Below are positions 1 through 64,000 of a stretch of DNA of 64,000 bases, one piece after another. The translations under genes and the position numbers were made by a program. This stretch comes from Gibbula magus (taxonomy: Eukaryota; Mollusca; Gastropoda; Trochida; Trochidae), in contig OW388296.1 in assembly GCA_936450465.1 (NCBI GenBank), positions 17,774,526 to 17,838,525 on the forward strand. Direction: 5' to 3'. Position 1 is the first letter of the stretch; the number at the start of each line of letters is the position of its first letter. The notes under the pieces were generated by a model. The model saw only the letters and a list, made by a program, of their open reading frames with translations. It was not told where the DNA came from and ran no database searches.

Positions 1-99
1 AATAATGATTAATAAAACATAAAGCAAGATGTCAGGATATAATTATTCACAGTCATTTCAGAATACAACTGAATTACAGTTGACACAAAATCATGTATA

Positions 100-2720
100 T
101 GTCTTTTTCACAGTTTTATCAATATTAAGATACAGTGCTAATTATTTTGATTAAACACAGCCTTGGTCTACAAATATGTTTTTACAAGTCATTAAGTTTG
201 GGAATGATAAACATTTAGTAGGAATGAATTTCTATCTTTGTTCTAGAAAAGCATGGCATTTGAATAAATAATGGAACTCATCTACAATTGCAGGGGATTT
301 ACAAATATTGCATGATCTATTTTCACGGTCAATGCCATGCCAACGGCCAACTTCAATTGGTAGATTATGGTTGCAGGTTCTATATTTTAAAATTGGTAAA
401 TACACGTGAACTGGCAGGAAAAGATAATGTTCTAACATCGCAATACGTTTAATTATGTATAATGGAAACCTTTCCGGCTTTCTTCTATTTCAGTTTTCCA
501 GTTCTGATAAAATTGGTCTCAAAGGATTGGAGAAGTTAACCATTGGCATGAAACAGTAACAGGGTTGTAGAATATAAATGTAAGCCCACATTTGTCAAGT
601 ATACCTTTTTACGTATTTGGTCCACTAATTCTCTATATTACCATTTATACGTGCGTAGTTGCAAGTAAATCAATTTTGACAATTTGGGTGTAGTTCCAGG
701 TTGTTGTAATTTATACCAGAAGCAGATTATTCGTTTAGCGGCTAGTATATAAAGGGGGACACTCCCTAGTTCACCATAAACCATGATGGAACTATGAAGT
801 TAGGGGTAGAGTTGCGTAAACCAGAAGCTAATTTAAGAAATTTCAGATGGATCTTCTCAATAATTTGTATATTTTCATAAGCCCCTGTTCCATAACCATT
901 AAGCAAAATCGGGGAAATCATAACATCAAATGCTTTGAGTAAACAATCTATAGGTATATGAACATTTCTCGATTTTTTTCAAAAGGCAAAACATAGCTTT
1001 AGATGCACTTTCGTATAATTTTTTAATTGCTTTATTGAATTTTCTGTTTCTCGAAAAAGTTACACCAAGATTCACTGTCGACCAAAAGAAACGCCTACCA
1101 GATATGTTATCAGTCTTCGTAAAAACTATAATGAGCAGTTAAGCAATATCATAGCATTATGAAGGTGCATCATTTCTGCATAATATCTTTAAATTGCAGA
1201 AGTCATGTCATAAAAGAATGAGACAAATGAATTGTTCAGTTTTCGATCAGTGCTTGGTCAGAAAAACATTTGAAACCGAATTTAAATACAACCACGAGCA
1301 ACAATACAGACACGCATTCGCATTAAAGTGATGATGACGCTACAGATGTACGTGGTTAAGGTGCGCAAGTGAATCAACCGGAAATAGCGGTGTTCACTGG
1401 GCGTGGTTTTCATTAATGTTATTGACTCGAATCACAGTTTTTCCACGATTTCATTTGGACTTTCATATTAATTTGTTTTCAGCATAACTTTGAAACCACC
1501 ATTGATTATATTTCAGAAATTAGTTCATCTTTGATGTTAATGTATTACCATAACAGAACTTTAGCTTGGGCGCTCCCGAATATAAATTTATTTTAAACAA
1601 GTTTTAAAAATCTACCGCCAATTCCATTGCTGAGAAGCTTGTGCCACAACCCCCAACTCTCCAAACACTATCAAATGCTTTAGAAAAATCTATGAAACAA
1701 CACAGCAACAATTTTCTTTTACTAATTTTTAACAATGGTTGAGCATATTCATTACGAAGATGTTATCATTTGTTGAGTGATCTTTCTTAAAACCAGCCTT
1801 GGCCGGGGTCAATATGTTATTTGTTTCAAGAAAGACGTGAATTAGGCCTGTTATTCAGTATACATGTTGTACTTGTAAATAGCTTGCCGAAACAGGGTTG
1901 CATTTAGGTCTGATTTATTTCCTTTTCCTTTGTAAATTGGTCTGTTCGAGCCCGTCAGCCAGGTTTCCGGTAATATTCCTGTAGAGAGGATCAAGTTAAA
2001 ATATATATTTAACATATAGGTCCTAGAAGATCAACTGAATTTATTAAATAATCATTTTCAATTTGATCAATCCCAGAAGCTTTATTGCGTTTAAGCGTTT
2101 TAGTTGCAAAAGCTACTCAAGAGAGATATCTTTATTAAGTATAAAATCATCATAGTGTTTGACTTCGACATCTATTGCAAACTCATCTGTAATCGTTTTT
2201 CCATCAATATCTTGAAAATGGCCAACAAGTATATCAATATCCAGTGCCTCGTTAGAATTATTGTTTTTATTTTTTGTGAGAATTTTCCAAAACTCTTTAG
2301 GTTGATGTTTTTGGTTTTCTCTAATCAATCTACAAAACTCATTTTTATACCTCTTGATATGTTTATTCATGCGCTTTCTGTACTCTTTAGAACATCGGCG
2401 GTATTCAATTGTATTAGGCGGGGTTTTAAGTTGAAGTATTTCCGTTTTGATTTATGAAACTTGTTACGTTTTATTCTACATTATTTGCCAAACCACGGTT
2501 TATGATCATGTCATGCTTTAGAATCAATTTTAAATGGTCGTTTCAAACCGAACGCAGCACGTGCAGCTTCAGAGAGTACATTCGCCACTTCAGTCGCGAA
2601 TTCATTGATTGTACGTGCTGTGTCATCGTGACCTGTAGTCGATTGCAAAATATGTGTCATTCTGAAACACCGTTGGGGTCAATATTATCAACAAAACATT
2701 TGGATGAATGTATATCATAA
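100..2720 (-). mobile_element. Decayed LINE (non-LTR retrotransposon), minus strand
   Basis: A heavily mutated non-LTR retrotransposon reads on the minus strand from about 2720 down to about 100. Around 2113-2370 is the linker preceding the reverse transcriptase (phrase HQPKEFWKIL). Around 1745-1810 the frame gives AGFKKDHSTNDNIF, a typical RT block, and about 1640-1735 gives CCFIDFSKAFDSVWR, the RT catalytic motif A with its first aspartate. A frameshift then leads to LWHKLLSNGIGGRF. The C-terminal cysteine-rich end is at 232-438. Many stops and frameshifts show it is dead. The family resembles the 3' fragment at 47742-48230. Boundaries are approximate because no target duplication could be seen. 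Confidence 0.8.
232..438 (-). pseudogene. LINE C-terminal cysteine-rich domain remnant
   Basis: A 68-codon minus-strand stretch holds the terminal domain found at the end of many LINE polyproteins. It reads ILKYRTCNHNLPIEVGRW, then CNICKSPAIVDEFHYLFKCH. The pattern C-x2-C, then DEFHYLF, then C is the small metal-binding-like module seen after the RT in these elements. The same pattern recurs at 7560-7610, 47990-48060 and 62995-63060 in other LINEs of the window. It continues the decayed element upstream on the minus strand. There is no evidence of independent function. Confidence 0.75.
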
Positions 2721-2765
2721 CGCTTTGGTTTCTGGGTTCTATCATTTGGTTCATGGTCCCTCCAA

Positions 2766-2817
2766 CACAGTCCCCTACATAGTACATATTAATATATACT
2801 ATGTAGGGGACTCTGTG
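2766..2817. repeat. Short near-perfect hairpin next to a G run
   Basis: The arms CACAGTCCCCTACATAGTA and the complementary TACTATGTAGGGGACTCTGTG are separated by a short AT-rich centre. A run of G follows immediately. Its size and symmetry suit a miniature foldback element, but no target duplication was identified. Confidence 0.6.
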
Positions 2818-2938
2818 GGGGGGGGGGGATTCTCTGTATAATCAGTTTTGGATGAATTGAGTCTTGTTTATAAAATGCTGATTCAGCCAGAAAGATTGAG
2901 ATAAGATGTAATCAATTCAAGTCTTATATATTAAGACC

Positions 2939-3161
2939 CAACTTCCCAATGCTAGGCATAACTCTTGCCAGTCTCCATTACTGGCTGATTTAGGCCTTGC
3001 AGTATTTCCTTAAGAAATCTGTGTTTAGAAATCCAGGCCCGCTATGCATTTCTGGTGCAGCGATTCACTATTTTGACACAACAAAGCGAGGGAAATACCG
3101 CAAGGGATAAATCAGCCAGTAATGCAGACTGGCAAGAGTTATTCCTTGCGTTTGGAAGTTG
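2939..3161. mobile_element. 223-bp MITE, copy 1, 9-bp target duplication
   Basis: This non-autonomous DNA transposon starts CAACTTCCCAATG and ends in the complement GGAAGTTG, with terminal inverted repeats of about 50 bp. It is flanked by a direct 9-bp duplication, attaagacc, at 2930-2938 and 3162-3170. Two more copies are at 12171-12393 and 27563-27784, each with its own 9-bp duplication. A 9-bp duplication with long TIRs fits the Mutator-like (MULE) superfamily by known family behaviour. No coding capacity was seen. Superfamily assignment is inference; element boundaries are read directly. Confidence 0.92.
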
Positions 3162-3170
3162 ATTAAGACC

Positions 3171-3680
3171 ATGCCTCCAAAACACTTCTAAAATAAGGGT
3201 TCTTTTTGTAAATTAATGTTAGCACCCAGTGTATAGATATTATCTAAATACATGAAAATACATGACCCGTTTACGTATAAACATGTTATATGACCATTTC
3301 AACACTTCCAACATAAATGGGTCTTTGTATCTGCTATAGATAAGTTTCCATAATTACGTTTGACTAATTAAAAAACATCATTGATAACGTTGGACACATG
3401 CGACTCCAAGAACACATTCACTTAAGTCCCTTTAAAATGAAAGTATGCCGAACACACCTTGAATATCTTTAAAAGAGTAAAATGAAATCTATGGAATTTT
3501 ATTAATAACTGTATGGTTATATTTTTACAAAAGTGTTTTCATTTTATCCAGACAGCTGAATAAGGATCTAGTCTGTATTAAAAGCTCTTATTTTCACACA
3601 GAAATGGAGCAGAATCATATCCCTTATAACACCATTAGTTTTAAGGTTAAAAAGGGCTAATGTAACATCTCTATGCCTAA
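3171..3680. other. Non-coding stretch
   Basis: AT-rich DNA with stops in all frames; no repeat or motif was recognised. Confidence 0.6.
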
Positions 3681-3688
3681 TTGATTTC

Positions 3689-3913
3689 ATGCTTCCAGTG
3701 CAGTCTCAGAGGGGTCTGTTGTGCAAATCTACCATGCATCTGCCTCCCCGCCTCCTGCTACTGGCTGTATGTATATGTACAGGGGGTCAGCATGCAGCCC
3801 GTCGTGCAGTCCTCAGTGTAAATTGTCTGGAAAACAGAACGCACTGTGAATGTAGCGATATCTACGAGTCGGTGGTTACATGTTCAACTTTGTGGCTTTT
3901 CACAGGAGGTTAA
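3689..3913 (+). CDS. Possible small secreted-protein exon (weak)
   Basis: I do not recognise this 74-codon ORF. An internal methionine at 3734 begins MHLPPRLLLLAVCICTGG, which has a basic start, a leucine-rich core and small residues, like a signal peptide. The following residues contain several cysteines (CLENRTHCECS, then VVTC). It could be the first exon of a small cysteine-rich secreted protein, because GT dinucleotides follow. It could equally be chance, as no promoter, partner exon or homologue is evident in this otherwise transposon-derived DNA. Confidence 0.15.
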   Translation: MLPVQSQRGLLCKSTMHLPPRLLLLAVCICTGGQHAARRAVLSVNCLENRTHCECSDIYESVVTCSTLWLFTGG

Positions 3914-4039
3914 TGTCATCTTCAGATTACCAGCGAAAAAGACTAATTTTCTTTAATCTGACCTGTGTACTGGAGTAAATACATCAACTTACACACTCTT
4001 GTTAAGTTAGTTCTTTACTACATAATCATTGAGGATACG

Positions 4040-4140
4040 TCGACCCACGGGCGAATTTTAGCGCAAATAGGTTAGTGCAACACAGAGATAAAATATCTGT
4101 TTTGCGCAACCTATTTACGCTGAAATTCGCCAGTGGTCGA
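4040..4140. repeat. 101-bp foldback hairpin
   Basis: The left arm GCGAATTTTAGCGCAAATAG pairs with the right arm CTATTTACGCTGAAATTCGC, and TCGACC/GGTCGA lies at the outer ends. The loop is about 30 bp. This is consistent with a miniature inverted-repeat element or its remnant. It has no coding potential. Confidence 0.65.
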
Positions 4141-4948
4141 TCTTACACTCAATCAATAAATATTGAATAAAGTAACTATAAACCCCGATTTCCGTGTCAG
4201 ACGATGCAAATGCATCAATAAATCGTTCTGCATCGTCCCACTGGAAACAGACTAGCATTTATTTATTTTTAAGAAAAGAAGATAGGCCTACGGTCCATAT
4301 GGCTTCCCGACTCATTAATCTTTACATAGATTGCATGCAAACTGCGAAAAGCCAAATAACTCTAGGAATCAATATACACTAAAAGGTTATCTCCCAAAAT
4401 TCTACATGCCAACATTCCTTCATGCCAAAACTCCTACAGGATGTCAAGGCAGAATTATGGAATTACCTATGGGTATAATTGAACAGTCATGGGATTGAAG
4501 TGGAAGTAGTTGGGAGTAGGAAGAGAGGATGAGAAAGAAAATGAGTTGTGACAATTAGAATCAGTTCAGAAATTATGTTAATATGTCATGTAGCCTAATG
4601 TAGAAATATTGGCATGTAGAGGTTTGGGATAAGTCCGCCTTTAATTGCAGCAAGGGCCAGGAGATCAGTGGTGCAGTGGACCATGTAATGAACTTTGTTG
4701 TTTTAAGCTGTAGAAGTTTTGGCATGTATAAGTTTGTGGAGGGTAGGCCGTTGTCCAAAAGCTAGCTCATTGCGGGTGAAGCCGTTCAACCATCCTCTTG
4801 GATGGTGTCTACTCTTTCACAAATCAATTGTAGTTTGTGTTTTATGACATGGCACCCACTTCACTGTTTTACTTTCTTCATAGTGTGATATGCCAATCCA
4901 TGTGGTATATAATATAAGAGGTACATGGTTGTAAATCGTAAATCACTC

Positions 4949-5212
4949 CCATTGACACTTTCACGCAATCGTTGTACGCTTTGGTACGCTAAAGCTTTAC
5001 CAAGACGGAAACTGTGCGTCCCATCGCTGGAAACAGTCGTAAACTATACGTACCATTTTGTACCATTGCGTGCCATGCGTGACAGTGCCGACCCAAAACC
5101 TTGGATTTGTCCAAGCCCATGCCACGCACTCAAGGACGTACCATGTTCGTTAACTATGAGCAAACTATGCGCATAATATAATTTGCGCAAATTATGCGTA
5201 AAAGTGTCAATG
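4949..5212. mobile_element. 264-bp foldback MITE candidate
   Basis: The left end CCATTGACACTTTCACGCA and the right end, which reads as the complement of CCATTGACACTTTTACGCA, form inverted termini. The interior is rich in CACGCAC, GTACGC and GTACCA words. It is followed at 5213-5480 by degenerate recurrences of 'actggtgctca' and 'cacgcac', which look like a worn minisatellite. Small ORFs here are not convincing genes. The element boundaries rest on the inverted ends only. Confidence 0.55.
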
Positions 5213-5549
5213 GAAATAATGTCACGCACGGTCACGCACTGAGGAGTACTCAATGTCACGCATTGGTGCGCAATGTTCATCACTGGTACGACAAGATCAG
5301 CAATGGTGCTCATGGGTTGATGTAGGTATCTGCCAGTGGTCAGGAATTCGTTCCGCCGCTTGACGTGTCTCACTCATTGGTGCTCACAGTTTACGACATT
5401 GATCTTCACAGTGTACTCACTGGTGCTCATAATTTACTCACTGGTGCTCTCTGGTTTACTCTCATATACTCATTGACAGGTTTGCTTCTTGTTCTTGTTA
5501 TCAATTACATATAATCATATATTATCTCTGTGAGCAATAACAGTATTGT
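5213..5549. repeat. Degenerate short-word repeat region
   Basis: The phrase 'ctcactggtgctca' and variants (cattggtgcgc, caatggtgctc, cattggtgctc) recur at irregular spacing of about 20-60 bp between about 5220 and 5480. It may be a decayed minisatellite. It ends just before the 5' truncation point of the LINE at about 5550. Confidence 0.45.
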
Positions 5550-5591
5550 AATCTACCTTTCAATAACAAATTTTGGTCCTGTCTGAAGCGA

Positions 5592-7277
5592 ATGCGTAAG
5601 AGGGTTGTCCCTGCACCGGTATCACGTGCAGATTGGCTTGCTCATTTCACTGGATTATATAACAGCGCTGGTAATGGATCAGATGAAACTGACATTCATG
5701 TTGACGATCACGGGAGTTTCATGCAGTCAGGTCAAGTTGACATTGGTGACGACTGTGAGTTGTTTGACTCGCCGATAGTGGAAGAGGAGGTTATTCGGTC
5801 GTTGAGGCGTTTGAAGGCGGGTAAATCAGCAGGTACCGATAAACTTTTGGCGGAAATGTTTTTATACGGCAATCAATTTCTAATTCGTTATATGGTTAAA
5901 CTATTTAACACTAGTTTTGATTCAGGTATTTTTCCTACGAAATGGTCAGAAGGCATTATTGTTCCGTTACACAAAGGAGGACAGCGTGACTGTGCGTCAG
6001 AAGGCATTATTGTTCCGTTACACAAAGGAGGACAGCGTGACTGTACGGATAATTATCGAAGCATAACGTTATTGTCAATTTTCAGTAAAATATATATTGG
6101 TATCCTTAATAGTAGAATAACTAATTGGGCGAACAATAAGTCTCTTATTTCGGAGTCTCAGTCTGGGTTCAGGGCCGGATATTCTACAGCTGATAACCTT
6201 TTTACATTATGTGCACTTGTACAAAAATATCTTTCCAAAACTAAGGGTAGACTGTATGTTGCATTTGTTGATTTCAAAAAGGCCTTTGATAGTGTTAATA
6301 GGAATAAATTGTTGTTACTTCTTCGCAGAATTGGTTTGAAGGGGAGGTTGTTCTCTAGTGTTAAAAGTATGTATAAACTATTTAGGTCTTGTGTTAAGAC
6401 AAATGACGGTTTTTCAGATTTCTTCCATTGTCCAAATGGAGTTAGACAAGGCTGTGTCTTGAGTCCTGTATTATTCTTCCTATTCATAAATGAGTTGGCG
6501 AATGAAATAATTAATTCAAACAGCAGAGGTATTCAGTTGTATCCGGATATCATCGAAGATTTCTTGTTACTCTTCGCAGATGATGTTGTCCTTGTTTCAG
6601 ACAGTGTAAATGGTTTACAGAAGCGACTTGATATTCTCCAAAGTTATTGTGAGTCCTGGGATTTAACAGTTAATATGTCAAAAACCAAAATAATGGTCTT
6701 TAGAAAAGGCGGCAGATTATCTCGTTTCGAGAAGTGGAAATATTGTGGTGACTCTGTTCATGTAACCTCTAACTATAATTATCTTGGTTTAGTTCTTACA
6801 AGTCAACTAAGTTATTCTCAGAGTTGCAATTTTGTCTCTGTTAAGGCGAAGAAGGCTTTATATGAGGTCTTGCGGACGATGTATTCTTATTGCCAGTTTT
6901 CCTACAAGGTCTTTTTCACAATATTTGATTCTCAGATTTTGCCAATTTTGTTATACGGTTCCGAGTTGTGGGGTTTCCAGCGTCATGAGTGCTTGGAAAG
7001 GGTACATCATCTTGCTTGCAAGCGATTTCTCAGTGTTGGTAAAAGGACTCCGAATGTTTTAGCTATGGGAGAATGTGGCAGATTCCCTGTGTATCTAGCG
7101 TCCTTGTTAAGGTGTATTAAATTTTGGCTAAGAATTATTAGTTTGCCGGCGCACCGCTACCCATTTAAGGCATATAAAATGTTATACTCTTTAGATAGCG
7201 TTAATCGTCATACATGGGCTTCTTCGGTTAAGAATGTGCTTTTTAGTTTGGCTACGTCTGGTTGTTTCAAGGAGTAG
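5592..7277 (+). pseudogene. LINE reverse transcriptase (561 codons open)
   Basis: This encodes the RNA-dependent DNA polymerase that copies LINE RNA at the target site. Visible RT blocks in order: KAGKSAGTDKLLAEMF (about residue 75), DNYRSITLLSIFSKI, SESQSGFRAGYSTADN, motif A YVAFVDFKKAFDSVNR (D present), the GVRQGCVLSPVLFFLFIN block, and motif C LLFADDVVLVSD (both catalytic aspartates present). These are followed by LTVNMSKTKIMVF and a thumb-like YLGLVL. Catalytic residues look intact, but upstream endonuclease is missing. A stop at 7275-7277 precedes the true C-terminus, which continues in another frame at 7262-7651. The 51-bp tandem duplication at 5946-6047 adds 17 residues within the finger region. 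Clade assignment is uncertain. Confidence 0.88.
5946..6047 (+). repeat. 51-bp in-frame tandem duplication inside the RT
   Basis: The 51 bases at 5946-5996 are repeated almost exactly at 5997-6047, so the protein reads SEGIIVPLHKGGQRDC twice, first followed by A, then by TDNYRS. A single copy is expected in this RT block, so it is a private duplication of this copy. The reading frame is preserved. Confidence 0.9.
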
Positions 7278-7651
7278 GGAGTGTGGAATTATTTCTCTCG
7301 GAATTTAAACAACGGGTTACTGATATTCTATCTCAGGAGTGGAAATCCGCTTTGCAGTCTAGTAGCAGGTATGAGTATTATTCTGAATTTAAGTTGAATT
7401 TAAAACCGGAATTGTATTTAACTTATAGTGATTGTTCCCTTTACCGTCGTGAAATGACGAAACTTCGTATTGGTATGGTAAGACTACAAGTTGAACTTGG
7501 GCGATATTGTAATGTTATAAGATCACTGCGCTTATACAGAGTATGTAAACTGGATCATATTGACGATGAATTCCATTTTATTATGGTTTGTCCAGCCTTT
7601 GACGACTTGAGATTAATATATTTACTGCCTGTTGTAGGCCATATGATTTAA
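7262..7651 (+). pseudogene. LINE C-terminal domain, frameshifted from the RT
   Basis: This is the continuation of the RT polyprotein after a one-base frameshift near 7270. It contains the post-RT region EWKSALQSSSRYEYYSEF, KLRIGMVRLQVELGRY, and the terminal cysteine/histidine module VCKLDHIDDEFHFIMVCP. The same module order (LR-type helix, GRY, C, DEFH, C-P) is shared with the other LINE ends in the window. It ends at a stop shortly before the 3' UTR. Confidence 0.82.
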
Positions 7652-7849
7652 AATACAGTTTCATCAATTTAATGTCATCATGTGATACAGACATTATTAT
7701 TACACTACAGCTCTATATCCATCATGCACTCCGTCTGAGGAGTCAGTTGCTATTGTAACATGTCCAACCTGCTCACTGTTACCTGTATATGGGCCGGAGG
7801 CCACGCATACGAAATAAAGAATTGAATTGATTGAATTGATTGATTGAAC

Positions 7850-8108
7850 AAATGAATATTCACACACTTTGAACTAAATAGGTATTAACAACACATGAAT
7901 CGAATGGCAAGAACAGTGTTTATTAAGATATTGATAAATTGTTATAGAGACATCATCTCACAACTTCACTGGGTTTTGATATCTGTTTCTCAAGTTCTAC
8001 ACATTTCAAGGGTTGGCCATCTTCTCTTGCCATGCAACAGCACCAGCTGATGAGTAGTAGTAGGTTAAGTACTCCCGAAGTTATTTTGCTTCTTTCTGGT
8101 AGAAGCGT
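7850..8108. other. Spacer between LINE and 37-bp satellite
   Basis: AT-rich, no recognised feature. The long frame that opens at 8032 is only an extension of the satellite frame. Confidence 0.6.
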
Positions 8109-11100
8109 CCAGACAAAGACTTCAGACCTTCCATCTGCTCACTGTCCAGACAAAGACTTCAGACCTTCCATCTGCTCACTGTCCAGACAAAGACTTCAGA
8201 CCTTCCATCTGCTCACTGTCCAGACAAAGACTTCAGACCTTCCAACTGCTCACTGTCCAGACAAAGACTTCAGACCTTCCATCTGCTCACTGTCCAGACA
8301 AAGACTTCAGACCTTCCATCTGCTCACTGTCCAGACAAAGACTTCAGACCTTCCATCTGCTCACTGTCCAGACAAAGACTTCAGACCTTCCAACGGCTCA
8401 CTGTCCAGACAAAGACTTCAGACCTTCCAACTGCTCACTGTCCAGACAAAGACTTCAGACCTTCCAACTGCTCACTGTCCAGACAAAGACTTCAGACCTT
8501 CCATCTGCTCACTGTCCAGACAAAGACTTCAGACCCTCCATCTGCTCACTGTCCAGACAAAGACTTCAGACCTACCATCTGCTCACTGTCCAGACAAAGA
8601 CTTCAGACCTTCCATCTGCTCACTGTCCAGACAAAGACTTCAGACCTTCCATCTGCTCACTGTCCAGACAAAGACTTCAGACCTTCCATCTGCTCACTGT
8701 CCAGACAAAGACTTCAGACCTTCCAACTGCTCACTGTCCAGACAAAGACTTCAGACCTTCCATCTGCTCACTGTCCAGACAAAGACTTCAGACCTTCCAT
8801 CTGCTCACTGTCCAGACAAAGACTTCAGACCTTCCATCTGCTCACTGTCCAGACAAAGACTTCAGACCTTCCAACTGCTCACTGTCCAGACAAAGACTTC
8901 AGACCTTCCATCTGCTCACTGTTCAGACAAATACTTCAGACCTTCCATCTGCTCACTGTCCAGACAAGGACTTCAGACCTTCCATCTGCTCACTGTCCAG
9001 ACAAAGACTTCAGACCTTCCATCTGCTCACTGTCCAGACAAAGACTTCAGACCTTCCATCTGCTCACTGTCCTTACAAAGACTTCAGACCTTCCATCTGC
9101 TCACTGTCCAGACAAAGACTTCAGACCTTCCATCTGCTCACTGTCCAGACAAAGACTTCAGACCTTCCATCTGCTCACCGTCCAGACAAAGACTTCAGAC
9201 CTTCCATCTGCTCACTGTCCAGACAAAGACTTCAGACCTTCCAACTGCTCACTGTCCAGACAATGACTTCATACCTTCCATCTGCTCACTGTCCAGACAA
9301 AGACTTCAGACCTTCCATCTGCTCACTGTCCAGACAAAGACTTCAGACCTTCCATCTGATCACTGTCCAGACAAAGACTTCAGACCTTCCATCTGCTCAC
9401 TGTCCAGACAAAGACTTCAGACCTTCCATCTGCTCACTGTCCAGACAAAGACTTCAGACCTTCCAACGGCTCACTGTCCAGACAAAGACTTCAGACCTTC
9501 CAACTGCTCACTGTCCAGACAAAGACTTCAGACCTTCCAACTGCTCACTGTCCAGACAAAGACTTCAGACCTTCCATCTGCTCACTGTCCAGACAAAGAC
9601 TTCAGACCCTCCATCTGCTCACTGTCCAGACAAAGACTTCAGACCTACCATCTGCTCACTGTCCAGACAAAGACTTCAGACCTTCCATCTGCTCACTGTC
9701 CAGACAAAGACTTCAGACCTTCCATCTGCTCACTGTTCAGACAAAGACTTCAGACCTTCCATCTGCTCACTGTCCAGACAAAGACTTCAGACCTTCCAAC
9801 TGCTCACTGTCCAGACAAAGACTTCAGACCTTCCATCTGCTCACTGTCCAGACAAAGACTTCAGACCTTCCATCTGCTCACTGTCCAGACAAAGACTTCA
9901 GACCTTCCAACTGCTCACTGTCCAGACAAAGACTTCAGACCTTCCATCTGCTCACTGTCCAGACAAAGACTTCAGACCTTCCATCTGCTCACTGTCCAGA
10001 CAAAGACTTCAGACCTTCCATCTGCTCACTGTCCAGACAAAGACTTCAGACCTTCCAACGGCTCACTGTCCAGACAAAGACTTCAGACCTTCCAACTGCT
10101 CACTGTCCAGACAAAGACTTCAGACCTTCCAACTGCTCACTGTCCAGACAAAGACTTCAGACCTTCCATCTGTCCACTGTCCAGACAAAGACTTCAGACC
10201 CTCCATCTGCTCACTGTCCAGACAAAGACTTCAGACCTACCATCTGCTCACTGTCCAGACAAAGACTTCAGACCTTCCATCTGCTCACTGTCCAGACAAA
10301 GACTTCAGACCTTCCATCTGCTCACTGTCCAGACAAAGACTTCAGACCTTCCATCTGCTCACTGTCCAGACAAAGACTTCAGACCTTCCAACTGCTCACT
10401 GTCCAGACAAAGACTTCAGACCTTCCATCTGCTCACTGTCCAGACAAAGACTTCAGACCTTCCATCTGCTCACTGTCCAGACAAAGACTTCAGACCTTCC
10501 ATCTGCTCACTGTCCAGACAAAGACTTCAGACCTTCCAACTGCTCACTGTCCAGACAAAGACTTCAGACCTTCCATCTGCTCACTGTTCAGACAAATACT
10601 TCAGACCTTCCATCTGCTCACTGTCCAGACAAGGACTTCAGACCTTCCATCTGCTCACTGTCCAGACAAAGACTTCAGACCTTCCATCTGCTCACTGTCC
10701 AGACAAAGACTTCAGACCTTCCATCTGCTCACTGTCCTTACAAAGACTTCAGACCTTCCATCTGCTCACTGTCAAGACAAAGACTTCAGACCTTCCATCT
10801 GCTCACTGTCCAGACAAAGACTTCAGACCTTCCATCTGCTCACTGTCCAGACAAAGACTTCAGACCTTCCATCTGCTCACTGTCCAGACAAAGACTTCAG
10901 ACCTTCCAACTGCTCACTGTCCAGACAAAGACTTTAGACCTTCCAACTGCTCACTGTCCATACAAAGACTTCAGGCCTTCCATCTACTCACTGTCCAGAC
11001 AAATACTTCATACCTTCCATCTGCTCACTGTCCAGACAAAGACTTCAGACCTTCCATCTGCTCACTGTCCAGACAAATACTTCATACCTTCCATCTGCTC

Positions 11101-11549
11101 ACTGTCCAGACAAAGACTTCAGACCTTCCATCTGCTCACTGTCCAGACAAAGACTTCAGACCTTCCATCTGCTCACTGTCCAGACAAAGACTTCAGACCT
11201 TCCAACTGCTCACTGTCCAGACAATGACTTCATACCTTCCATCTGCTCACTGTCCAGACAAAGACTTCAGACCTTCCATCTGCTCACTGTCCAGACAAAG
11301 ACTTCAGACCTTCCATCTGATCACTGTCCAGACAAAGACTTCAGACCTTCCATCTGCTCACTGTCCAGACAAAGACTTCAGACCTTCCATCTACTCACTG
11401 TCCAGACAAAGACTTCAGACCTTCCATCTGCTCACTGTCCAGACAAAGACTTCAGACCTTCCAACTGCTCACTGTCCAGACAAATACTTCATACCTTCCA
11501 TCTGCTCACTGTCCAGACAAAGACTTCAGACCTTCCATCTGCTCACTGT
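8109..11549 (+). repeat. 37-bp satellite, 93 units in perfect register
   Basis: The unit is 37 bp (ccagacaaagacttcagacc followed by ttccatctgctcactgt). The array length of 3441 bp equals exactly 93 units, so there is no net insertion or deletion. Variants are point changes: ccatct/ccaact/ccaacgg, gttcagacaaatac, ccttacaaag, caatgacttcatacc. Variants recur at offsets that are exact multiples of 37: 1665 bp (45 units) for the gttcag and cctta markers, 1961 bp (53 units) for caatgacttcatac, 1073 bp (29 units) and 592 bp (16 units) for gaccctcc. This shows nested higher-order duplications. No unit contains a plus-strand stop in any frame, so a meaningless 1175-codon frame spans the array with a 37-residue period. 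Confidence 0.97.
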
Positions 11550-11554
11550 CCCTC

Positions 11555-12600
11555 CATGAACCAGACCGAAGGTCGTGTGTTACCTGATCTTCATTGTCAA
11601 CATCTGTTGTCGCTAATGGGTACCTTTGAAGAATGAGGTTGTGTAGAATACAGGCACACATGGTTGATCGTCTGTGGGTGTTGTTGCAAGGAAGTAGATA
11701 AATATCTGAACCTGAAGGATAATATAATCTAATAATTACAGATACAAAGAAACGTTAACGACTTACAAAACATATCAAAACATTAGTCTTGTTATCATCA
11801 TTAAGACAATGCCATTATAAAGCTATACAAAGTTATAAAACATATCAACATGCTTACCTTTGAGACAAGATCCCAAATGCATTCTCTACAACACGCCGAG
11901 CACGAGACAACCAGTAGCTGTAAATGAGCTCCCTTTGATCCAGTGACCGTTGTGAGTAGGGTTTCATGAGCCATGTTTTCAGTGCAAAGGCGTCGTCGGC
12001 AACAAAGTGGTAGGGGACAGGTTGTCATCATTGGGTAGGGAAACGGGTGGAGGCAGTCTGGCTCTCTTGTTCTCAACAGCTTCATGTAACGTACAGTTGC
12101 TCCATGTAATCAGAAGCTCCACCTTCCGCTCCAACATCAAGGTACAGAAATTGGTACCCAGCATCCACCACAACTTCCCAATGCAAGGCATAACTCTTGC
12201 CAGTCTCCATTCCTGGCTGATTTAGGCCTTGCAGTATTTCCTTAAGAAATCTGTGTTTAGAAATCCAGGCCCGCTATGCATTTCCAGTGCAGCGATTCAC
12301 TGTCTCGACACAAGAAAGCGAGGGAAATACCGCTAGGGTTAAATCAGCCAGTAATGCAGACTTGCAAGAGTTATGCCTTGCGTTTGGAAGTTGCATCCAC
12401 CACTGCAAGGAGCACGATGCTATGAAAGTTCTTGTAGTTAAAGTAGAAGGATCCATCCGAGGGGGGTTTCTTCATACCAACATGCTTGCCGTCAACGGCT
12501 CTAAGACAGTTATGGCCCCGAAGGGGCGAGATGATTATTTTTAACGAATCCACTGCCCTGAATGCATTCTCTATCTTAATCCATGTATGACTTCACGAAA
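11555..12600 (-). pseudogene. PIF/Harbinger (HARBI1-like) transposase, with intron, split by a MITE
   Basis: Minus-strand remnant of a Harbinger transposase, the DDE nuclease of PIF/Harbinger elements. From high to low coordinates: [19 protein letters not shown] carries the first catalytic Asp, then [20 protein letters not shown] after removing the MITE at 12171-12393. CTLHEAVENKRARLPPP follows in a shifted frame, then [20 protein letters not shown] and [16 protein letters not shown] in a third frame. A donor (CAAAG|GTAAGC at about 11857) and an acceptor (CCTTCAG| at about 11717) join SQR to FRYLSTSLQQHPQTI, so an ancestral intron appears preserved. The end reads CACILYNLILQRYPL after another frameshift. 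The far end abuts the 37-bp satellite. At least three frameshifts plus the MITE make it nonfunctional. Confidence 0.88.
12171..12393. mobile_element. 223-bp MITE, copy 2, inside the Harbinger pseudogene
   Basis: Same family and length as 2939-3161, with CAACTTCCCAATGCAAGG at the left end and the complementary right end. The 9-bp duplication catccacca lies at 12162-12170 and 12394-12402. Removing the element and one duplicate restores continuous transposase coding across the join (LLAVVD|AGYQFL). This confirms the boundaries and shows the MITE came after the Harbinger insertion. Confidence 0.95.
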
Positions 12601-12867
12601 CACGCATATGTGATTATTTTAGATTTGAAACAATAAATTTCAATTATGGAATACCAAAATCAATTATTTTGCAAATGTCGGTGCTCATTTATCGGATATG
12701 GTACAAGTAGCTGCGACCCTCATGAAATGGATTCTTCCACGCACGTGCAGCGCAACACTTCCACGCGAAGCGAAGTGATTGACGACTGAAATTCTGCCTT
12801 TCCATGCCTTCCGTGCCTTGAATAGAACGTTGGATTCTTACTGACAAACAATCCTAAGGTTTCTAAC
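12600..12867. other. Non-coding stretch
   Basis: No gene or repeat was recognised. The 5' coding part of the Harbinger transposase is not evident here. Confidence 0.5.
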
Positions 12868-12945
12868 AGCATCGTGTGGCCTAATGGTTAGAAGCGCTGA
12901 CTACCAAGCGAAGGGTTGCATGTTCGAGTCCAGGTTCATGCATTA
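12868..12945 (+). repeat. tRNA-like sequence, probable SINE head or tRNA relic
   Basis: The order GTGGCCTAATGGTTAGAAGCG (box A-like), a spacer, then GTTCGAGTCC (box B-like) is the internal RNA polymerase III promoter layout of tRNA genes and tRNA-derived SINEs. A fully paired cloverleaf was not evident and the ends do not pair well, so a functional tRNA is unlikely. Confidence 0.45.
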
Positions 12946-13177
12946 CAAAAATTAACTTGTCTAGTTGAGAGATATTTTTAGATCCTATTCATGTCCACTG
13001 AGACAAAAATACATCAGTTTCGAAAAATGTACTCGATTAGCCATTACTGAAAATGTCTAAACCTAACACCCCTCCTGACTGGGACAGTTGATTCCTAAAT
13101 AATAATCAACTGAAAACACAGTAGAGTGACGTCATTACCATGGATTAAGTCAGTTTGATCTTTATACGAGTACATCA

Positions 13178-13398
13178 GGGCTCTGTTCCATAACATCCAT
13201 AACAGCGAGCGCTTATAATCGCTAATTGATCGCTACATTAAACCTCTCTTGAACGCGGTTGCTCAATGTAGCGCTACGTAGCAAAGCGAGCAAACTTCGA
13301 GGAAGTGCACCGTATCGTTCAGGGGAGAATGAGCTCTACTTGAGCACTACATTGAGCGATCAGCAATTATAAGCGCTCGCTGTTATGGAACGGAGCCC
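13178..13398. mobile_element. 221-bp foldback MITE
   Basis: The left end GGGCTCTGTTCCATAAC matches the reverse complement of the right end (GGGCTCCGTTCCATAAC). The arms continue through CAGCGAGCGCTTATAAT and its complement, giving inverted repeats of roughly 45-55 bp with a small indel. The centre carries recurring GCGCTACGTAGC and AGCGAGC words. No clear target duplication was seen and it has no coding capacity. Confidence 0.78.
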
Positions 13399-14514
13399 AG
13401 ATCTACACTTTTTACCAACTGTTTACAAATTTATGAAGATGATACCAGTAAAACATTGAATGGAATGAGAGGTTAATATCTATTTTACCATACACCGACC
13501 TAGCTTTTGTATGCTTCAAGGCCAAAAGACGACACCTTTTACACTCGTGATACTTAATTGTTGTTTACAAACTTTCATCTGACTATTGTATTTATGTGTA
13601 TCCCATATATCACTTAGTGTGTCGGGTAACTTCGTACGATTTGGACATGGTATATTTAATTTACTATAGAAGACATCACTTTTGTTGAGGCATGTATCAT
13701 GGTTTTCAATAGTCCAGGAGGATCTATCTATAGTGATCTAGTGTCTATGTTTGAAACTACTAATCATTCAGTTCTTATATTAGTCTGATCAGTTAGTTTG
13801 TATACGTTTCTCAATCAAGATATTAAAACAAAATGGTCCATTTGACGCTACATGTTTCTGAATATTGAATAGTAAAGCGTGCATAAAATCCCCCATAATC
13901 ACCCGAAGTGTTCAGAAATCTACCAAACCGGAGATCTGTAACAGGGGATCAAATCGGCTCGAATCAATGTGCATTCCATTATCTTTAGTGATATTGTTAT
14001 ACGTGCATCAGTAATTTGAATGGCTTTAATTGGTATTAAAATGCTATTACTGCAGTGTATTATAACAGTATGTCAACCAGAAATATGTCGGTCCGTCTGT
14101 ACGTCCAGTACACTACCAGATAACCAATACACGAAATTCACTTGGTCTTGGTCCACAGCATATGTTCTCATATTGCTTAGAAATATCCTTGGAAAGACAT
14201 ATATACGATATACCCTATCCTATTAATAAATAAAAGGTGGGTAGGATATATACGGATATACAAATCCTTTCATACAAGATACGCGCCACTGCATTTGCAT
14301 CTTGATACCAAGCCATTTTCCCACACTATCTTCAAGCAAATGGACGATGCTGTTCTATTTTTCTTCTTTTTCAACATTAAACGTCCTTGGGCTCTCATAT
14401 AACGCTCCCTGTAAAGAACATTTTAATATCAAACGACTTTTGCAAGCAAGCAACGTCAGTTCAGAAAGATTGCCAAAACCTTCATTTCAGTTGCCACCCA
14501 GTGCCTGTATCAGT
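13399..14514. other. Non-coding stretch
   Basis: About 1.1 kb of AT-rich DNA. Small frames at 14020-14226 and 14302-14544 have no recognisable domain and are probably chance. There are some TATATACG words around 14190-14260. Confidence 0.5.
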
Positions 14515-14518
14515 TTAA

Positions 14519-14715
14519 AGGGACAGTGCGATGAGGAATGCTGATGAACGTGTCTGCTAACGAGTTATGCTTCGCTTCACTGTCTACATGCAGTAGTTTT
14601 TATTACTTATTACTTCAATTGTCTGAAAGTTAGGGTCTGTGACTCTTTATCAGACACGTTAATCAGCATAGGTACATACATCTGATCTCATAATTATCAT
14701 CAACGTGGTGTCCCT
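14519..14715. mobile_element. 197-bp MITE with TTAA target sites
   Basis: The element is flanked by TTAA (14515-14518 and 14716-14719), with AGGGACA at the left and TGTCCCT at the right. Inner inverted segments GCTGATGAACGTGTCTG and CAGACACGTTAATCAGC strengthen the foldback. Half of a related copy lies at 29190-29284. TTAA target use is characteristic of piggyBac and Kolobok superfamilies; which one applies is undetermined. Confidence 0.75.
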
Positions 14716-14719
14716 TTAA

Positions 14720-15245
14720 GGATTAAGCCTTTGGGTAATCAACAACGTTCAACTATGTATGTACCAGAGCAACATCGCTTATCTTTGCCAGCAATGTGCA
14801 TTTCTTAGTCTAAACATGTTTCCCTATTTTAAAAATAAATAAGTGCCTGTTTGTCTTGCTAAATAAAAGTAAATGATTTGTTGAACATTTCCCATAAATC
14901 CAACCTGATATGAGGCTATCAACCAATTATCAATGTGGGTCATCTTGCATCTTGAAGGTTTAATTTTTATTTTTAAACGATGTGAGATGGAAGCATAAGA
15001 TTCATCGCTGTTTAAATACGGTTTTCCAACCTAAGAGAAAACAACATATCTACCTTTCAACATAATGCAGCCTAATAAAGATGCAGCTTAATGGTGTTTT
15101 ATCTGTTCTGGTGATCTCTATCTTTGTGAAGCAAAGTTCAATGGATATAAATTACCTAGTCTATGTTTGTGAAGGTGAGGTGACTTGGAGTTTAACGCCA
15201 CTTTCAAGAGCATTTCACTTATATCAAGCCTGTTAGTGTTACTGC
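14720..15245. other. Non-coding stretch
   Basis: AT-rich sequence preceding the homopurine array; nothing recognised. Confidence 0.55.
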
Positions 15246-17248
15246 AGAGGGAGATAGGGAGAAAGGGAGAAAAGAGGGAGAAAGGAGGGAGAAAGGAGGG
15301 AGAAAAGAGGGAGAAAGGAGGGTGAAAAGAGGGAGAAAGGAGGTAGAAAAGAGGGGGGAAGAGGGAGAGAGGGAGAGAGGAGGGAGAAAAGATGGAGAAA
15401 GGAGAGAGAAAAGAGGGAGAAAAGATGGAGAAAGGAGGGAGAAAAGAGGGAGAAAGGAGGGAGAAAAGAGGGAGAAAGGAGGGAGAAAAGAGGGAGAAAG
15501 GAGGGAGAAAAGAGGGAGAAAGGAGGGAGAAAAGAGGGAGAAAGGAGGGAGAAAAGAGGGAGAAAAGATGGAGAAAGGAGGGAGAAAGGAGGGAGAAAGG
15601 AGGGAGAAAAGAGGGAGAAAGGAGGGAGAAAAGAGGGAGAAAGGAGGGAGAAAAGAGGGAGAAAGGAGGGAGAAAGGAGGGAGAAAGGAGGGAGAAAGGG
15701 AGAAAGGAGGGAGAAAAGAGGAAGAAAGGAGGGAGAAAAGAGGGAGAAAGGAGGGAGAAAAAAGGGAGAAAGGAGGGAGAAAAGAGGGAGAAAAGAGGGA
15801 GAAAGGAGGGAGAAAGGAGGGAGGAAGGAGGGAGAAAAGAGGGAGAAAGGAGGTAGAAAAGAGGGAGAAAAGAGGGAGAAAAGAGGGAGAGAGGGAGAAA
15901 GGAGGGAGAAAAGATGGAGAAAGGAGGGAGAAAAGAGGGAGAAAGGAGGGAGAAAAGAGGGAGAAAGGAGGGAGAAAAGAGGGAGAAAGGAGGGAGAAAA
16001 GAGGGAGAAAGGAGGGAGAAAAGAGAGAGAAAGGAGGAAGAAAAGAGGGAGAAAGGAGGGAGAAAGGAGGGAGAAAAGAGGGAGAAAGGAGGCAGAAAAG
16101 AGGGAGAAAGGAGGCAGAAAGGAGGGAGAAAAGAGGGAGAAAGGAGGGAGAAAAGAGGGAGAAAGGAGGGAGAGAGGGAGAAAAGAGGGAGAAAGGAGGG
16201 AGAAAAGAGGGAGAAAGGAGGGAGAAAAGTGGGAGAAAAGAGGGAGAAAAGAGGGAGAAAGGAGGGAGAAAGGAGGGAGAAAAGAGGGAGAAAGGAGGTA
16301 GAAAAGAGGGAGAAAAAAGGGAGAGAGGGAGAAAGGAGGGAGAAAAGAGGGAGAAAGGAGGCAGAAAAGAGGGAGAAAGGAGGCAGAAAGGAGGGAGAAA
16401 AGAGGGAGAAAGGAGGGAGAAAAGAGGGAGAAAGGAGGGAGAGAGGGAGAAAAGAGGGAGAAAGGAGGGAGAAAAGAGGGAGAAAGGAGGGAGAAAAGAG
16501 GGAGAAAAGAGGGAGAAAAGAGGGAGAAAGGAGGGAGAAAGGAGGGAGAAAAGAGGGAGAAAGGAGGTAGAAAAGAGGGAGAAAAAAGGGAGAGAGGGAG
16601 AAAGGAGGGAGAAAAGAGGGAGAAAGGAGGGAGTAAGGAGGGAGAAAGGAGGGAGAAAGGAGGGAGAAAAGAGGGAGAAAGGAGGGAGAAAGGAGGAGAA
16701 AGGAGGGAGAAAAGAGGGAGAAAAGAGGGAGAAAGGAGGGAGAAAAGAGGGAGAAAGGAGGGAGAAAAGAGGGAGAAAAGAGGGAGAAAGGAAGGAGAAA
16801 AGATGGAGAAAGGAGGTAGAAAAGAGGGAGAAAAGAGGGAGAGAGGGAGAAAGGAGGGAGAAAAGATGGAGAAAGGAGGGAGAAAGGAGGGAGAAAAGAG
16901 GGAGAAAGGAGGGAGAGAGGGAGAAAAGAGGGAGGAAGGAGGGAGAAAAGAGGGAGAAAGGAGGGAGAAAGGAGGAAGAAAAGAGGTAGAAAAGAGGGAG
17001 AAAAGAGGGAGAAAAGATGGAGAAAGGAGGGAGAAAAGATGGAGAAAGGAGGGAGAAAAGAGGGAGAAAGGAGGGAGAAAGGAGGGAGAAAAGAGGGAGA
17101 AAAGATGAAGAAAGGAGGTAGAAAGGAGGGAGAAAAGAGGGAGAAAGGAGGGAAAAAAGAGGGAGAAAGGAGGGAGAAAAGAGGGAGAAAGGAGGGAGAA
17201 AAGAGGGAGAAAGGAGTGAGAAAAGAGGGAGAAAGGAGGGAGAAAAGA
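15246..17248 (+). repeat. Homopurine 11/22-bp minisatellite (GGAGAAAGGAG/GGAGAAAAGAG)
   Basis: About 2 kb in which the plus strand is almost entirely A and G. The basic unit is 11 bp, alternating GGAGAAAGGAG and GGAGAAAAGAG to give a 22-bp dimer. Rare pyrimidines (gatgga, aggtag, ggcag, agtggg) act as markers. The marker pairs ggcag...ggcag and aggtag...aaaaaaggg recur 269 bp apart (16091/16360 and 16292/16561), showing a higher-order duplication. Long frames on both strands (555 codons plus, 785 codons minus, Ser/Leu/Pro/Phe-rich) are artefacts of the repeat. Such polypurine mirror-like tracts can form triplex DNA and often break assemblies, as here. Confidence 0.96.
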
Positions 17249-17448
17249 NNNNNNNNNNNNNNNNNNNNNNNNNNNNNNNNNNNNNNNNNNNNNNNNNNNN
17301 NNNNNNNNNNNNNNNNNNNNNNNNNNNNNNNNNNNNNNNNNNNNNNNNNNNNNNNNNNNNNNNNNNNNNNNNNNNNNNNNNNNNNNNNNNNNNNNNNNNN
17401 NNNNNNNNNNNNNNNNNNNNNNNNNNNNNNNNNNNNNNNNNNNNNNNN
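17249..17448. other. Assembly gap (200 N)
   Basis: Exactly 200 unresolved bases follow directly on the homopurine array. A round number suggests a placeholder, so the true array length is unknown. Confidence 0.99.
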
Positions 17449-17668
17449 TTTATTACTCAACCGTGGTGAGATCACTCATTAGATAACAATGAGTTGGTTA
17501 CACACGTGTGATACCACCGCGTGCTGCTGTAACGTCATAATCGGCGTGTGACTTCACAGTCGTATTTGGTTGATGTCATAATGTAAGCCGCGCGATTGCA
17601 ATAGCAAAAGCGTCGCTAAAAACGACATTCTTGCAATTCAGCGCTATTTACATCATTGAGTAATAAAT
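17449..17668. mobile_element. Foldback candidate with TTTATTACTCAA ends
   Basis: TTTATTACTCAA at 17449 and its complement TTGAGTAATAAA near 17657-17668 enclose about 220 bp with CG-rich words (accaccgcgtgc, gccgcgcgattgc). The left end touches the assembly gap, so it may be incomplete. No coding potential. Confidence 0.5.
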
Positions 17669-17671
17669 AAA

Positions 17672-17814
17672 ATACTAAACTCGGTCCCGTTTGATAACAT
17701 GTTTATGAAACTCGTGAATGGCATTGGTATTTAACTCGCTTTCGCTCGTTAAAATACCAAACCATTCACTCATTTCATAAACATGTTATCAAACGTGACA
17801 TCGTTTAGTATTCT
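17672..17814. repeat. 143-bp hairpin with CTCGCTTTCGCTCG loop
   Basis: The arms run ACTAAAC..GTTTGATAACATGTTTATGAAA and back through TTTCATAAACATGTTATCAAAC..GTTTAGTA, with AACTCGCTTTCGCTCGTT as the loop. This is a small foldback element. It has no target duplication that I can define. Confidence 0.7.
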
Positions 17815-17817
17815 ATA

Positions 17818-17893
17818 TTTATCAGACCCTTGTTAGTGTTTATCAAACTCACCTACGGCTCGTTGGATAAACACTAACACGGGTCTGATAAAT
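17818..17893. repeat. 76-bp hairpin with CTCACCTACGGCTCG loop
   Basis: The arms TTATCAGACCCTTGTTAGTG/TTTATC and the complementary GATAAACACTAACACGGGTC enclose the loop. It lies directly beside the preceding hairpin and has the same design (long AT-rich stem, short GC-rich loop built from CTCG words), suggesting a related mechanism. Confidence 0.7.
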
Positions 17894-18039
17894 TACGATG
17901 TCAACATCCACTGAATGTTATAACTTATAATATACTGATCTTCAGGCATAGCAAACCATGCGAACTACAGCAAGTCAGGACAGTAGGTTGTCACTCAACT
18001 AGTCTGGTATTACCCTTGCACAGTTAGTTATAGACCCAC

Positions 18040-18127
18040 CTGCACAGAAGACCCCTGGGACTTCGCTACGGATGACCAGCGTCCGAACACTCGGGTCAAA
18101 CCTTACTTTCTGTAAACTGTCAACTAG
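18040..18127 (-). CDS. AUH-like enoyl-CoA hydratase exon (partial)
   Basis: This single internal exon of 88 bp reads on the minus strand from 18127 to 18040. It encodes LVDSLQKVRFDPSVRTLVIR followed by SEVPGVFCAG. The phrase SEVPGVFCAG is the conserved crotonase-fold segment that, in AUH-type enoyl-CoA hydratases, precedes the acyl-CoA binding/oxyanion-hole region. AUH is mitochondrial 3-methylglutaconyl-CoA hydratase of leucine breakdown, and also binds AU-rich RNA. The acceptor (CTCTTCTTTCAG|) and donor (GTGCAG|GTGGGT) are canonical, and the exon starts in phase 0 and ends after the first base of a Gly codon. Neighbouring exons were not found in this window, so the gene would have long introns. 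ECHDC2-type paralogues are an alternative, although SEVPG favours AUH. Confidence 0.72.
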
Positions 18128-18199
18128 CTGAAAGAAGAGGATGATACAAACAGTTACATACACACCTGGTGAACTGTGCAGCATGTTTATTAAAATACT

Positions 18200-19150
18200 A
18201 AAACAACTTTATAGTGGGTATTAACAGTATCCAGTCTAGAATCAAAAGGGGGGGTTTGGGGGATTTATCACCCCTTCGTGCAGAAAAGAGGAACGATTTT
18301 GAAGTAAATCGGTGAGGAATAGCATTACTTTCTAAGGTAGGGATAAAGTTACAATGTCTGACAGTTCCCCACATTGTTTTCTTAAAAGAGGCTATCTAAA
18401 CATTTTCAGATTGGGTCCTGCAAAAGCACAACCTAGATTGAACAGTGTATTTATTTATTGTACAGAGCGTTTTTTATTGTTTGAAGACTACCAAAAAGAG
18501 AAGTGTTTATGTTTACCTTACCATACTGATGATGTTTCTTCCCATTGAATTTCTAGCTTTGAACCTGCGCATTGAAAACACCACAATCCCTGAAACATCC
18601 AAGAAAACATCTCCATACAGTGAACTGTAGCAAATGATAGCAGTGGGTTTCATTAAGGTGTTCATTTTTAGAACCGACTCATAATTTGGTTTCAAATATG
18701 CCTGTATGATAGGTTTAAGACATTTTAAATTTCAATGTTTTATAGAGAGAACTTGCGGTGGTCGGTGACAGCAGAACCTTTGTAATCTTTTACAAGCAAA
18801 TAAAATTATGGCAAATTATACATTAAGGTCCTGAAATGGCTGAATGCTTTGAAATCATGTAATTAATAGTTTGTATTTTTTTCAATAGCTGTTGAAAAAC
18901 ATATATAAGCTTGTCAACAGCCAACATATTTCAGTTTAAATATTTTCCAAAACGTTTCCATAGCAATAGGATTGTGTTGATTTAAATGTAGATAGATCGT
19001 GGGTGTCATTGTAACTTGTAACAATGTAACTTGATATGCAACTCTGCTATTGAATATTTGTGTATTTCTTTCTTCAAATATAATATTGTAATGTGTTTAT
19101 TTTTTGCCAAACATTTTCAATGACAGCATAACGCTTTTTGAAATCTCACA
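18200..19150. other. Probable intron or intergenic DNA
   Basis: No further AUH-like exon was recognised. Small frames around 18354-18695 show no family resemblance. A G run lies near 18249. Confidence 0.5.
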
Positions 19151-19153
19151 TTA

Positions 19154-19300
19154 CAGACAGACAGACAGACAGACAGACAGAATATTTTATTACAGTCTCA
19201 CCTTGTACATCTGATTTACATATTATATAAAATGTGGGTAAAAATATACAAGCCACTCCTTCAGGAGTTACGAGAGACTATTTAAAGACAAAGTCATATA
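19154..19300 (-). mobile_element. LINE 3' end with (CTGT)n tail
   Basis: On the minus strand the sequence runs ACTCCTGAAGGAGTGGCTTG, then a UTR-like AT stretch, then AATAAAATATT (polyadenylation-like) followed by CTGT repeats at 19180-19154. The order of stable short hairpin, polyadenylation-like signal and tandem tail matches the 3' ends of the other LINEs in this window. No coding part was found, so it is a severely 5'-truncated copy, with the upstream limit uncertain. Confidence 0.5.
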
Positions 19301-19659
19301 TAGATAAATATAATATTTTAAAACAAAAGTATATGTACATAAACATTCTTAAAATCATACATCAGTAAAAAGGTAATAAATACTTATTTGTATAAATATA
19401 AACGACGTGTATCTAAAATATCCTTGCAGGTTTTGGCCGATATAAGAATCAATAAGGGGTTGGCTAAAACATGACATAACTTTTCATCCTCAGATAAAAC
19501 ATTGAAATAAGGTATAAAATCGTTGCATTTTGTAAAAATAGAGCCATGGGCTCTGTAGCTCATCAGTATTTCATTGATTTATTATCTAAGGTTGAATATC
19601 TAAGTTATCTCAAGTAATACATTGTTAACAAGCAAAATAATATGGGTTTTAGATCATGA

Positions 19660-21173
19660 CCCCTGTGACTCACATTTGGAGTCACAGGGGCACCAATCCT
19701 ACAATCAAGAATCACCTTTGACCAAAGAATCTCTACACCACATTTCTCCTTTCTAGAGCTTTACATATAAACTGGAGAAGAAGATGAAAATAGGTTTTTG
19801 GGTCATGACCCCGTGACCTAGATTGGGGACGAAATCTACAATTTAGAATCCCCATTAGCCACGGAGTCAGCACACAACTTTTCAGCTCTCTAGACCTTTT
19901 GGAACAGGAGAAGATGAAAATAGGTTTTTAAACATGTGACCCCTGTGACCCAAATTGGGGTCATGGTGTCACGAAATCTACAATTTAGAATCCCTATTAG
20001 CCAAGGAGTCTGCACACAACTTTTCAGCTCTCTAGACCTTTTGGAACTGGAGAAGAAGATGAAAATAGGTTTTTAAACATGTGACCCCTGTGACCTCATT
20101 TGGGGTCATGGGGTCACGAAATCTACAATTTTAGAATCCCCATTAGCCAAGGAGTCTGCATACAACTTTTCAGCTCTCTAGACCTTTTGGAACTGGAGAA
20201 GAAGATGAAAATAGGTTTTTAAACATGTGACCCCTGTGACCCCATTTGGGGTCATGGGGTCACAAAATCTACAATTTAGAATCCCCATTAGCCAAGGAGT
20301 CTGCACACAACTCTTAAGCTCTCTACACCTTTTGGAACTGGAGAAGAAGATGAAAATAGGTTTTTAAGGATGTGACCCCTGTGACCCCATTTGGGGTCAT
20401 GGGGTCACGAAATCTACAATTTAGAATCCCCATTAGCCAAGGAGTCTGCACACAACTTTTCAGCTCTCTAGACCTTTTGGAACTGGAGAAGAAGATCAAA
20501 ATAGGTTTATAAGGATGTGACCCCTGTGACCCCATATGGGGTCATGGGGTCACGAAATCTACAATTTAGAATCCCCATTAGCCAAGGAGTCTGCACACAA
20601 CTTTTCAGCTCTATAGACCTTTTGGAACTGGAGAAGAAGATGAAAATAGGTTTTTAAGGATGTGACCCCTGTGACCCCATTTGGGGTCATGGGGTCACGA
20701 AATCTACAATTTAGAATCCCCATTAGCCAAGGAGTCTGCACACAACTTTTCAGCTCTCTAGACCTTTTGGAACTGGAGAAGAAGATCAAAATAGGTTTAT
20801 AAGGATGTGACCCCTGTGACCCCATTTGGGGTCATGGGGTCACGAAATCTACAATTTAGAATCCCCATTAGCCAAGGAGTCTGCACACAACTTTTCAGCT
20901 CTCTAGACCATTTGGAACTGGAGAAGAAGATGAAAATAGGTTTTTCAGGATGTGACCCCTGTGACCCCATTTGGGGTCATGGTGTCACGAAATCTACAAT
21001 TTAGAATCCCCATTGGCCAAGGAGTCTGCACATAAAATTTCAGCTCTGTGGAGTTATTGGTTCGGGAGGATAAGTCGAAAAAGCGAAAAGTTTACGGACG
21101 GATGGACGGACGGACGCCGGACGCCATCCCATGCCATAAGCCCATCGGGCCTTTCAGGCCTGATGAGCTAAAA
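19660..21173 (+). mobile_element. Helitron/pearl-like non-autonomous element with 145-bp tandem core
   Basis: The core is about ten 145-bp units: the anchor gccaaggagt falls at 20146, 20291, 20436, 20581, 20726, 20871 and 21016, with more divergent units before. Each unit contains a palindromic TGACCCC...GGGGTCA block. The core is followed by an (ACGG)n-like tract at 21094-21115. The terminus is a hairpin CATCGGGCC/GGCCTGATG (21143-21165) followed by AGCTAA, matching the Helitron 3' signature of a hairpin then CTRR. Tandem core plus ACGG microsatellite plus 3' hairpin is the arrangement described for bivalve pearl elements (Helitron/Helentron relatives). The 5' end was not located and no Rep/helicase gene is present. 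Confidence 0.8.
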
Positions 21174-23130
21174 AGGGAAATCCTGATTTCATTATACAGG
21201 GGACAGTGTAAAAGAACGTGTGGTTCATTTTCTGTTTTGTCCTTACAGTGGAAGCATATATCCTTTTGTCTGTGGGCAAATTTTCATACCTTCCAGTCTC
21301 CATCTTTAACGGGGCAACCCCACATCTGAACAGTGCCAGTGCTCGCCTGTTCGCTCGACTCATACTGATGTTCACATAACTTTCACATGTGTAGTTGACT
21401 TTAAAAGTCCTGTAAATTCGTAATTTATTTCTCCCTTTTCCATTCTGTCCACTTTCTTTCTGTAACTTTGCCTTCCACGTGATTATAAGCTAATAAATGT
21501 TTAAGTACCTTTAGTAAAAAATCTTTAACATCCATCTGCAAAAGTTATTTTTGTATGTTATACTATTTAGGATTCATTGAATTCCTAATATGATTTTCTA
21601 ACTGGGAATATTTACAACATAAATTAGTAGCTGAACTGAATATGTTGCCCCAGAAAGTTATTTAAAAGTTTATGCATGATCATGGACAAGGTTTGACAAC
21701 GATACTTCATGACAAAGGTGAACTTAAAGTAATTTGTTATGCCCATGGATATGTTTAAATAATATAGTCGATCAGGGACTCTCACATTAGGGGAAAATTG
21801 GGGTGATTATGGATGAAATCCAAAAACTTAATTACACTAAATACTTTCTATAAGATCCTTCAACCAATAGTCAAAAGCCACCAAAAAATCTTCACGGACT
21901 TTTATTACTGGTAAGTCAAAAACTGATTGTGTGAAGTTTCTCTCCCCCTGAAAGTACTATGAAGATAGGCTCAGAAAAAAAGTAATGTACAAAGTCAAGT
22001 CAAGTCCACAATGTTGCAATCAATATCCAACACAATACATTTTGCTTAGTTCTGATGAGCAAATGTTGGTTTATGAGCGATTTCACAACTAGAGGTCATT
22101 CTCTAAGGTTGAAATTAAGCGAAAATAATTGTGTCCTTTAACATTTTTCAGTGCTTAGAATGAAATCTTATATACTTGTGATGAATTAAATATAAAAGTG
22201 CACTTCATTTGAATTTATCATTTTTGACACAAATCATCTATCTCACATGCAAAAAGTCATTACCATCACGGTTTAAATTTTAATGATATTTATATCAATT
22301 TCATGATGGTTGTGTTGAAAATTGTATGTATGTGATGTCAATGAAACTATTTATTAACACAAAATTATAAATCTAAAAATTATGGTGAAGTGGTTGCAAT
22401 ATCATTAACATCAACTTACGGTATCTGGAAGATTTTATTACTTTCATAAATTCAGAATCACTATCCTTATAATTTTGTGATGGTAATGACTATAATGGTA
22501 ATGACATGTTTGCTTCTTAAGAAACAATGAATGTTTTAAAGACTTTCCAGACAGACTATATTTGGGCATGGGTAACATGCAGGTCTTATGTTTCTGGAGA
22601 GCTGAAGTATACATTGATTGCTTGAAAAACATCAGAGATGTGGAGCGTTTGGTAATGACAATGATAAAACATACTAGTTAACTTGCAACTGATAAAAGAT
22701 AAATTTATGACTGACCCTATCAAGTATTTATCAAAAGCATGATGTAAGCTGATAGAGGCCATCTTGAACTTCAGTCTGATCATTGATTAGTCTTGAAATT
22801 ATCTCCCCTTTGACTATGATCAGCACTATAAAACAGTGTGATGGTAATGACATTGAATCTTGGGACACTGATTTTCAAATTTGAAATTATCGAAAAAAAT
22901 TGTTCTTGATATACTGAACCTGTTTTTTCCACCACCACCTACAGACTAGTGTTTTGTGAAAGGTGGATCAGGGCGTGTTTCTCTCCGTCAAGCTTGAATT
23001 CACATATTGACAGTTGTGTATGCAGCAGCATTCTTCCTAATGTCACATTATAGATGGTCTACACTTTGCTCATTTATTTTATGGACAATGTCTAGTACAT
23101 AGGACTTATCAGATGTAATTTAACTTTTTA
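21174..23130. other. Non-coding stretch
   Basis: About 2 kb of AT-rich DNA. The phrase 'gatggtaatgaca' recurs at about 22478, 22495, 22650 and 22840 without forming an array. No credible gene was seen. Confidence 0.5.
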
Positions 23131-23135
23131 GTTAT

Positions 23136-24012
23136 CGTTTTAATTCAATTTGAATAATATTTTGGGAATTATCTCCCTTGCATTGCCATTTCCGCCAGAG
23201 GGCGTTTCGCTTCGCTGTAGCTAGCATGCTCGACCCACAGGTCGCTTTCGCTGATAAGTTTAAAGGCGGTGCTTTACCACTACAGCCCCTTTTCGTCACC
23301 GGAGATAGATCTCCACTAACATACCCTGCTTTTCTCACTTCCTTGTACAGGCTGTTGCAGCAATGTGGCCTTAAGGCCTCAGATTATGGAGGCCACTCAT
23401 TTAGGCGTGGGGGCGCTTCCTGGGCCTTCAAATGCGGGTTATCGGAAAAAACTGTTCAGAGACTTGGATACTGGTCCAGCGACGCATATGTACGATACAT
23501 TGATGCTAACGAGGATCAACACTTGCAGTCGGTGGCAAAAATGTTGGTCTCAATTGAGTGACTTTCGATGCTACTTGTTTACGGGTACAGAGACTTTGTA
23601 ACTATCTGTTTTATTCACAGTAGATTTTCATCTTGTCAATTTTTTACTTCCACATTATGCAATGTTATATTATCTTACATCTTTTAAAATTGTCATGTTC
23701 CTGGTGCACAACTTTCCCAATCCCAGGTCCCCTCTTTCATCTGTTAGTGAATTGCTATATAGTAAATGGTTTGAATGACTTGGTTTTGGACAAGTTGTGC
23801 ACCTTGGTCATGTCTCTTCATCTGACATTTTGGGCTTGCATGGCATATTAATTTCCATTAATATTCAATTATATTCATCCCGACATAAGCAGGCTATATG
23901 CATTTCTGCTTCTTGTAAACTTTGCATTATTGCTATTAAATTTCTTAGCCCAATCTGTTGGTTGTAATTTTGCATATTAGTTAAATTGAGTCTCTTAAAA
24001 AATAGGGATGTA
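23136..24012 (+). mobile_element. Tyrosine-recombinase element, copy A
   Basis: An 877-bp unit starts cgttttaattcaatttgaat and ends ttaaaaaatagggatgta. Both the 5' and the 3' segments are repeated in copy B directly downstream (24015-24528). It carries the C-terminal half of a tyrosine recombinase. Transposons with such enzymes include Cryptons, DIRS and Ngaro; no reverse transcriptase is seen here, so a Crypton-like origin is plausible but unproven. Confidence 0.65.
23178..23561 (+). CDS. Tyrosine recombinase C-terminal catalytic region (partial)
   Basis: 127 codons. The region GGHSFRRGGASWAFKCGL carries the box II HxxR motif (HSFR), and LGYWSSDAYVRYI carries the expected nucleophile tyrosine near residue 108. 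Tyrosine recombinases cut and rejoin DNA through that tyrosine. Family members are 300-400 residues, so the N-terminal DNA-binding part and box I arginine are missing or lie elsewhere. The first 27 residues (MHCHFRQRAFRFAVAS...) are shared with copy B, where the catalytic part is replaced. The frame is intact to the stop, so recent activity or an exon of a longer gene is possible. Confidence 0.72.
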   Translation: MHCHFRQRAFRFAVASMLDPQVAFADKFKGGALPLQPLFVTGDRSPLTYPAFLTSLYRLLQQCGLKASDYGGHSFRRGGASWAFKCGLSEKTVQRLGYWSSDAYVRYIDANEDQHLQSVAKMLVSIE

Positions 24013-24014
24013 TT

Positions 24015-24528
24015 CGTTTTAATTCAAGTTGAATTATATTTTGGGAATTATCTCCCTTGCATTGCCATTTCCGCCAGAGGGCGTTTCGCTTCGCTGTAGC
24101 TAGCATGCTCCACCCGCAGGTCGCTTTCGCTGATAAGTTTTTGCATCCCCTCCACTCCCACCCAGTAGTATTACTGGTAGTTCCAGCAACTGTATTTCAG
24201 CACGATTACATTGCTTTGCTTTCGGAGGAGGACATCTTGCAGCACATGCATACTTTTCTATTCCAGCAGTTTATGACAATGTTAATGTGTACCCTTAATT
24301 TTGCTGAGGATTCACATTTTATGTTTGTATTGATTTGCACCCTTGCATGGCATATTAATTTCCATTAATATTCAATTATATTCATCCCGACATAAGCAGG
24401 CTATGTAACTATATGCATTTCTGTTTCTTGTAAACTTTGCATTATTGCTATTAAATTTCTGAGTCCAATCTGTTGGTTGTATTTTTGCATATTAGTTAAA
24501 TTGAGTCTCTTAAAAAATAGGGATGTAC
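24015..24528 (+). mobile_element. Copy B of the recombinase element, interior replaced
   Basis: The first about 127 bp match copy A (offset 879 bp), ending at gataagttt. The last about 187 bp match copy A from cttgcatggcatatt to gggatgta. The 200 bp between (24142-24341) are unrelated to copy A and encode no recombinase. Thus the two units share both ends but differ inside, in direct tandem orientation. Confidence 0.75.
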
Positions 24529-24638
24529 TTAGACGATCGTGCTCGCCTCGGTCATGCTCCCCTACGCTGGGCTACGCTCCGCAGTTACCGGGAACGGAGG
24601 TTTACCGGAGATAGTCACGGCGAGCATTACATCGTCTA
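24529..24638. mobile_element. 110-bp foldback MITE with 9-bp target duplication
   Basis: The ends TTAGACGATCGTGCTCGCC and GGCGAGCATTACATCGTCTA are inverted repeats. The direct repeat gggatgtac lies at 24520-24528 and 24639-24647. The insertion sits at the very 3' end of copy B of the recombinase element, so it is younger than that end sequence. The 9-bp duplication is MULE-like. Confidence 0.82.
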
Positions 24639-24649
24639 GGGATGTACTG

Positions 24650-25980
24650 TATATATATGAGTAAAAAATATAACTAAACTTACAACTTTATCATAAAATG
24701 AAAATCATGTAAAATGTAGTGCAGTAAGGTTGATAATTACTAGCGCCCTGTAAAGTGCAGGGGGCCAAGTGCAGTACTCCCACACTAATTTCCGCTCGAA
24801 ATTAAACAAGTGCACTATCATATTCCACGAAATTTCAGGTTTGTTTGGAATCGAATTTTCGAAAATTTAGACTCGGTCACAGTCGGGGAATCATGTTAAA
24901 AGATACCTTCTCGTTCCCCGTCAAGATAATGCATATGAAATTCATCTTCTAGCGGCTGCGGGGCCTCGGAGCTAAATTTTCTGCACGTTGTCACTCCCGT
25001 CAGTCGAGTCACTATTTGTCTGGGTTTCAAAACACTCGCGAAAACTTTCCTCGTGAAGCCGGAGACTGCCATCTTGGTTCACCTCTGACCTATGACGTCC
25101 TGGTTCCCTGGATCATTTACGCTGCGCCACACTAACGCAGCGTAACTGACCCAGGGAACCAGGATGTGACCTATGACCTATGACCCCTTGATCGGAATCG
25201 TTAAAAACTGTGAATGCATCATTTACGGATATAGATCGTAGAAACGTAGTTTTTTCGATAATGATCAAGTCCGACTGGTTGTAACCAGACATCATAAAAT
25301 TATTATTTCATTTTATGGTCTCTGTTGTAACGGAGATGATTTTGAAATAATCTTTGAAATTTAAATTCCAAGGAAAGAAGTAGAATACAATAACAAAATA
25401 TAACAGTTCAACTAAACATTGTTTAAAAAATCACACTTAATATTATTAAAATGTCCACAACAGGATTAAATAAGGATACTCATTCTATTCAGAAATTATT
25501 ATTTAGAAGCGAATGTGAGACCCGATATTTCATGGTCAATGTTTTAGACGTCATTAGTCTAGAATAGTAAGGGTGTCCGCTCCTTCCTGTTGAACTTCAA
25601 AAATGAAATATGATTAAGTAAAGATTTTTTGTCATTTTTATTTACTTCATGATATTCCACATCACCTACATACTTTTAAAAAGCAAATGAAATAAAGAAA
25701 ATGTGACTTTAGAACCTCTAAGAAGTGCTTAAACAGCATAAATGGCCTAAATTTGACTAAAAAGGGAGGTTTTCAGGTACATTTTGTGTCAAAGCTTAAA
25801 AAAAACCACACTACCATATGTATTTTTTCATCGATTTCGGTAGGGGAACATGAACTTTGTAACATATCAAAAAAGGAAAAAAAGTTTAATACTAGAAATG
25901 TAGTATTTTAAAGTTTTTAGCAGTTTTTTTTCTCTTGTTCAATTCATTTAAAAAGCATTGAAACATATACACTGATATTT
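24650..25980. other. Non-coding stretch with one hairpin
   Basis: No credible gene. It contains the hairpin described separately at 25099-25163 and several A or T runs. Confidence 0.5.
25099..25163. repeat. 65-bp hairpin
   Basis: The arms CCTGGTTCCCTGG..TTACGCTGCG and CGCAGCGTAA..CCCAGGGAACCAGG are separated by nine bases. The short perfect stems suggest a miniature foldback element. Confidence 0.7.
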
Positions 25981-25989
25981 AATTATTTA

Positions 25990-26237
25990 TATAATAATAA
26001 TAATAACTCGTTATTTACCGTAATACAGTGTACATGGGAAATTTGTTGTGTGCAAATAGCACCCGGCAGCCACAGTGCAGCGCCAGTTAAGCGTTGTTCT
26101 GTCCTTATAATGCTGAGTGTCAAGCAAGGCAGCAACAACTCCCATCTTTTAACGTCTTTTTGTATGACGCAACCGGGAATCGAACCCTGGGCTTCCGGGT
26201 GATGAGCGGACACTCTACCAACTGAGCTACATAGTAT
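25990..26237 (-). mobile_element. tRNA-derived SINE
   Basis: On the minus strand a tRNA-like head TGTAGCTCAGTTGGTAGAG (box A) and GGTTCGATTCCCGG (box B) starts at about 26237. It is followed by a unique body (TTAAAAGATGGGAGTTGTTG, later CTTAACTGGCGCTGCA) and an AT-rich end with (TTA)n at about 26010-25993. RNA polymerase III head, unrelated body and simple-repeat tail define a SINE. The partner LINE is not identified. A minus-strand frame across it is a familiar artefact of this head sequence. Confidence 0.82.
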
Positions 26238-26259
26238 GATTACTAATCTTGCCATTTCA

Positions 26260-27354
26260 AAAGAGCTTTGATTTTCATGAACTTTGGGTCATAAATCAAA
26301 TTATAAAATCATATAAGATTGAGAGCTTTTTCTGTTATGTTGAGAGGGAGAAGATCATATAGGCCTGAAAATGGTGCTGATGTTGCGGAAAAGGGAAACA
26401 CAAGTCGAAAGGTCTGTGTTATATGATATGTGTTTACAAAATCATTATGTATACCCGTAATCATAATATTTCCACGTCATCATCTACTCTAAAGTTTGTT
26501 ACACCCTGTTTGTGTCGTTGCTGAATAAATATAATATCATTCCCAATGTTAATGCCATTCTTGTACCAAATAAATATTGACATAATTTCCTCATCAATTC
26601 ATCATCAAATTTCCATATAGAAAGTACATCCTTCCAAAACATGCACATATTAAGAATAATTGTCTGTATAATTGGAATCTGCTAAGTAAAGTATATTTAT
26701 GTTAATCATATACTCTGAAAATAATCTTTTTAAGTTGCATTACTGTAGATTAACCTCTTAATCTAACTTAGTTTTTGTGATTCAGTAACTTTTTTTTACA
26801 TCAGAAACACTGATACGTCGAAATTTAGAATGCTGTTTTCTAGTTCTCTGTAAGGTTTACCCTTCCAAATAAATTGATAACACTTCTTTTGAAAGTCTTC
26901 AACAATTTTCTGTGAGTAGGAATACTACTAAACAAATGGTTTAGTTTTGGAAGTAATAGTGACCTTAATACATTATTTCTCTGAAGGGCTGTTAAAGTTC
27001 ATATTTTCCATCAATTTTACAGTTAATTAAATAAACTATGTTTGTGAATGATAAATCCAAATGCACCTCATTTTGATTTCCGATCACGAATTTAGGGCTT
27101 CACTTACTTTCATTTGATTAAAATTGTATTTTCAAATAACTTTACACGTTACAAGCAAATAATTCAGTCATGTTGTCTGTTTGTTCTTTCTCCTTGTATC
27201 CCCCGGCCTCTCTGAATGTTTGTCTCTTATCGCCTGTGTCGGTCACGGCAGGGTGGATGGATGGTCAGTTGTTGTCCTTCTCATTGCATCTATCGCAATG
27301 CATCTCACTAATCTAAATCGCGTAAATGTCATGAAATGAAGCCATTGTCACCAA
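26260..27354. other. Non-coding stretch, possible very old LINE relic
   Basis: On the minus strand near 26480-26660 a frame reads FWKDVLSIWKFDDELMRK, which vaguely recalls LINE post-RT sequence, but there is no decisive motif. Otherwise nothing was recognised. Confidence 0.3.
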
Positions 27355-27358
27355 TTAA

Positions 27359-28080
27359 AGGTGCATCCATTATGTTTCATAAAATTGTAACTAGCTTTAA
27401 TACGTTCCAACAGACCATATGTACTGTTTACAATACAAACAAATTCACTCAGCTTGCATATTCATCCCCGTTCGCCAAACATATCATAATTACTAGTTTC
27501 CAATTATAATCGAGTAACATCATTATGCATGTGCAGAAACCGAAAGTGCACGTCCTATTTACCAACTTCCCAATGCAAGGCATAACTCTTGCCAGTCTCC
27601 ATTACTGGCTGATTTAGGCCTTGCAGTATTTCTTAAGAAATCTGTGTTTAGAAATCCAGGCCCGCTATGCATTTCCAGTGCAGCGATTCACTGCCTCGAC
27701 ACAAGAAAGCGAGGGAAATACCGCAAGGGTTAAATCAGCCAGTAATGCAGACTGGCAAGAGTTATGCTTTGCGTTTGGAAGTTGCCTATTTACATGCACA
27801 GTATTTATATGACCTATTGAACATAATCAACCCAAATCTGTTATTTTGGCTGGTTTAAATAAGATTCCAAAATTACGTATGACTCATAGGCGCGCGCCAC
27901 ACCCAGTGCATTGTCCGGTTTTCGATCAGAAATCGATACTTTTACCTTCATCGAGTATCGAGTCGAGTCGAGTATCATCAAAATGGTAGTTTTCGGTATA
28001 ACAGTCGGTACTTCTCGATAAAGTAACACCATTTATAACATTTACAATATGTGATCCCCAACAACACAATGGATGTACAT
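27359..28080 (-). mobile_element. TTAA element (490-bp family), copy C, interrupted by a MITE
   Basis: This is the reverse complement of the two copies at 56734-57220 and 57267-57756. The left end AGGTGCATCCATTATGTTTC and the right end CACAATGGATGTACAT are flanked by TTAA (27355-27358 and 28081-28084). Subtracting the 222-bp MITE and one 9-bp duplicate leaves about 491 bp, the family's normal length. It has no coding capacity; TTAA use is piggyBac- or Kolobok-like. Confidence 0.88.
27563..27784. mobile_element. 222-bp MITE, copy 3, nested in a TTAA element
   Basis: Same family as 2939-3161 and 12171-12393, one base shorter (tatttcttaag against tatttccttaag). The 9-bp duplication cctatttac occurs at 27554-27562 and 27785-27793. 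The uninterrupted equivalent exists once, as gtaaatagg, at 57553-57561, giving a genuine empty site. Confidence 0.95.
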
Positions 28081-28084
28081 TTAA

Positions 28085-29185
28085 GACCTTCTACAATGTG
28101 AATATTTGTTGAAGTATGCATGTACAAATCTATATGTAAGGATTCGTCCAAAATAAGTCTTTTGGAATTGCTTGAATGATCGTTTGGGGTAGTACTTTTG
28201 GACATAATCAGACGTCACAATACGGGAGGTCGCGGTGAAACAATCGGATTGCTAGGCAAACGTGATATCTGCTCATGTGCTCATATCAATAATATTAACT
28301 CGGTTATTTTCAACCATATGGGTAATAAATAAACTTATGCTAATGAGTATTAATACTGTAATCAACTGTTATTATCAGAGCTATGCAGTTAAGAAAATCG
28401 CTTCTGTAACACACGAATATGCAAATGTAATATGACATACAACGTTCAAGAGAATAAACCAAAACTACTAAACCTTATATGTATAATAACATTATAATTC
28501 AATTCAATTTTGATTAAAATATTTAACACATCTGCATTTTCCTTCGTGTTGTTCTTCATCAAATCAAATCACTTGGAATGCATTTTGCTCTGAAGTACAA
28601 GTTACAAGTACATGAGGTTTATTTTTTCTGTCTGCAGTCATGGTTTGACTACAAAATATTTCATCTGATTTGTCAGTGACATTACGTGAACTTCCGCCAA
28701 GAATTTGTGGCAACATCCATTTCACGATTCCAGCAACTTCGCTTTCAAGTCATAACTCGCGCTAATCTCCATCACTGGCTCGAGACTGGTGCGAGTTGAG
28801 ACTTACGACGGACGTTGTGATTCGAAGTAATGTTGATATCCACTGTTCGAGCTCATAAAAGGCAACAGTGTGCAGCCGGCCATGTGACTAATATTTGCGT
28901 TATATTTGTGAACAATCCTTTATATATCTCATTAACTCCAAGTAAGTTTTACACAGTCTCAGCCCAAGAATGAGTCTGTTGCTAACTAGGCAATGACCAT
29001 TGACCATGGTTGACCATGTAAAAGAGCAAGTCTGGGTTGTGTGTGGAGATGATGTTGTCCATCCCTTTAAGTTTATCACCATGTGTTTGTAAACGGTGAC
29101 AAGCAGACCCGTTCTATTCCATGTGGTTTCGTACAGATATCTGCATGTATCATTATTTGCAGAAACTCCATGTCCACAGATAATC
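28085..29185. other. Non-coding stretch
   Basis: About 1.1 kb with no recognised gene or repeat. Confidence 0.5.
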
Positions 29186-29189
29186 TATG

Positions 29190-29284
29190 TCAACCGTGAA
29201 GCAAAGCGTAACTCGTTAGCAGACACGTTAATCAGCATAGGTGGTCTGATCTGATCTCATTTTTATCCTTGACACAGTGTCCCT
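29190..29284. mobile_element. Half copy of the 197-bp TTAA MITE
   Basis: CAGACACGTTAATCAGCATA and the terminus GTGTCCCT followed by TTAA (29285-29288) match the right half of 14519-14715. The stretch GTGAAGCAAAGCGTAACTCG matches the complement of its left half. The left terminus is missing. Confidence 0.6.
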
Positions 29285-29503
29285 TTAAATGTGAATAACA
29301 TGGAAATAAAATTTAATAAATAGACTCTGAGATGTGTTCATTTTTATACTGAGCTCTGTAGACTTGCCTCGTTGTAGTCTTGCCTCGGCTCTTTGAAACA
29401 TTAAGGGGTCACGGTGACAGACTACTCTGCATGTATCTGTTTACCTGCGTGGGGAACTCATTGCCCTCTAAGTGGATCGTGAAGGGTTTGGTTGGAAGAC
29501 AGG

Positions 29504-29516
<13 letters not shown>

Positions 29517-29564
<48 letters not shown>
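29517..29564. repeat. (AT)n microsatellite
   Basis: About 24 uninterrupted AT dinucleotides. The open frame across it (poly Tyr-Ile) is an artefact. Confidence 0.98.
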
Positions 29565-29567
<3 letters not shown>

Positions 29568-30947
29568 TTATACATCATTCATCTTCCTATGGTTCATACT
29601 GGTGACTGAATGACAGATTCGACGAGTCTGACTTCGCTGTGGGGAATCGAGCATGCATAGTTCAACAACATAGCATATTGTGTCATTTAACTTTTGACAT
29701 TTAACATTTTTTCCAACAAGCTACAACTTCTCCCAGGGTGACACTGATGCCGACTGTCATTACCAGGAAGCTGTGTACAGATCAGTGGAACAGGAAGTTG
29801 AGACGTGTTGGGGATTCCGTGAAGAATGGTAGCTGATGAGTCTATAGGCTCCATGAGTATACTGATTAACTAGGATACGAAAGGCCATTTTTTAAAGTTC
29901 ACTTGTTGGCCTGTTACGGAGATATTCAAGGCATGTGTAGTAAAAGGGATCATATTACATTGAAAACAGAACATATGACAAACTACATAAAGAAACTGTC
30001 AGCAAAGGCGTGCTGCCTTCCATCACGTAACATCCTGGAACTCACGTGACGTTATATAACATGATTTATGACGTCAAGCCACTACGACAAAATGATGAAG
30101 CTAACGGAAAATATTAACCCTGATGTGATTACGTCGTAGATAATTGTAGAAGAAAGACTTATAAATGCCAATCATGTATCATTCATTATTTAAATAGTTT
30201 ATGTATCGAGTGAAATGGTAACCTTACTGAATGCACTTGCTGTTAATTGTTACAGATTGTTTTCAAAGCAATCGATGACGCACTTGTCGTTATACAAGAA
30301 GTTTTCAGTTTGTCGATAACGACGTTGGTGTCAGCGCAGACAGCCAATCTCAAACAAACATTTGCACGCAAGAAAATCAGCGTTTAAATTAGACCTTGTG
30401 ACGTCAAAACCGACCAAACATCAGGAAACCGAGACTCAACAAAAGAGAGTGATTATATAAAGGATCGATGATAAGCAGTGAGATAACCAATAGGGAAACA
30501 CAGGTTATAACAACCTGAAGCTACATGCCTGCGTCACAGTCCGTCCCTCAGACAGCGATATTTACATGAAGTTCCTCACGTTCCACGCGTAATTCATGAG
30601 CTGCACGATAATGGCGTGCTCTCACAGCACGAATAATCCGTTTTCCTTTAATAGGTCATATTTGATATGCATGTACATAAGTCGTTGATACGCAATTTTC
30701 ATTAAAATAAAATAAAACAAATTTAAACAAATCATTAGTCAAAGTTGTATTATGTTGAAAGTTGAAACAATAAACCGCACTACTGCTTTATATATTATTG
30801 TTCCATTCTTCGACGTCATTGTTGAAGGACATTTACATTTCATTGAGATTCATTTCTTGTATATTTCTCACCTGCTGCGCGCGCTTGTTGAAGATCCCGC
30901 TCGTGCAGCGCGTGAATTGAACTCTTGTGCTTGAAATTGAGTAACAC
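29565..30947. other. Non-coding stretch
   Basis: No credible coding region or repeat was seen. Small frames near 30752-30934 lack recognisable features. Confidence 0.5.
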
Positions 30948-31060
30948 CAGGACCCATATTTTCGAAGCTCTCTTAGCGCTAAGATAGTCGTAAGTGCCAT
31001 ACATTAACATTGACTTACGACTATCTTAGCACTAAGACAGCTTCGAAAATATGGACCCTG
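30948..31060. mobile_element. 113-bp foldback MITE
   Basis: The arms CAGGACCCATATTTTCGAAG...TAAGATAGTCGTAAGT and the complement ACTTACGACTATCTTA...CTTCGAAAATATGGACCCTG are close to perfect over about 48 bp, with a short spacer. No target duplication was resolved. Confidence 0.82.
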
Positions 31061-31250
31061 GGCTGCTTTCGTTTTGACTCACTCGAGGGTAAACTAGCGC
31101 ATGCTCAGTTGCCACTTATCGCGAACGACAACGAGTATCACACTTGGTTGCTCGGCGTCAAACAATGTGGCCGACATAATTATTATAGGCTCAGCATTTG
31201 ATAAAAATTTAATTATACTTACCCAGCAAACACAGGAACGTTTCTTTAAA

Positions 31251-31285
31251 GTTTCAGAAACGTTTAAAAAAAACGTTTCTGAAAC
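31251..31285. repeat. Perfect 15-bp hairpin
   Basis: GTTTCAGAAACGTTT and AAACGTTTCTGAAAC are exact complements separated by a few A. Each arm is also internally palindromic around TTTCAGAAA/TTTCTGAAA. Additional AACGTTTCT words lie just before it at 31237. Confidence 0.75.
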
Positions 31286-31289
31286 GTAA

Positions 31290-32839
31290 GTTTGTGGAGG
31301 TTTTTTTTCGTTTTAGAAACCCTATTAATTATTTTATTCATTCATTTGCCATATTATTCTGTGTTAAAAAAGGATTACCTAATTCAAGAACGAATGGCCC
31401 GATCTACTACGATTGTCTACGATTTTACTGCTGAATGAATGCACTAAAATCATACATCAGTGACATTGTATGGTCTTCGAATACACCTATCATGCATATA
31501 ACCTACATTTTGCATTTACCTAAATCAAAACCTCAAATCGACTTATTACGAATGTGTTCATAGTTCATACATGTAAGTGAGTCGGAGGGTTAGGAAGAAT
31601 ATAGAGGAACATCGCGTCAATAGACGTCCTTCCCTCACGACTTCCCTCCTCCATTTAGCAGTAGGGGCTTCGAGTAACTCAAGAGTGCACACGAGAGTGA
31701 CACAAAGGTCGTTCGATTAGGATTTTGATCGCACGTGCGACACACTAAGTTCTAAACGAACGCAGCCCAGGTTATTCACAGATATGATGTGACATATGCA
31801 GAAGTTATGCGTAGTTTTAATGAAGACTTAATTTCAATAAGTATTTCCCATTAGTAATAATAAGAATAACACATTTGTACAGTGCTTTTACCATGCACAA
31901 GTATGCGCAAAACGCTACATTTGTCTGATTATCCCGAAGGAATTGTAATTTCAGTGCCATTAGCTAGGCCCGTACTTCTCGTATCCAGGTACCCATGTAA
32001 ACTGCTGGGTGGACTGAGTGCAATGTGGATCGAGCACCTTGCCCTTGACACAACATAGTATCTCACTGCAACTGGAACTCCTTTTAACATTCGAAAAAAA
32101 GAAATATTTAGAGTATATGTTTGTCTCGAGATAAGAATCCATTATTTTATACATAATGTTTAACCGTAGCAGGTTAGATAAAACTTATTATTATCACGTG
32201 CTATCCATGTGTGAAATTTGACGAGACACGAAATAACCTCGTGAAATGTACCTCGAATAACACAGGAATGTATGTTCATATACTGGAGATGGCGAGATCG
32301 ACCCGAGAGTATTGGATTTCCAGTGATGTTTTCTGTTTTGCATTTATCAGCTAGTGTTATCGAGGAATCTAGACGTTCTATAACCAGGTCCTTGTGCATG
32401 TGCGATAACCTCGTCGTCTGGCGTTAAATGAATCGAACTATCTTTACCCCATCAACCAACCATATTCAGGAATTATTGCTGCAATTTGATTGTTTCCGTT
32501 ACAGTTGCAGCTGACCAATTTTGCTCAAACAGTTATATCTGATTCATTTTTAAGAGAGGACAATGTCCTTTTAACATTACACATCTCAGTAGAAATGTTT
32601 TACAATTGAACAGAATGTCATGATGACTTCACTTTCACATCTTCCCTGGCAACGGAAACATTCGCCATTTTTTCAATGGCAACATTGTGTTTCTGCTTAC
32701 TTACTTACCTACTTTCTTACTTACATGTATTTAGTTGCAACACATGTCAGTATATATAAAAACATTATGTTTGTAGCTCTATTAAAGTGGATTTTAAAAA
32801 ATCACATTCATCCTTCAGACACATGACCTAAATGGATCA
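31290..32839. other. Non-coding stretch left of the large foldback element
   Basis: No gene recognised. A short (TTAC)n-like tract lies near 32695-32730. Confidence 0.5.
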
Positions 32840-32848
32840 CTACTGGAT
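32840..32848. repeat. Left 9-bp target duplication of the large foldback element
   Basis: ctactggat here is repeated at 44166-44174, directly outside the inverted termini GGCAGGCTGAAG and CTTCAGCCTGCC. One adjoining base (g) makes the exact edge ambiguous by a single nucleotide. Confidence 0.85.
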
Positions 32849-32894
32849 GGCAGGCTGAAGTTAGTTAGTTATTAGTTATTAGTTATTCGTTATT

Positions 32895-35125
32895 CGAATA
32901 ACGAATAACTAACTGGTTAGTTATTCATTATTCGAATAATGAATAACTAACTGGTTAGTTATTCGTTTTTCGAATATCATGCTGGCTGCTTATTCATTCT
33001 TCAGAGTTGAACAAAGAAGTAAATATAGATATATATTTAGGGTGGAAACTGACAATATGGGGCGGGGAACCTCGTTCATCGATTACATTCAGTAAGCACT
33101 GGCTAGCTTTTCAATATTCGAATAATGAATAACTAACTGGTTAGTTATTCGTTTTTCAAATAACGAATAACTAACTGGTTAGTTATTCGTTTTTCGAATA
33201 TCATGCTGGCTGCTTATTCATTCTTCAGAGTTGAACAAAGAAGTAAATATAGATATATATTAAGGGTGGAAACTGACAATATGGGGTGGGGAACTTCGTT
33301 CATCGATTACATTCAGTAATCACTGGCTAGCTATTCAATATTCGAATAATGAATAACTAACTGGTTAGTTATTCGTTTTTCGAATAACGAATAACTAACT
33401 GGTTAGTTATTCGTTTTTCGAATATCATGCTGGCTGCTTATTCATTCTTCAGAGTTGAACAAAGAAGTAAATATAGATATATATTAAGGGTGGAAACTGA
33501 CAATATGGGGTGGGGAACTTCGTTCATCGATTACATTCAGTAATCACTGGCTAGCTATTCAATATTCGAATAATGAATAACTAACTGGTTAGTTATTCGT
33601 TTTTCGAATAACGAATAACTAACTGGTTAGTTATTCGTTTTTCGAATATCATACTGGCTGCTTATTCATTCTTCAGAGTTGAACAAAGAAGTAAATATAG
33701 ATATATATAAAGGGTGGAAACTGACAATATGGGTTGGGCAACCTCGTTCATCGATTACATTCAGTAATCACTGGCTAGCTATTCAATATTCGAATAATGA
33801 ATAACTAACTGGTTAGTTATTCGTTTATCGAATAACGAATAACTAACTGGTTAGTTATTCGTTTTTCGAATATCATGCTGGCTGCTTATTCATTCTTCAG
33901 AGTTGAACAAAGAAGTAAATATAGATATATATTAAGGGTGGAAACTGACAATATGGGGTGGGGAACCTCGTTCATCCATTACATTCAGTAAGCACTGGCT
34001 AGCTATTCAATATTCGAATAATGAATAACTAACTGGTTAGTTATTCGTTTTTCGAATAACGAATAACTAACTGGTTAGTTATTCGTTTTTCGAATATCAT
34101 GCTGGCTGCTTATTCATTCTTCAGAGTTGAACAAAGAAGTAAATATAGATATATATTAAGGGTGGAAACTGACAATATGGGGTGGGGAACCTCGTTCATC
34201 CATTACATTCAGTAAGCACTGGCTAGCTATTCAATATTCGAATAATGAATAACTAACTGGTTAGTTATTCGTTTTTCGTTTTTCGAATAACTAACTGGTT
34301 AGTTATTCGTTTTTCGAATATCATGTTGGCTGCTTATTCATTCTTCAGAGTTGAACAAAGAAGTAAATATAGATATATATTAAGGGTGGAAACTGACAAT
34401 ATGGGGTGGGGAACTTCGTTCATCGATTACATTCAGTAATCACTGGCTAGCTATTCAATATTCGAATAATGAATAACTAACTGGTTAGTTATTCGTTTTT
34501 CGAATAACGAATAACTAACTGGTTAGTTATTCGTTTTTCGAATATCATGCTGGCTGCTTATTCATTCTTCAGAGTTGAACAAAGAAGTAAATATAGATAT
34601 ATATAAAGGGTGGAAACTGACAATATGGGTTGGGCAACCTCGTTCATCGATTACATTCAGTAATCACTGGCTAGCTATTCAATATTCGAATAATGAATAA
34701 CTAACTGGTTAGTTATTCGTTTATCGAATAACGAATAACTAACTGGTTAGTTATTCGTTTTTCGAATATCATGCTGGCTGCTTATTCATTCTTCAGAGTT
34801 GAACAAAGAAGTAAATATAGATATATATTAAGGGTGGAAACTGACAATATGGGGTGGGGAACCTCGTTCATCCATTACATTCAGTAAGCACTGGCTAGCT
34901 ATTCAATATTCGAATAATGAATAACTAACTGGTTAGTTATTCGTTTTTCGAATATCATGCTGGCTGCTTATTCATTCTTCAGAGTTGAACAAAGAAGTAA
35001 ATATAGATATATATTAAGGGTGGAAACTGACAATATGGGGTGGGGAACCTCGTTCATCGATTACATTCAGTAATCACTGGCTAGCTATTCACTATTCGAA
35101 TAATGAATAACTAACTGGCACGTTA
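32895..35125 (+). repeat. Left arm: 224-bp tandem repeats, 10 units
   Basis: The anchor gagttgaacaaag occurs at 33004, 33228, 33452, 33676, 33900, 34124, 34348, 34572, 34796 and 34982. Spacing is exactly 224 bp, except the last at 186 bp, where a palindromic block was lost. Each unit contains one or two near-palindromes GAATAACTAAC/TGGTTAGTTATTC separated by TTTTTCGAATAAC. Units starting near 33676 and 34572 share private changes (gggttgggca at 33731 and 34627, 896 bp or four units apart), showing a higher-order duplication. Confidence 0.97.
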
Positions 35126-35129
35126 TTCG

Positions 35130-35680
35130 CTTTTCGAATATGTTGCTGGCTGTAAGGCCGCGAGCCTTGTGGGCTCGTAATAGGTCAATCCATTGCCAAG
35201 TTAGTTACTTGTTCGATATTGGTGATTTATGCAGAATACATAGGTTTATATTTCATTAGTAATTGTTAGGTTTTTCCCAGTTATGTCTCAGCTGAAACAA
35301 TGTTCTATATATGGCTGCGAACGTGCACTATTGGCCGGGTTCGTTATAGGTCAATGTGAATCCGTTGCTGAGAGTGTGAAGTTAGTGACTTATTCGATAT
35401 TGGCTGTTGCAGAATACATACTTTTAGTTTATCCTAGAATAAGCATATAATCGAAAATTCTGTCTCAAGGTTAAATCTCAGCTACAACAATTGTTTATAA
35501 ACGGCTACGCAAGTGCAATGTGGGATCTTAAAACTGAATCCGTTCCTATGGTTTTCAAGTTCTTTACTTACTAAAAATTGTATTCTTGTGTATGGATCAC
35601 GTCGCTGACAACGTTTCAGATTATATTGGTTCATAATGAAATTCGAATTATGTTAGGTCCTACCGTAGGTATAAACATCA
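35130..35680. repeat. Left subterminal repeats of the foldback element
   Basis: Two divergent subunits carry ataggtcaat..ccattgc, aagttagt.actt and ttcgatattgg, starting near 35180 and 35345. Inverted counterparts with 'taacttcacactctcag' and 'aacctat' lie at about 38440-38530, 40060-40160 and 40230-40360. The shared order in opposite orientation places them in the inverted arms. Confidence 0.65.
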
Positions 35681-35689
35681 ATCCATACG

Positions 35690-36030
35690 CGTTTTAGGGT
35701 GAGCATGCGTAGTCGATACATAAAACCCACATGTGTACATTTTTATGTGCGTCCATGAGTGCGTTTGTTCATATTTGTGTGCGTGCGTGCATACATATGC
35801 GTTCGTTTTGACTTGTTTACTTGTCTGCGTATTAGCATGTGTATATGCGCATATGTGCATGCTTGTATAACAACTGTAGGTTCGTACACATATGTGTATG
35901 CAAATATAAGCACATGCGTGCGTAAGCATATGTTTGTGCATACGTGTATAAAAGTGCGTTTACACTTGCACGAACTTTCCATCCGCATTTCAAGACCTCA
36001 GTGTGTGCCAATGCGTGAAGCATTGATTAT
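35690..36030. repeat. Alternating purine-pyrimidine tract (left)
   Basis: Dense in TGCGTGCGTGCATACATATG-like words, that is (RY)n with CA/TG/CG steps, a composition able to adopt left-handed DNA. Several overlapping His/Cys/Tyr-rich frames on both strands are composition artefacts. It mirrors the tract at 37480-38345 across the transposase relic. Confidence 0.7.
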
Positions 36031-36289
36031 ATAATTTGTTTACATAACAATGCGCACACCTCCGCATTATTCGCCTGACATTACACCTGATGTATATGTT
36101 GCACATTTGACTCGTAAAATTGTACACGAAGTGCCACGACTATGTTGGGTTCTGTGCACGCATATATTGCGTCTATAATCCGATGAAGTTGCGTTTTGGT
36201 ACGGATTATGTGCAAATGCAGGCACAGGCATGACTAAATCATGCATGCTTGTCAAGATCATGACCTTTTTTTTTATTAACGCTTGGTGT

Positions 36290-36331
36290 ACGGTACTGCC
36301 TGCATTGGAAGTATCTATAAAGGCAGTACCC
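36290..36331. promoter_or_regulatory. Hairpin with TATA-like box upstream of the Harbinger relic
   Basis: GGTACTGCCT and AGGCAGTACC form a hairpin whose loop and right arm include TCTATAAAGG (about 36312-36321), a TATA-like sequence about 55-60 bp before the ATG at 36375. It may be the relic promoter of the transposase. Functional assignment is inference. Confidence 0.35.
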
Positions 36332-36374
36332 CATCTTAAATTAGTTCATCCTCTACTTTCACAAAGTGAACACC

Positions 36375-37230
36375 ATGAACAACTCACAAGATATCGCCAT
36401 TATTGAAGAGAAGAAAAAGGCTCATGTATCTGACATCGTCTACACTTCTTCTTCTTGGAGAAAAAGAAATAATACAGGAAGCAAGAAGATGTCGCAACCT
36501 CACCTCGGAATAGGAAAGCTAGAACATTTTGGTTTGAGAATCATTGACCAAAGACACTCTTTCGGATACTATGGACAGTTACTCACTGAACTTCTCCGTG
36601 GAGAAACAAAATGGTTCTCCGTAGGACCTTTAACCCAGGAATTTTTGATAAGTTAACTCCTCACTTGGAGAAGAAAAAGACTTGCGTGAGAGAACCACTT
36701 GAGGTTGGACTAAAACTAGCAGACACATTCCGCTTCCTTGCCACTTGTGATAGCCACACAAGTCTACAATACAACTTCAGAAGTATTGTTTGCAGAGTCT
36801 GCAAGTTTCTACCCGGGGTTTGCAGAGTCTTCATTGATGTGTTCAAGGTGGAGGTACTAAGGTGCCCCAGAACCCCACAGGAAAATATAAAGGGTTTCAT
36901 GGTTACAGTTCGAGGTGGAACTACCACAAATGCTGGGGAGCTTTGAATGGAAAATATGTTGCCATGAAGAAGCCGGCCAGTGTTGGGTCCTTCTACTACA
37001 AATACAAGGGATTCCACAGCATTGTACTTATGGCCCTTTAAGCTTATAACTACAAATTCTTATATGTTGTCCATTCCTGGGACACCTATGTATACGGGGG
37101 TGATGCATGCTCATTTCTGATTGGTTCGGCCATGTTATTGAAGAAGACTTTGAAAAAGAGACTGAGTACTGAAAATGAAACATCATTGAAGTGCTTTTAC
37201 TGGTTCGATGATATTCGTGTCATTAGCACG
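36375..37230 (+). pseudogene. Decayed Harbinger (HARBI1-like) transposase inside the foldback element
   Basis: The first frame (to 36656) gives FGLRIIDQRHSFGYYGQLLT, like the HARBI1 N-terminus. The second frame (from 36640) gives FDKLTPHLEKKKTCVREPLE, LKLADTFRFLATCDSHTSLQ and VLRCPRTPQE. A third frame (from about 36890) gives WGALNGKYVAMKKPASVG and YKYKGFHSIVLMAL, then a stop and NYKFLYVV. In active enzymes GALDGKH carries the first catalytic Asp; here codon AAT encodes Asn, so catalysis is lost. At least two frameshifts and one stop are present. The segment up to 37230 still resembles the family's middle, and the rest is gone. It may be the element's own former gene or an older nested insertion. 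Confidence 0.82.
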
Positions 37231-37479
37231 GAAAAATACTCACGAATGTTGTCAATTGCCTGAATTGCGTGCCAATTGCTTGACATGCTCAACCTAGTCT
37301 TGCCTTTATCGTGACACAAGAAAACTGTACACGTATTACACGACACCACAGGAATAAGATACGAACAAGTTGATACAAGTTCACGAGTAGATTGCACAAT
37401 TGGCACGCACTGGAGTGGGTGAAGGAATAACAAAACATATGGTTATTTCTTTACGCATGGGTACTTACTCACGTACAGT

Positions 37480-38345
37480 TAATGAATTATTCACGCCGGT
37501 TTGCGATTCAGATACGCATTGCCACGAATTAATGCGTACACATACGTACATATGTATGTTTTCGCAAGTGCTTACGCATATGCGATTGATTAAGTGCATA
37601 GTACACAAATGTGCATACGTGCATATGCACACGTACGCGGTACGCATACGTCATTGTCTGTATATGCATTTATGTGTGTGTGCTGTGATGCGAGTGTGCT
37701 CACGTACGTATGTGGTTGCATACATACTTTCAAAATTAAATACGCATGCATGCCGACAAGCATATACCTATTGACAGAATCAAAGTGATGCGTCGATGCA
37801 CGCAAGGACGTATGTTTAATTCAAACAACATAAACAAGCATCTTCGCAAATATCTAAGCTAGCAAACATGCATGCACACACACTTCTGTACACTGATCGA
37901 AAGCATGCACTCACTCACGAGCATAATTACACCAGTCTGTGCATATGCATGCATCCACGAATGCAAACGTACATGCATGCACATATGCACTTATGTCCGT
38001 AAGCGTATGTATGTCCGTATATGCGTACGCATGTGACTATACACGCACGCACATGTATAGTCTTTTAAATGCACGCACAAACATTTACTTTCTTACGCAA
38101 GTATTTTTCCTTATGCAGGCATGAATGTATGTGTATGCAAGTACGTATGCTTACATATGCATGCATGCAAGTACAAACGAATGAATACGTAGGCAAGCAC
38201 GACTGCATGTATGAACATACTTATGGAAGCACACACGCATGTACGCATACACTCAACTTAAGTAACCTTTTGCAAGTACGTAAGCGTACACAGGTACATA
38301 ATTGTACGCACGTACATCCTCTTACGCACACATGCACGTAGGCAT
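37480..38345. repeat. Alternating purine-pyrimidine tract (right)
   Basis: About 870 bp dominated by GCATACGTACATATGC-like words with frequent tacgca/tgcgta. Open frames on both strands are low-complexity artefacts. Its position mirrors 35690-36030, but the tract is longer. Confidence 0.7.
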
Positions 38346-38399
38346 CGGATGTACGCATGCATACCCATGTATTTATCCGTAGCATTGTAGTAGCTGTGA

Positions 38400-38670
38400 T
38401 ATACCCCAGAGACAGACCTAACATGTGCTTATATACCTATGTATTCTGAAACGGGTGCCAGTAACGTTTTCTATGCATACATCATCAATAATGAATAAGT
38501 TATTAACTTCACACTCTCAGTAACCTATATCAGGGACCTTATATAGAGGGATTAGAAACTAATCAATTAGCTCGCGGAGCTTCCCTCGTCATGGTCCAAC
38601 GCACATCTTGACTTGGCGCCCGTATTGCGCTAATTACTTGCGTAGCACACTAGTATATCCAGTTAATCAA
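38400..38670. repeat. Right subterminal repeats, inner block
   Basis: Contains 'gacctaacatgtgct', 'acgggtgccagtaacg', 'atgcata' and 'taacttcacactctcag' in the same order as blocks at 40030-40140 and 40205-40360. Thus at least three divergent copies lie in this half of the element. Confidence 0.65.
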
Positions 38671-38900
38671 TCCGCCATCTTGTCTGTAAGGAGTTTAGAT
38701 AATATGTGTAATGGTTCGAGGGGGGTCCAAAACTTTTACTTTTACCGGAGACAATAAATTCTAAAATATTATATGCGGTTAAAATAGCGAGTCAGTCCTC
38801 CATCTTGTCTGTACGGATTTCTGATTATATGTGTAAAGGTTCGAGAGGGGTCCAAAACTTTTACTTTCACCGAAGACAATAAATTCTAAAATATTAATTT
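38671..38900 (+). repeat. Two 125-bp tandem copies
   Basis: ccatcttgtctgta...ggttcga...gggtccaaaacttttact...gacaataaattctaaaatatt occurs twice, starting at 38671 and 38796, with point differences. It is not found elsewhere in the window. Confidence 0.85.
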
Positions 38901-39146
38901 AGCGAAAGATGAATAGTTTTCTGATGCATCTGCAACATTTTATTTGATTTGATTCACGTAAAAGTAGTCTGAGAACGAGTCACTAAGCAAGGTTTGGTGA
39001 CGTCAAGAATATACATATATGGGTAATAAATACATTTTTCTCACAGTGGTATATTTCATATATCATTACAACAATCAACAGTCTCAAAGGGAGGTTACAC
39101 TAGTGTTTCTTGACTATACAAAGATTGCCGATTGCCGCACGAGCGA

Positions 39147-39403
39147 GCCGGTGTAAGATTGAAAATATACCCGCGTTGAAAACATACCTGGCGGGTACTT
39201 TTTCAACGTTGAATAATGACCCGGAGTCACTTTTCAACGCCTCGGGTCTTTTGTCAACGTTAAATGACTACCCAGACGGATAGATATTCAACTTTGAAAA
39301 TACACCCAAGGTGTTGAAAAGTGACCCTGAGTCATAATTTAACGTTGAAATTATACCCGCCGGTGTGTTTTCAAAGCGGGTACATTTTCTGTCTTACACC
39401 GGC
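39147..39403. mobile_element. 257-bp full-length foldback MITE (GCCGGTGTAAGA ends)
   Basis: The left end GCCGGTGTAAGA and right end TCTTACACCGGC are exact complements. The arms run nearly to the centre through CGGGTATTTTTCAACG-like words (TTCAACGTTGAA, TTTTCAACGCC) that also repeat within each arm. It sits inside the 11.3-kb element and therefore is younger than, or travelled with, that element. Confidence 0.85.
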
Positions 39404-39572
39404 AAGACTCGGAGACGTCAACTGGTAACAACAATATACTGCGATAACAAAATAAGCGCTTATGCAAGCACCCAGTCGCTTGTGCGTTGAAGCGCGACGA
39501 GCATTTGTCAAATTGCACCGCTCAGTAAAAATGATCATGAAAGGAGCAGAAGAGACGAGTCCCTCTATTTAA

Positions 39573-39927
39573 AGGCGCTGTAGCACGTTTTTTCGCTCAA
39601 ATAAGTCGATGAAATGTATTTGAAAAATAATGTCAACAATAGTAAAACACCCTTCTCTCTTCGGAAAATCAAGTTACAAATGAATGTATATGGTTCCGTA
39701 AAGCCATGGGAATTTCTTTTTGTCATTCGAAATAATAAAATGTGTTCACAATAAAATGGCCGCCATGCAATTTTGGCTTTATACGCAACACCGTTATTAC
39801 CACTACGGATAATTGGTTTGTTTAATAAAATGTTTTACCCTCTGAAGTAAATATAAATGACATAAACTATCAATATAAATGAGAAATTTGAAAAAATAAA
39901 ATTTGCAAAAAACGTGCTACAGCGCCT
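39573..39927. mobile_element. 355-bp TTAA MITE with AGGCGCTGTAGCACG ends
   Basis: Terminal inverted repeats AGGCGCTGTAGCACGTTTTT and AAAAACGTGCTACAGCGCCT are flanked by TTAA at 39569-39572 and 39928-39931. A partial copy in the opposite orientation is at 49249-49441 (shared 'gtaaaacattttatt', 'ttatacgcaacaccg' segments). No coding potential. Confidence 0.87.
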
Positions 39928-39934
39928 TTAAGGT

Positions 39935-40685
39935 CCCTGCCTATACAGATTGACCAAAATGAGCCCACAATGCACGTTTACGGCCGTATATAAAGCAGTA
40001 TCAAAGCTTAGATACACTGCAACGAAAGACCTAACATGTGCTAATTCAAATATGAACCTATATTTTTCAACGGACGCCCATGCATAAATCGCCTATTTCG
40101 AATAAGTAGTTAACTTCACACTCTCAGCAAATTATTCAGATTAACCTATGACACAACGGGCGTTCGAGGCCATAACTAAAACTTTATTATAGCTAAGATG
40201 AACCCTAGAGACAAAGCTAATATATGCTGATTCAATATAAACCTAAGTATTATGAACGGGTGCCAGTGACGTATTCTATGCATAAATCGACATTATCGTA
40301 AAAGTAACAAACTTCACAGTCTTACAGACGGATTCAAACTGACCTATAATTATGTTCGCGGAGCACGTTCTTCATCCTTTATACATCATTATTATAGTTC
40401 ACATGAACGTTTTAGTAAGTGTTACATTTATTGTATTGAATCAGATTTAAACAAAACAATTTTTAAACGGCTACTGTACATCGTGAAGAGCTCTGTTCAG
40501 CTACTACGTTATTGACTGTCTGGTATAAGAATATCTATACACAATATAGGAACGTTAATATCGTTCACAGTATCTAATATTGATTAATGAACTAACAACA
40601 ATTATAAATTCAATTTGCTAAAAACTGTTTTCGCTAGGTTCACATTTCGAAAAACACATAAGGAAGTGTAAATAATTCGTTCACT
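39935..40685. repeat. Right subterminal repeats, outer blocks
   Basis: Two divergent copies of the subterminal block (about 40030-40165 and 40205-40375) carry the words listed at 38400-38670. The inverse-orientation partner is 35130-35640. The remainder is AT-rich without features. Confidence 0.6.
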
Positions 40686-40689
40686 TCAC

Positions 40690-43600
40690 AGACCAAGTCC
40701 TTACTGAATGTAATCGATGAACGAGGTTCCCCACCCCATATTGTCAGTTTCCACCCTTAATATATATATCTATATTTACTGCTTTGTTCAACTCTTAAGA
40801 ATGAATAAGCAGCCAGCATGATATTCGAAAAACGAATAACTAACCAGTTAGTTATTCGTTATTCGAAAAACGAATAACTAACCAATTAGTTATTCATTAT
40901 TCGAATATTGAATAGCTAGCCAGTGCTTACTGAATGTAATCGATGAACGAGGTTCCCCACCCCATATTGTCAGTTTCCACCCTTAATATATATATCTATA
41001 TTTACTGCTTTGTTCAACTCTTAAGAATGAATAAGCAGCCAGCATGATATTCGAAAAACGAATAACTAACCAGTTAGTTATTCGTTATTCGAAAAACGAA
41101 TAACTAACCAATTAGTTATTCATTATTCGAATATTGAATAGCTAGCCAGTGCTTACTGAATGTAATCGATGAACGAGGTTCCCCACCCCATATTGTCAGT
41201 TTCCACCCTTAATATATATATCTATATTTACTGCTTTGTTCAACTCTTAAGAATGAATAAGCAGCCAGCATGATATTCGAAAAACGAATAACTAACCAGT
41301 TAGTTATTCGTTATTCGAAAAACGAATAACTAACCAATTAGTTATTCATTATTCGAATATTGAATAGCTAGCCAGTGCTTACTGAATGTAATCGATGAAC
41401 GAGGTTCCCCACCCCATATTGTCAGTTTCCACCCTTAATATATATCTATATTTACTTCTTTGTTCAACTCTGAAGAATGAATAAGCAGCCAGCATGATAT
41501 TCGAAAAACGAATAACTAACCAGTTAGTTATTCGTTATTCGAAAAACGAATAACTAACCAGTTAGTTATTCATTATTCGAATATTGAATAGCTAGCCAGT
41601 GCTTACTGAATGTAATCGATGAAGGAGGTTCCCCACCCCATATTGTCAGTTTCCACCCTTAATATATATCTATATTTACTTCTTTGTTCAACTCTTAAGA
41701 ATGAATAAGCAGCCAGCATGATATTCGAAAAACGAATAACTAACCAGTTAGTTATTCGTTATTCGAAAAACGAATAACTAACCAGTTAGTTATTCATTAT
41801 TCGAATATTGAATAGCTAGCCAGTGCTTACTGAATGTAATCGATGAACGAGGTTCCCCACCCCATATTGTCAGTTTCCACCCTTAATATATATCTATATT
41901 TACTTCTTTGTTCAACTCTGAAGAATGAATAAGCAGCCAGCATGATATTCGAAAAACGAATAACTAACCAGTTAGTTATTCGTTATTCGAAAAACGAATA
42001 ACTAACCAGTTAGTTATTCATTATTCGAATATTGAATAGCTAGCCAGTGCTTACTGAATGTAATCGATGAAGGAGGTTCCCCATCCCATATTGTCAGTTT
42101 CCACCCTTAACATATATCTATATTTACTTCTTTGTTCAACTCTGAAGAATGAATAAGCAGCCAGCATGATATTCGAAAAACGAATAACTAACCAGTTAGT
42201 TATTCGTTATTCGAAAAACGAATAACTAGCCAGTTAGTTATTCATTATTCGAATATTGAATAGCTAGCCAGTGCTTACTGAATGTAATCGATGAACGAGG
42301 TTCCCCACCCCATATTGTCAGTTTCCACCCTTAATATATATCTATATTTACTTCTTTGTTCAACTCTGAAGAATGAATAAGCAGCCAGCATGATATTCGA
42401 AAAACGAATAACTAACCAGTTAGTTATTCGTTATTCGAAAAACGAATAACTAACCAGTTAGTTATTCATTATTCGAATATTGAATAGCTAGCCAGTGCTT
42501 ACTGAATGTAATCGATGAAGGAGGTTCCCCATCCCATATTGTCAGTTTCCACCCTTAACATATATCTATATTTACTTCTTTGTTCAACTCTGAAGAATGA
42601 ATAAGCAGCCAGCATGATATTCGAAAAACGAATAACTAACCAGTTAGTTATTCGTTATTCGAAAAACGAATAACTAGCCAGTTAGTTATTCATTATTCGA
42701 ATATTGAATAGCTAGCCAGTGCTTACTGAATGTAATCGATGAACGAGGTTCCCCACCCCATATTGTCAGTTTCCACCCTTAATATATATCTATATTTACT
42801 TCTTTGTTCAACTCTGAAGAATGAATAAGCAGCCAGCATGATATTCGAAAAACGAATAACTAACCAGTTAGTTATTCGTTATTCGAAAAACGAATAACTA
42901 ACCAGTTAGTTATTCATTATTCGAATATTGAATAGCTAGCCAGTGCTTACTGAATGTAATCGATGAAGGAGGTTCCCCACCCCATATTGTCAGTTTCCAC
43001 CCTTAATATATATCTATATTTACTTCTTTGTTCAACTCTGAAGAATGAATAAGCAGCCAGCATGATATTCGAAAAACGAATAACTAACCAGTTAGTTATT
43101 CGTTATTCGAAAAACGAATAACTAACCAGTTAGTTATTCATTATTCGAATATTGAATAGCTAGCCAGTGCTTACTGAATGTAATCGATGAAGGAGGTTCC
43201 CCACCCCATAATGTCAGTTTCCACCCTTAATATATATCTATATTTACTTCTTTGTTCAACTCTTAAGAATGAATAAGCAGCCAGCATGATATTCGAAAAA
43301 CGAATAACTAACCAGTTAGTTATTCGTTATTCGAAAAACGAATAACTAACCAGTTAGTTATTCATTATTCAAATATTGAATAGCTAGCCAGTGCTTACTG
43401 AATGTAATCGATGAAGGAGGTTCCCCACCCCATATTGTCAGTTTCCACCCTTAATATATATCTATATTTACTTCTTTGTTCAACTCTGAAGAATGAATAA
43501 GCAGCCAGCATGATATTCGAAAAACGAATAACTAACAAGTTAGTTATTCGTTATTCGAAAAACGAATAACTAACCAGTTAGTTATTCATTATTCAAATAT

Positions 43601-44140
43601 TGAATAGCTAGCCAGTGCTTACTGAATGTAATCGATGAAGGAGGTTCCCCACCCCATATTGTCAGTTTCCACCCTTAATATATATCTATATTTACTTCTT
43701 TGTTCAACTCTGAAGAATGAATAAGCAGCCAGCATGATATTCGAAAAACGAATAACTAACCAGTTAGTTATTCGTTATTCGAAAAACGAATAACTAACCA
43801 GTTAGTTATTCATTATTCGAATATTGAATAGCTAGCCAGTGCTTACTGAATGTAAGCGATGAACGAGGTTCCCCACCCCATATTGTAAGTTTCCACCCTT
43901 AATATATATCTATATTTACTTCTTTGTTCAACTCTGAAGAATGAATAAGCAGCCAGCATGATATTCGAAAAACGAATAACTAACCAGTTAGTTATTCATT
44001 ATTCGAATAGTGAATAACTAACCAGTTAGTTATTCATTATTCGAAAAACGAATAACTAACCAGTTAGTTATTCGTTATTCGAATAACGAATAACTAACCA
44101 GTTAGTTATTCGTTATTCGAATAACGAATAACTAATAACT
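40690..44140 (-). repeat. Right arm: 224-bp tandem repeats inverted, 15 units
   Basis: The anchor actct after gttca occurs at 40791, 41017, 41243, 41467, 41691, 41915, 42139 and then every 224 bp to 43931. The first two intervals are 226 bp, owing to an extra TA in the tatata stretch. Units are the reverse complement of the left-arm units. Arm-specific variants such as gaaggaggttcc mark many right units but no left unit. A variant pair (ccatccc) recurs 448 bp (two units) apart at 42081 and 42529, so homogenisation is mostly within the arm. Confidence 0.97.
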
Positions 44141-44165
44141 AATAACTTGCTAACTTCAGCCTGCC

Positions 44166-44174
44166 CTACTGGAT
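44166..44174. repeat. Right 9-bp target duplication of the large foldback element
   Basis: ctactggat, identical to 32840-32848. Confidence 0.85.
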
Positions 44175-44229
44175 GACAACAGGAGGCATTTATTACTGGC
44201 TATTCAATGTTTGCTCTGAGCTGTCTTAA

Positions 44230-44266
44230 ATGTGCATCCATTGTGTTTTTGGGGGTCACACATGCT
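44230..44266. mobile_element. Terminal fragment of the 490-bp TTAA family
   Basis: TTAA (44226-44229) followed by GTGCATCCATTGTGTTTTTG then GGGGTCACACATG resembles the end of the elements at 56734 and 57267. The rest of the element is absent. Confidence 0.45.
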
Positions 44267-44269
44267 GTT

Positions 44270-44637
44270 GGTTCTGGTGTGCTACCTTGCCAGTACTTGT
44301 CTACGGTATAGAGCTGGATCAGTATCAGACCATTAGGGAAAACTGACCTAAGCTCGGACACCACCCAAAGTCGCCAAAGGACACTTTTCCTGGAACGATA
44401 TCATTTCCTATACTGACCTAATGAAGGTCGGCCATTACTGTACTGGTATACCGTGTCACTGAGTGACCATTAGATCATGTCATTACCAGAAAGATATCAT
44501 TTCCTATACTGGGGGTGAAGTAGTTCCGTCAACCAATCAAAATGCAAGTTTTATTTAGAAAAACTGTAATTCCAATGACCATTATGAAAACTTTAATACC
44601 CGGCATATTTTTGCCCGCTTGGGTAAGAATTTACCAG
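44270..44637. other. Non-coding stretch
   Basis: No recognised feature; two 'gatatcatttcctatactg' copies (about 44395 and 44492) form a local direct repeat. Confidence 0.5.
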
Positions 44638-44942
44638 TACGCTTTTGATTAAACGTAATTATTTATACTTACCTGTTGACTAGACCCACTATGCCTACCT
44701 CCTCTCTAGGTATGCTAGTTCAACCTTAACACAGACGAAACTTGAACAGTGGAGTAGGGGATGCGTAAAATCCCTATCCAAGGGCGGTAAGTCTGCATGG
44801 TCTCGTGACGTCACCACCGGAAACCTCACTCTCCGAACAGTCCCAACAAGGCAAGACAGACCAAGCGGGGAGGATGGGCGGGCCTAGCGCGTAGGTCTAG
44901 TCAACAGGTAAGTATAAATAATTACGTTTAATCAAAAACGTA
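44638..44942. repeat. Inverted repeat of about 50 bp at the DIRS 3' side
   Basis: The left arm 44638-44687 (GATTAAACGTAATTATTTAT..ACCTGTTGACTAGACC) is matched by the inverted copy at 44893-44942. Part of the sequence (TCTGTTGACTAGACCTACTA) recurs as a direct copy at 44962-44981. Such a combination of inverted plus direct complementary pieces recalls the unusual termini of DIRS elements. It could alternatively be a foldback inserted in the DIRS tail. Confidence 0.7.
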
Positions 44943-45297
44943 CTATTATTTAAATACCTATCTGTTGACTAGACCTACTATGCCTAGAATCCCACTGCAT
45001 GGAGGCGGGTCAGTAGATATGTGGTAGAGACGAGACCAGCAACAAACCCTGAGTGTAAGCTAACCTACGAGTCCTCCACCCTGTGGTGAGGACAAGGCAC
45101 AGCCCGGGAGATATCATCTCTACCGCTGAGCGGATCGAAGAGACAACCCAGCCATTCAACTTCTGATCAACACACTGCCCCCGACCCCAACGGGGAGGGG
45201 GTGTCAAAAGCGAAGCTAAAGAACAAAACAACAGACAAGGAGCAAACAATGCAAACAAAGTTTATTACAATGAGCATCATAAGACCTGCGGGGAACA

Positions 45298-46290
45298 AGC
45301 TCCTAAGAGGACTGACCCCTTCTTGGTCTGGTTGGGGGGACCACCTTCGTCTGAGCGAACGCTTGTGGACCCAGCCTAGAGATGCCTTCGAGATCTGCTG
45401 TGGAGACATCTCGTAGGTAATGGTTGGCGAAAACCTTTGAGGAACGCCAAAAACACCCCGCCATGACGTCCGAGACCGCGATATTACAGTGGTAAGCCAT
45501 CGTGGCTGAAACTGCACTGATCTCATGCGGGTTGGAACGCGAAGGAGGAGGCAGGTCATCGGCCTTGTACGCATCAATGACAGCCGACCTCAGGTACACC
45601 CCCAACGCTCGCTTATCTAGCTCTTTGGTGCTCCTCGGCGAGTGAGGCAAGAACAGACGACGCCTGCCATCCCTCAGCTTGCGGGTACGCTGCAGGTACA
45701 CCCTCAAAGCCCTAATCGGACACAGAGAGAGATCCACCTCTCCTGAGTCAGAACCCAGAGCCGGAATAGAGAAAGTACGGCCAGCCTCATCAGCTGCCTG
45801 GTTTTTGCAGACAAAGTCGGGAGCTAAACCAAGTAAGGCTGACCCCCCTCCCTGACCTCAAAGCGTAGAAGGTCCGCCTGCAAGGCATGGATCTCAGAAA
45901 TCCGAGCTGCAGAGGCCATGGCCACCAGAAAAATGACCTTGATGGTGAGAGGGAGGAGGGGTACGTCGAAGAGCGGTTCATACGTATCGGAGCGAAGATG
46001 ATTGAGCACAATTGCTAAGTCCCACTCAGGTGGACGAAGCTTCGTCCTGCCGTCAGCAGAACGGAAGGTTTTAACAAGGCCCTTGAGGACCGACTTATCT
46101 AACCCTGGCGACGTCTTCCTGAGAACGGAGAGGATAGCAGACATGATGGTATTAATTGATGACGCCTTAAGATGCCTGGTGTTGCGTAGGTACACTAAGT
46201 ACTCCGCAACCTGAGGAACTGAGGCCTCTGCCGGGATGAAATCCTTCTGAGCACAGAAGGAGGCGAAGGCCATGAGAGGTAGCTATGGCA
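45298..46290 (-). pseudogene. DIRS tyrosine recombinase, box II arginine changed to serine
   Basis: The N-terminal half (46273-45824) reads AEYLVYLRNTRHLKASSINT, then the core start with ASAARISEIHALQ (R of box I visible in AARISE). A frameshift near 45835 leads to LAPDFVCKNQAADEAGRTFS and VDLSLCPIRALRVYLQRTRK. The C-terminal part reads NPHEISAVSATMAYH then AGCFWRSSKVFANHYL, the last with the expected nucleophile Tyr. DIRS recombinases normally have HxxR; here the fourth position is Ser (codon AGT), one base from Arg. So the enzyme is doubly damaged. The product would have integrated circular cDNA. Confidence 0.85.
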
Positions 46291-46321
46291 TTGGCGACGC
46301 ACCTTGAGTAACCACTGCTCC

Positions 46322-47140
46322 TTAACCCTCTCTTAATACAAGCCAAGTGTGACGGCAGAACACCTGAGGGTTCTCTCGTAACCTTCCGCTTGGCCTGCTG
46401 AGGAGCAGATCTCTCCGTGGCTGAATCGGAACAGGTTCCTGATGACAGAGCCGCCGGAGAGGAACGAACCACGGTCGGGCTGGCCACCAAGGGGCGACCA
46501 GAAGAAGTCGAAGAACCCGAGTTGTCCCTATCTTGGCAACCACTTGGGAGAGGATGGCCGGCGGCGGAAAAGCATAGGCGTCCATCCCCTCCCACCCTAA
46601 CGAGAGCGCATCTAAGCCCATCGCTAGCGGGTCTGGTACTGGAGAGACATAGGTTGGCAATTGGTGATTGAGACATGTCGCGAACAGGTCTATCAGAGGC
46701 GTGCCGAACTGGAGACACAACCCCCTGAAGACTACCGGGTTCAGTTGCCACTCCGTCGGGGGAGGGGCATCTGGTCGCGACAGCGCGTTCGCCAAGATGT
46801 TCTTGGCACCTGGAATGTGGACTGCTCGAATGTCCAGGTCCACTTCGTCCACCAGCTCGAAGAGCCAGAGCGACACGCGTAGCAGAGACTATGCCCTGGT
46901 GCGCCCCCCACCCCTAGGTGGAGGCGTCTCCAAACAGGTGAGCTTAGGGGGGACGAGGGCAAAGTGGAACCCCGGAGAACACACTCTCGTCCACCCGCCA
47001 CCAAGCTAGGAAGCGATGGAGATCTGGGGTCAGAGCTATGGCGTGACGGCAACGCGTCTCCCTGATGTGGGGATTCAGGAACACCTGTAATGGGCGGAGG
47101 AACAACCTCCCCCTGCGGGTCAGGTCCTGAGCTGACGTTA
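46322..47140 (-). pseudogene. DIRS RNase H region and linker (broken)
   Basis: The minus frame from 46876 gives DLDIRAVHIPGAKNILANAL then SRPDAPPPTEWQLNP, IDLFATCLNHQLPTYVSPVP and GWEGMDAYAFPPP. This is the RNase H-proximal region typical of DIRS and related polymerases (HIPG..N..AD.LSR, here NAL). Upstream frames near 47000-47140 (RRGRLFLRPLQVFLNP) are the connection from the lost reverse transcriptase. Frameshifts join the parts. The region 46167-46320 (LACIKRGLRSSGYSRCVANA) leads to the recombinase. Confidence 0.8.
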
Positions 47141-47149
47141 GCAACTCTT

Positions 47150-47300
47150 TGCAACTGTTTCGCGATTTCGTGTCGCTGTTTCGCGATTTCGTGTCGCTGT
47201 TTCGCGATTTTGTGTCGCTGCTTCGCGATTTCATGTCCCTGTTTCGCGATTTCGTTTTTATTTTTTCGCGATTTCGCGATTTCGTGTTGGAAAGTTAACA
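47150..47300. repeat. CGCGATTTCGTGTCGCTGTTT minisatellite
   Basis: About six or seven imperfect units of 18-21 bp with TTTCGCGATTTCGTGTCGCTG content (47157-47295). It directly borders the DIRS truncation point. Confidence 0.88.
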
Positions 47301-47374
47301 CGAAATCAAATGGCCCCTCTCTATGGTGGCTGATTTTTGCCATTCGCGTCTTCGCTACTTCGTGTTATTAGAAT

Positions 47375-47605
47375 CTAGTGCGAAATAGCGAAGTGGCGAT
47401 GCGAAGTAGCGAAGACGCGATGCGAAGTAGCGAAAATGCGATGCGAAGTAACGAAAAGGCGATGCGAAGTAGCGATGCGAAATTGCTAAATAGCGAAGAT
47501 TTTTGCTTCGCTACTTCTCATCGCCACTTCGCTACTTCTCATCGCCACTTCGCTATTTCGCATCGCCACTTCGCTTCTTCGTTCCATCGTGTCTTCGCTA
47601 CTTCA
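47375..47605. repeat. Inverted pair of GCGAAGTAGCGAT minisatellites
   Basis: The left half (47379-47500) repeats GATGCGAAGTAGCGAA. The right half (47507-47600) repeats its complement form TTCGCTACTTCTCATCGCCA. The two halves can pair into a long hairpin of about 230 bp. Open frames reading MRSSE and HFATSHR are artefacts. Confidence 0.85.
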
Positions 47606-47741
47606 TATACAGCTGCTGAACAAAAGTTTGTTTAACTATGCAAGATTTCCTACGTAATGTCATGATGTGAAACAGATTGCTCTACCGATTGATATCATAT
47701 ATACGTGTTAAAACCAATGCTCACTGTCACTGAAATAGCCG

Positions 47742-48230
47742 TTGATGTTGATTTGGCTAAAATATGTAGTTAAAAGCAAATTAAAAGATATGTTTCAGCA
47801 AAATTGGTTATCAACAATTGAAAATTCTTCCAAAGCAACTATATACAATATCTTCAAAAATCCATCTCTCCATTTTGAACAATACCTACATTTTTTAAAC
47901 TACAATAACTTGTTAAGATTTCGAACAGCTAATCACTTTCTGCCAATCGAGACCGGTAGATGGATAAATATCCCAGTTCATGAAAGAAAATGTACTCTTT
48001 GTAATTTAAACGATCTTAGGGACGAATTTCATTATTTATTTGTTTGTCCTATATTACAATCAGAAAGAGAAAACTATATTCACAAATATTATTACAATAG
48101 GCCAAATATGTACAAAATGAATATTTTATTTAATTCTAATAAGCTAGGAACTTTAAACTCTCAATTTTTTGTAAAATCATTATGTCTTTGTTCACGAAAT
48201 AACTTTTATAATCATATGTACCTTTACTGA
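47742..48230 (+). pseudogene. LINE C-terminal domain fragment
   Basis: 162 open codons, without frameshifts. It contains LLRFRTANHFLPIETGRW, then CTLCNLNDLRDEFHYLFVCP: the C-x2-C, DEFH and final C-P pattern typical of the LINE polyprotein terminus. The family is close to the decayed minus-strand LINE at 100-2720 (YRTCNHNLPIEVGRW). The start codon is not meaningful because upstream coding is lost. Confidence 0.78.
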
Positions 48231-48348
48231 AAACACCAGCTCAACATACCTATTATATTGTATATTGTATCAATGTATATATGTTTTATGTACCTCTTAT
48301 GCTGCTGTTTGCAGCCTGAGTTCTTGAATAAAGTTCAGTTCAGTTCAG
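47742..48348 (+). mobile_element. LINE 3' fragment with (GTTCA)n tail
   Basis: This contains the terminal coding part of a non-LTR retrotransposon (next entry), a short 3' UTR with AATAAAGTTCAG, and a GTTCA/TTCAG repeat tail at about 48330-48348. The rest of the element is absent, so this is a strong 5' truncation. Confidence 0.75.
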
Positions 48349-48644
48349 TCAATGCTCATGACTTTACAATAGTTACATACATTTAGAGCATATACATAGC
48401 CTGTATATTCATAGATAACCCACTAACATAGATGTAAGACACACTCTTCTTCCTGTAGTATGTAATTATCTAATCTTACCTTATCTTTATAATCTAAATT
48501 ATCTTACATGATCTTGTGGTTACATTGGTTTCATGCATTATGTCTATTATAACGCTGCGATATAAATATAAATTATTAATTAACTATCAATTTTATGGCA
48601 CGTAAACGGTATTTACGGCCTAGACCATATGATTCGACAACTGG

Positions 48645-48716
48645 GCCAATACGGACAAACTGGGTCAATACGAGCAAAAAACTGGGCCAATACGAGACAA
48701 ACTGGGCCAATATGAG
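48645..48716 (+). repeat. Short repeat of ACTGGGCCAATACGAG
   Basis: Four imperfect copies of aactgggccaatacg with 19-24 bp spacing. The word gggccaatacgga also occurs in the hairpin at 48895-49032, so the two may share an origin. Confidence 0.75.
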
Positions 48717-48894
48717 TCTGAGCATGCGCAGACGCACATTTGGTGAAAGCCCGAAGCTATCGCTTCAGAACTTTGACCCATGATATCTGTTCACCAATCT
48801 TGATCATAATTATTATTTCAATATTTATATATATAAATGAGATGTTAAGTGTTGTGCAAATAGAATAAAAAGAGGTCAATTGATAAAATTGTCA

Positions 48895-49032
48895 TTAATT
48901 AAGTATTTCCGTATTGGCCGACTTACAGGTCCTCGGTCCGTTGTATTTTTGTCACTGAGTCCCTGCATGCGCAGTGTTAAACACAACGGACCTCGGACCT
49001 GTAACAGGGCCAATACGGAAATACTTAATTAA
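48895..49032. mobile_element. 138-bp foldback MITE
   Basis: The left arm TTAATTAAGTATTTCCGTAT..GGCC..ACAGGTCC..CGGTCCGTTGT is matched by the right arm ACAACGGACC..GGACCTGT..GGCCAATACGG..ACTTAATTAA. The loop is short. The ends are AT-rich (TTAATTAA), so the target duplication is ambiguous. Confidence 0.8.
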
Positions 49033-49248
49033 TAACATCATAATATTGTCCAAGTGTCCTGATATCATATATTTAGATACGAGATGATTACAGTTTCAAA
49101 CATTAGGGGACATCCTGCTAAATTGGGATTTTAGAATCCCCATTGCTCCTATATAATCCTCTGATTGGCTAATCAGATTCTGCCGCGTATCGTTGAAGAA
49201 TGGCAACTCATCGCTATATATATGGCATGTATTTTGTCAGACAATTAA

Positions 49249-49441
49249 AGGGGCAGTAGCACGTTTTTTTGCAAATTTTATTTTTGCAAATTTCCCATTT
49301 ATAATGATAGTTTATGCCATTTATATTTACTTTAGAGGGTAAAACATTTTATTACACAAACCAATTATCCGTAGCGGTAAAAACGGTGTTGCGTATAAAG
49401 CAAAAATTGCATGGCGGTCATTTTATTGTGAACACATTTTA
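49249..49441. mobile_element. Partial copy of the 355-bp TTAA MITE, opposite orientation
   Basis: TTAA at 49245-49248 followed by AGGGGCAGTAGCACGTTTTT matches the complement of the right end of 39573-39927. The similarity runs on through tttatgccatttatatttac and ggtaaaacatttta to about 49441. The other terminus is missing. Confidence 0.8.
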
Positions 49442-49669
49442 CATACTACTCAGTGACATGAACACTACGGGGTAAAATGCACGCGCTACAGGGAAATGAA
49501 CGCTACGTAGTGAAATGTACATAATTCGGTTACAAGAACATGATGCAGTGAAATGAACACTTCGCAGGGAAATGCACGTGACTCAATGACAAGAGCGTGA
49601 TGCAGTGAAATGAAGACATTGTTGTGGACGATAGAATCATTACGGAATAACAATGTCCTTCTCATCGTA

Positions 49670-50705
49670 CGAGGGGCGCTCAATAAAGCTTTCCCCCTGA
49701 CCAACTACTCTTAACCGGAAGAAGTAGAAATTTCACATGTGATATGTAGCATGTCTCCATAGGTCAAGTAATGTCTCATACTTTTAAAATATTCATTCTT
49801 TCTGTCAGCACAGGTCTTAGAGTTAGAGTAGAGTAAGGTGTACACATGGAGGTACAGAGTACAGAGCGGTTATCAGGTTTTTATTCTTGAAGGGTCGTAC
49901 ACCAAAGGAGACTTTTGATGAGATGAAAGAAACTTATGGAGAGATGGTCCCATCGTATGACGTTGTCAAACACTGGCATCGTCAGTTCAATTGTGATCGG
50001 ACCTCCGTGGAAACAGCTTCAATTCCAGGTCGACCCCAGTCAGCCATTGACGATGACTCTATCAGGCAAGTGGAAGCTGCAATTTTGGAAGATCGCCGAA
50101 TTACTGTCCATCAACTTGCCCAAGAAAATCCTTCAATGCCATTTGCCAGTTGTCAGCTCGGTGGATGCCCCGACTGCTCACACCTTTCCAAAAACAGGAA
50201 CGAGTCAAAAGTTCTTTTAGCAATGTGCCAAGAAAACCAGGATACCTTTTTCGACAGACTAATCACACAGGATGAGCATGGGTCCGTCACTATGACCCTG
50301 AAAGCAAAATCCAGTCAAAGCAGTGGAAACTACCAAAACCGAGAGACAGGACAATGCTCCTGTCCACAACTAACGTGTAGCTCAGACGGAAGCGCAGGCC
50401 TGTGGCTATGAAATACTTCCTCACCCACCGTATTCTCCTGACCTTGCACCATCTGATTACTTCCTCTTCCCAAACATGAAGTCATTTTTGAAAGGCACTC
50501 GTTTTACTGATGATGAAACCCTCTTTAATGAGGTCAAGTCCTGGGTTTTGACAAGATCTGATGCCTTTTACAAGAAAGGCCTTGAAGGCTGCATCAAGTG
50601 ATAAGAAAAATGTGTCTCAATGTGTGGTGGCTATATGTAGAGAAAGACTAATAACTGTACCAAGTTTCGTTTCTTTTAGTAGAAATTTTTATTGAACGCC
50701 CCTCG
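49670..50705 (+). mobile_element. mariner (Tc1/mariner) element, defective
   Basis: Inverted ends CGAGGGGCGCTCAATAAA (49670) and TTTTATTGAACGCCCCTCG (to 50705), with TA at 49668-49669. The right TA is mutated to CA. Length is about 1.04 kb, shorter than the usual roughly 1.3 kb, because internal parts of the transposase are deleted. Confidence 0.9.
49887..50600 (+). pseudogene. mariner transposase
   Basis: The first 80 or so residues are the paired-like helix-turn-helix DNA-binding region: KGRTPKETFDEMKETYGEMV, then PGRPQSAIDDDSIRQVEAAI (minor-groove GRPQ motif). A deletion around residue 90-100 removes the part before the first catalytic Asp. Then FFDRLITQDE is seen with the first catalytic region, followed by frameshifted traces of the YDPE block. 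The 3' end reads HPPYSPDLAPSDYFLFPNMK, the expected YSPDLAPSDYFLFP block with the last catalytic Asp. Many breaks make it inactive. Confidence 0.88.
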
Positions 50706-50709
50706 CATA

Positions 50710-51098
50710 TCTCTGCAATCGAGCATTCCACTTTTGTTATTTCACAACGGTTTCCATGGATTTAATCACATGGTGTCGTCACAGTGTAATTGATCAGCTA
50801 GCTGGTGACTAAATAAGTGATTTCTTGTGATTATCGTGTCTGAAATCTACACGCGTGTTGACAAAACGTCGCTTGTGTGGGAGCGATGTGACGTCAGGAA
50901 TAAAATCATGATATATTTGCATGGACATAAAAGGACAGACTGAGTGCATTAGAGTAGACCAATACTTACTGATATGAATTATTAATAGGCCTACTGTGAA
51001 TGACAAACCTATTTATTAATGTAACTTGAAAACATAACGAGATATTTATAACTGTTTGTTTCGTGCAGTATGACAGCATTATTTTCAACGTACACCAT
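50710..51098. other. Non-coding stretch
   Basis: No gene or repeat recognised between the mariner and the next foldback. Confidence 0.55.
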
Positions 51099-51490
51099 TT
51101 TCCTCATCCTCGGTTACCCATGGTTTTATATATGCTCCGTTACTCTCCACTATATCACCCATGGGAAACCTTATCAGGAGAATCTGTACTCAAATTACAC
51201 GCCCTTGGTCGGCGTGAGCCAATCAAACTGCTACGCAGCTTGGACCTGCGAACCAATGACAATTCATATCACTTCGTTTCAAAGCAAGCGAGGTCATTGT
51301 GTTAGCATCCGTCGCCGGTTATCTCCCTTGACCATTTCCGTCTTATCCCATTGAGCATTTTCTTTTGTTACTGACTTCGTCACGCCGGCCAAGGGCGGGT
51401 AATTTTAGTACAGATTTCTCTGATAGAGTTTCCCATGGGTGATATAGGGGGGCTTATATAATACCATAGGTAACCGAGGATGCATTTTCC
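51099..51490. mobile_element. About 390-bp foldback element with roughly 110-bp arms
   Basis: The left arm (51099-51220) contains ATCCTCGGTTACCCATGG, TATATCACCCATGGGAAAC and ATTACACGCCC. The right arm (51383-51490) carries the complements GTTTCCCATGGGTGATATA and AGGTAACCGAGGAT. The spacer is about 160 bp. Open frames on the two strands are arm artefacts. Confidence 0.83.
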
Positions 51491-51865
51491 TTTGAAAATT
51501 CAAATAGAAATACCACGATAATCCGAAAATAGTGTAATGTTTCCCTTTCCCCACGGTGTAAACTTGATGACTGATTGACACATCGATACTATTGAAGTAT
51601 TCTGAAATGGCATGCATGTAGTGTACACCTCGAAACATGTTCTGCAGCAACACGCAACAAGCACAGTATTGTCAATTCTTTCCAGCCTTTATCAAATCAA
51701 ATCATCATACAATTATAGCATTTTTTGTTTTTGAAGAAGCAACATACAGATAAGTATTTTGATATTTTATGATAATTCGAAAAGCAATTATCATGTCGAC
51801 ATCCAGGATTTAAATTTTTCTAGACTTGATTTGATTTCGAATACTTCTTTAGTATCAATATCTGA

Positions 51866-52003
51866 CAGTGGCGGATCTAGGGGGGGGGGGGGGGGGGGGG
51901 GGGGGGTCCGGACCCCAAAATTTTTGGCATTGGCTGGTATGGGAAAACAATTGTGGACCCCCCCCCCCCCCCCCCCCTTTCAAAATTCCTGGATCCGCCA
52001 CTG
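51866..52003. mobile_element. 138-bp MITE with 27-G and 20-C runs
   Basis: The ends CAGTGGCGGATCTAG and the complement CTGGATCCGCCACTG enclose a run of 27 G (51880-51906) and a run of about 20 C (51958-51977). CAGTGGCGGATC ends are seen in MITEs of many animals, which I treat as background knowledge. A 5-bp direct repeat, tctga, flanks it at 51861-51865 and 52004-52008. Assignment to hAT is uncertain because 8-bp duplications would be expected. The G and C runs can pair with each other as a stem. Confidence 0.82.
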
Positions 52004-52089
52004 TCTGATGTATGAAGAGGAACCTTTTAGACCATATTTTACAGTCTGGGAATTCAAACAATAAACCAATGGGGTATTAATGTATACAC

Positions 52090-52269
52090 TTAGCTCATTG
52101 AATTATATTTATTTAATTTACCTTTACATAGTATAGTTACATATCGTTATGGGAAAGCATTTGTCTAAATGATTAATATAAAAATAACTTCGTGTGGTTG
52201 ATTTGGTGTCATATAGGTAATTGTATATTTAAACACTTCACTTATAGAGAGAGGACTTGAAACTAGCTG
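52090..52269 (+). repeat. 180-bp direct repeat, left copy, flanking the LINE
   Basis: Identical by eye, base for base, to 55591-55770. It begins ttagctcattgaattata and ends gacttgaaactagctg. The interpretation as an exceptionally long target-site duplication is inference. Confidence 0.93.
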
Positions 52270-52272
52270 AGA

Positions 52273-53898
52273 GTAGAGAGTATTGTTGTCAACTCTGATT
52301 ATGTCATAGCTATCAAACTTAGCAAGTGTAACTATTGTGATGTTTACGTCATTGCTTGTCGGCTACCGTCAACTAATGTATTGCATGCAACTTACTGTAG
52401 TGCTCTATGCGAGTTGTTAGATTTGTATGACTACTTATCTGAAAGGGGTTTAACTTTTATTCTAGGCGATCTAAACTCTGACATATGTAAGCGCCAGCTA
52501 TCTCACAGAGACAAGATCGTGAAGGCTGATCTATTAGACAGATATCTTGTTAATGCACTTAAAATACTACCTACATCCTCAGTGGGATATACGTGTAGGT
52601 CGAAAAATAATCTGCTAAAAAGTATGATTGATTACATACTTATACCATCATGCCTAAGCAGATCTGTTTCTAGTGCAACGATAGATGACACTTGTCCTTT
52701 TAGTGTATCGGATCACCTACCTTGCTCTGTATCCATAAGTATTCCAGTGAAGGAAACCTTTAAGAATGTGTCAATTGGCATTCCTAAGTGGAAACTAGCT
52801 AATGAAAATGATATCAACTCTTATCAAAGATTACTAGAGGACTTCTTGTCTTCTCAGAATGCTTCTCAGTTAGATTTCAGTCAGCAAAATAGTATAGACC
52901 ACTACAACGATATGATAAGTTCTGCTTTATTGTATGCATCCACTAATGCTATACCTCGCAGTAATTATAGACCATATTTAAAACCTTTTTGGAAACCTAA
53001 TAACTTAAATGATGCTCACTATGAAATGCGAGTAGCTAGGCGTGAATGGATTAGAAGCGGGAAACCCCGTGAACATGACTCTGAAGAACGTTTGGCCTAT
53101 AAATATGAAAAACGAAAATTTCGACGTTTGCTCCGGAAATCAAAACGATCTTATAAACATGAAATGTTAAAGGAAATAGAAATATCTGCTGAATTGGACG
53201 TAAATACGTTTTACAAAACTGTTCGAAAGCAACGAGCAGTAGTTACAAATACATCTACACTTGTTTACGGGGATGAAATCGGCTCAACGCCATCGGAAGT
53301 ATGTAAAATATGGGGCAAATACTATGCTGACCTAGCTCAACCACATGAATCAGAAGCATTTGATGTTCACTTCAAAAACCATATATCTAAATTAGTTCGG
53401 GATATTAATAACAGCAGTGAGGACTACGATGATGATCTAGAGAGAAACTTTCTATTTCATGAGGTGAAGGATGTTGTTAAGTCTCTCAGCAAAAACAAAT
53501 CCCCTGGTCCTGACAAAATTACCAACGAGCATATTATATATGCAGGCGATGTATGCATTAATCATATTTGTAAGCTCTTCAACCACATGATTGAATCTCA
53601 GTATGTTCCATATGACCACAGACTTGGAATGGTAATATCAATTTACAAGGGTAAGAATGATAAAACTGACCCACGAAACTATAGGGGTATCACCTTAACA
53701 TCTTGCCTCGGCAAATTATTTGAAAAACTGTTGCTGAGACGGATTGAAAATAAATTACTTGAAACAAATCCTGAATTCCCTGATAAGCTACAATTTGGAT
53801 TTCGTAAAGAACACGGAGCAATTATGTCTGTGTTTACTCTCATGGAAAGTATTCAGTATATAATCATAGAGATTCCCCTGTGTTTGCAGCCTTTCTAG
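52273..53898 (+). pseudogene. LINE endonuclease (3' part) and first RT half
   Basis: This reads from an internal point of the APE-like endonuclease: LTFILGDLNSDI (GDxN motif), MIDYILIPS, then SVSDHLPCSV (SDHxP motif), so the C-terminal half of the nuclease is kept and its N-terminal half truncated. After about 200 linker residues the RT begins: KSLSKNKSPGPDKITNEHI, DPRNYRGITLTSCLGKLFEK and LQFGFRKEHGAIMSVFTLME. It ends out of frame at 53898 because about one base is missing near 53865. The downstream RT frame opens at 53880. Numbered from the methionine at 52381, the frame has 505 codons. Confidence 0.88.
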
Positions 53899-55442
53899 AC
53901 AACGCAAAAGCTTTCGATAGAATATGGCACGATGGTCTATTCTACAAACTTTATGAACTTGGTATCAGAGGTAATGTCTGGAAACTATTACATCATTGTT
54001 ATACAAATAGCCAATCTTTTGTCGCACACCAGGGGGAGAGGTCAGAAACCTATCTAGTCAAACAAGGTGTAGGGCAAGGAAGAGTTATATCCTCTTGGTT
54101 CTTTCTCATTTTTATTAATGGCCTAATAACATCTTTAAGACAAGCTAACTGTGGTATAAATGTATTTGATATGGACGTTCCGTCTGTCTTGCTTGCTGAT
54201 GATACTACACTAGTCAGTACATCACCTAATAGCCTACAAGCATCACTTGATATTGTCTCTTCATACGCCTGCAAATGGCGTTTAACATATAACCCATCAA
54301 AAAGTACCATTATCGTTTTTAGCAAAAAAAAAGGCTATGATACTAATTTTCATTTTAAACTTGGTGACATCCCAATCCCCTCATCAGAATCAACAGTATA
54401 TGGAGGTGTACTATTTACATGTAACCTTTCCACAAAAACTAGAAGTGAAAAGTATTGTCAGAAAGCAAGACAGAATATAAACTCTCTAAGATCTATTGGA
54501 TTGAATGATTCTAGCCTTCATCCATTTACGTGTGTAAAAATATGGCTCCGAATGATTCTTACAACTAGCCTCTATGGCTGTGAAGTATTAGCAAATATCA
54601 AAGGCCAGCAAGCAGACATTTTTGAGCAAACACAAAGGTATTTTGCTCGACTTGTACAAGGTCTTGATAAAAGATCATCTTCAATATCTACCATTGCAAA
54701 CCTGGGGTTATGTTCGCTTATAGGTTATATCGATAAATGTAAGCTTCTATTTCTTGGTCGACTATGTAACACTGGGTGTAACAACTTTGCAAAGCATATA
54801 TTTTGTGCTGCTATCACAGCTACAGTTAAATCCAATAATATATGTGATGATCTTTTATCAACATCTAAAAAGTATAATCTAAATGCACATGTTAACAAAT
54901 ATATTGCGCAAGGCACATTTCCTCCGAAAGATGTATGGAGAAAAATTGTAAATACTACTGTACATAATTATGAAGAACAATTGTGGCGTTCGCAAACTTC
55001 CTATCGTTCAAATATGTCATTTTATGCATCAATTCATACGAGACTCTCTTATCATATTCTATGGCAACTAGCATATAAATACCCAAATTATAAATCTCCC
55101 TTGCAACTTTGTGTCAAAATATCATCAAGAGGTAAAATATCAAGAGAGTGTACTCTTTGTAATAAACAAACGTTTGACTATGATTTGCATGTACTTCTCC
55201 ACTGTGAAACTTTATTACACCAACGAAATACTTTCTTTGCTTATCTAATTGACAAACTTGATGTTGAAACCTATGTAATGTTCGAAATGCAAGATGAACA
55301 AGATATGTTATCATTTCTGTTTGGAGCAGAAACTAACTTTTATCACACAATTGATTCAGTATTATGGGAACATATTTTGTTACGCTTTTCACTGTACGTA
55401 TATGAACTTAAACCTCACTTTGTCAACTGCTACAATGCATAA
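53880..55442 (+). pseudogene. LINE RT second half and C-terminal domain
   Basis: This continues the RT after the frameshift. Motif A is FAAFLDNAKAFDRIWHDGLF (Asp present), then VKQGVGQGRVISSWFFLIFI, and motif C SVLLADDTTLVS (both Asp present). YNPSKSTIIVFSKKK and YGGVLFTC follow. The last 150 residues include a cysteine-rich end, RECTLCNKQTFDYDLHVLLH then CETLLHQRN. It ends with a stop at 55440-55442, then a 3' UTR of about 125 bp with AATAAAG. 520 codons are open without further breaks. Confidence 0.9.
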
Positions 55443-55590
55443 TACACTTGATGTCCATTATTGCTGTATATAAATCTGTAAATATGCAAAAAGTGTATAT
55501 CCATGCCTATTTTGTAATATAATGTAATGTATTTCCATATGTAATCTTCGGTAAATACTGGAGGAAATAAAGACTCTCTCTCTCTCTCTC

Positions 55591-55770
55591 TTAGCTCATT
55601 GAATTATATTTATTTAATTTACCTTTACATAGTATAGTTACATATCGTTATGGGAAAGCATTTGTCTAAATGATTAATATAAAAATAACTTCGTGTGGTT
55701 GATTTGGTGTCATATAGGTAATTGTATATTTAAACACTTCACTTATAGAGAGAGGACTTGAAACTAGCTG
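55591..55770 (+). repeat. 180-bp direct repeat, right copy
   Basis: Starts directly after the (TC)n tail of the LINE and equals 52090-52269. The sequence then diverges into ctacgcagtgttttgg. Confidence 0.93.
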
Positions 55771-56185
55771 CTACGCAGTGTTTTGGAGTTGCCTCCCTTT
55801 CCCTTACGGGACTATATGTGTTCTTCCCTAATACTGTATTTTAATACATATATATTTTATTAATTTCAGAAACAGATTGGGTATAAGTTATACAACTTAA
55901 CGCCCTCTCAAGATAATCAACAAATCATAATCAACAATAATAATCAACCAATCATTTGACAAGACTACAACACATAACATAATCAGAAAATAATTTAGAA
56001 ATGTAAAGAAAAGACACTATTTCAGTGGGTAAACTGTAAATAATGTAAAATGTAATATAAATCCGTATACATATACAACACTTGTTTTGCCATATACATG
56101 TATATACCTGTATGTATTTTTTTACGTTTGTCATCCTGACTCCTGCCCGCCGTAAATTTATAACGTTTGTCTCATGTTAAACCAT
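55771..56185. other. Non-coding stretch
   Basis: AT-rich; no recognisable features. Confidence 0.55.
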
Positions 56186-56189
56186 GATA

Positions 56190-56429
56190 GACACATGCAT
56201 ACATGCATACATACAAACATGCATACATATTTACATGCATGTATACATGCATACATATTTACATGCATGTATGCATGCATACATACATACATGCATATAC
56301 ATGCATACATAAATACATACATACATACATGCATATACATGCATACATACATACATACATACATGCATATACATGCATACATAAATACATACATGCATGT
56401 ATACATGCAAACATGCATGCATACATACA

Positions 56430-56463
<34 letters not shown>

Positions 56464-56470
56464 CATACAT
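56190..56470. repeat. Compound (CATA)n/(CATG) microsatellite
   Basis: CATACATACATGCATA-type repeats, about 280 bp. Open frames on both strands (Met-Tyr-Val-Cys, His-Thr-Tyr-Ile) are artefacts of the microsatellite. Confidence 0.96.
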
Positions 56471-56733
56471 GTGATGACACGAAAGCTGCCACTGTACTCT
56501 TACAGATATGTGCATGTACCTGTATGTTCTATATATCTCTTCTCTTCTGTACCCTTCACATGGCGTTGCGGGTTTTCTCCCTGCCATAATACTAGCAGCC
56601 GATATAAGTGAAATATTCTTGAGAGCGGCGTTAGACGTCTGACCCCAACTCACCTCGCCTCACCTCTCTTCTGTACCCTTCTCTTCTAAACCAATTCTCT
56701 CCCAACAGTGGTTATTCAAGTCAATTTCTTTAA

Positions 56734-57220
56734 AGGAACATCCATTGTGTTGTTGGGTGTCACATATTCCAAACGTTATAAATAGTGTTACTTTATCGAG
56801 AAGTACCGAGTGCTACCGAAAACTACCATTTTGATGATAGTCGAATTTGTATATTGACGACATGAAGGTAAAAGTAGTGATTTCTGATCGAAAACCGGAC
56901 AGTGCATCGCGATTGGCGCGCGCCAATGAGTCAAGCGTAATTTTGGAATCTTATTTATAACAGACAAAATGACAAATTTGGGTTGATAATGTTTCATAGG
57001 TCATATAACTACTGTGCATGTAAATGGGACTTGCAGTTTCGGTTGCCACACATGCATAATGATGATGCTCTATTTTAATTTTATAGTAATTATGATATAT
57101 TTGGTGTTTGGGGATGTATTTACACACTGAGTGAATTTATTTGCACTGTAAACAGCACATATGGTGAGTCGGAACGTATTAAAGCTAAATAAAATTGTAT
57201 GAAACACAATGGATGCACCT
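56734..57220 (+). mobile_element. 487-bp TTAA element, copy A
   Basis: The left end AGGAACATCCATTGTGTTGT and right end CACAATGGATGCACCT are flanked by TTAA (56730-56733, 57221-57224). Similar over its full length to 57267-57756 and to 27359-28080. No coding capacity. The central segment contains GATCGAAAACCGGACA and GGCGCGCGCC words. Confidence 0.9.
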
Positions 57221-57266
57221 TTAACAACACAATCAAGGGGTAGATCGTTATTTCTTGCCATTTTAA

Positions 57267-57756
57267 AGGTACATCCATTGTGTTGTTGGGGGTCAAAGAT
57301 GGCAAACGTTATAAATTGTCTTATTTCATCGAGAAGTATCAACTGTTACCGAAAACTACCATTTTAATGATACTCGACTTAGTATATTGACGATATGAAG
57401 GTAAAAGTATCGATTTCTGATCGAAAACCGGACAATGCACAGTGTGTGGCTCGCGCCAATGAGTCAAACGTAATTTTGGAATCTTATTTAAACCAGACAA
57501 AATAACAAATTTGGGTTGAAAATGTTCAATAGGTCATATAACTAGTGTGCATGTAAATAGGACGTGCACTTTCGGTTTATGCACATGCAAAATGATGTCA
57601 CTCGATTTTAATTGAAAACTAGTAATTATGGTATATTAGGCGATTGGGGATGAATATGCAATCTGAGTGAATTTGTTTGTATTGTAAACAGCACATATGA
57701 TGTATTGGCACATATTAAAGCCAAATAAAATTGTATGAAACACAATGTATGCACCT
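57267..57756 (+). mobile_element. 490-bp TTAA element, copy B
   Basis: Same family, same orientation, 46 bp downstream of copy A. TTAA at 57263-57266 and 57757-57760. It contains the uninterrupted target gtaaatagg (57553-57561) that is split by a MITE in copy C. The two copies have diverged at many sites, so they are not a recent tandem duplication. Confidence 0.9.
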
Positions 57757-57760
57757 TTAA

Positions 57761-58390
57761 GTAACAAATACATACATTTCTTAGCTTGTGTAGCAAGTTC
57801 CTTTACACCAAAAGTATATTTTCTGTTAATCAGGAATCAGTCTTGTTCAGATTATGGGGAAAATGTAAGAGTGCTCAACGCGAGTGGTGTCCAACTTATC
57901 TGCGATTGTTCGAAACGTATGTACTAATCCAATGCGTTACAACATTAACCCACGAGGAGGATTATAATACATGTACATCCAGGAATTTTATTTTAATTTT
58001 TCTCCTGCTTAGATAACGAAAATCAAGTCTACCTTTGATCCAATAGGGTTGAAGGACACTGTCGGCCTCTGTTTGTCAATGGTACTTTCCCATTAACAAC
58101 TTCCTGTAACAGTAAAACGTTGACGTCATTTCCTTTTCCTACTGTTAACGCGACCATTATGCAATGGATGAATTGAAACTTACATGGTCACGCGTCCTCT
58201 GTGATACAATGAGCTGTGCTGAACCTGTTATACCCAGTGAAGGACCCTGTCTGGTTCGAAATTCCTTGATCCGCCAATGACTGGATTTATTATGCAAATT
58301 GAGAAATTAAAAACTAAAATGTTATAGCAGATGAGCAATTATGTAAAATGACATGTTTCCTATTTATCATCTTACAAATGGTTTTTCAAT
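57761..58390. other. Non-coding stretch
   Basis: No credible gene; small frames 57745-58016 show no family features. Confidence 0.5.
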
Positions 58391-58394
58391 TTCA

Positions 58395-58635
58395 ATTAAT
58401 GGACTAAAAGTTCAAGAGAAAATTAATTGACTAAAACTTCAAGAGCACAATTAATGGATTAAGACCTATAAAGAGCACAATTAATGGAATAAGGTCACAT
58501 GAGCACAATTAATTGACTAAGACCTCAAGAGCACAATTACTGGACTAAGATCTAAAGAACATAATTAATGGACTAAAATCTTCAGAGCACAATTAATGGA
58601 CTAAAATCTCAAGAGGACACTTAACGGACAGAAAT
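58395..58635 (+). repeat. About 29-bp minisatellite (ATTAATGGACTAAAATCTC...)
   Basis: Around eight degenerate units of attaatggactaa plus a(t/c)ctcaagagcacaa. Differences accumulate at every unit, so it is old. It is directly followed by a TA-flanked MITE. Confidence 0.9.
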
Positions 58636-58640
58636 AACTA

Positions 58641-59166
58641 AACTGAAGCACAAAAGAAACGTCATCCCTCAGTTGTTTTTATCATATGTATAATTTTGAA
58701 TGTCAAATTTCTCGAGTTTTCGACGTCGTATTCAAAAACTGAATAGTTTGGGAAATTAGTCCAAAATATTAAATCGGTCCAAGATTTTTTTCTACGTGTT
58801 TACAAATTTTTTAATTAAAAATCAAAATTTTGAAATTTAAAATTCCCAAAAATTAATTTTGATAAAACACAACTGTTCATCGACATATAACACATACTCT
58901 GTGTGGAAATCAATAAATTTGGCTCGTCCTGCACACATTTACAACACTTTAAACATGGTAGGGGTCATGTGGGTGTAAATTTCATTTCTTACCCCTGTCT
59001 AGTTTAAAAAATGATATTGTAATAAAAAAAAATAAAACAGTCACCAATTAAGTCATTAAAACCACTGCCAGAAGGTCTTATTATATAATCAAATGCATCT
59101 CATTTCTTTAAAATATTTAATTAATAGAAACCAACTGAGGTGTGACGTTTCTTTTGTGCTTCAGTT
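58641..59166. mobile_element. 526-bp TA-flanked MITE
   Basis: Inverted ends AACTGAAGCACAAAAGAAAC and GTTTCTTTTGTGCTTCAGTT extend to CAACTGAGG/CCTCAGTTG, about 35 bp. TA is present on both sides (58639-58640, 59167-59168), which fits Tc1/mariner-type insertion. The interior has no transposase, only AT-rich DNA. Confidence 0.85.
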
Positions 59167-59169
59167 TAT

Positions 59170-60870
59170 GACAAAAAGTAAGGGCCAAAACATGGAATGT
59201 ACCATGTACACATATGATTGGTGTGAGATTATTATAGACAAGCAATTAACTTGTTTTATTGGAAATGTTACAGCTGATCTGTAAGAAAGTGTCAAATAGT
59301 GATTGAAAAGTTTAAAAATTGGAATTTTAAATGACAAGGAATGTGAATTTAAGATATCACTTTAAAAGTACCGATAAATTGTGTTTTTAGTCGGTATATC
59401 TTAATACATCATACACAATAAGACAGGTAGACAGATGTAGGTTTATTGGTGTCAAAAGTATGTTTCGTATAAATTACATAAAATATTTTACAACCAGCCA
59501 TTTTTGGTTTACGGGACACTTTAGAGATGTTACTGCACATAATACACATATAAAATAAGATATGTAAAATAGCGATATAAAGTTAAAGTGTGAAGATAAA
59601 AGATGTAAGATATATACGATATATGAAACACATACGTGAATTCATTCAAAATCGAATCACACTAAATATAAATAAGAAATGTTTTAAAATAATTGAAAGT
59701 CCTTACCAACAACGACCGTTCTCTATCTATTTTCTATAAAATATGGCAAGTGAACGTGTTGATTTTGAAATTATTTAAAATTCATTTAAATGAGGTAAAC
59801 CAACATTCATGTTAGTGTAGTGATGACATAGATTGCATCTTTATAGAGGAAAAAACTTCTAGGTGTATGTATTCCGTAATACATAAAGCATTAGCTGTCA
59901 AAATATTCTTTCGAATAAGCATTGAAACTAACATGATTTATTTCTAACCTGTTCTGGAGTCAATTTTTAAGATAAACAAAGTTGCATTTGTATTCACCCC
60001 CCTAAATTATTACATAAATCTGACAGGTCCATTCTGAATTATGTCATTTTTAAAAATCAAAATACTAATATACAAATCTCGACATATTTCCGATCCACTT
60101 ATTTACATATGGAAGTAATTTATACATATAATTTATTAATGAATATGTAATTACTCCGCTCAAACCGCAAAATAATTATCATAAAATAAAACAAATTTGA
60201 AGTATAAATATGTCACTGTTGTCAAATTTCATTCAAATTCTTATAAAACTTGGATTGCTGCTGTCAGGACTAGTATCTTAGTGATGAATAAATCTACCCC
60301 CGACTGGTTTATGTTTGCCGTAATTTACAAGATGTTTGTATACCTCAGACTTATTGCCTGTTTTATGACCATGTTTGTAAACAAGGTCAGCGAGAGGTCA
60401 ACCATGCAGGCCTTTGTCATAAACTTATTCTTATTGTCATAATTCATTGTTTCAGATTGATATTAACACCATATGCGCCCACACAGCTATAGGGGAAATT
60501 TGTCTCGCAGCGTTATCAATTGTATATCAATAATTTATTTGACATTGAAACGACGTGACATCTTTATTTGGATATTGGAAAAATGTAATCATACATTCGG
60601 CTGGACAGAAGGATTTTTCTAATCTTGCCTCTTAATGAAGAACACGAGAAATGATTTTATTTTTGTTGATTCTTAAAAATTTAACCAAAAGGACGAACAC
60701 GTTTTTAACGGTTTAGAATTTGCCCTCATTTGGATTTTCTTTTCGATCGTCAATTTCAAATAAAAAGTTAATCTGTTAACGTTGCAGTTATACAAAAGAT
60801 GTTGCATTCAGGACGTATGAACACATATAGAAATTGCAACTATTCTAATTATTGATCACCAAGGGCGTAT
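59170..60870. other. Non-coding stretch
   Basis: 1.7 kb of AT-rich DNA with a few short frames (59093-59284, 60197-60442) that show no domain. A possible LINE-tail-like word, gacaggtagacagatg, lies near 59423. Confidence 0.5.
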
Positions 60871-61162
60871 CTCTTGTGTGAAAGAAAAGTATAGTTACAA
60901 ACGATATCCACATTGTATATGTGGGAAAAAAATTGCAACAATGCTATTAGGGAGTACTTTAAGAGAAATTCGAAAAAGAGAACGTTTAAGGAAAAGGGCA
61001 TTTCGTTCTCTGAATACTTCCGACCTATCTGCATACATAAAGCAAAGGAACAAAGTAAATAATGTTATAAGAGTAGCCAAAGAAAATTTCTACTCTAACT
61101 GAAACGATTTTTTATCATCTCAGTCTACTCAAAGAACTAGTTATTGGAAGACATTTAACTAC

Positions 61163-62488
61163 TTGTTGAAAGGTTCTACTTCATCGAGACCCATCCCCCC
61201 TCTTGTAACTGAAAATTCTGGGAAACCGTCTGTTTTCACAGATTTTGAGAAAGCTCAAACATTAAATGAATACTTTGTATCTGTCTCAAATATTAATGAC
61301 AGTGGCAAGAATGTACCACCAATAAATCATCGCTGTTCTCACAGTATATCACATATATATGTTACTGAAAAGGAAGTATCAGATATGATTAAGACCTTAC
61401 CAGCCAATAAATCAGCTGGCCCAGATTGCATCCACATGAAGGTTTTAAAAAGAATTTGTCCATCGATAGCTGCACCGCTTTGTATGTTGTTTAATATTTC
61501 ATTGAGCGAATGTGTATTTCCAACTCTCTGGAAAACGGCAAATGTTATTCCTGTTTTCAAGAAAGGAGATAAATCTCTCCCAAGTAATTACAGACCTATT
61601 AGTCTACTGTCTATACTTGGCAAAATACTAGAAAGAATAATGTTAAAGCATCTGCATAACCATTTTTATAAGCATAGTATATTAAACAAATTCCAATCAG
61701 GTTTTACTGCAAATCATTCTACTACATCTCAACTCATTGAAATCTATCACAATATTTGTTCATCTCTAGATAGCCACCAATTTTACTGTATGGTATTTTG
61801 TGATATTTCTAAGGCTTTTGACAGAGTATGGCACAAGGGTTTATTGCACAAATTAGAACATTATGGTATTCGCGGTGGCATTCTGAATTGGTTAACGGAT
61901 TATCTGTCCGATAGACGACAACGTGTATGTATCAACGGTACATTATCAAAAGAACTACATGTTACTGCAGGGGTTCCCCAGGGATCTGTCCTTGGCCCTT
62001 TTTTATTCCTTGTGTATATCAATGATTTACCCGATAACTTGCAAAACGTCACTAGATTGTTTGCTGATGATGCATCACTCGGAGCTGCTGGAAAAGATTT
62101 ATATTCTGTTGAAACTTCTCTTAACAATGACTTAGTCCAATTACACGAATGGGCTAACAAATGGTTGGTTAACTTTAACCCCAATAAGACTAAATTCATG
62201 CTATTTAGCCATAGTAATAGTCATCAAGTACCTAGATTAGTATTCAATAATGATCAACTGGAACGTGTACATCAACATAAACATCTTGGCCTTATCTTCT
62301 CGGACAATACTAAATGGTCCAATCATGTTGATCTTTCCATAGAAAAGGCTTCAAAACTAATCTCTTCTCTACGTGTGTTAAAGTATGTTTTGAATAGAAG
62401 TATTTTATCACGTATGTATGAAATGTATATTCGACCCATTTTGGAATATGCTTCTGAGGTCTGTGATAACTGTTCGGATGTTTTGTGA
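61163..62488 (+). pseudogene. CR1/Jockey-like reverse transcriptase
   Basis: 441 open codons. RT blocks: MIKTLPANKSAGPDCIHMKV, SNYRPISLLSILGKILERIM, LNKFQSGFTANHSTTSQLIE, motif A MVFCDISKAFDRVWHKGLLH (Asp present), AGVPQGSVLGPFLFLVYIND, and motif C NVTRLFADDASL (both Asp present). The thumb region includes NPNKTKFMLFS and HKHLGLIFSD, then YIRPILEYASEVCDNCSDVL. The stop at 62486-62488 is due to a frameshift; the true continuation is in the next frame (62418-63215). All visible catalytic residues are present, so inactivation is by truncation, one stop and one frameshift. Confidence 0.9.
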
Positions 62489-63215
62489 CAAACTTGAAAA
62501 GGTCCAACTTGAAGCTGCAAGAATTGTAACTGGCTTACCAAAGTTTGCTTCAAGAGATAGCTTATACAAAGAAACTGGTTGGTTGCCTTTAAAAGTTAGA
62601 CGTGGAAATAAGAAACTTTGTACTTTTTACAAAATTATTAATATACAAGCTCCATATTATCTGATTAATTTACTTCCACCAGCCACTGAAACTATTTCTC
62701 ATTACAACTTGCGTAACAAATCAAATTTATATATTCCAAAATTTCGAACTGCAGTCCTTCAAAAGCCTTTTATTTATGACTGTGCTTATCTGTGGGATAA
62801 TCTTTCCTCGAAAATAAGATGTTCAAATTCATTATCGTCATTTAAAGCAAAATTATCTGAAAAAGAATGTAAAATCCCAAAATATTTTCTATTCGGCGAT
62901 AGGAAGATGAACATTATACACAGTAAGTTAAGAAATTCGTGTAGTTCCCTAAACAGTGATCTGTATCGTGTCAATTTATCTGAAAGTAAATCTTGCATTT
63001 GTGGTGCTTTAGTTGAAGATGTTTATCATTTCTTCTTGAGATGTCCAAGACATGCTGATCTTCGTTTAGAATTAAAGCAAAGATTTTATAATTTAAAGGC
63101 AGAATTCGATATTAATACAATCCTGTATGGAAACCCAAATCTTCCACAAACAGTCAATGAAAACATATTTCACCATGTTCATAAATTCATTGGAAAGAGT
63201 CAACGGTTCAAATAA
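62418..63215 (+). pseudogene. LINE post-RT domain, frameshifted
   Basis: The continuation after the frameshift near 62480 reads DKLEKVQLEAARIVTGLPKF, GWLPLKVRRGNKKLCTFYKI, then HYNLRNKSNLYIPKFRTA. The end is CICGALVEDVYHFFLRCPRH. The C-x-C, VYHFF, C-P pattern is the usual terminus. The stop comes just before the AT-rich 3' UTR. The nominal methionine at 62418 is in the wrong frame relative to the RT and is not a true start. Confidence 0.87.
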
Positions 63216-63470
63216 TACATTAATACTAATGTACGTATTTACCATATTCAAAGTGCATTTTGTCATAAGAATAACATTTCCAATTGTGTGTTGCCTTAAT
63301 AATGTATATTACATGTTTACCCACTTCGTTACTTGTAGATTTCTTACTTTCTTGTTATGTATTCTAGCCTTGTAAAATAATTGTTGATTACCTGGAGAGG
63401 GCTTCTATAAGTTTCACAACTTGTGCCCAATTCATTTCTTAAATGAATAAAATATGTTTTCAATCAATAC

Positions 63471-64000
63471 TTTAATGAGATCACAAACCTTTGTCATCAC
63501 TAAGACTACAAGACAATGCTATGTCGTCATAGAGTATAATACGTCATAATGAAATGAATGACCATGACATCATTATGCTTAACATGTCACACTACCTTAC
63601 CGACGTCACTGCTAAATAAGCCTAATGACAGTTTTATGTTTACTAATTAATATAATATTTTTATTTCTAACAACAGATGAGGAACGGTTTTAAATAATTA
63701 TGATAAATAAGATAGCAAAATTACCAACACCTATTGATGTTCTTGTCAATATATCTAGCTGAGAGTTAAGTTTTGATAATGCTCACGGTCCAGACACGAA
63801 GCATTTCTTATAAAAATGTCGATTTCATAACATCATTCGGTAAAATTTTATCAAAGCTTCGAATTTCTAGTATAGAGAGTTAAATCTTATATTTACTGCA
63901 TTCTGAACAAAACATAAACATTCGTCCATGTTGATGAAGGCATACGATGTGGTGAAGGTTTCTAGCAATGTATAATATACCTTGTCTTCTATTAACAACA
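63471..64000. other. Non-coding stretch
   Basis: AT-rich, nothing recognised. Confidence 0.55.

What the first reader, a model, noticed from the sequence alone, without database searches (positions are those of the whole stretch)
32849..44165. 11.3-kb foldback element with opposed satellite arms and 9-bp target duplication
Seen: exact inverted 16-bp termini, arms made of one 224-bp tandem repeat (10 against 15 units) in opposite orientation, inner subterminal repeats also inverted, and ctactggat directly outside both ends. Known: Drosophila FB elements have tandem-repeat inverted arms and 9-bp duplications. Inference: this is a large foldback-type DNA transposon of a family I do not recognise, possibly undescribed. 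It is the strongest candidate for a new system in this window.
Basis: partly seen in the sequence, partly recalled or inferred. Interest (0 to 1): 0.93.

Follow-up and report, generated by a model that had tools for sequence, protein, structure and literature searches.

The report
Sea snail foldback jumping DNA family
The 11.3-kb stretch is one copy of a recently active family of jumping DNA, most likely from a sea snail, whose two ends are mirror-image stacks of one short repeat; no working gene was found in it, so something else in the genome probably moves it, and it suggests how a tiny transposon can grow into satellite DNA.

Summary

It is a dispersed family. The exact terminus occurs 181 times, the reversed control 0 times. 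Of 43 terminus pairs tested, 32 have an exact 9-bp duplication, 5 an exact 10-bp one, 1 has one mismatch, 5 have none. The roughly 5.5-kb interior recurs, whole or in large part, in 18 of 20 other copies; a 2-kb piece differs from consensus by 0.1-0.7%. It holds a Harbinger transposase fragment that is broken in the consensus too: a passenger.

Best reading: a non-autonomous foldback transposon moved in trans, most likely by a Mutator-like (MULE) transposase. That enzyme was not found: 0 of 98 MULE places on C1-C11 lay within 60 kb of a listed terminus. Copies with duplications range from 65 bp to 36 kb. A 287-bp copy, without a duplication, is one repeat unit between termini, so the satellite unit looks like a MITE body. 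New member of a known kind.

The parts
32840..32848 (.). left copy of the 9-bp target site duplication CTACTGGAT
44166..44174 (.). right copy of the 9-bp target site duplication CTACTGGAT
32849..44165 (.). whole foldback element, 11,317 bp
32849..32864 (+). left terminus GGCAGGCTGAAGTTAG (exact part of the inverted repeat; followed by TT)
44150..44165 (-). right terminus (exact inverted copy; followed by CA on the inner side)
32880..35152 (+). left satellite arm: 224-bp units made of 38-bp palindromic steps plus a spacer; 10 anchors
40696..44135 (-). right satellite arm, same unit inverted; 15 anchors
35198..35426 (+). left inner diverged repeats (spaced about 180 bp)
39942..40349 (-). right inner diverged repeats, inverted to the left set
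38391..38533 (-). further inner repeat in the orientation of the right set
36345..37260 (+). broken HARBI1-like (PF13359) transposase fragment in several frames, shared by other copies; passenger
38667..38896 (+). 105-bp tandem duplication, 90% alike; more copies in L045
39147..39403 (.). 257-bp self-complementary stretch (80%), shared in whole or part by many of the other copies
39569..39931 (.). 363-bp MITE with 25-bp inverted ends beginning TTAA; missing from the other copies whose stretch covers this place, where 39580 joins 39927

Best explanation
The stretch is a full, recently inserted copy of a non-autonomous foldback DNA transposon. SHOWN: the same termini bound many dispersed elements, most of those tested flanked by 9-10 bp target duplications; no intact transposase was found in the interior; arms range from a few units to tens of units and left and right lengths vary independently; a 65-bp element made of little but the two termini has a perfect 9-bp duplication. 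INFERRED: a transposase made elsewhere binds the terminus (about 30 bp suffice, judging by the 65-bp copy), cuts the element out and inserts it at a 9-bp staggered cut that host repair fills in. The arms began as the body of a roughly 290-bp MITE, grew by unequal exchange or slippage in 38-bp and 224-bp steps, and were inverted against each other by recombination between opposed copies; repeated palindromes may serve as extra transposase-binding sites. INFERRED with less certainty: the transposase is Mutator-like (MULE).
For: Terminus count 86 + 95 against 0 + 0 for the control. Duplications at 43 pairs: 32 exact 9 bp, 5 exact 10 bp, 1 with one mismatch, 5 none; the 32 nine-base duplications are all different and AT-rich at positions 4-7. 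Interior found, whole or in large part, in 18 of 20 other fetched copies; a 2,051-bp piece differs from consensus by 0.10-0.73% in 19 copies, the window's included. The Harbinger frames are broken in the consensus as well. The interior ORFs of 60 aa or more that I scanned gave no Pfam match over cut-off, and no stop-to-stop frame of 150 aa or more was seen in the fetched parts of 20 copies except a Harbinger piece in L053 and a reverse transcriptase insertion in L062; so movement is in trans. Arms of 12 whole copies: 2-20 anchors left, 2-15 right, spacing mostly 224 with about 186 and 262. 65-bp L083 with GAGAATAAA on both sides. 287-bp L090: 220 bp match one circularly permuted unit at 94%. 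For MULE: 8-11 bp duplications are given as characteristic of MULEs (PMC6446971, passages), most foldbacks seem to belong to Mutator (PMC4079207 section 16), and the genome has 150 scored PF10551 places over cut-off, many with long open frames.
Against: No transposase gene was found with these termini: of the 98 scored MULE places on C1-C11, the nearest lies 64.7 kb from a listed exact terminus (random placement gave a median minimum of 32 kb). The 52 scored places on C12-C18 were left out, only 150 of 454 candidates were scored and only 100 of 181 termini were listed. The 9-bp duplication alone does not identify the superfamily. Five of 43 pairs lack a duplication, and so do the short forms that carry the MITE-body idea: L090 and L091 and the one-direction arrays L114 and L115. 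No empty site was found for any of 12 copies in the DNA held. Units are hardly more alike within one arm (1.73%) than between copies (1.80% same side), so arm growth within each copy after insertion is not the main source of unit variety.
Confidence: 0.88

Rival explanations
1. A non-autonomous foldback as above, but moved by a transposase of another superfamily that also makes duplications of about 9 bp.
For: No MULE with the same termini was found. [quoted passage not shown]
Against: Galileo is flanked by 7-bp sites and Harbinger duplications are 3 bp (recalled). An exact 9-10 bp duplication in 37 of 43 pairs fits MULEs best.
Confidence: 0.25
2. An autonomous or recently autonomous Harbinger element whose own transposase moved the family.
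For: A HARBI1-like fragment lies in the interior (best hit P0001, 55% identity over 75% of the joined query, E 8.8e-54).
Against: The frames are broken in the consensus of 19 copies; the DGK motif of the four relatives printed reads NGK here; duplications are 9-10 bp, not 3 (3 bp recalled). L056, L061 and L083 have no interior yet have duplications.
Confidence: 0.02
3. An assembly artefact or a one-off inverted segmental duplication.
For: Inverted satellite arms are hard to assemble, and one N run lies elsewhere in the window (17249-17448).
Against: No N in the element or in the fetched parts of 20 copies; 43 pairs on many chromosomes, 38 with exact or one-mismatch duplications; HiFi assembly.
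Confidence: 0.01

Closest known systems
Tetris (Drosophila virilis foldback; PMC4079207: abstract, section 10 and part 1 of section 16 read)
   Same: Long inverted arms with roughly 220-bp tandem repeats in variable number, 8-10 bp target duplications, no conserved ORF, autonomous partner not found, ends shared with a simpler element (DAIBAM), repeats also found in satellite arrays.
   Different: Other phylum. Tetris arms are up to 1,735 bp with an external flanking domain up to 866 bp; here about 30 bp of terminus lead straight into repeats, arms reach tens of units, copies reach 36 kb, and the unit contains 38-bp palindromes. No sequence comparison was possible.
Foldback (FB) elements of Drosophila melanogaster
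   Same: Inverted arms of tandem repeats, variable arm length, variable interior, 9-bp duplications (recalled).
   Different: FB arm repeats are short (recalled); no sequence comparison was made; no counterpart of the FB partner NOF (recalled) was seen.
Tm1 Mutator/Foldback family of root-knot nematodes (PMC3169594, passages)
   Same: Composite arms of variable length, 9-bp duplications, transposase-coding, MITE-like and cargo-carrying members in one family.
   Different: Repeats of about 14 bp, asymmetric 7-bp terminal motifs, and a transposase-coding group is known; here none was found.
Galileo subfamily F (Drosophila mojavensis; PMC3573991, passages)
   Same: About 210-bp tandem repeats in the arms, different numbers in the two arms of a copy.
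   Different: P superfamily, 7-bp duplications, two or three repeats per arm in the passages read.

Membership tests
Foldback-type element (structural class) | Long terminal inverted repeats made of tandem repeats | tested here: met
Foldback-type element (structural class) | Arm length variable between copies and between ends, interior variable or absent | tested here: met
Foldback-type element (structural class) | Dispersed copies with target site duplications | tested here: met
   37 of 43 exact (9-10 bp), 1 with one mismatch, 5 none:
MULE (Mutator) superfamily | 8-11 bp target duplication (PMC6446971) | tested here: met
   exact 9 or 10 bp in 37 of 43 pairs:
MULE (Mutator) superfamily | MULE-type transposase encoded by an element with the same termini | tested here: inconclusive
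   0 of 98 scored places on C1-C11 within 60 kb of a listed terminus; 52 scored places on C12-C18 not compared; 150 of 454 candidates scored and 100 of 181 termini listed
PIF/Harbinger | 3-bp target duplication (recalled) | tested here: not met
   duplications are 9-10 bp:
PIF/Harbinger | Intact Harbinger transposase | tested here: not met
   frames broken in the window and in the consensus of 19 copies:
P superfamily (Galileo) | 7-bp target duplication | tested here: not met
   9-10 bp:
Tetris | Sequence similarity to Tetris termini or TIR-220 | not testable with these tools
Drosophila FB | Sequence similarity to FB4 arms | not tested

The most novel reading that the evidence does not exclude
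One genome preserves the whole path from a bare 65-bp transposon, through a 287-bp MITE whose body is a single satellite unit and short single-direction arrays, to inverted-arm foldbacks of 6.6-20 kb and a 36-kb copy that is satellite at 11 of 13 sampled points. The 65-bp, 1-kb, 6.6-20-kb and 36-kb forms have exact target duplications; the 287-bp form and the single-direction arrays do not. The palindromic arms would then be active parts (arrays of transposase-binding or synapsis sites) that free transposition from size, so that a cut-and-paste system carries and seeds satellite DNA of tens of kilobases.
Probability: 0.3. Interest if true: 0.7.

Novelty: new member of a known kind. Interest (0 to 1): 0.5.

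Why it matters
Whether satellite DNA arises inside transposons is argued from cases such as Tetris. Here a young family (interior 0.1-0.7% from consensus) shows one unit as the body of a small element, as short arrays and as inverted arms of many units, with exact target duplications at sizes from 65 bp to 36 kb though not at every intermediate form. That makes two questions directly testable: do more units help or hinder transposition, and do arms lengthen before, during or after a jump. The 36-kb copy with its exact duplication is a large size for a foldback to have moved at.

Tried and rejected
Harbinger as the motor was rejected: broken in the consensus, wrong duplication length. The 20-kb copy on C9 was fetched as a possible autonomous element; it is the same interior, inverted, with 28 and at least 33 units. 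The 36-kb pair on C6, a second such candidate, was sampled by 13 pieces of 120 bp: 5 of 5 at +3.6 to +13.4 kb and 6 of 6 at +20.6 to +32.6 kb are satellite, one at +18.2 kb is family interior at 87.5%, one at +15.8 kb matches nothing held. Two singleton termini that leave the satellite early (L076, L088) were followed for 7 and 10 kb; no inverted partner terminus within 4 mismatches and no open frame over 156 aa. Scanning prokaryote species contigs for the 16-bp terminus gave 36 stretches, fewer than the roughly 120 that a random 16-mer would give in 257 billion bases (my arithmetic), so taken as chance; viral contigs gave none for two arm patterns. Host clues from a reverse transcriptase were not decisive. 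Empty sites: no joined flank of 12 copies was spanned by other DNA held. Independent homogenisation of each arm was expected and not clearly seen. Rfam: nothing at the gathering threshold.
Full report
What was checked. The termini, the 9-bp duplication, the 224-bp arms and their opposition are in the sequence at the stated coordinates. The left arm has 10 anchors of the unit, the right 15. Inner repeats are inverted too, at 67-83% identity. The exact 16 bp are followed by TT on the left and CA on the right; the first 70 bases of the two ends agree otherwise, and further in they differ in the number of 38-bp steps.

Host. The window lies on contig C8 of a genome of 1,470,318,725 bases in 140 contigs. 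The size and the lengths of C1-C11 returned with the stretches match the Gibbula magus genome note (PMC10394393, passages); that note counts 151 scaffolds. The identification is mine, by those numbers. The assembly there used 35-fold HiFi reads and Hifiasm.

A family. The exact terminus occurs 86 times forward and 95 times reverse; the reversed control 0 and 0. Only the first 100 places were listed (C1 to C12:26.3 Mb). Among them I paired 33 neighbouring opposed termini 0.5-36 kb apart, plus 2 listed termini whose partner is imperfect (L061, L063); all 35 were tested, with 8 more copies from C13-C17 first seen. Of the 20 copies fetched, L054 and L055 were not tested for want of the right end. 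Result for 43 pairs: 32 exact 9-bp duplications, 5 exact 10-bp, 1 with one mismatch, 5 without. The 32 nine-base sites are all different.

Anatomy of copies. Eighteen of the 20 fetched copies carry the interior, whole or in large part; L056 (1,022 bp) and L061 (2,747 bp) are arms only. In 12 whole copies anchors number 2-20 on the left and 2-15 on the right, with spacings mostly 224 and otherwise mostly close to 186 or 262, i.e. 224 minus or plus 38. A 20.1-kb copy has 28 and at least 33 units (the last few hundred bases were not in the stretch). A 36,039-bp pair has an exact duplication and is satellite at 11 of 13 sampled points. Nine of the 20 copies lack 35101-35853 and seven have about 346 extra bases near 35684, which suggests at least two subfamilies (read by eye).

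Interior. It carries a HARBI1-like fragment: the separate pieces gave no Pfam match; the pieces joined with X reach PF13359 only below its cut-off (14.4 against 24.8 bits) but hit 78 of 170 candidate proteins at E <= 0.001. The frames are broken in the consensus of 19 copies, so the passenger was most likely dead before the family spread. Other interior ORFs gave no match or matches far below cut-off. The 363-bp TTAA-ended MITE at 39569-39931 is missing from the other copies whose stretch covers the place; they run from 39580 to 39927.

Ends and arms. The subterminal TT or CA marks left and right arms. Of 43 pairs, 34 have one of each, 7 have two left and 2 two right ends. Of these nine like-ended pairs, 5 have an exact duplication (L061, L062, L113, L116/L117, L140/L141), 1 has one mismatch (L119/L120) and 3 have none (L102/L103, L114, L125/L126). 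So arms are probably exchanged now and then before a jump, and some copies look like recombinants. The other two pairs without a duplication (L064/L108, L115) have unlike ends. For 155 units from the 12 copies the mean difference is 1.73% within an arm, 2.01% between arms of a copy, 1.80% between copies on the same side and 2.05% between copies on opposite sides; a unit's nearest relative is in the same arm in 23% of cases (shuffled 5%, highest of 200 shuffles 10%) and on the same side in 78% (no shuffled baseline run). Most unit variety therefore seems to predate the burst, with some local duplication; the window arms show such duplications (L3 and L7 alike; R1-R3 identical).

Where the satellite came from. 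Twenty of the 32 unpaired termini in the list were sampled. Sixteen run into the repeat, by eye; L076, L083, L088 and L089 do not or do so only briefly. L083 is a complete 65-bp element with an exact 9-bp duplication. L090 is a complete 287-bp element in which 220 bp match exactly one circularly permuted unit at 94%; its far end has one mismatch and it has no target duplication. L091 (399 bp) is a small inverted form, also without a duplication. L115 (542 bp) and L114 (1,326 bp) look like arrays mainly in one direction, without duplications. The series suggests that the unit is the body of a MITE; the direction of change, MITE to satellite rather than the reverse, is inferred.

Transposase. 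The genome has 150 scored MULE places over the Pfam cut-off, of 454 candidates. None of the 98 on C1-C11 is near a listed terminus (nearest 64.7 kb); the 52 on C12-C18 could not be compared. A separate 223-bp palindromic MITE in this window, with other termini, has exact 9-bp duplications at all three copies, so a 9-bp system of some kind has been active here. MULE is the best guess on duplication length and on the literature, not a demonstrated fact.

Known or new. Tetris of Drosophila virilis is closest in build; Tm1 and Galileo F share parts. Six literature searches listed no foldback family of gastropods; the one paper listed with both Gibbula magus and transposable elements was not read. 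The library lacks most subscription papers and Repbase was not searchable. I call it a new member of a known kind, unusual in size range.

Noticed in passing
window 2939-3161, 12171-12393, 27563-27784: A 222-223-bp self-complementary MITE (ends CAACTTCC) in three copies 95-97% alike, each with an exact 9-bp target duplication; the third sits in a repeat whose unoccupied relative is at 57263-57760.
   Followed up: partly
window 52089-52269 and 55590-55770: Identical 181-bp direct repeats flank an endonuclease-reverse transcriptase element (52267-55442), odd for a non-LTR retrotransposon.
   Followed up: partly
window 8107-11551: About 93 copies of a 37-bp repeat, open in several frames up to 1,203 aa.
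   Followed up: no
window 15264-17448: An 11-bp purine-rich array of about 183 copies that ends at a 200-base N run, probably an assembly gap.
   Followed up: no
window 45303-47604: ORFs with a phage-integrase N-terminal match below cut-off beside 21-bp repeat arrays, perhaps a tyrosine-recombinase retroelement.
   Followed up: no
window 49827-50411: Fragment with a Mos1-type HTH domain, probably a mariner remnant.
   Followed up: no
G000 contig C10, beyond 68 Mb: 9 of the 18 listed exact termini on C10 lie in its last 9.5 Mb, 7 of them unpaired.
   Followed up: no
window 44223-44263: A 40-bp motif just outside the element recurs at 28047-28087 and 57263-57301 at the edge of another repeat family.
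   Followed up: no
L062 5277-7115: One family copy carries a reverse transcriptase insertion in its interior.
   Followed up: no
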